From positions 1 through 22,583 of IMG/VR virus record IMGVR_UViG_3300042465_004244: 22,583 nucleotides of DNA. One strand, written 5' to 3'. Positions 1-22,583 of the stretch are shown here, piece after piece. Made by a program: the position numbers and the translations under genes. Source of the stretch: a virus. Each line of letters opens with the position of its first letter. Position 1 is the first letter of the stretch. Under the pieces are notes generated by a model that made no database searches, was not told the origin of the DNA, and saw nothing but the letters and a program-made list of their open reading frames with translations.

Positions 1-615
1 GATAAGACGATCATACTGAAGAGTGAGATGATGGTTGATAGCGTAAAAGTGCAAGAGCGCGTAGACCAACTTTGGGAGGCCGCTAAGACAGTCAAACGTA
101 AATCTGATAAGGATCACTTACTTGAGCGCATTGCGTCGCTCACAGGAGGCATAGGTGTGATCTACGTAGGCGGGCAGACTGACCTAGAGCAGAAGGAATT
201 ATATGACAGGGTTGACGATGCAGTATGTGCAGTACGATCAGCTTTGGAAGAGGGTATATTAGCGGGTGCAGGCAAGGCATTACTTGAAGAGAGTGCTGAG
301 CTAATGATCCCTGCGGATTGCAGCAATGAGTACTTGGCTGCTTATTACATTGTGAGCAACGCATTGATGGCTCCGTTCCAACAGATCTTGGCAAATGCCG
401 GTCTGAAGCCAAGTGAGATATACAAAGATGGTGTTCCTGTCGGTCATGGGTACAACCTAAAGACGAGAGAGATGGGTGACTTGATTAAGATGGGGGTTAT
501 TGACCCATTGAAGGTAACACGCTCAGCATTGCAGAACGCAGTGAGTGTAGCTGTTACGATACTTAGTACTAACGCGATCATTACGATGGCAAGAAGTTAT
601 GACACACGTGACTAA
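1..615 (+). CDS. groL: GroEL-like chaperonin, C-terminal part (5' end outside window)
   Basis: Chaperonin 60 subunit; in the family it forms ATP-driven rings that fold proteins in the cytoplasm. The reading frame is open from base 1 and the first codons (DKTIIL) already align with the DTTTII segment of GroEL, so the ATGs at 28-33 are internal and the gene begins upstream of the window. Visible landmarks are RIASLTGGIGVIYVGG, RVDDAVCAVRSALEEG, and MGVIDPLKVTRSALQNA, all hallmarks of the second half of GroEL (intermediate and equatorial domains). The second Asp of RVDDA (codon 217-219) matches the catalytic Asp398 of E. coli GroEL. Two oddities: the normally GGG nucleotide-contact triplet reads GAG (ILAGAGKAL), and the protein stops soon after the last helix (ending SYDTRD) with no GGM-repeat tail. 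It overlaps the next gene by 17 bases. Identity is firm; a phage rather than host origin is inferred from the neighbours. Confidence 0.93.
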   Translation, partial: DKTIILKSEMMVDSVKVQERVDQLWEAAKTVKRKSDKDHLLERIASLTGGIGVIYVGGQTDLEQKELYDRVDDAVCAVRSALEEGILAGAGKALLEESAELMIPADCSNEYLAAYYIVSNALMAPFQQILANAGLKPSEIYKDGVPVGHGYNLKTREMGDLIKMGVIDPLKVTRSALQNAVSVAVTILSTNAIITMARSYDTRD

Positions 616-850
616 ACGACAAGAAATTGAGGAGGTCTTCCAAGGGGAGGATCTTCTCTTTGCTGATGGGTATGATGAGGCAATCATTGGTATTGACAAC
701 AATGGCCGCATCGTGTATGACGCAAGTAAAGTAATTGACTGCTTGGTAGAGCAAGGTATGGATGAGGATGAGGCGATTGAGTTTTATGAGTTTAATGTAT
801 CAGGTGCTTATGTTGGAGAGAATACTCCGATCTTTGTGACGGTATTTTAA
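599..850 (+). CDS. Conserved small phage protein, unknown function (83 aa)
   Basis: An acidic 83-residue protein beginning inside the end of the GroEL-like gene. The segments DEAIIGID, GMDEDEAIEFYEFNVSGAYVGENTP resemble a small protein found in many unrelated tailed phages, in which an aliphatic GID or GIE strand is followed by an EAxEFFEFN helix and a GENTP turn; I recall no assigned function. No signal peptide or membrane segment is visible. Its stop overlaps the next start (TAATG), indicating translational coupling in the groEL to groES operon. The length fits this family and the start is the only ATG upstream of the conserved block. Being a real gene is near certain; the role is open. Confidence 0.85.
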   Translation: MTHVTKRQEIEEVFQGEDLLFADGYDEAIIGIDNNGRIVYDASKVIDCLVEQGMDEDEAIEFYEFNVSGAYVGENTPIFVTVF

Positions 851-1023
851 TGATACATGTCTACCCCGTAAACGATACAGACAGCCACGATTTATACAGC
901 ACGACATGCCACTGCATGCCAAAGGTTACTTTTGAGAATGGTGAGATGCTTGTAGTCCACAATAGTTTTGATGGGCGCGAGATCTTGGAGATGGTAAATG
1001 AGATATTAGAAAACAAAAAATGA
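850..1023 (+). CDS. Small His/Cys-containing conserved phage protein (57 aa)
   Basis: A 57-residue reading frame that fills the gap between the 83-residue protein and groES. It starts in a TAATG overlap and ends in an ATGA overlap with groES, which is strong evidence that it is translated. The protein begins MIHVYPVND and carries H13, C20, H21, C22 and H37, with a C-terminal block VVHNSFDGRE. The closely spaced Cys and His residues could hold a metal ion, but this is only a guess from the pattern. The HNSFDGRE ending resembles small proteins seen in other Bacteroidota phages, without known function. No membrane segment. Confidence 0.75.
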   Translation: MIHVYPVNDTDSHDLYSTTCHCMPKVTFENGEMLVVHNSFDGREILEMVNEILENKK

Positions 1024-1277
1024 AAGCGATAGGTAAAAATATTGTAATTCGTCCGATTGACGAAGAGGTAAAGACCGCATCAGGGATAATCCTGTCAGGT
1101 GAAGATACAAATCAGCTGCGCTATAAGCGTGGATTGGTAATTACTCCGGGTACTGAGGTGAATGCTATACAGGAAGGTGACGAAATCTACTACGATAAAG
1201 CAAATAGTTACACCATGATCATCAATGACGAGCAACATTCGATCATTCAGGAACGTGATGTAGTAGTTGTTCTTTAA
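1020..1277 (+). CDS. groS: GroES-like co-chaperonin (85 aa)
   Basis: Co-chaperonin 10 family, the heptameric lid that caps GroEL and closes the folding chamber. The N-terminal MKAIGKNIVIRPIDEEV matches the GroES first strand (IRPLxDRVxV). The segment TASGIILSGED corresponds to the mobile loop, whose IVL-type hydrophobic tripeptide (here IIL) docks onto GroEL. It is followed by RGLVITPGTEV (GxVxAVG-like), an EGDEIYYDK turn (VGDxVxF-like) and a closing strand HSIIQERDVVVVL (ESDILAIV-like). At 85 residues it is somewhat shorter than bacterial GroES, which is usually about 95. The start overlaps the upstream gene as ATGA, so it is coupled to the groEL operon; the last 35 bases overlap the convergent minus-strand gene. 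A phage T4 gp31-like role in capsid folding is an inference. Confidence 0.92.
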   Translation: MKAIGKNIVIRPIDEEVKTASGIILSGEDTNQLRYKRGLVITPGTEVNAIQEGDEIYYDKANSYTMIINDEQHSIIQERDVVVVL

Positions 1278-1704
1278 TTTTGTTCTTTTTAGTGTGCGCA
1301 TTCATGGTTTTAATCATGTTGCGGTACACTTTATCGCTATAACTCACATTCTTTTTGAACATAGGGTTGTTTTCTGCGGTCATTGGGATCTCTTCGCCGG
1401 ATAATTTCTTATAGATAGACGTTATCATACGCTTACCCTTGTATGATAAGTTGTATAAGCCCCTTGATCTTGGCCTATGCTTCCTAAAATTTTCAATCCA
1501 CCCTTCTTCAAGCAGTCTATTAAACCGTCCGGCATCCCATGCCACCAATTCTGAGAACTCTTTGAACTTTAATTTTGAGAAGTAGTCTTCTGTGTAGAGG
1601 AACAGGAGCATATCTAGGTCTGCTTGAGTAAGATTATACTTAATCTTTACGTACTGTCTTATTACCCTCCAATATTTTAGGCAGTCATTTATATTTGATT
1701 TCAT
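1243..1704 (-). CDS. Winged-helix-like putative regulator (153 aa), only minus-strand gene
   Basis: A basic protein of 153 residues when started at the ATG complementary to 1702-1704; a longer in-frame extension to 1842 would run through the opposing genes and promoter and is rejected. Residues about 17-75 (LTQADLDMLLFLYTEDYFS, then FKEFSELVAWDAGRFNRLLEEGWI, then YNLSYKGKRMI) have the layout of a MarR-like winged helix: a helix-turn-helix containing the RFNRLLEEGWI recognition region, then a wing. The C-terminal part (EEIPMTAENNPMFKKN, SDKVYRNMIKTMN) is basic and resembles a family seen in other Bacteroidota or marine phages. A TATCTTTG box with an upstream TTG element sits just before the start. 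It probably binds DNA, perhaps its own divergent promoter region, but a specific target is not shown. Its 3' end overlaps groES by 35 bases. Confidence 0.82.
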   Translation of the reverse strand: MKSNINDCLKYWRVIRQYVKIKYNLTQADLDMLLFLYTEDYFSKLKFKEFSELVAWDAGRFNRLLEEGWIENFRKHRPRSRGLYNLSYKGKRMITSIYKKLSGEEIPMTAENNPMFKKNVSYSDKVYRNMIKTMNAHTKKNKIKEQLLHHVPE

Positions 1705-1709
1705 TTTAT

Positions 1710-1717
1710 TATATTTG
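1710..1717 (+). promoter_or_regulatory. TATATTTG -7-like box, rightward promoter
   Basis: TATATTTG fits TAnnTTTG and lies 18 bases before the ATG at 1736. The same eight bases recur before the genes at 2891 and 5267. A second TATATTTG is at 1690-1697. No clear TTG element stands upstream, so use may depend on a phage activator. The box abuts and interleaves with the minus-strand promoter at 1722-1729, so simultaneous occupancy by two polymerases seems impossible. Confidence 0.45.
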
Positions 1718-1721
1718 TCAT

Positions 1722-1755
1722 CAAAGATACAAAAAATGAAACCGTGTACACAAAA
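1722..1755 (-). promoter_or_regulatory. Bacteroidota-type promoter for the winged-helix gene
   Basis: Read on the minus strand, TATCTTTG (1729 to 1722) matches the Bacteroidota -7 consensus TAnnTTTG, and TTTTG (1755 to 1751) lies 21 bases upstream as a -33-type TTG element. The predicted start of transcription is around 1716, giving a leader of roughly 12 bases before the ATG at 1704. This is the only candidate promoter in the window with both elements. Confidence 0.6.
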
Positions 1756-1804
1756 GGTGAAGGCCGCAATGGTACTCAAACCTAAAAAATCCAAAGCAAA
1801 ATGA
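1736..1804 (+). CDS. Possible lysine-rich micropeptide (22 aa)
   Basis: A 22-codon frame starting MKPCTQKVKAAMVLKPKK and ending in an ATGA overlap with the next lysine-rich gene. It is the first ATG after the rightward promoter-like box and has an A-rich leader. Seven of its residues are lysine. The overlap and position favour translation, perhaps as a leader that couples to the next gene, but the length is too short for firm support. Confidence 0.35.
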   Translation: MKPCTQKVKAAMVLKPKKSKAK

Positions 1805-1941
1805 AAAATGTAAGTCAAGGTATGGCTATGGGCATGCCACAAGCGGCAGTATTAAAAGGTCCTGCAAAGAAAGCTGTAAAAACAGTAAAGAAAGCAGTAA
1901 AGAAAGTTGTTGCTATCAAAAAAGCAATGAAGAAAAAGTAA
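1801..1941 (+). CDS. Lysine/alanine-rich histone H1-like microprotein (46 aa)
   Basis: Starts MKNVSQGMAMGMPQAAV and continues as a repeated K-A-V-K pattern (KKAVKTVKKAVKKVVAIKKA) ending in MKKK. This is like the C-terminal tail of histone H1 and the Lys/Ala-rich histone-like proteins of many bacteria, which bind DNA through charge. The gene is coupled at both ends (ATGA upstream, TAATG downstream). A virion-internal or genome-condensing role is plausible for such a protein in a late phage operon but is inference only; a basic peptide that binds RNA or a membrane would look similar. Confidence 0.7.
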   Translation: MKNVSQGMAMGMPQAAVLKGPAKKAVKTVKKAVKKVVAIKKAMKKK

Positions 1942-2231
1942 TGGCTGACAAAGCTAAAATGAAATGTAACCGTCCTGTTCCATCCGATAGACCGGGGAAG
2001 AAGAAGATGGTAAAAGCCTGTTCCGGTGGAGAAGAAAAGCTTCTCCACTTCGGAGCAAAAGGTTATGGTAACAACTATAGCCCTGCAGCAAGGAAGAGTT
2101 TCAAGGCTAGACACAGTTGTGATACAGCTACTGATAAATTAACACCAAGATATTGGTCTTGTAAGAACCTATGGGCAGGACCCGGTGGATCTACTACAAG
2201 CAATCCTAAAAATCGTAAAGGAAAATACTAA
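1941..2231 (+). CDS. Conserved phage protein with CHC-like pattern (96 aa)
   Basis: A basic 96-residue protein with a central block that I associate with a widespread phage family of unknown function: LLHFGAKGYGNNYS, then AARKSFKARHSCDTATDKL, then TPRYWSCKNLW. Cysteines at 9, 27, 60 and 74 and His58 could bind zinc, although no standard finger spacing is present. The C-terminal GPGGSTTSNPKNRKGKY is likely disordered. It is joined to its neighbours by one-base TAATG overlaps on both sides. Basic charge and Cys/His content suggest nucleic-acid contact, which is inference. Confidence 0.83.
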   Translation: MADKAKMKCNRPVPSDRPGKKKMVKACSGGEEKLLHFGAKGYGNNYSPAARKSFKARHSCDTATDKLTPRYWSCKNLWAGPGGSTTSNPKNRKGKY

Positions 2232-2425
2232 TGAACAGAGATTACCCACTAGCACCTACAGTCTTTGGGGACAAAGAAACTAGGATGAAACGAAAAGCTG
2301 CCAATCAAGAAGACAGATCAATCAGAAAAGAAGAAAGAACTGAGTCTAAGGCTCAGAAGAAGATTGAGCGTAGTACAGGTCTTGAGTATGAGCCTCGCGT
2401 TAGAAAGCGCGACATGAAGATGTAA
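2231..2425 (+). CDS. Small highly charged protein, unrecognised (64 aa)
   Basis: A 64-residue protein with more than a third charged residues: MNRDYPLAPTVFGD, a long Lys/Arg/Glu helix (RMKRKAANQEDRS, KEERTESKAQKKIERS) and a basic end RVRKRDMKM. The start overlaps the previous stop by one base. I do not recognise a family. The composition predicts a soluble, partly helical, nucleic-acid- or protein-binding peptide. Nine bases separate it from the MazG-like gene. Confidence 0.65.
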   Translation: MNRDYPLAPTVFGDKETRMKRKAANQEDRSIRKEERTESKAQKKIERSTGLEYEPRVRKRDMKM

Positions 2426-2434
2426 AACTTTAAA

Positions 2435-2737
2435 ATGAAATATAATCAAATCGAATCTCTTGTCATCCAATGGGCTGACGAAAAAGGCATCCTCAAAAAA
2501 GGAAACCCTACCGCACAATGCGAGAAGACTAAAGAAGAAGTTGAGGAGTTAGCTGAAGCGATCCTGTTAAATGACAGAGAAGAAATTGCTGATGCACTAG
2601 GAGACATCATGGTAACTGTTATTATTCAGGCTCACATGCAGGGCATGTCTTTGATGGAGTGCTTGGAAGGTGCTTATGAAATTATTAGTAAGCGTCAAGG
2701 AAAGATGATCAATGGTACATTTGTAAAAAACTCATGA
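2435..2737 (+). CDS. MazG-like nucleotide pyrophosphohydrolase (100 aa)
   Basis: All-alpha NTP pyrophosphatase of the MazG superfamily, which cleaves nucleoside triphosphates (or ppGpp-like or modified nucleotides) to monophosphate and pyrophosphate using magnesium. The metal-binding pattern EExxE followed by ExxD is visible as E34-E35-V-E37-E38 and E50-I-A-D53, with D57 one turn on; the surrounding helices (ESLVIQWADEKGI, DIMVTVIIQAHMQGM, CLEGAYEIISKRQGKM) are typical of the single-domain phage form, which is about 100 residues long. Phage MazG proteins are thought to tune host nucleotide or alarmone pools during infection; the substrate here cannot be deduced. The next small gene begins inside its stop (ATGA). 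Placement in a structural-gene neighbourhood rather than with replication genes is slightly unusual. Confidence 0.88.
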   Translation: MKYNQIESLVIQWADEKGILKKGNPTAQCEKTKEEVEELAEAILLNDREEIADALGDIMVTVIIQAHMQGMSLMECLEGAYEIISKRQGKMINGTFVKNS

Positions 2738-2850
2738 AAGCAATAAAGAAAAAAGCAGCTAAGTATGAATCAAAGAAATCATTGGATGGTCCAATGAAAT
2801 TTTTGAAAGGTAATGTAAGCAAGGTAAAGACAAACAAAAAGAGTTTCTAA
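2734..2850 (+). CDS. Second lysine-rich microprotein (38 aa)
   Basis: A 38-residue frame with about 37 percent lysine (MKAIKKKAAKYESKKSL, then GPMKFLKGNVSKVKTNKKSF). Its ATG overlaps the MazG-like stop as ATGA, which argues for coupled translation. Composition matches the microprotein at 1801-1941 but the sequences are not clearly homologous. It could bind DNA or RNA; no function is assigned. Confidence 0.6.
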   Translation: MKAIKKKAAKYESKKSLDGPMKFLKGNVSKVKTNKKSF

Positions 2851-2857
2851 AGTTTAG

Positions 2858-2865
2858 TATATTTG
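2858..2865 (+). promoter_or_regulatory. TATATTTG -7-like box before the 134-aa gene
   Basis: TATATTTG within GTTTAGTATATTTGTTGAA, nearly the same context as the box at 5252 (GTTTACTATATTTGTTTAA). It begins 33 bases upstream of the ATG at 2891, in the first real intergenic gap after a run of overlapping genes. The leader between box and ATG ends in two TCAAA pentamers directly before ATGG. No TTG element is seen 19-21 bases upstream. Confidence 0.5.
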
Positions 2866-2890
2866 TTGAATAAAATTAAAATCAAATCAA

Positions 2891-3295
2891 ATGGCACAGA
2901 AAGTTGAAAAAAGTAATTCAGATTTATTGGACTTAGTTCGTAGTTTGAATATGACTCCCGCAGAAAAGGGAAGTAAAAAAGAAGCAAAGCTTAAAAAGAT
3001 TGCTGAGAAAGTAAAAGTATTGTTTGATGAGTATAATGAGAAGCGTGAGGACATTCGTCTTGACCATGCTCATACAGAGTCAAATGGTGTGTTGGACATG
3101 AATGAAAAGGGAGAATACAAGTTTACTAAGGATGGCATCAAAGCGATGGCTAAAGATATGAAAGCTCTTCTTGAAAAGAAGTTTGAGTTCTATCAGTTCA
3201 CCTTCTCTACAGAAGGAATTGAAGACTTAGAGTTTCTTGCAGGATGGGTTGAAAAGATTGAAGTTAAAGTTCAAGAAGAATTTACAGAAGAGTAA
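2891..3295 (+). CDS. Helical phage protein, unknown function (134 aa)
   Basis: A 134-residue, charged, mostly helical protein. It opens MAQKVEKSNSDLLDLVRSLN, has a Lys/Glu helix (KKEAKLKKIAEKVKVLFDEY), an exposed middle (LDMNEKGEYKFTKDGIKAMA) and an acidic end WVEKIEVKVQEEFTEE. The pattern of a long helix, a variable turn with NEKGEY, then a helix and an aliphatic-acidic strand recalls small phage proteins of the DUF1617 type, but I cannot confirm membership. It has its own promoter-like box and a leader shared with the scaffold gene, which suggests strong, late expression. An 82-base gap with a hairpin follows. Confidence 0.75.
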   Translation: MAQKVEKSNSDLLDLVRSLNMTPAEKGSKKEAKLKKIAEKVKVLFDEYNEKREDIRLDHAHTESNGVLDMNEKGEYKFTKDGIKAMAKDMKALLEKKFEFYQFTFSTEGIEDLEFLAGWVEKIEVKVQEEFTEE

Positions 3296-3321
3296 TTGGT
3301 TTGGTTTTCTGTTACTACAAT

Positions 3322-3351
3322 ATTGCACCGGCTTTCTATGGTCGGTGCAAT
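3322..3351 (+). terminator. Perfect 9-bp hairpin in the 3296-3377 gap
   Basis: ATTGCACCG (3322-3330) pairs perfectly with CGGTGCAAT (3343-3351) around a 12-base loop. It lies 27 bases after the stop of the 134-residue gene and before the next start. There is no downstream U-run (TGTTGAATAATT follows), so it is a weak intrinsic terminator at best; it may instead be an RNA processing or 3'-end stabilising stem. Confidence 0.45.
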
Positions 3352-3377
3352 TGTTGAATAATTAAAATTAAAAAACG

Positions 3378-3560
3378 ATGGCGATAAGTAAAGGTCTTGG
3401 CGATACGATAGAAAAAATAACCACAGCAACAGGAATAAAAAGTGTTGTTGAAGCTGTAAGTAAAGCAACAGGTGCGGGATGTGGTTGCTCAAAAAGAAAG
3501 GATGCTCTTAACCGTGCATTCCCATACGATGTTACTAAACAAATTAAAAAAATAGGTTAA
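3378..3560 (+). CDS. Small conserved CxC protein of Bacteroidota phages (60 aa)
   Basis: A 60-residue protein: MAISKGLGDTIEKITTATGI, then a helix VVEAVSKATG, then CGC (C35, C37) followed by KRKDALNRAFPY. The combination of GLGDTIEKIT with a CGCxxRKxxLNxxFPY block is one I recognise from many Bacteroidota phage and prophage genomes, always as a small protein of unknown function. The short amphipathic helices could insert at a membrane surface, and the CxC pair could bind metal or form a disulfide; neither is shown. It has an A-rich leader directly after the hairpin and is two bases from the next gene. Confidence 0.82.
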   Translation: MAISKGLGDTIEKITTATGIKSVVEAVSKATGAGCGCSKRKDALNRAFPYDVTKQIKKIG

Positions 3561-3562
3561 CA

Positions 3563-3820
3563 ATGGCATATCAAAAATTACAACCATCAAGAGCCTCAGT
3601 TGTTACGAAAAGTAACACTGTTGACATCCCTAACCCGGGCAACGGTCAAGTTGAAGGGTGTGTATTATACATCGGTACAGGAGGGATACTTCGTGTCCTT
3701 ACTGCCGGCGGAGATGATATCACTTTTACAAACATACCTAATGGGACATTTCTTCCCGTTCAAGTAATTAGAGTGTTCGCTTCAGATACGACAGCTCTTA
3801 ATATTATCGCACTATGGTAA
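3563..3820 (+). CDS. Small beta-rich putative virion protein (85 aa)
   Basis: An 85-residue protein predicted to be nearly all beta strand: VVTKSNTVDIPNP, CVLYIGTGGILRVLTAGG, ITFTNIPNGTFLPVQVIRVF, TALNIIALW. The run PNGTFLPVQVxRVFAxxTTA and the terminal IIALW match a small protein recurring near structural genes of marine and freshwater phages. A head-decoration, spike or connector role is suggested by fold and context only. No signal peptide or membrane helix. Confidence 0.8.
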   Translation: MAYQKLQPSRASVVTKSNTVDIPNPGNGQVEGCVLYIGTGGILRVLTAGGDDITFTNIPNGTFLPVQVIRVFASDTTALNIIALW

Positions 3821-3842
3821 TTGCTATAACAATACAGGTTCG

Positions 3843-4274
3843 ATGAAATATCTACAATACTTGCTAGCTTCTATTTTATTATTATTTGTACCTATCTATG
3901 GAATACTAATAGCTGTTGGAACCGCAATTATTCTTGACACATTTACAGGTGTATTTAAATCAATAAAACTTCATGGTTGGAAAAGTGTAAAAAGTAGAAA
4001 ATTGTCAAACATAGTAAGTAAAATGATGCTATATGAGATATGCATTCTTCTTCTTTTCGTAATAGATAAATTTGTGCTAAACGAATTTGTTAAGCATGTC
4101 TTTGGATTTGAATTTATGTTCACTAAGATATGTGCAATACTATTGATGTTTATTGAGTTAGTATCAGTAAAAGAAAATATTGAGGAGGCATTCAATATTG
4201 ATATTTGGAAAATGGTTAAGGGTGCTTTAAATAGAGCTAAAGAAATAAACTCTGATATAAAAGATATTAAATGA
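3843..4274 (+). CDS. Holin (phage holin family 4-like, 143 aa)
   Basis: Inner-membrane protein expected to open holes at the programmed time of lysis so that the endolysin can reach or be activated in the periplasm. Hydrophobic segments lie at residues about 5-31, 61-79 and 90-109. Between the first two is DTFTGVFKSIKLHGWKSV and a basic stretch KSRKLSNIVSKM, the pattern of the Phage_holin_4 family (Asp-x-x-Thr-Gly after the first helix, then a basic cytoplasmic loop). The C-terminal 30 residues are charged and cytosolic. The last four bases overlap the endolysin start (ATGA), the usual order for a lysis cassette. The assignment rests on family pattern and context. Confidence 0.85.
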   Translation: MKYLQYLLASILLLFVPIYGILIAVGTAIILDTFTGVFKSIKLHGWKSVKSRKLSNIVSKMMLYEICILLLFVIDKFVLNEFVKHVFGFEFMFTKICAILLMFIELVSVKENIEEAFNIDIWKMVKGALNRAKEINSDIKDIK

Positions 4275-4777
4275 AAGACAAACTCACATTAGAAAGAATA
4301 TCATATCTACATCCTAAGTTAAGGGAAGAGGCTATTGATATTTATGATGAGGTTGTGCTTGCTCTTACAGGTAAAGCAATTTGTAGATTCTCATTTACAT
4401 TCAGAACATTTGCTGAGCAAGATGCTTTATATGCTCAAGGAAGAAATAAGCCCGGAAGGATTGTAACTAATGCTAAAGGTGGTCAGTCATACCATAACTA
4501 TGGATTAGCTATTGACATAGCTTTATTGATAGATAAGGATGGAAATGGAACACATGAAACTGCAAGTTGGGATATTAAGACTGACTTTGATAAAGACGGC
4601 AAGTCTGATTGGCAAGAAATAGTTGCAATATTCAAGAGGTATGGTTGGTCTTGGGGAGGTGATTGGAAATTTCTTGATACTCCACATTTTCAAAAAACAT
4701 TTGGATACTCTATAATGCAATTGCAAAAACTACATAAAAATAATAAGGTTGATAAAAATGGATTTGTATTAATTTAA
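4271..4777 (+). CDS. Endolysin: M15-family L-alanyl-D-glutamate-type peptidase (168 aa)
   Basis: Zinc peptidase that cuts the stem peptide of peptidoglycan. The motif SYHNYGLAID gives zinc ligands H75 and D82, and DTPHF gives catalytic Asp136 and the third ligand H139; the spacings (7 between the first two ligands, 3 from Asp to His) equal those of the phage T5 L-Ala-D-Glu peptidase (H66, D73, D130, H133). WGGDW precedes the last motif, as in the family. Residues 105-116 (DFDKDGKSDWQE) have acidic ligands at positions 1, 3, 5, 9 and 12 with Gly at 6, like an EF-hand calcium loop; DKDGNG at 88-93 is a second acidic turn. T5 endolysin is known to be calcium-controlled. No signal peptide, so export depends on the holin. 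Confidence 0.93.
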   Translation: MKDKLTLERISYLHPKLREEAIDIYDEVVLALTGKAICRFSFTFRTFAEQDALYAQGRNKPGRIVTNAKGGQSYHNYGLAIDIALLIDKDGNGTHETASWDIKTDFDKDGKSDWQEIVAIFKRYGWSWGGDWKFLDTPHFQKTFGYSIMQLQKLHKNNKVDKNGFVLI

Positions 4778-4782
4778 CTTTC

Positions 4783-5238
4783 ATGTTGAAGTATATTATT
4801 TTAATATTTGCAATCTTGTTTTTTTCTTTCTGCTCATCAAAAAAGGTTTCTGTTTCAGAGAGTATTCTTAAAACAAAAACCGATAGTGTTTCTGATCTTA
4901 GAGAAGAGAAGAAAATTGTTCAAGAATATAAAATAAATATCAAGGAAGATCTACAGGAGATTCAACTTGTACCAATAGATACAACAAAGCCAATGGTTAT
5001 TGGCGGAAAAGAATATTTAAATACCACTATTAGAATTAAAAAAACAAAAAGAGAAATCATTGATACAACAAAAGTTATTGTATCAAGTTTGTTACAAAAA
5101 AAGGTAGAGGTAAAGAAGCAAAATAAACAAGAATCATTTATAAAATCTGTAGATAAAAAGCCTAGTTATTTTAATTTGTGGTGGCTGTTATTAATACCTT
5201 TGGTAGCATTTGGGGTAAAGCGTTACATTCTAAAATGA
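4783..5238 (+). CDS. Putative unimolecular spanin (151 aa)
   Basis: In Gram-negative phages spanins fuse the inner and outer membranes in the last step of lysis. This protein has the two-ended layout of a u-spanin: an N-terminal hydrophobic signal (residues 2-16) ending at C17 in FFSFCSSKK, a lipoprotein-like site, and one C-terminal membrane helix at about 131-145 (NLWWLLLIPLVAFGV) followed by KRYILK. The 100-residue middle is charged and partly coiled-coil or beta-like, as a periplasm-spanning segment should be. The lipobox is imperfect, with Phe at -1 where Ala, Gly or Ser is usual. It follows holin and endolysin directly, where Rz-type genes sit. Alternatively it may be an ordinary two-helix membrane protein. 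Confidence 0.68.
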   Translation: MLKYIILIFAILFFSFCSSKKVSVSESILKTKTDSVSDLREEKKIVQEYKINIKEDLQEIQLVPIDTTKPMVIGGKEYLNTTIRIKKTKREIIDTTKVIVSSLLQKKVEVKKQNKQESFIKSVDKKPSYFNLWWLLLIPLVAFGVKRYILK

Positions 5239-5251
5239 CAGCTATGTTTAC

Positions 5252-5259
5252 TATATTTG
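5252..5259 (+). promoter_or_regulatory. TATATTTG -7-like box directly before the first fibre gene
   Basis: TATATTTG in the context GTTTACTATATTTGTTTAA, shared with 2858-2865. Only seven bases separate the box from the ATG at 5267. If it acts as a -7 element, transcription would begin within a few bases of the start codon, giving a leaderless or nearly leaderless fibre mRNA. No -33 TTG element is visible. Confidence 0.45.
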
Positions 5260-5266
5260 TTTAACC

Positions 5267-8200
5267 ATGGCACAAATAAGTACATACCCCATAATATCCA
5301 CTCCTACGCTCAGTGACCTACTAATAGGTACGGATGTAAGTGATATAAATAATACTAAAAATTTCCGTTTATCAGAGATTGTTAACCTTATTGGTCAAGG
5401 TTATGTTCCATACGTAGGAGCTACAGGTAATGTTGATCTAGGTGTATATAATATAGAGGGTTCTTCCTTTATCGTTAATGAAGGACTATCATCACAATTC
5501 TTAAAAGCGGATGGTAGCCTTGACTCAACAGTATATGTCTCTGAGAATAGAACCATTACGATCAATGGATTAACATACGATCTATCTGAGGATAGATCAT
5601 GGGATCTTCCTACAATCAATAGCTTAACAACTATTGGAACAGGAGGATCATCCACATATATAAACAAGGTTCTAAATATTCCTGTATATCAACCGCAAGG
5701 TAATTATATTACTCAGCTTTCCGGTCAAGCAACAGCGCTAGGCCCCGGAAATGCAAGTGTTGTTCTTGATAATACTGCTGTAATAAGCAAGATCTTATCA
5801 GGATTAAACATTACGGGCGGTAACATCATAGCTTCAGATAGTATTCTTCAGGCTTTTGGTAAGGTTCAGAACCAAATAAATAGTCTTGTTGGCGGTGTTC
5901 AGTACAAGGGTGTATGGAATGCAGCGACAAATACTCCTACTTTACAGAGTTCTGTAGGTAATCAAGGTGAATACTACGTAGTAAATGTTGCAGGAACTAC
6001 AAATCTAAACGGTATTACTGATTGGTTTGTAGGAGATTGGGCAATATATGACGGTACGGCTTGGCAGCAAGTAGATAATACTGATGCAGTAGTTAGTGTT
6101 AATGGATATGTAGGCGCAGTTGTGCTTACCTATAGTGATGTTGACGCTGCTCCTGCTGCAAGAACTCTTACAATCAATGGTATTGGCTATGATCTTAGTG
6201 AAGATCGGTCATGGACAGTAGGTAATGTACGTACTGATAGCTTTTATGCTGATCCTACATGGATCACTTCATTAAATTGGAGCAAGATTATTGATACACC
6301 TACTACTCTTAGTGGGTATGGCATTACTGATGCGGTTAATAAAAGCAGAACACTAACAATCAATGGTACAACTTATGATTTAAGTGACAACCGTACATGG
6401 AGTGTAGGAACAGTTACTAGTATTTCTACTAGTGGCCCTATTACCGGTGGAACAATTACGGGTATTGGCACAATAGGAATCAATAAGTCAGGAGTTTCTC
6501 AAGATGGCTATTTAAGTTCTACAGATTGGAACACATTTTATGCAAAGCAAGACGCATTAGTTCCTGTTGCACCGATTACTCTAGTAGGATCTAATATAGG
6601 CATTACTCAGTCGGGAGTTTCCTCAAATGGATACCTTAGTTCTACGGATTGGAATACATTCAATAATAAACAGGATGCATTAACCAATCCTGTAACAGGT
6701 AGTGGTACAGCTTACTCATTACCTATGTGGAGTGGACCAACATCATTGATTGACAGTCCTCTTTCTTACTCATCAGACACATTTACTTTCCATTATAATA
6801 GCGCAGATGGTGCATCTGTAGTATTCTTGAACAGTGGCATTACAGCTTATGCTTATACCATCACTATGAATAACTATGGTGCTCCTAGGATAACTTCGCA
6901 CAGTTATACAGATGGTGATGTAGCAGAGTTTATAGGATCCACTCAGACTAGAAAAACATTTGCTAATGGGAATACTTTATTTGGTACGAGTGCTATTGAC
7001 TTAGGTCATAAGCTATCTGTAGAAGGTGATCTATATGTTGATACAATTTTAAATGCAACTACAAATACAAATGCATTCATTGTATCAGACTCAGGAATAA
7101 TAAAATACAGAACATCGGCAGAAGTTCTTCAAGATATTAATGGTGCTTCAGCATCAACTGAATTAACTATTAATGGAGTAACATACGATTTAACTGCAGA
7201 CCGATCATGGAGTGTAGGAACAGTCACATCTGTAGATATGACAGTTCCTTTAGGATTTTTAATAAGTGGAAATCCAATTACAGAGGACGGGACATTGGCT
7301 CTTGTATTTGATACAGGATACTCATTGCCTTCAAATGCAACTCAGTTAAATTGGACTGAATCATACAATAATATGATTGTATCCGCATCAGTAACAGGGG
7401 CGGCAACAAAAACTTTAAGTTTGGTTCAGCAAGATGGTGGCACAATAAATGCCTCATGGTCAGATTCAGCTTACGGTTATGTACCTTATACAGGAGCTAC
7501 TCAAAATGTAGCTCTTGGAGAATGGGGATTGACTGCAGGATACTTAGGTTTTGACCTAACACCAACAGCTACACCTACACTTACCGGAACAATGTTTTGG
7601 AGTGATGAGGATCGTACTGTTGATATAATAATGGATACTGCTGTTACGCAGAAGATAGGTCAGGATACATTCTTCCTTGTTAAAAATCAATCCGGAGCAA
7701 TCATTCCTAAAGGTACTGTTGTTATGGCAAGTGGTACTCTTGGAGCAAGTGCAAGGATATTGATAGTTCCTTTCTTAGCTAATGGGACATACCCTTCTAA
7801 CTTCTGTATTGGTGTTACATCAGAAACAATTGCAAATGGGGGTGATGGATTTGTTACCTCATTTGGAAAGATTCGTAAAATAAATACTGCATCTTATCCT
7901 GAAGGAACAGTCCTATATGCATCTCCTACATCAGCAGGAGGATTTACTGCTACTGCACCACAAGCTCCTAACAATATTGTTACAGTAGCTATTGTTGTAT
8001 ATTCAAATACAACAAATGGTGCTATAGTTGTTCGTCCTAATATTGGATCAAACATAAATATGGATGAAGGAGTGAAGATCACTTCTCCTGTAGCTAATCA
8101 AGGACTATTTTATAATGGGGGTTATTGGATTAACAAAACCATAGCTCAAGCTCTTGGATATACTGCGGCAAATCAAGCAACAACATTAACGATCAATGGC

Positions 8201-9763
8201 ATAACCTATGATCTAAGTGCAAACAGGGCGTGGTCTGTAGGTACGGTTACTAGTGTAGGGATGTCTGTTCCAATTGGATTTAATATAGCTAATACTCCTG
8301 TCACTACGGCGGGAACACTTGCTTTAACTTTTGAATCAGGGTATAGCTTACCAACAAATACAGTTCAGGCGCAGTGGAATGTTGCATACGATAATCGTAT
8401 TACTTCATTAACTACAACAGGAACAAGTGGAGCATCTACATTAGTAAGCAATACACTTAACATACCAATATATCAAGCGCAAGGCGATTATATTACTTCA
8501 TTAACGGGAGAAGCTACAGCTAGTGGCCCGGGAGCATCAAGTGTAACACTTAGCAATAATGCTGTTACAGGAAAGTTCTTAACAGGCCTTACTGTAACGG
8601 GAACATCTATCGTTAATACTGATAGTATTCTTTCTGCCTTTGGTAAATTACAAGGTCAGATAAATGCATTAGTTGGTGGGTTACAATATCAGGGGACTTG
8701 GGATGCTTCAACAAATACCCCTGCAATTACATCAGGTATTGGAGTTGATGGATACTTTTATATTGTAAGTGTAGCAGGAACTACCAATATTGATGGTAAC
8801 AATTCATGGGGTATTGGGGATTGGATTGTATTCCATGATACATCATGGCAGAAGGTAGATAATACGGAGTCAGTTGTATCTGTCAATGGATTTACAGGAG
8901 CTGTAAGTTTAACTACTTCAAATATTTCAGAAGGAACAAACTTATATTACACTGATGGTAGATCTCGTTTATCAATAAGCTTAACAACGCTTGGCAATAG
9001 TGGTGCTTCAACTTACGATAATATATCGGGAGTATTGAATGTTCCTCAGTATAGCATATCAGGACTTGGAGGAGTGCCTAGCATTCGATTGATCACAATC
9101 AATGGAACTCCTTATGATTTAAGTGCTGACAGAGTATGGAATGTAGGTACAGTAACTAGCGTTGCGACTTCAGGTCCGCTTACAGGAGGCACGATCACAA
9201 GTAGTGGTACGATCGGTATTTCTCAGTCTACATCTACGATTGACGGATACCTAAGCAGCACTGATTGGATCACGTTTAATAACAAACAGAATGCGCTAAC
9301 TCTAACGACTACGGGGACAAGTGGAGCATCTACCTTAATTGGTGCAACTTTAAATATCCCTACGTATAGTTTAAGTGGGCTTGGCGGGGTTCCAACTTCA
9401 AGGACTATTACAATTAATGGGGTTGGATATGACTTGAGTGCAAATAGAGCTTGGGCTGTAGGTACAATGACAGGATCAGGTATCACAGGCTATCTATCTA
9501 AGTATGATGGAAGCACGTCACAGACTAGCAGTTTATTTTATGATAGTGGTAGTGCTGTCGGATTGGGTACAGCAAGCATCAATGCTTCTGCATTATTCCA
9601 AATGGATAGTACTACAAAAGGATTTTTACCTCCACGTATGACCTCTACTCAGAGAACAGCGATAGCTACTCCTGTAGAGGGATTGATAATTTATCAGACG
9701 AATGGGGTAATTGGGTTGTATATTTACAGTAATTCTACTTGGCGCACGCTAGGTATGGTATAA
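5267..9763 (+). CDS. Giant repeat-built tail fibre / receptor-binding protein (1498 aa)
   Basis: A virion fibre protein, probably trimeric and responsible for host contact. Residues 1-50 (STYPIISTPTLSDLLIGTDV, then KNFRLSEIVNL) resemble the N-terminal particle-attachment segment of Bacteroidota phage fibres. Seven copies of a 20-residue unit, LTINGxxYDLSxxRxWxVG, are spread through the chain; GYLSSTDWxTFxxKQ occurs three times; and a 174-residue block at residues 119-292 is repeated at 1047-1220. That block contains GDWxxxxxTxWQxVDN, a carbohydrate-binding-like surface motif. Residues about 775-928 (FFLVKNQSGAIIPKGTVVMA through VRPNIGSN) are a beta domain common in phage fibres. The end, GFLPPRMTSTQRTAI with GLYIYSNSTWRTLG, is the tip or trimer-closing module seen in many fibres. 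Thirteen bases precede the second fibre gene. Confidence 0.88.
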   Translation: MAQISTYPIISTPTLSDLLIGTDVSDINNTKNFRLSEIVNLIGQGYVPYVGATGNVDLGVYNIEGSSFIVNEGLSSQFLKADGSLDSTVYVSENRTITINGLTYDLSEDRSWDLPTINSLTTIGTGGSSTYINKVLNIPVYQPQGNYITQLSGQATALGPGNASVVLDNTAVISKILSGLNITGGNIIASDSILQAFGKVQNQINSLVGGVQYKGVWNAATNTPTLQSSVGNQGEYYVVNVAGTTNLNGITDWFVGDWAIYDGTAWQQVDNTDAVVSVNGYVGAVVLTYSDVDAAPAARTLTINGIGYDLSEDRSWTVGNVRTDSFYADPTWITSLNWSKIIDTPTTLSGYGITDAVNKSRTLTINGTTYDLSDNRTWSVGTVTSISTSGPITGGTITGIGTIGINKSGVSQDGYLSSTDWNTFYAKQDALVPVAPITLVGSNIGITQSGVSSNGYLSSTDWNTFNNKQDALTNPVTGSGTAYSLPMWSGPTSLIDSPLSYSSDTFTFHYNSADGASVVFLNSGITAYAYTITMNNYGAPRITSHSYTDGDVAEFIGSTQTRKTFANGNTLFGTSAIDLGHKLSVEGDLYVDTILNATTNTNAFIVSDSGIIKYRTSAEVLQDINGASASTELTINGVTYDLTADRSWSVGTVTSVDMTVPLGFLISGNPITEDGTLALVFDTGYSLPSNATQLNWTESYNNMIVSASVTGAATKTLSLVQQDGGTINASWSDSAYGYVPYTGATQNVALGEWGLTAGYLGFDLTPTATPTLTGTMFWSDEDRTVDIIMDTAVTQKIGQDTFFLVKNQSGAIIPKGTVVMASGTLGASARILIVPFLANGTYPSNFCIGVTSETIANGGDGFVTSFGKIRKINTASYPEGTVLYASPTSAGGFTATAPQAPNNIVTVAIVVYSNTTNGAIVVRPNIGSNINMDEGVKITSPVANQGLFYNGGYWINKTIAQALGYTAANQATTLTINGITYDLSANRAWSVGTVTSVGMSVPIGFNIANTPVTTAGTLALTFESGYSLPTNTVQAQWNVAYDNRITSLTTTGTSGASTLVSNTLNIPIYQAQGDYITSLTGEATASGPGASSVTLSNNAVTGKFLTGLTVTGTSIVNTDSILSAFGKLQGQINALVGGLQYQGTWDASTNTPAITSGIGVDGYFYIVSVAGTTNIDGNNSWGIGDWIVFHDTSWQKVDNTESVVSVNGFTGAVSLTTSNISEGTNLYYTDGRSRLSISLTTLGNSGASTYDNISGVLNVPQYSISGLGGVPSIRLITINGTPYDLSADRVWNVGTVTSVATSGPLTGGTITSSGTIGISQSTSTIDGYLSSTDWITFNNKQNALTLTTTGTSGASTLIGATLNIPTYSLSGLGGVPTSRTITINGVGYDLSANRAWAVGTMTGSGITGYLSKYDGSTSQTSSLFYDSGSAVGLGTASINASALFQMDSTTKGFLPPRMTSTQRTAIATPVEGLIIYQTNGVIGLYIYSNSTWRTLGMV
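5621..6142 (+). repeat. Fibre internal duplication, copy 1 (174 codons)
   Basis: Encodes SLTTIGTGGSSTY through VVLTYSDV. It aligns without any gap to 8405-8926; by eye 34 of the first 54 residues are identical. DNA identity is lower because synonymous codons differ, so the duplication is old or the copies were acquired separately. Confidence 0.85.
6245..6400 (+). repeat. 52-codon module shared between the two fibre genes, copy in fibre 1
   Basis: Encodes YADPTWITSLNWSKI, then TPTTLSGYGITDAV, then one LTING unit ending DNRTW. It aligns gap-free with 9861-10016 at the N-terminus of the second fibre. Confidence 0.85.
8405..8926 (+). repeat. Fibre internal duplication, copy 2 (174 codons)
   Basis: Encodes SLTTTGTSGASTL through VSLTTSNI, the same length as copy 1 to the codon. 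Shared landmarks are LNIP-YQ-QG-YIT, DSIL-AFGK-Q-QIN-LVGG, VAGTTN, GDW and VDNT-VVSVNG. The two copies lie 2784 bases apart in the same gene. Confidence 0.85.
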
Positions 9764-9776
9764 GAAAAAATAAGAA

Positions 9777-12700
9777 ATGGCAAATTTATCAACGATAGCA
9801 GGTAACATCTTTGCAGATAGTGGGATTGATCCTATTAATGTAGTATTAAATACAGGATCATATTCTAATCCGGCATGGATTACGGCTTTGTCATGGACTA
9901 AAATTTCAGATAGACCTACTACGCTTGCGGGGTATGGGATTTCTGATGCGGTACCATCTTCAAGAACGCTTACTATTAATGGTACAAGTTATGACTTGAG
10001 TGCTAACAGAAGTTGGACAATAGCGGCAGGAGTATCTTCAATTATTGCAGGAACGGGCATCTCCGTTTCAGGATCAGGTAATATTACCGTTACAAACACC
10101 GGTGTGCTTTCCATTAATGGATCTACAGGTGCTATAACAGGAATAATAACTACTAGCAACTACAACTCTTATTCACCTACATTAATAGGAGGTGGTGCAA
10201 GTGGGACTTGGGGAATAAATATTACAGGAACAGCAGGGTCTATCTCAGGATTTAATAATCCAACTACTTCTCCTACAGGAAATACAATAGTATATCGTGA
10301 TCCTAATGGTTATGTTTTTGGTAATTATATAAACATGACAGATGATGGTAATCCGGGGAGTGGAACTGCAATCACTTCATTCATTACTAAACAAGGAGAT
10401 AATTATTATCGTGCTGTATCTCCTACAAATGCAATGGTGTCAATACGAGGAGTTGCATCAGGATCTTGGGGTATCAGTATTACAGGTAATTCATCAAATA
10501 TTACCGCATATACGATTAACCAAAATCTTAGTACAACGAGTTCGCCATCATTTAGTGAGTTAAATTTAGGATATAGTTTACACGTAAATACAGCAAACAA
10601 TGCTGCAAGTGCAAGTGGTGGTATAACTTTATGGGGGGGAGGTGATACAACAACATCATATCTTGGATTTAAAAATTCAACGAGTAGTGGATGGGGTGTA
10701 CATGGAGCTATTGCTGCAGGTGAATATGCTACATATTTTGTGATGGATACCATTACAAGAGGTTGGATTTTTAGATACGCTAATGTTGGTGGGGGTGATT
10801 TTTCAGGAACAAATGTTGCATCAATTTCTAATACAGGAGTTATAACAGCTTCATCTTTTGTTGGTGCTCTAACAGGTACAGCAACAGGAAATGTTGTTTC
10901 AAGAATATATTCAAATTGGAATGACAATACTGTAATTAATAATGTTGTAGGTTTATTAGCATGGAAAAATTATAATAATAGTCATGTTATTTTTGACGCT
11001 TCAGCAGGCATTTCTCCAAATGGAACAAGTGTAAATCAAACTAACGCTCAAAATGCATGGGTTGGAACATTTCCTACATTAATGGGGTGGAATGGAGCAG
11101 GTACTTATGGTGTTCGTGTAGATAGTGCAAGAGTAGCAGATAACATCACAGCATATACAATTAATCAAAGTGTTGGTACAGGAAATTCACCAACATTTGT
11201 TAATCAAGTCCTTAGCGGTAGATTAAATTTTGGCACAAACGGTGCTACCCCATATCTTGATGCAACCGGAACAAGTTCCGGAATTTCATTTGGTGGATGG
11301 GAATCTTCTTCATTGAGGCAGTACGGGGTTTTTACAGAATTGGAAAATGTTGGCGGCAACTATTCTAAACTAACACTTAATTGGCATACAGGCATTAGAA
11401 TAGGAGCCTCTCCATTATATGGAGGAACTAGATTTTATAATGACGCAGCAGGAAATGGTAGTAGTACTATGATATTTTCTGTTGGCAATGGAGATAGCAA
11501 TGTGCGTGTAGCAAATACTTTATTTATCAGTGGTAACACAGCTTTGCATGCAGGGAATTATAATTCTTATGCTCCTACTCTAACAGGAGGAGGAGCAAGT
11601 GGGACTTGGGGAATTAGCATTACAGGTAGTGCAGGGTCAGCAAGCTCGGCATCTACTGCAGGGACTGTTACTCATAATGCATCAAGAACTGATAGTGCTT
11701 GGTATAATGCAGTATGGGCTGCAGGTACGCCATCTCCAATGTACTCATGTGATGCGGTTCAAATACAATCTAATACAGGTTCAATAAGGGCTAATATTTT
11801 TTATGACAATCAGGACACAGCATATTACTTAAATCCTAATAACACTACTTTTTCTGCTGTATTAAGCGGAACAATAAGATTAGAAGCAGGGGCGTTTGGT
11901 ACAAACTCTCGTTCACCATCATCACAAGGACCTATTTCAAGAACTTTTGCTCCACAAGGAGCAGCCAACTCTTTTCAAGGAGGCAATGTTACAGGTTCTA
12001 TAAAAATTAGATTGCCATTTAGAGCAAATGATTGTATGTGGTCTATGAAAATTAGAATATATGAATATACTAATAATGCTACATCAGAATATACTATAGG
12101 TAACTATTCATATTCTGCAGGTGCATATCATAGAGGAGCTTATTATATGGGGGGGACGGGGTCTATACCTCAAACAGTTAGATTTGGGAATGATGGTACT
12201 TATGATTGTGTTTGGATTGGAGAAACTAGTTATACATGGAGCCATCCTGTTGTGGGGGTTGTTGATTTTATGGGGGGTTATGTAAGATGTGATGTTGCTA
12301 CAGTTGCAAATAATTGGGATGTAACATTTGTAACATCTTTTGGTACTATTGGTGATTCAGTTACCCCATCAATTAGATTTAGTGATGTATATGCTAGTTC
12401 ATTATACTCTGCAGGAAATGCTGTAATTACAACTGCTAATATTGGTTCTCAATCGGTAAGTTTTGCAAACACTGCAAGTAGAGCATATTATTCACTTGAT
12501 GGTTTTATAAATACAGGTACTCACGCAGTTACATATATTCAAAATGAATTACCTGCCGCAAATAATGGAGCAGGAACAGGAAGAGTTGTATTAAGGCAAT
12601 GGTGTTCTGAACCGGGAGTTAGTTGGGATTATGCAGGTTTTGGATATAATGTTGAGAATGACGGTGGGTCCCCCGGTGGATTTGGAAGATTTAACGGAAG

Positions 12701-13136
12701 CTTTGGGCAAGCATATATGAGAATGTCTCCTTCAGGGGATTGGTATTTTTATAATACAAATACATCAGGCACTAGATATTCAACTATGCATTTAACAAGT
12801 GCAGGAAATGCAAGTTTTGGTGGATCTATTACAGCATCAGGTGATGTAACAGCTTATTCAGATATTCGCATAAAGAAAAATATTGAAACCATTGCAGGTG
12901 CTTTAGATAAAGTAATAGCCCTTAGAGGTGTTTACTATAATAGAACTGACAATGGCGATACTACTCAAAAGCTTGGAGTTATTGCTCAGGAAATACAAAA
13001 AATATTACCTCAAGTAGTAAATGAAAATTCAGATGGAATGCTTAGTGTTTCTTATGGGAATATTGTAGGTGTTTTAATTGAAGCCATCAAAGAGCAACAA
13101 ACTCAAATTGAGGAATTAAAAAAATCAATTAACTAA
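9777..13136 (+). CDS. Tail fibre with C-terminal S74 intramolecular chaperone domain (1119 aa)
   Basis: A second large fibre or spike protein. The N-terminal 90 residues include a 52-residue module shared with the first fibre and one LTING unit. The middle is repetitive: GGGASGTWGIxITGxAGS occurs twice (near 10190 and 11585) and ITAYTINQ twice; a FYDNQDTAYYLNPN element near 11795 is common in phage fibres. Residues 1028-1119 form a Peptidase_S74 domain: SDIRIKKNIE, ALDKVIALRGVYYN, KLGVIAQEIQKILPQVV, SVSYGNIVGVLIEAIKEQ. Ser1028 and Lys1033 are spaced like the Ser911/Lys916 dyad of endosialidase, so the domain should assist trimer folding and then cut itself off. G7 tracts lie at 10633-10639 and 12149-12155. 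The stop overlaps the next start by one base. Confidence 0.92.
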   Translation: MANLSTIAGNIFADSGIDPINVVLNTGSYSNPAWITALSWTKISDRPTTLAGYGISDAVPSSRTLTINGTSYDLSANRSWTIAAGVSSIIAGTGISVSGSGNITVTNTGVLSINGSTGAITGIITTSNYNSYSPTLIGGGASGTWGINITGTAGSISGFNNPTTSPTGNTIVYRDPNGYVFGNYINMTDDGNPGSGTAITSFITKQGDNYYRAVSPTNAMVSIRGVASGSWGISITGNSSNITAYTINQNLSTTSSPSFSELNLGYSLHVNTANNAASASGGITLWGGGDTTTSYLGFKNSTSSGWGVHGAIAAGEYATYFVMDTITRGWIFRYANVGGGDFSGTNVASISNTGVITASSFVGALTGTATGNVVSRIYSNWNDNTVINNVVGLLAWKNYNNSHVIFDASAGISPNGTSVNQTNAQNAWVGTFPTLMGWNGAGTYGVRVDSARVADNITAYTINQSVGTGNSPTFVNQVLSGRLNFGTNGATPYLDATGTSSGISFGGWESSSLRQYGVFTELENVGGNYSKLTLNWHTGIRIGASPLYGGTRFYNDAAGNGSSTMIFSVGNGDSNVRVANTLFISGNTALHAGNYNSYAPTLTGGGASGTWGISITGSAGSASSASTAGTVTHNASRTDSAWYNAVWAAGTPSPMYSCDAVQIQSNTGSIRANIFYDNQDTAYYLNPNNTTFSAVLSGTIRLEAGAFGTNSRSPSSQGPISRTFAPQGAANSFQGGNVTGSIKIRLPFRANDCMWSMKIRIYEYTNNATSEYTIGNYSYSAGAYHRGAYYMGGTGSIPQTVRFGNDGTYDCVWIGETSYTWSHPVVGVVDFMGGYVRCDVATVANNWDVTFVTSFGTIGDSVTPSIRFSDVYASSLYSAGNAVITTANIGSQSVSFANTASRAYYSLDGFINTGTHAVTYIQNELPAANNGAGTGRVVLRQWCSEPGVSWDYAGFGYNVENDGGSPGGFGRFNGSFGQAYMRMSPSGDWYFYNTNTSGTRYSTMHLTSAGNASFGGSITASGDVTAYSDIRIKKNIETIAGALDKVIALRGVYYNRTDNGDTTQKLGVIAQEIQKILPQVVNENSDGMLSVSYGNIVGVLIEAIKEQQTQIEELKKSIN
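9861..10016 (+). repeat. 52-codon module shared between the two fibre genes, copy in fibre 2
   Basis: Encodes YSNPAWITALSWTKI, then RPTTLAGYGISDAV, then an LTING unit ending ANRSW. It is the partner of 6245-6400, with many synonymous differences. Confidence 0.85.
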
Positions 13137-13585
13137 TGGCACTACCTCCATCAGGACCGATATCTATTAGTCAAATTAGAACTGAACTAGGGTCTTCAAG
13201 TGGAAGCTTGCGTACCCTTAGTTCATTGGCAGGGTTTTCTACGCCTGATTCTATGAGTGAGTTTTATGGGTATAGTTCAGGTTCTACTATAGAATATGAA
13301 TATTATTCTTATGGTTCACAATACCAATATTCAACTATATATTTCAATAATAATTCTGATTTTAATGAATCTAGTCGTGTCAGAGGAGCAACGGCATTAT
13401 CTCCTGCAGCACAAACAATATCTGCTGAAGCTTATGACCAAAGTGGATTTGGTGCAAGTATAGCTTATTATTTAAATGGAGTATATCAGACTCAATACGA
13501 TTCATCAACTTATATATCTACAGGTAATATAAGCACATCATCAGGAAATGCTTATAGATTTGTAATATATACGGGAGCTTTTTAA
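13136..13585 (+). CDS. Small virion-associated protein with SGPISISQIRTELG module (149 aa)
   Basis: Residues 1-46 (MALPPSGPISISQIRTELGS, LRTLSSLAGFSTPDSMSEFYGY) are a module I recognise from many marine and freshwater phages, usually at the N-terminus of small proteins beside tail-fibre genes. The rest is Tyr/Ser-rich and beta-like (YEYYSYGSQYQYSTIYF, then GASIAYYLNGVYQTQY and YRFVIYTGAF), which could be an adhesin-like or beta-sandwich tip. The one-base TAATG overlap with the S74 fibre suggests co-production. No function is established; accessory fibre or spike protein is the best guess. Confidence 0.8.
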   Translation: MALPPSGPISISQIRTELGSSSGSLRTLSSLAGFSTPDSMSEFYGYSSGSTIEYEYYSYGSQYQYSTIYFNNNSDFNESSRVRGATALSPAAQTISAEAYDQSGFGASIAYYLNGVYQTQYDSSTYISTGNISTSSGNAYRFVIYTGAF

Positions 13586-13595
13586 TAAATAAAAT

Positions 13596-13856
13596 ATGAA
13601 TATATTAGAAACAATAATAGTAGATGGAGTTGAACTCTCATTGAATGACACATGGAATATTGGCAATAATGTTACTATTGTATTAAAAGAAATATTTGAA
13701 ATTGATGGGGATGTTTATATAGCGACCATTACAGAAGGTCATACTATGATGGGAGTTAAGATAAGTAAAGATTCTGACGAGGTAATAACTCCAAACAGGT
13801 ATATTAATCTTGCAGATATTTGGGTAAAAAAGAACAGTAATCTATTCACAAAATAA
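13596..13856 (+). CDS. Small acidic beta-rich protein, unrecognised (86 aa)
   Basis: Eighty-six residues: MNILETIIVDGVELSLNDTW, then VTIVLKEIFEIDGDVYIATI, then MMGVKISKDSDEVITPNRYINL. Predicted beta strands and no signal peptide. It lies ten bases after the previous gene with an A/T-only leader (AATAAATAAAAT type) and ten bases before the next. I do not recognise it; its place between fibre-related genes suggests an accessory structural or assembly role. Confidence 0.7.
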   Translation: MNILETIIVDGVELSLNDTWNIGNNVTIVLKEIFEIDGDVYIATITEGHTMMGVKISKDSDEVITPNRYINLADIWVKKNSNLFTK

Positions 13857-13866
13857 TAAAATAAAA

Positions 13867-14196
13867 ATGAAAACAATCGAGCCGGTAACAGTATGGTTTA
13901 ATGGACAAGAAATCCAATCAACTATTTTAAAAGCAATCGTTTCAAATGATGACCTTTTAAACACAGCAACATTCCAATATCAATTAATGAAAGAAAATGT
14001 AGTAAATGAATTTTACAATTACCTAGAAGTTGTTGTTCAGAACTATTTAACAATAACAGGTGAAGATTATTTAGCTTGGGATTCAAATGATTATGCATAT
14101 AATTGGATTGCTAATCAATTAAACTTGACTATCACAGGAGAGTATGTGCCACCTACACCTGTTGTTCCTCCGGTAATACCTTCTCCAACAGTATAA
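13867..14196 (+). CDS. Conserved phage protein near fibres (109 aa), unknown function
   Basis: Starts MKTIEPVTVWFNGQEIQST, continues with VSNDDLLNTATFQYQL and ends the folded part at TGEDYLAWDSNDYAYNWIA with NQLNLTITGEY. The SISDDL-like, TATFxYxL and TGEDYxxWxxxDDYAYxWIAxQL features recur in small proteins next to Bacteroidota phage fibre genes. The last 17 residues are a proline-rich tail (VPPTPVVPPVIPSPTV). A structural or fibre-assembly role is an inference from position. Confidence 0.75.
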   Translation: MKTIEPVTVWFNGQEIQSTILKAIVSNDDLLNTATFQYQLMKENVVNEFYNYLEVVVQNYLTITGEDYLAWDSNDYAYNWIANQLNLTITGEYVPPTPVVPPVIPSPTV

Positions 14197-14202
14197 TAAT
14201 TA

Positions 14203-14223
14203 AATTAAATTAAATCAAATCAA
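14203..14223 (+). promoter_or_regulatory. Pentamer-phased A/T leader
   Basis: Three TTAAA-like pentamers followed by TCAAA TCAAA directly before ATGG (14224). TCAAATCAAATGG is identical to 2882-2894 before the 134-residue gene and nearly identical to TCTAATCTAATGG (20013-20025) before the scaffold gene. It likely serves as an unstructured ribosome-loading leader in place of a Shine-Dalgarno site. Confidence 0.45.
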
Positions 14224-14451
14224 ATGGAGATAAGAAAAATATCAGTAGGGCCGGATTACAAGAGTGGAGCTATGCATTACATCGTCGGGCAGAAAGTGCT
14301 TGGCGATACGTATGAGATCCACCTAATAAAATTTGACAGCGATAAGATGTCAATTAAGATTTACATTATAAACGATAAGCAAGAGGTGCTTCTATGGAAG
14401 GAGTTTAACTCGAATATTCCTTTATCTGTTGAATATAATATAAATTACTAA
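14224..14451 (+). CDS. Small conserved Bacteroidota phage protein (75 aa)
   Basis: Seventy-five residues: MEIRKISVGPDYKSGAMHYI, then VGQKVLGDTYEIHLIKFD, then a strand-rich end (MSIKIYIINDKQEVLLWKEF). The opening EIRKISxGPDYKxxAMHYxVGQ is one I recognise as highly conserved in Bacteroidota phages just upstream of the packaging genes; no function is known to me. It is the first gene after a 27-base gap carrying the pentamer leader, and overlaps the following start by one base, so it seems to open the packaging operon. Confidence 0.82.
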   Translation: MEIRKISVGPDYKSGAMHYIVGQKVLGDTYEIHLIKFDSDKMSIKIYIINDKQEVLLWKEFNSNIPLSVEYNINY

Positions 14452-15014
14452 TGCAGTCGCCGTTTAACTTTATAGTTAGGCCTTTGAATGGGTCTAGGTA
14501 TAACAATACTCAAGAGATAAATGGACTTGAATTAATTGTAAATACATCAGAAGAAGATCATGCATACTCAAATAGGTATGCTGAAGTAATTGAGGTACCA
14601 TACAAGTATTCAGGTCCAATTAAGATTGGAGATACTCTTCTCGTGCACCATAATGTATTTAAGTTTTACAATGACATTAAGGGAAGGCAGAAGAGTGGTC
14701 GTAGCTTTTTCAGAGACGATGTGTTCTTGATCGACGAGGATCAATTCTTTATGTACAAGCAAGATGGCAAGTGGAATACTTATGACCGTTATTGTTTCGT
14801 TAGACCTATCAGTGCAATTGACTCTTACATTAAGAAGCCATTTACGAATGAGCCACTTATGGGGGAGATGGTCTATCCTAATGAGTATTTGTTGAAGCAA
14901 GGTGTAAAGGCCGGTGATAAAATATCATTTAAGCCTGACAGTGAGTATGAATTTGAGGTAGATGGAGAGAAGCTTTATCGAATTTTTGATCATCAAATTA
15001 CTATGGTATTATGA
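14451..15014 (+). CDS. Putative tandem GroES-like co-chaperonin (187 aa)
   Basis: The first half reads like GroES: FIVRPLNGSRY (IRPLxDR strand), NGLELIVNTSEEDHAYSNRY (mobile-loop position with a hydrophobic LELI in place of IVL), AEVIEVP (GEVLAVG), IKIGDTLLVHHNVFKFY (VKVGDxVIF) and FLIDEDQFFMYK. The second half repeats the order more loosely: CFVRPI, LMGEMVYPN, GVKAGDKISFKPDSEYEF and VDGEKLYRIFDHQITMVL. That would make it two cpn10 folds in one chain, as in plastid Cpn20. A GroES-type role in folding capsid or packaging proteins is suggested by its place just before the terminase genes. Identification is by eye and needs a profile search; an unrelated beta-barrel phage protein remains possible. 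It overlaps its neighbours by 1 and 4 bases. Confidence 0.55.
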   Translation: MQSPFNFIVRPLNGSRYNNTQEINGLELIVNTSEEDHAYSNRYAEVIEVPYKYSGPIKIGDTLLVHHNVFKFYNDIKGRQKSGRSFFRDDVFLIDEDQFFMYKQDGKWNTYDRYCFVRPISAIDSYIKKPFTNEPLMGEMVYPNEYLLKQGVKAGDKISFKPDSEYEFEVDGEKLYRIFDHQITMVL

Positions 15015-15334
15015 GAGACATCAAAGAAATAAAACTAAGGATCATTGAGGCCGGATACAAAGCTGTTGATCAGTTAATAAAGGTTGCAGAGGAAGAAGTA
15101 TTGAAGGGTGGAGGAGTAAAGATTAACAGCAAAGGTGAGGAAGAACACTCCGAACTTGCGGCAGATAGATTAAAGAATGCTGCTGCTACTAAAAAAATAG
15201 CGATATTTGATTCCTTTGAGATACTTAATAAAATTGAGTCAGAGAGAGAGTCTCTTGAAATGTCCGATAATGGTATTGATAAAGTAAAAACAAAACAAGG
15301 GTTTGCAGAACGAAAGTCTATATCAAGTCGTTAA
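15011..15334 (+). CDS. Small terminase subunit candidate (107 aa)
   Basis: A charged, helical 107-residue protein: MRDIKEIKLRIIEAGYKAVD, a helix with AEEEVLKGGGV, a central helix ELAADRLKNAAATKKIAIFD, then SFEILNKIESERESLE and a basic end QGFAERKSISSR. Its place directly upstream of, and 32 bases overlapping, the terminase large subunit is the usual location of the small subunit, which recognises viral DNA. No clear helix-turn-helix is visible, so the call is positional. The long overlap and non-ATG start of the next gene suggest coupled translation of the two. Confidence 0.5.
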   Translation: MRDIKEIKLRIIEAGYKAVDQLIKVAEEEVLKGGGVKINSKGEEEHSELAADRLKNAAATKKIAIFDSFEILNKIESERESLEMSDNGIDKVKTKQGFAERKSISSR

Positions 15335-17540
15335 AGACTATGTGCCACAGAATGCCATTTCTAATAAGAATGGTATTAGATCTTGGGCTTATGGTTATAA
15401 TGAGAAGTATGATATGATCGTTATCTCTAAGACAGGACAGATCGGAGATATAATAAACATACAAGGATTGATCATTGCTCTTCCGCCGGCACCAAAAGAT
15501 TGTTACTCAAGAAGTACCGTCAAGGCTGATCAGCATTGGGAGCGCAAGCCTTATCCAAAAGAACTATCTAAGATCCAATCAATATTCCAATGGAATGATA
15601 AGCCTGTTGAGTTCAAGAACAGATGGGTAGATTACATTGAGCAAGAGTTTGATTACCGTGAGCTTGGTTATTGGTTTATGAATAATGGTACGCCTACCTA
15701 TATCACAGGATCTCACTATATGTATTTGCAGTGGTCTAGTATTGATATTGGGTATGCTGACTTTCGTGAAGCCAATCGAGTATATTGGATTTTTTGGGAA
15801 GCATGCAAGGCAGACAACAGATCCTATGGTATCATCTACTTAAAGATTAGACGTTCCGGTTTTTCTTTTATGTCATCGTCAGAGTGTATCAATATAGCTA
15901 CTCTAGCAAGTGATGCGAGGGTTGGCATCTTGTCTAAGACAGGATCAGATGCCAAGAAGATGTTCACTGATAAGGTGGTTCCTATTAATACTAGGCTTCC
16001 ATTCTTCTTCCGTCCGGTAATGGATGGTATGGATAGACCTAAGACTGAACTTGCTTACCGTGTTCCCGCATCTAAAATCACTAAAAAGAATATGGTGCTC
16101 AACGATGACGATGAAGTTGAAGGACTTGATACCTCAGTCGATTGGAAGAACACTGAGGACAACTCGTATGATGGTGAGAAGCTTGTATTCCTAGCTCATG
16201 ATGAAAGTGCAAAGTGGATTAAACCAAATAATATTCTGAATAATTGGCGTGTTACCAAAACATGTTTGCGTCTTGGTGCTAAAATCATTGGTAAGTGTAT
16301 GATGGGGTCTACTTCAAATGCGTTAAGCAAGGGTGGAGACAACTACAAAAAACTGTACGAAGATTCTCTAGTTACTAGAAGAAATAAAAACGGGCAAACT
16401 AAAAGCGGGCTTTACTCATTATTCATTCCTATGGAGTGGAATATGGAAGGCTTCATTGATCTGTATGGTATGCCTGTGTTTAGAAAGCCCGATACGCCTA
16501 TCAAAGGAGTCGATGGTGCCATGATCGCAAACGGAGCTATAGATTATTGGGAGGCAGAAGTTGACTCGCTTAAAGACGATGCTGATGCGTTGAATGAATT
16601 TTACCGTCAGTTTCCAAGAACAGAAAGCCATGCCTTTAGAGATGAGAGTAAGCAGGCTTTATTCAGCTTGACTAAGATTTATCAGCAGATAGACTTTAAT
16701 GACTCTCAGATCAATGGTCAACTTGCTACTCGTGGATCATTCCATTGGAAGGATGGCGAGCAGGATACTAAAGTGATATGGACACCGGATCAACGCGGAC
16801 GATTTCTTGTGAGTTGGTTTCCTCCTCCGAATATGCAGAATAATGTACAAGGAAGGAATGGAGCAAAGTATCCCGGCAATGAACACTTAGGCAGTTTTGG
16901 TTGCGACTCATACGATATATCAGCGGTTGTTGATGGCAGAGGATCTAATGGTGCACTGCATGGTCAGACAAAGTTTCACATGGATGATGCTCCAACTAAT
17001 CAGTTCTTCCTAGAATATATTGCTCGTCCTCAAACGGCTGAGATATTTTTTGAGGAAGTATTAATGGCTTGCGTATTTTATGGTATGCCAATGCTCGCGG
17101 AGAATAACAAAGCAAGGTTACTATACCATTTTAAAAATAGAGGCTATCGTGCTTTCTCTCTTAACCGTCCGGATAGGCCAACGAATAAACTAAGCAGAAC
17201 TGAGAAAGAGTTGGGAGGAATACCAAACTCATCAGAAGATATTAAGCAGGCACACGCCTCCGCTATACACACATACGTTGAGAAATATGTAGGCTATGAT
17301 CAATCAGGACAGTACAGGGATTCTGATGAAATAGGATCAATGCCGTTCACAAAGACTCTTGAAGATTGGGCTAAATTCGATATAAACAACCGAACAAAAC
17401 ACGATGCTTCCATTAGTTCAGGATTAGCTATAATGGCAAATCAAAAACACGTATATTTACCTGAGAAAAAAGAATCAAAAATTAGCATTAGTTTTGCAAG
17501 ATACACTAATAGTGGAACACAAAGTCAACTCCTTAAATGA
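15303..17540 (+). CDS. terL: Terminase large subunit (745 aa, TTG start)
   Basis: ATP-driven motor and nuclease that packages DNA into the prohead through the portal. The ATPase has a variant Walker A, LKIRRSGFS (180-188), and Walker B LVFLAHDES with D300 and E301, preceded by a 115-residue loop. The nuclease domain has acidic residues in FGCDSYD (D535), FFEEV (E584/E585) and a late SSEDIKQAH (D646), in the RNase H-like order. A stop at 15285-15287 blocks upstream extension and the first in-frame ATG is residue 38, which would lose conserved sequence (YVPQNAISNKNGIRSWAYGY), so TTG at 15303 or GTG at 15342 must be the start. The ATGA at the end overlaps the portal gene. Length and motifs are like terminases of Bacteroidota podovirus-type phages. 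Confidence 0.92.
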   Translation: MQNESLYQVVKDYVPQNAISNKNGIRSWAYGYNEKYDMIVISKTGQIGDIINIQGLIIALPPAPKDCYSRSTVKADQHWERKPYPKELSKIQSIFQWNDKPVEFKNRWVDYIEQEFDYRELGYWFMNNGTPTYITGSHYMYLQWSSIDIGYADFREANRVYWIFWEACKADNRSYGIIYLKIRRSGFSFMSSSECINIATLASDARVGILSKTGSDAKKMFTDKVVPINTRLPFFFRPVMDGMDRPKTELAYRVPASKITKKNMVLNDDDEVEGLDTSVDWKNTEDNSYDGEKLVFLAHDESAKWIKPNNILNNWRVTKTCLRLGAKIIGKCMMGSTSNALSKGGDNYKKLYEDSLVTRRNKNGQTKSGLYSLFIPMEWNMEGFIDLYGMPVFRKPDTPIKGVDGAMIANGAIDYWEAEVDSLKDDADALNEFYRQFPRTESHAFRDESKQALFSLTKIYQQIDFNDSQINGQLATRGSFHWKDGEQDTKVIWTPDQRGRFLVSWFPPPNMQNNVQGRNGAKYPGNEHLGSFGCDSYDISAVVDGRGSNGALHGQTKFHMDDAPTNQFFLEYIARPQTAEIFFEEVLMACVFYGMPMLAENNKARLLYHFKNRGYRAFSLNRPDRPTNKLSRTEKELGGIPNSSEDIKQAHASAIHTYVEKYVGYDQSGQYRDSDEIGSMPFTKTLEDWAKFDINNRTKHDASISSGLAIMANQKHVYLPEKKESKISISFARYTNSGTQSQLLK

Positions 17541-19972
17541 AAGATGTTGTAGTTAACATATCCGATACAAGTTTTCCTAATCAGTTTGTAACTGATGCAG
17601 AGAAAGCTTCTGATCAATTTGGTTTACAAGTTGGTCAAGCTATTCAATACGAATGGTTTAGAAAAGACGGCAATCAATGTCGCTACTATAGTCAGTGGCG
17701 TGATTTCCATCGTTTACGATTATATGCTCGTGGTGAACAGTCTGTTCAGAAATACAAGAACGAGTTAGCCGTAGATGGTGACTTGTCTTATCTAAACTTA
17801 GATTGGACACCTGTCCCTATTCTGCCAAAGTTTGTTGACATTGTAGTGAATGGAATGTCTGATCGTTTGTTTAAGGTTAAGGCCTATGCACAGGATGCAA
17901 TGTCTCAAGCTAAGCGAAGTAAGTATCAAGATATGATCGAGGGGCAAATGGCCTCTAAAGAAATCATGGCAGAAATTCAAGCAGCAACAGGGATCAATAC
18001 ATTTACAATGGACCCTGATGAGTTGCCGGAGACTGATGAAGAATTATCACTCTACATGCAGCTTAACTATAAGCCTGCTATTGAGATCGCTGAAGAAGAA
18101 GCCATCAATACTACCTTTGATGAGAATCATTACCAAGATACACGTAAGAGAACAGACTATGATATTACTACTATTGGTATTGGTGTTAGCAAGCATGAGT
18201 TTCTTCCCGGAGCAGGAGTAAAGATTTCTTATGTAGATCCTGCTAATATAGTTTACAGCTATACTGAGGATCCATACTTTAAAGATTGTTTTTATTGGGG
18301 TGAAATTAAAACACTTCCAATAACAGAACTATTAAAAATTGATCCAACAATTACCAATGAGCAATTGGCTGAGATCTCTAAGTACTCTCAAAGTTGGTAT
18401 GACTATTACAATATTGCTCAGCTTTACGAGAACAGTATGTTCAGTCGTGATACTGCAACCTTGCTATACTTCAACTATAAGACCACCAAGAAGATGGTCT
18501 ATAAGAAAAAGATTCTTGAAGGAGGTAATACTCGTGTGATCGAAAAGGATGATACGTTTAACCCACCTGCTGAGATGATGGAGGAAGGTAAGTTCGAGAA
18601 AATTGAGAAGACTATTGATGTATGGTATGAAGGTGTAATGGTTATGGGAACTAATATCTTGATCAAGTGGCAGATGATGGAGAACATGGTTAGACCTAAG
18701 TCCACTGCTCAACATGCATTACCAAATTATGTAGCCGTTGCACCAAGAATGTACAAGGGTGTTATTGAATCTCTTGTTCGCAGGATGGTTCCTTTTGCTG
18801 ATTTAATTCAGTTGACTCACTTGAAGCTACAGCAGGTTATTGCTCGCGTAGTTCCTGATGGTGTATTTATTGATGCTGATGGGATCAATGAGGTTGACTT
18901 GGGTACAGGAGCAGCTTACAATCCGGAGGATGCATTAAGACTTTACTTCCAAACAGGTAGTGTAATAGGTCGAAGCTATACTCAAGATGGAGAGTTTAAC
19001 AATGCTAGGATTCCTATTCAGCAACTGAGCTCAAACTCAGGCGCAGGAAAGACTCAAATGCTTATAGCCAACTACAATCACTACCTTGATATGATCAGGT
19101 CTGTGACGGGCTTAAATGAAGCGAGAGATGGATCGACTCCTGACTCAAATGCATTGGTTGGTGTACAGAAACTTGCAGCATTAAACTCCAATACAGCAAC
19201 TCGCCATATTCTTGAGGGTGGCTTGTTCTTGTTTAGGTCTCTTGCTGAGGCGATCACTTATAGGATTGCTGATATTTTAGAGTATGCAGATTTCAAAGAT
19301 GACTTCGCAAATAAAATAGGTAAGTACAATGTCTCTATCTTAAATGATATTAAGGACTTATACATCTATGACTTTGGGGTATTCATTGAGATCTCTCCTG
19401 ATGAAGAGCAAAGAGCACAGCTTGAGGCAAACATTATGATGGCTTTATCTAAGGGAGATATTAATCTTGAGGATGCCATTGATATACGTGAGCTTAGAAA
19501 CTTAAAGTTAGCTAATCAACTATTAAAGGTTAAGCGTGTAAAGAAGCAGGACAGAGAAGAAAAGCTTGGCATGCAAAAGCAGGCGATGCAAGCTCAACAG
19601 CAGATGCAATCACAACAACTTGCTGCTCAAACAGCTATGCAACAATTGCAAATGGAGTCACAGACTAAGATGCAGTTGAAGCAAGCAGAGACCGCATTTG
19701 CTATTGAGAAGATGAAGGCAGAGGCAGATCTTAAACGTATGCTTATGGCAGAAGAGTTTAAGTATCAAATGCAGATCGCAGGAATCAAGGAAACATCTCT
19801 TGCAGGTCGCGAAGAAATGAAAGAGGATTCAAAGGCTAAGCGTATTAGTCAACAGAATACTGAGCAATCAAAACTTATCAATCAGAGGAAAAATAATTTA
19901 CCTCCATTAAGTTTTGAGTCTAATGAAGACACGCTTGATGGCTTTGACTTTGCCGAATTTAATCCTCGATAA
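17537..19972 (+). CDS. Portal protein (811 aa)
   Basis: Ring protein at the capsid vertex through which DNA enters and leaves. The gene follows terL with a four-base overlap and precedes the scaffold-like and capsid genes, the standard order. Recognisable stretches are SLVRRMVPFADLIQLTHLKL, NEVDLGTGAAYNPEDALRLY, and RSVTGLNEARDGSTPDSNAL followed by GVQKLAALNSNTATRHIL, which I associate with large portals of Bacteroidota phages. Residues about 665-765 are a Gln/Met-rich coiled coil (QKQAMQAQQQMQSQQLAAQ and following), typical of the C-terminal barrel or tail of long portals. The end is acidic (DTLDGFDFAEFNPR). At 811 residues it is at the large end for portals. Confidence 0.88.
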   Translation: MKDVVVNISDTSFPNQFVTDAEKASDQFGLQVGQAIQYEWFRKDGNQCRYYSQWRDFHRLRLYARGEQSVQKYKNELAVDGDLSYLNLDWTPVPILPKFVDIVVNGMSDRLFKVKAYAQDAMSQAKRSKYQDMIEGQMASKEIMAEIQAATGINTFTMDPDELPETDEELSLYMQLNYKPAIEIAEEEAINTTFDENHYQDTRKRTDYDITTIGIGVSKHEFLPGAGVKISYVDPANIVYSYTEDPYFKDCFYWGEIKTLPITELLKIDPTITNEQLAEISKYSQSWYDYYNIAQLYENSMFSRDTATLLYFNYKTTKKMVYKKKILEGGNTRVIEKDDTFNPPAEMMEEGKFEKIEKTIDVWYEGVMVMGTNILIKWQMMENMVRPKSTAQHALPNYVAVAPRMYKGVIESLVRRMVPFADLIQLTHLKLQQVIARVVPDGVFIDADGINEVDLGTGAAYNPEDALRLYFQTGSVIGRSYTQDGEFNNARIPIQQLSSNSGAGKTQMLIANYNHYLDMIRSVTGLNEARDGSTPDSNALVGVQKLAALNSNTATRHILEGGLFLFRSLAEAITYRIADILEYADFKDDFANKIGKYNVSILNDIKDLYIYDFGVFIEISPDEEQRAQLEANIMMALSKGDINLEDAIDIRELRNLKLANQLLKVKRVKKQDREEKLGMQKQAMQAQQQMQSQQLAAQTAMQQLQMESQTKMQLKQAETAFAIEKMKAEADLKRMLMAEEFKYQMQIAGIKETSLAGREEMKEDSKAKRISQQNTEQSKLINQRKNNLPPLSFESNEDTLDGFDFAEFNPR

Positions 19973-19992
19973 AAAGAATAATAAATTTTGTA

Positions 19993-20000
19993 TAAATTTG
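19993..20000 (+). promoter_or_regulatory. TAAATTTG -7-like box before the scaffold gene
   Basis: TAAATTTG fits TAnnTTTG and lies in the 49-base gap after the portal gene, 21 bases before the ATG at 20022. A TTTTG (19986-19990) is too close to act as its -33 element. Together with the TCTAA pentamer leader this may give the scaffold and capsid genes an extra internal promoter. Confidence 0.4.
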
Positions 20001-20021
20001 TGATAAATTAAATCTAATCTA

Positions 20022-21134
20022 ATGGAAATTAAAGTAAGAGCTCTTGATGGAGTAGAGCAAAAAAGCATGCAGGAAGTTGAACAGGACTTGCTTGATAAGC
20101 ATGAGAGACAATTGAATGAGGAAGGTAATGTAGCAGACCATATTGATACATCAAATATCAATACTAATGCAGATACAAACACACCATCTAATGACGATGA
20201 TCTTGAGCTAAGCGAAGAAAAAGTTCTTTCATATATTGGTAAAAGATATAATAAGCAGATCAACTCGTTTGATGAGTTAATGGCTGAGCGAAAAGAAAGC
20301 GATCCATTACCTGAAGATGTAGCTACTTATTTAAAGTACAAGAAGGATACCGGCCGTGGTTTTGAGGATTTCCTCAAGTTAAACAAAGACTACGATGCGA
20401 TGGATCCTGATCAATTGTTACGTGAATATCTTTATTCTACACAAAATGTTCTTGATCAAGAGGACATTGAAGTTTTAATGGAGGAATACTCATTCGATGA
20501 AGATCTCGATGATGATTCTAAAATTAAAAGAACAAAGATCACGCGCAAAAAAGCTATTGCGGAAGCTAAGAGCTACTTCAATGAACAGAAGGAAAAGTAT
20601 AAGCTGCCTCTTGAGTCAAGGGCAAATGGCTTATCTCCTGAAGACACTGAAGAGTACGAGGCGTATCGTCAATATACACAGCAGGCTAAAAGTGCACAAG
20701 AGGAAAATGAACGGAAGCGTCAGTGGTTCGATCAAAAAACAGATGATGTCTTTAGTAAAGACTTTAATGGATTTGAGTTTGACATTAACGAAAGGAAGTT
20801 ACTTTTTTCCCCGGGATCTGCAGCAGAATTAAAAAAGAACCAATCAACACCAATGACTTTCATTAGTAAGTATTTGGATGAGCAGGGATTGATTAAGGAT
20901 GCAGGCGGGTACCATAAAGCTTTAGCTATAGCAATGAACCCGGACAGGTTTGCTAAGTTCTTTTATGAACAAGGTCAATCAGATGCCACAGAAGATGTTC
21001 TTCGCAAGACAAAAAATATTAATATGTCTGAGCGTAGATCACCGGAAATAACATCAAAAGGGGGAATGCAGGTGAAAGCGGTATCATCGGACTCCGGCAG
21101 GAATCTAAAGATCCGCAGTATTAAAAAACTGTAA
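20022..21134 (+). CDS. Scaffold-like head assembly protein (370 aa)
   Basis: Sits between portal and major capsid genes, where the internal scaffold is encoded. The protein is highly charged: an acidic disordered stretch (DTNTPSNDDDLELSEEKVL, residues about 43-66), further acidic helical segments (EDIEVLMEEYSFDEDLDDDS), a Gln/Glu/Lys helix (YTQQAKSAQEENERKRQWFD) and a basic C-terminus (SGRNLKIRSIKKL). An acidic helical body with a basic capsid-binding tail is typical of scaffolds. I see no protease motif. The GYHKALAIAMNPDRFAKFFY segment resembles equivalents in other Bacteroidota phages. Scaffold is the best reading, from architecture and position. Confidence 0.72.
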   Translation: MEIKVRALDGVEQKSMQEVEQDLLDKHERQLNEEGNVADHIDTSNINTNADTNTPSNDDDLELSEEKVLSYIGKRYNKQINSFDELMAERKESDPLPEDVATYLKYKKDTGRGFEDFLKLNKDYDAMDPDQLLREYLYSTQNVLDQEDIEVLMEEYSFDEDLDDDSKIKRTKITRKKAIAEAKSYFNEQKEKYKLPLESRANGLSPEDTEEYEAYRQYTQQAKSAQEENERKRQWFDQKTDDVFSKDFNGFEFDINERKLLFSPGSAAELKKNQSTPMTFISKYLDEQGLIKDAGGYHKALAIAMNPDRFAKFFYEQGQSDATEDVLRKTKNINMSERRSPEITSKGGMQVKAVSSDSGRNLKIRSIKKL

Positions 21135-21154
21135 ACTTAAAAATTAATTAAACA

Positions 21155-22576
21155 ATGGCAATTTTAAACAACCCGGGCTATCAGCTTCAGCCAAGTGCAG
21201 AACAGGTGCCTCTTTCAACAAACTATATTACCAACTTCGATTTCTTAAATCAGTATCTTCCTGATACTTACGAGAAGGAATTTGAGCGTTATGGTAATCG
21301 TACTGTAGCATCGTTCCTTCGTATGGTAGGAGCTGAGATGCCTTCAAACTCAGACATGATTAAGTGGGCTGAGCAAGGTCGTTTACATACTAAGTATGTA
21401 GATTGTGCTTCTGATGGAGCTGCAACTGATGACACTGCAACTATCACTGTAAGCGATGCTAACGTAAGTGGTATTGCAATTCGTGTTGGTCAGACTGTAT
21501 TTATCTCTGCAAACACTAGTGGTCTTTCAAACAAAGGTATTGTAATTGCGGTTAACACAACTGCAGGTACATTCGATGTTGCTTACTACGAAGCTGCAGG
21601 TCAGACGTTTGCTTCTACGGATACTTTGTCTGTATGGATCTATGGTTCTGAGTTCAAAAAAGGAACTAATGGAATGCAAGGATCTTTGGAAGCTGAAGAT
21701 GAGTTCTTCGACAACTCTCCAATCATCATCAAAGACAAGTACGCTGTTAGTGGATCTGACATGGCGCAGATTGGATGGGTAGAAGTAACTACTGAGAATG
21801 GTGCAACCGGATACCTTTGGTATTTGAAGTCAGAGCACGAGACTCGTCTTCGTTTCGAGGATTACTTAGAGACTTCTATGATCGAAGCTGTTCCTGCTGA
21901 ATCAGGTTCAGGTGCTGCTACTCAAGCAGTAAACAACCAAGTTGGTAACAAAGGTTCAGAAGGTATCTTCTACGCTGTTAACAACCGTGGTAACGTATGG
22001 GGTGGTGGAAATCCAACTACATTAGCTGATTTTGACAGCATCATTTCTCGTCTTGACAAGCAAGGATCTATCGAAGAGAATGTTATCTTCGTTAACCGTG
22101 CGTTCAGCTTTGACATTGATGATATGTTAGCTTCTCAGAACAGCTACGGTGCTAATGGTACTTCTTATGGTCTATTCGACAATGATAAGGACATGGCATT
22201 AAACCTTGGTTTCACAGGATTCCGCAGAGGTTATGACTTCTACAAGTCTGATTGGAAGTACCTTAACGATCCAACCATGCGTGGTGGATTGCCTACAGGT
22301 TCTACTGCAAACGGAACTGTAACAGGTCTATTAGTACCTGCAGGATCAACTACTGTTTACGATCAGATCATGGGCAAGAACGCTAAGCGTCCTTTCTTAC
22401 ACGTTCGTTACAGAGCTTCTGAGACTGAAGATCGTAGATACAAGACTTGGATCACAGGTTCTGCCGGTGGTGCACAGACTAGCGACTTAGATGCAATGGA
22501 GGTTAACTTCCTTTCTGAGCGTTGCGTATGTACTTTAGGTGCAAACAACTTTGTATTGTTCCGTTACGGAGTATAA
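21155..22576 (+). CDS. Major capsid protein, HK97-fold type (473 aa)
   Basis: Main shell protein. It follows the scaffold-like gene, starts MAILNNPGYQLQP after a 20-base A/T leader and has an N-terminal helical arm (LPDTYEKEFERYGNRTVASF, then RMVGAEMPSNSDMIKW), a beta-rich insert at about 85-170 (TATITVSDANVSGIAI, then GQTVFISANTSGLSNKG) and a core with GIFYAVNNRGNVWGGG and SIISRLDKQGSIEENVIFVN. The C-terminal LHVRYRASETEDRRYKTWIT and NFVLFRYGV are like P- and A-domain ends in capsid proteins of Bacteroidota phages. Codons differ from the rest of the window: AAC, TTC, ATC and CGT dominate, as expected of the most abundant phage protein. The complete gene fits, with seven bases of the window left after the stop. 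Confidence 0.88.
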   Translation: MAILNNPGYQLQPSAEQVPLSTNYITNFDFLNQYLPDTYEKEFERYGNRTVASFLRMVGAEMPSNSDMIKWAEQGRLHTKYVDCASDGAATDDTATITVSDANVSGIAIRVGQTVFISANTSGLSNKGIVIAVNTTAGTFDVAYYEAAGQTFASTDTLSVWIYGSEFKKGTNGMQGSLEAEDEFFDNSPIIIKDKYAVSGSDMAQIGWVEVTTENGATGYLWYLKSEHETRLRFEDYLETSMIEAVPAESGSGAATQAVNNQVGNKGSEGIFYAVNNRGNVWGGGNPTTLADFDSIISRLDKQGSIEENVIFVNRAFSFDIDDMLASQNSYGANGTSYGLFDNDKDMALNLGFTGFRRGYDFYKSDWKYLNDPTMRGGLPTGSTANGTVTGLLVPAGSTTVYDQIMGKNAKRPFLHVRYRASETEDRRYKTWITGSAGGAQTSDLDAMEVNFLSERCVCTLGANNFVLFRYGV

Positions 22577-22583
22577 TCCAAAG

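Follow-up and report, generated by a model that had tools for sequence, protein, structure and literature searches.

A phage GroEL/GroES pair and a tandem co-chaperonin-like gene beside the terminase

Phage T4 encodes gp31, a co-chaperonin devoid of roof loops that acts together with GroEL in folding the capsid protein gp23 (PMC6318259). The phages EL, OBP and AR9 instead encode GroEL-like proteins that need no co-chaperonin (PMC5934643, PMC9598537). Some phages carry both GroEL and GroES (PMC7185714). GroEL was reported in 2017 in the phi38:1 group (PMC5332604), and a GroEL/GroES pair has been reported in the Maribacter phage Panino (PMC11590407). In chloroplasts, Cpn20, which consists of two GroES-like domains head to tail, forms mixed lids with the single-domain Cpn10 (7ekq; PMC5780408, PMC4242682).

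Here we analyse the whole of an IMG/VR record, 22,583 bases long (the window). It encodes the 3' part of a groEL gene, a groES gene and, 13 kb away, a protein that looks like two GroES domains in tandem. With moderate confidence, we favour a group I chaperonin that is dedicated to the phage and depends on GroES, closed by a lid of the gp31 type and, late in infection, by a Cpn20-like lid for virion proteins. The host probably belongs to the Bacteroidota, since cultured relatives infect Flavobacterium and Cellulophaga.

A sequence-only reading of the window had called a full GroEL/GroES pair in a phage uncommon. In this phage group we find it to be the rule. A pattern scan returned at least 598 stretches with related GroELs, and in all of the best 80, which we used, GroES lies downstream of GroEL on the same strand, at a distance of 0 to about 3.5 kb. 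The pair is also annotated in Flavobacterium phage elemo, Cellulophaga phage phi38:1 and Calle_2. Hence, the phage pair is of a known kind, and the tandem co-chaperonin is the less-noticed variant.

Gene content of the window and its relatives

The left edge of the window truncates the GroEL frame (Table 1). Two contigs extend across this edge: L002 differs at a single base over positions 1-6612, and L003 is identical over positions 1-4966. L002 contains a complete, unbroken groEL of 533 amino acids (L002:5014-6615), preceded by small phage-type ORFs that lie mostly on the opposite strand. The recovered upstream sequence thus reveals an intact gene and not the 3' remnant that the sequence-only reading had allowed for.

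That reading had also placed two small phage genes between GroEL and an 85-residue GroES, and the Pfam and PHROG matches bear this out. Neighbouring frames overlap: the first small gene shares 17 bases with the end of groEL, and groES starts before the second small gene stops. The shared strand and the overlapping ends are consistent with one transcript. Relatives of the phrog_13182 gene occur near groEL/groES in many, not all, related loci. Convergent with groES lies an ORF with a weak match to transcriptional regulators; at the equivalent position of the MW202828 record a 'repressor protein' is annotated.

Table 1. Features of the window, in window coordinates
Feature	Position	Strand	Matches and remarks
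groEL, 3' part, 204 codons	1..615	+	Pfam Cpn60 6.7e-26; PHROG 5725 'chaperonin groEL' 5.5e-47
Small phage gene, phrog_13182	599..850	+	PHROG 7.6e-26; function unknown
Small phage gene, phrog_2864	850..1023	+	PHROG 5.3e-12; function unknown; overlaps groES start
groES, 85 aa	1020..1277	+	Pfam Cpn10 5.3e-11; PHROG 3188 7.9e-14
ORF, 199 aa	1243..1842	-	phrog_12817 4.8e-05; phrog_17028 3.4e-12
Tail fibre	9777..13136		Peptidase_S74 domain (intramolecular fibre chaperone) at the C terminus; one more built-in aid to folding
Tandem co-chaperonin-like gene, 187 aa	14451..15014	+	PHROG 13932 'co-chaperonin GroES' 2.3e-27; AlphaFold2 model
Small gene between tandem gene and terminase	15011..15334	+	ORF; no match in family profile searches
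Terminase large subunit	15303..17542	+	PHROG 6681 4.8e-171
Portal protein	17537..19972	+	PHROG 6547 4.7e-149; Pfam P22_portal 5.2e-09
Virion structural protein, 473 aa	21155..22576	+	PHROG 13704 'virion structural protein' 7.5e-105

Three named phages share this gene set to different degrees. Caudoviricetes sp. ctfjg026 (MW202828) has the same layout, with groeL, chaperonin 10 and a terminase-adjacent tandem gene. Identity to the window is about 58% for GroEL, about 65% for GroES, 70% for the tandem protein and 75% for the terminase. Unlike in the window, its groEL and groES are direct neighbours, with neither of the two small genes in between, and its tandem protein is annotated as hypothetical. 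Flavobacterium phage elemo (Elemovirus) possesses a GroEL (gp43), a GroES without a roof (gp44) and, directly before the terminase, a 'co-chaperonin GroES' (gp30). However, its GroEL is only 36% identical to that of the window and its tandem protein 36%, and groEL-groES sit midway through the tail region, encoded on the other strand. Elemovirus terminases are about 45% identical to that of the window.

In Cellulophaga phage phi38:1 (Pervagoviridae), a small gene separates the genes for GroEL (gp005) and Cpn10 (gp007), and a tandem gene (gp089) precedes the terminase. Here, in contrast to the window, groES comes before groEL; the GroEL is 36% identical. The record annotates gp089 (L303:4001-4585) as hypothetical and leaves it unrecognised as a co-chaperonin. 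We find a Cpn10 domain in its C-terminal half (Pfam 2e-06).

The tandem co-chaperonin-like protein

The tandem protein is predicted to consist of two GroES-like domains head to tail, domain 1 at about residues 1-105 and domain 2 at about 106-187. Its AlphaFold2 model (pLDDT 77.5, pTM 0.73) shows the set of GroES-like strands twice. Among PDB chains, the model matches best 7ekq_R, a Cpn20 co-chaperonin subunit from Chlamydomonas (2.8e-05), followed by single Cpn10s. A viral structure library yields a full-length match, the 'chaperonin cpn10' of Cellulophaga phage phi18:3. Because identity to 7ekq_R is only 13% over the structural match and the phage protein may have arisen separately from plastid Cpn20, we call it Cpn20-like and not Cpn20. 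A mixed lid is known from the plastid system; for the phage it is a proposal.

Domain 2 is GroES-like by profile comparison (96.8%). For domain 1, profile comparison with GroES of cells and of phages and with domain 2 returned nothing, and Pfam Cpn10 was not found in domain 1 from three lineages. When domain 1 is modelled alone (pLDDT 70.8), the top 13 fold matches are all GroES/Cpn10 chains, with E values of 0.02-0.2. We consider domain 1 GroES-like with moderate, not strong, confidence, the evidence being the predicted structure.

The tandem protein matches 85 phage records. In the database records that we examined it is labelled cpn10, co-chaperonin GroES or hypothetical. The gene is located just before terminase and portal in four lineages: MW202828, Elemovirus, phi38:1 and the Baltiviruses phi13:2/phi19:3. 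The small gene between the tandem gene and the terminase has a counterpart in the same position in MW202828 and phi13:2. Within the window clade, 17 of 20 contigs with GroEL carry the tandem gene, including 16/16 of 59 kb or more; conversely, GroEL occurs on 11 of the 12 long contigs that carry the tandem gene. The complete genomes of phi13:2 and phi19:3 have two Cpn10 matches each and no Cpn60 match. In this small sample both co-chaperonins look more widely kept than GroEL.

The two co-chaperonins of phi13:2 are encoded at L301:4001-4603 and L304:2088-2336. The loop in domain 2 of its tandem protein, LIYIPED, is host-like, and to judge from this motif the protein may serve the host GroEL.

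In the literature covered by our searches, the tandem GroES architecture is not described for phages; a 2017 paper by Marine et al. on virioplankton chaperonins may bear on its novelty.

Alternatively, GroEL and the 85-aa GroES could be complete by themselves, with the tandem protein acting as a head-assembly or packaging factor that retains only the GroES fold. The position of its gene, always beside terminase and portal and away from groEL, fits such a role. Domain 1 fits it too, with its lack of a detectable GroES sequence signal and a low-confidence stretch of the model (residues 74-83) that is absent from GroES. In elemo, domain 2 of the tandem protein is without a clear mobile loop. However, domain 2 is GroES-like by profile, and domain 1 retains a conserved G-I-E-x-I loop (G25 in 39/40 sequences, I29 in 40/40). 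In structure, the protein comes closest to a genuine co-chaperonin. Furthermore, the GroEL-less Baltiviruses keep the tandem protein together with a second Cpn10, as expected of a pair of lids for the host GroEL. We regard the assembly factor as a serious contender but an unlikely one.

The GroEL/GroES pair

The complete GroEL aligns end to end with E. coli GroEL at 36% identity and has a Cpn60 fold over its full length. We compared 74 full-length members of its clade with 32 cellular GroELs, of which 30 represent the phylum to which a Bacteroidetes MAG belongs and two come from other MAGs. The residues for ATP binding and hydrolysis (D52, D87, D398 and D495, E. coli numbering) and their loops are kept in all 74 clade members. 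One regular change affects the nucleotide site: G415, the middle position of the GGG triplet, is alanine in 72/74 clade members and in 0/32 cellular GroELs. In MW202828 it remains glycine. The window GroEL ends in SYDTRD, without GGM. All 74 clade members lack the C-terminal tail and stop just past the last equatorial strand, whereas the cellular set has tails; tail loss is also common in the other phage GroELs sampled. The sequence-only reading was thus right about the missing tail, the GAG triplet and the retention of the catalytic Asp (D398). All three characterize the whole clade, and GAG is not the oddity of a single phage for which it had been taken.

The apical groove differs from cellular GroELs as well. 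L234 is replaced by E or D in 72/74 clade members, and the clade also has Y203 to L/M, V263 to A/S and V264 to A, at positions that are invariant in the 32 cellular sequences. In E. coli GroEL, L234 contacts both substrate and GroES, so an acidic side chain there could weaken binding, a point against the GroES-dependent chaperonin that we favour.

The GroES of this clade is uniform: 84 of 85 homologues are exactly 85 amino acids long. Aligned with E. coli GroES, every listed one of the 85 homologues has a gap in place of the roof hairpin. The mobile loop is kept in the window GroES, and G22, L25, R34 and Y35 are present in 85/85 homologues. Not all such phages have lost the roof; the GroES of immuto retains it. 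Since both the apical groove and the mobile loop differ from their cellular counterparts yet are conserved within the clade, their sequences suggest a pair that recognises itself. Our guess is that the invariant R34 and Y35 contact the acidic position 234 of GroEL.

The absence of roof loops is shared with T4 gp31 (PMC6318259). Unlike the window GroES, gp31 partners the host GroEL, consists of one domain whose mobile loop is longer, and belongs to a different sequence family: the window GroES matches phrog_931 only at E 0.016, compared to 7.9e-14 for phrog_3188. At most, the window GroES would work like gp31.

If the chaperonin acted lid-free or as a single ring, as in EL, OBP and AR9, GroES would be a separate tool for the host GroEL. 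Besides the precedent of these three phages, whose GroEL-like proteins are also phage-encoded, contact residues of the window clade favour this idea: the apical positions differ from E. coli GroEL, and so do inter-ring positions in most clade members (R452 to Q, E461 to K, V464 to D/E and K105 to E). However, GroES follows GroEL in all of the best 80 of the at least 598 stretches, and the window GroEL shares only 22-26% identity with AR9 and the EL-like protein but 36% with E. coli GroEL. A lid-free chaperonin is therefore improbable.

The window GroEL shares 33-37% identity with the cellular set and 34-38% with most of the other phage GroELs. A tree groups every clade member with seven MAG-binned sequences, apart from all cellular GroELs and not inside one host genus, the placement that the sequence-only reading had taken as the sign of a host fragment or assembly join. 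The placement of the EL-like, AR9 and phi14:2 GroELs in this tree is unreliable because of long branches. By sequence, the window GroEL belongs to a phage lineage of its own. Its close relatives in the genome collection (60-67% identical) are found only on four MAG contigs, which are probably binned phage DNA because they are small and come from unrelated bins. A host GroEL fragment, a remnant gene or an assembly join, which the cut of groEL at the contig edge might suggest, has practically no chance of being correct: it is ruled out by the two contigs that span the edge with 0-1 mismatches, the whole groEL on one of them, the phage-type genes upstream, the separate clade and the restriction of close relatives in the collection to those four contigs.

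A MAG titled Aliivibrio sp. Ust_30 (G002, including L255, L257 and L260-L264) has nine Cpn60 matches, several of them tail-less and phage-like; these contigs are probably phage DNA binned into the MAG. The short or unannotated records OR848861 and OR846590 ('Listeria phage' and 'Enterococcus phage') contain GroELs of about 35% identity and are possibly contaminants.

A chaperonin with two candidate lids

In the reading that we favour, a chaperonin dedicated to the phage and dependent on GroES, the 533-aa GroEL would form an ATP-driven group I chaperonin, a single or a double ring, with an intact nucleotide pocket. The phage GroES would act as its lid, with the mobile loop retained and the roof hairpin lost. 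With GroEL tail and GroES roof both gone, the cage would be trimmed at the floor and at the roof. Tail loss, as read from the sequence, could plausibly enlarge the chamber. Because both ends are trimmed, the chamber probably offers more room or is less closed, much as T4 gp31 alters the host chamber.

The tandem protein, encoded with the packaging and head genes, would then serve as an alternative lid. It may also enter a mixed lid, in which three double and one single GroES make seven domains, matching the seven GroEL subunits. Because they are 13 kb apart, groEL-groES and the tandem gene need not be made together. We infer that the second lid would fold virion proteins late in infection, with timing, clients and lid composition conditional on this model. 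One candidate client is the 473-aa virion structural protein, from its position likely the major capsid protein. An ordinary cage could hold a protein of this size, which counts against our explanation. The more specific proposal of a mixed, pseudo-sevenfold lid of single-domain and tandem GroES, plastid-like but separately arisen, that closes a tail-less and roofless cage and folds virion proteins is tentative, and we consider it doubtful in this full form.

The sequence-only reading had proposed a self-contained folding machine for capsid or fibres. The part that stands is an intact GroEL/GroES pair owned by the phage. The proposed machine was incomplete, however, since the tandem co-chaperonin was overlooked; the clade-wide loss of the GroES roof was absent from that reading too. 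The words 'self-contained' and 'for capsid or fibres' were interpretive.

The GroEL/GroES pair alone adds little to what is known, because hundreds of viral contigs carry one. The tandem co-chaperonin lies beside the terminase in four lineages and is kept in two complete phages that lack GroEL. With elemo, phi38:1 and phi13:2 there is a cultured and tractable set of phages in which to ask why one virus would need a second lid, whether lids of the Cpn20 type have more than one origin, and to what extent the cage of a chaperonin can be remodelled to suit virion proteins.
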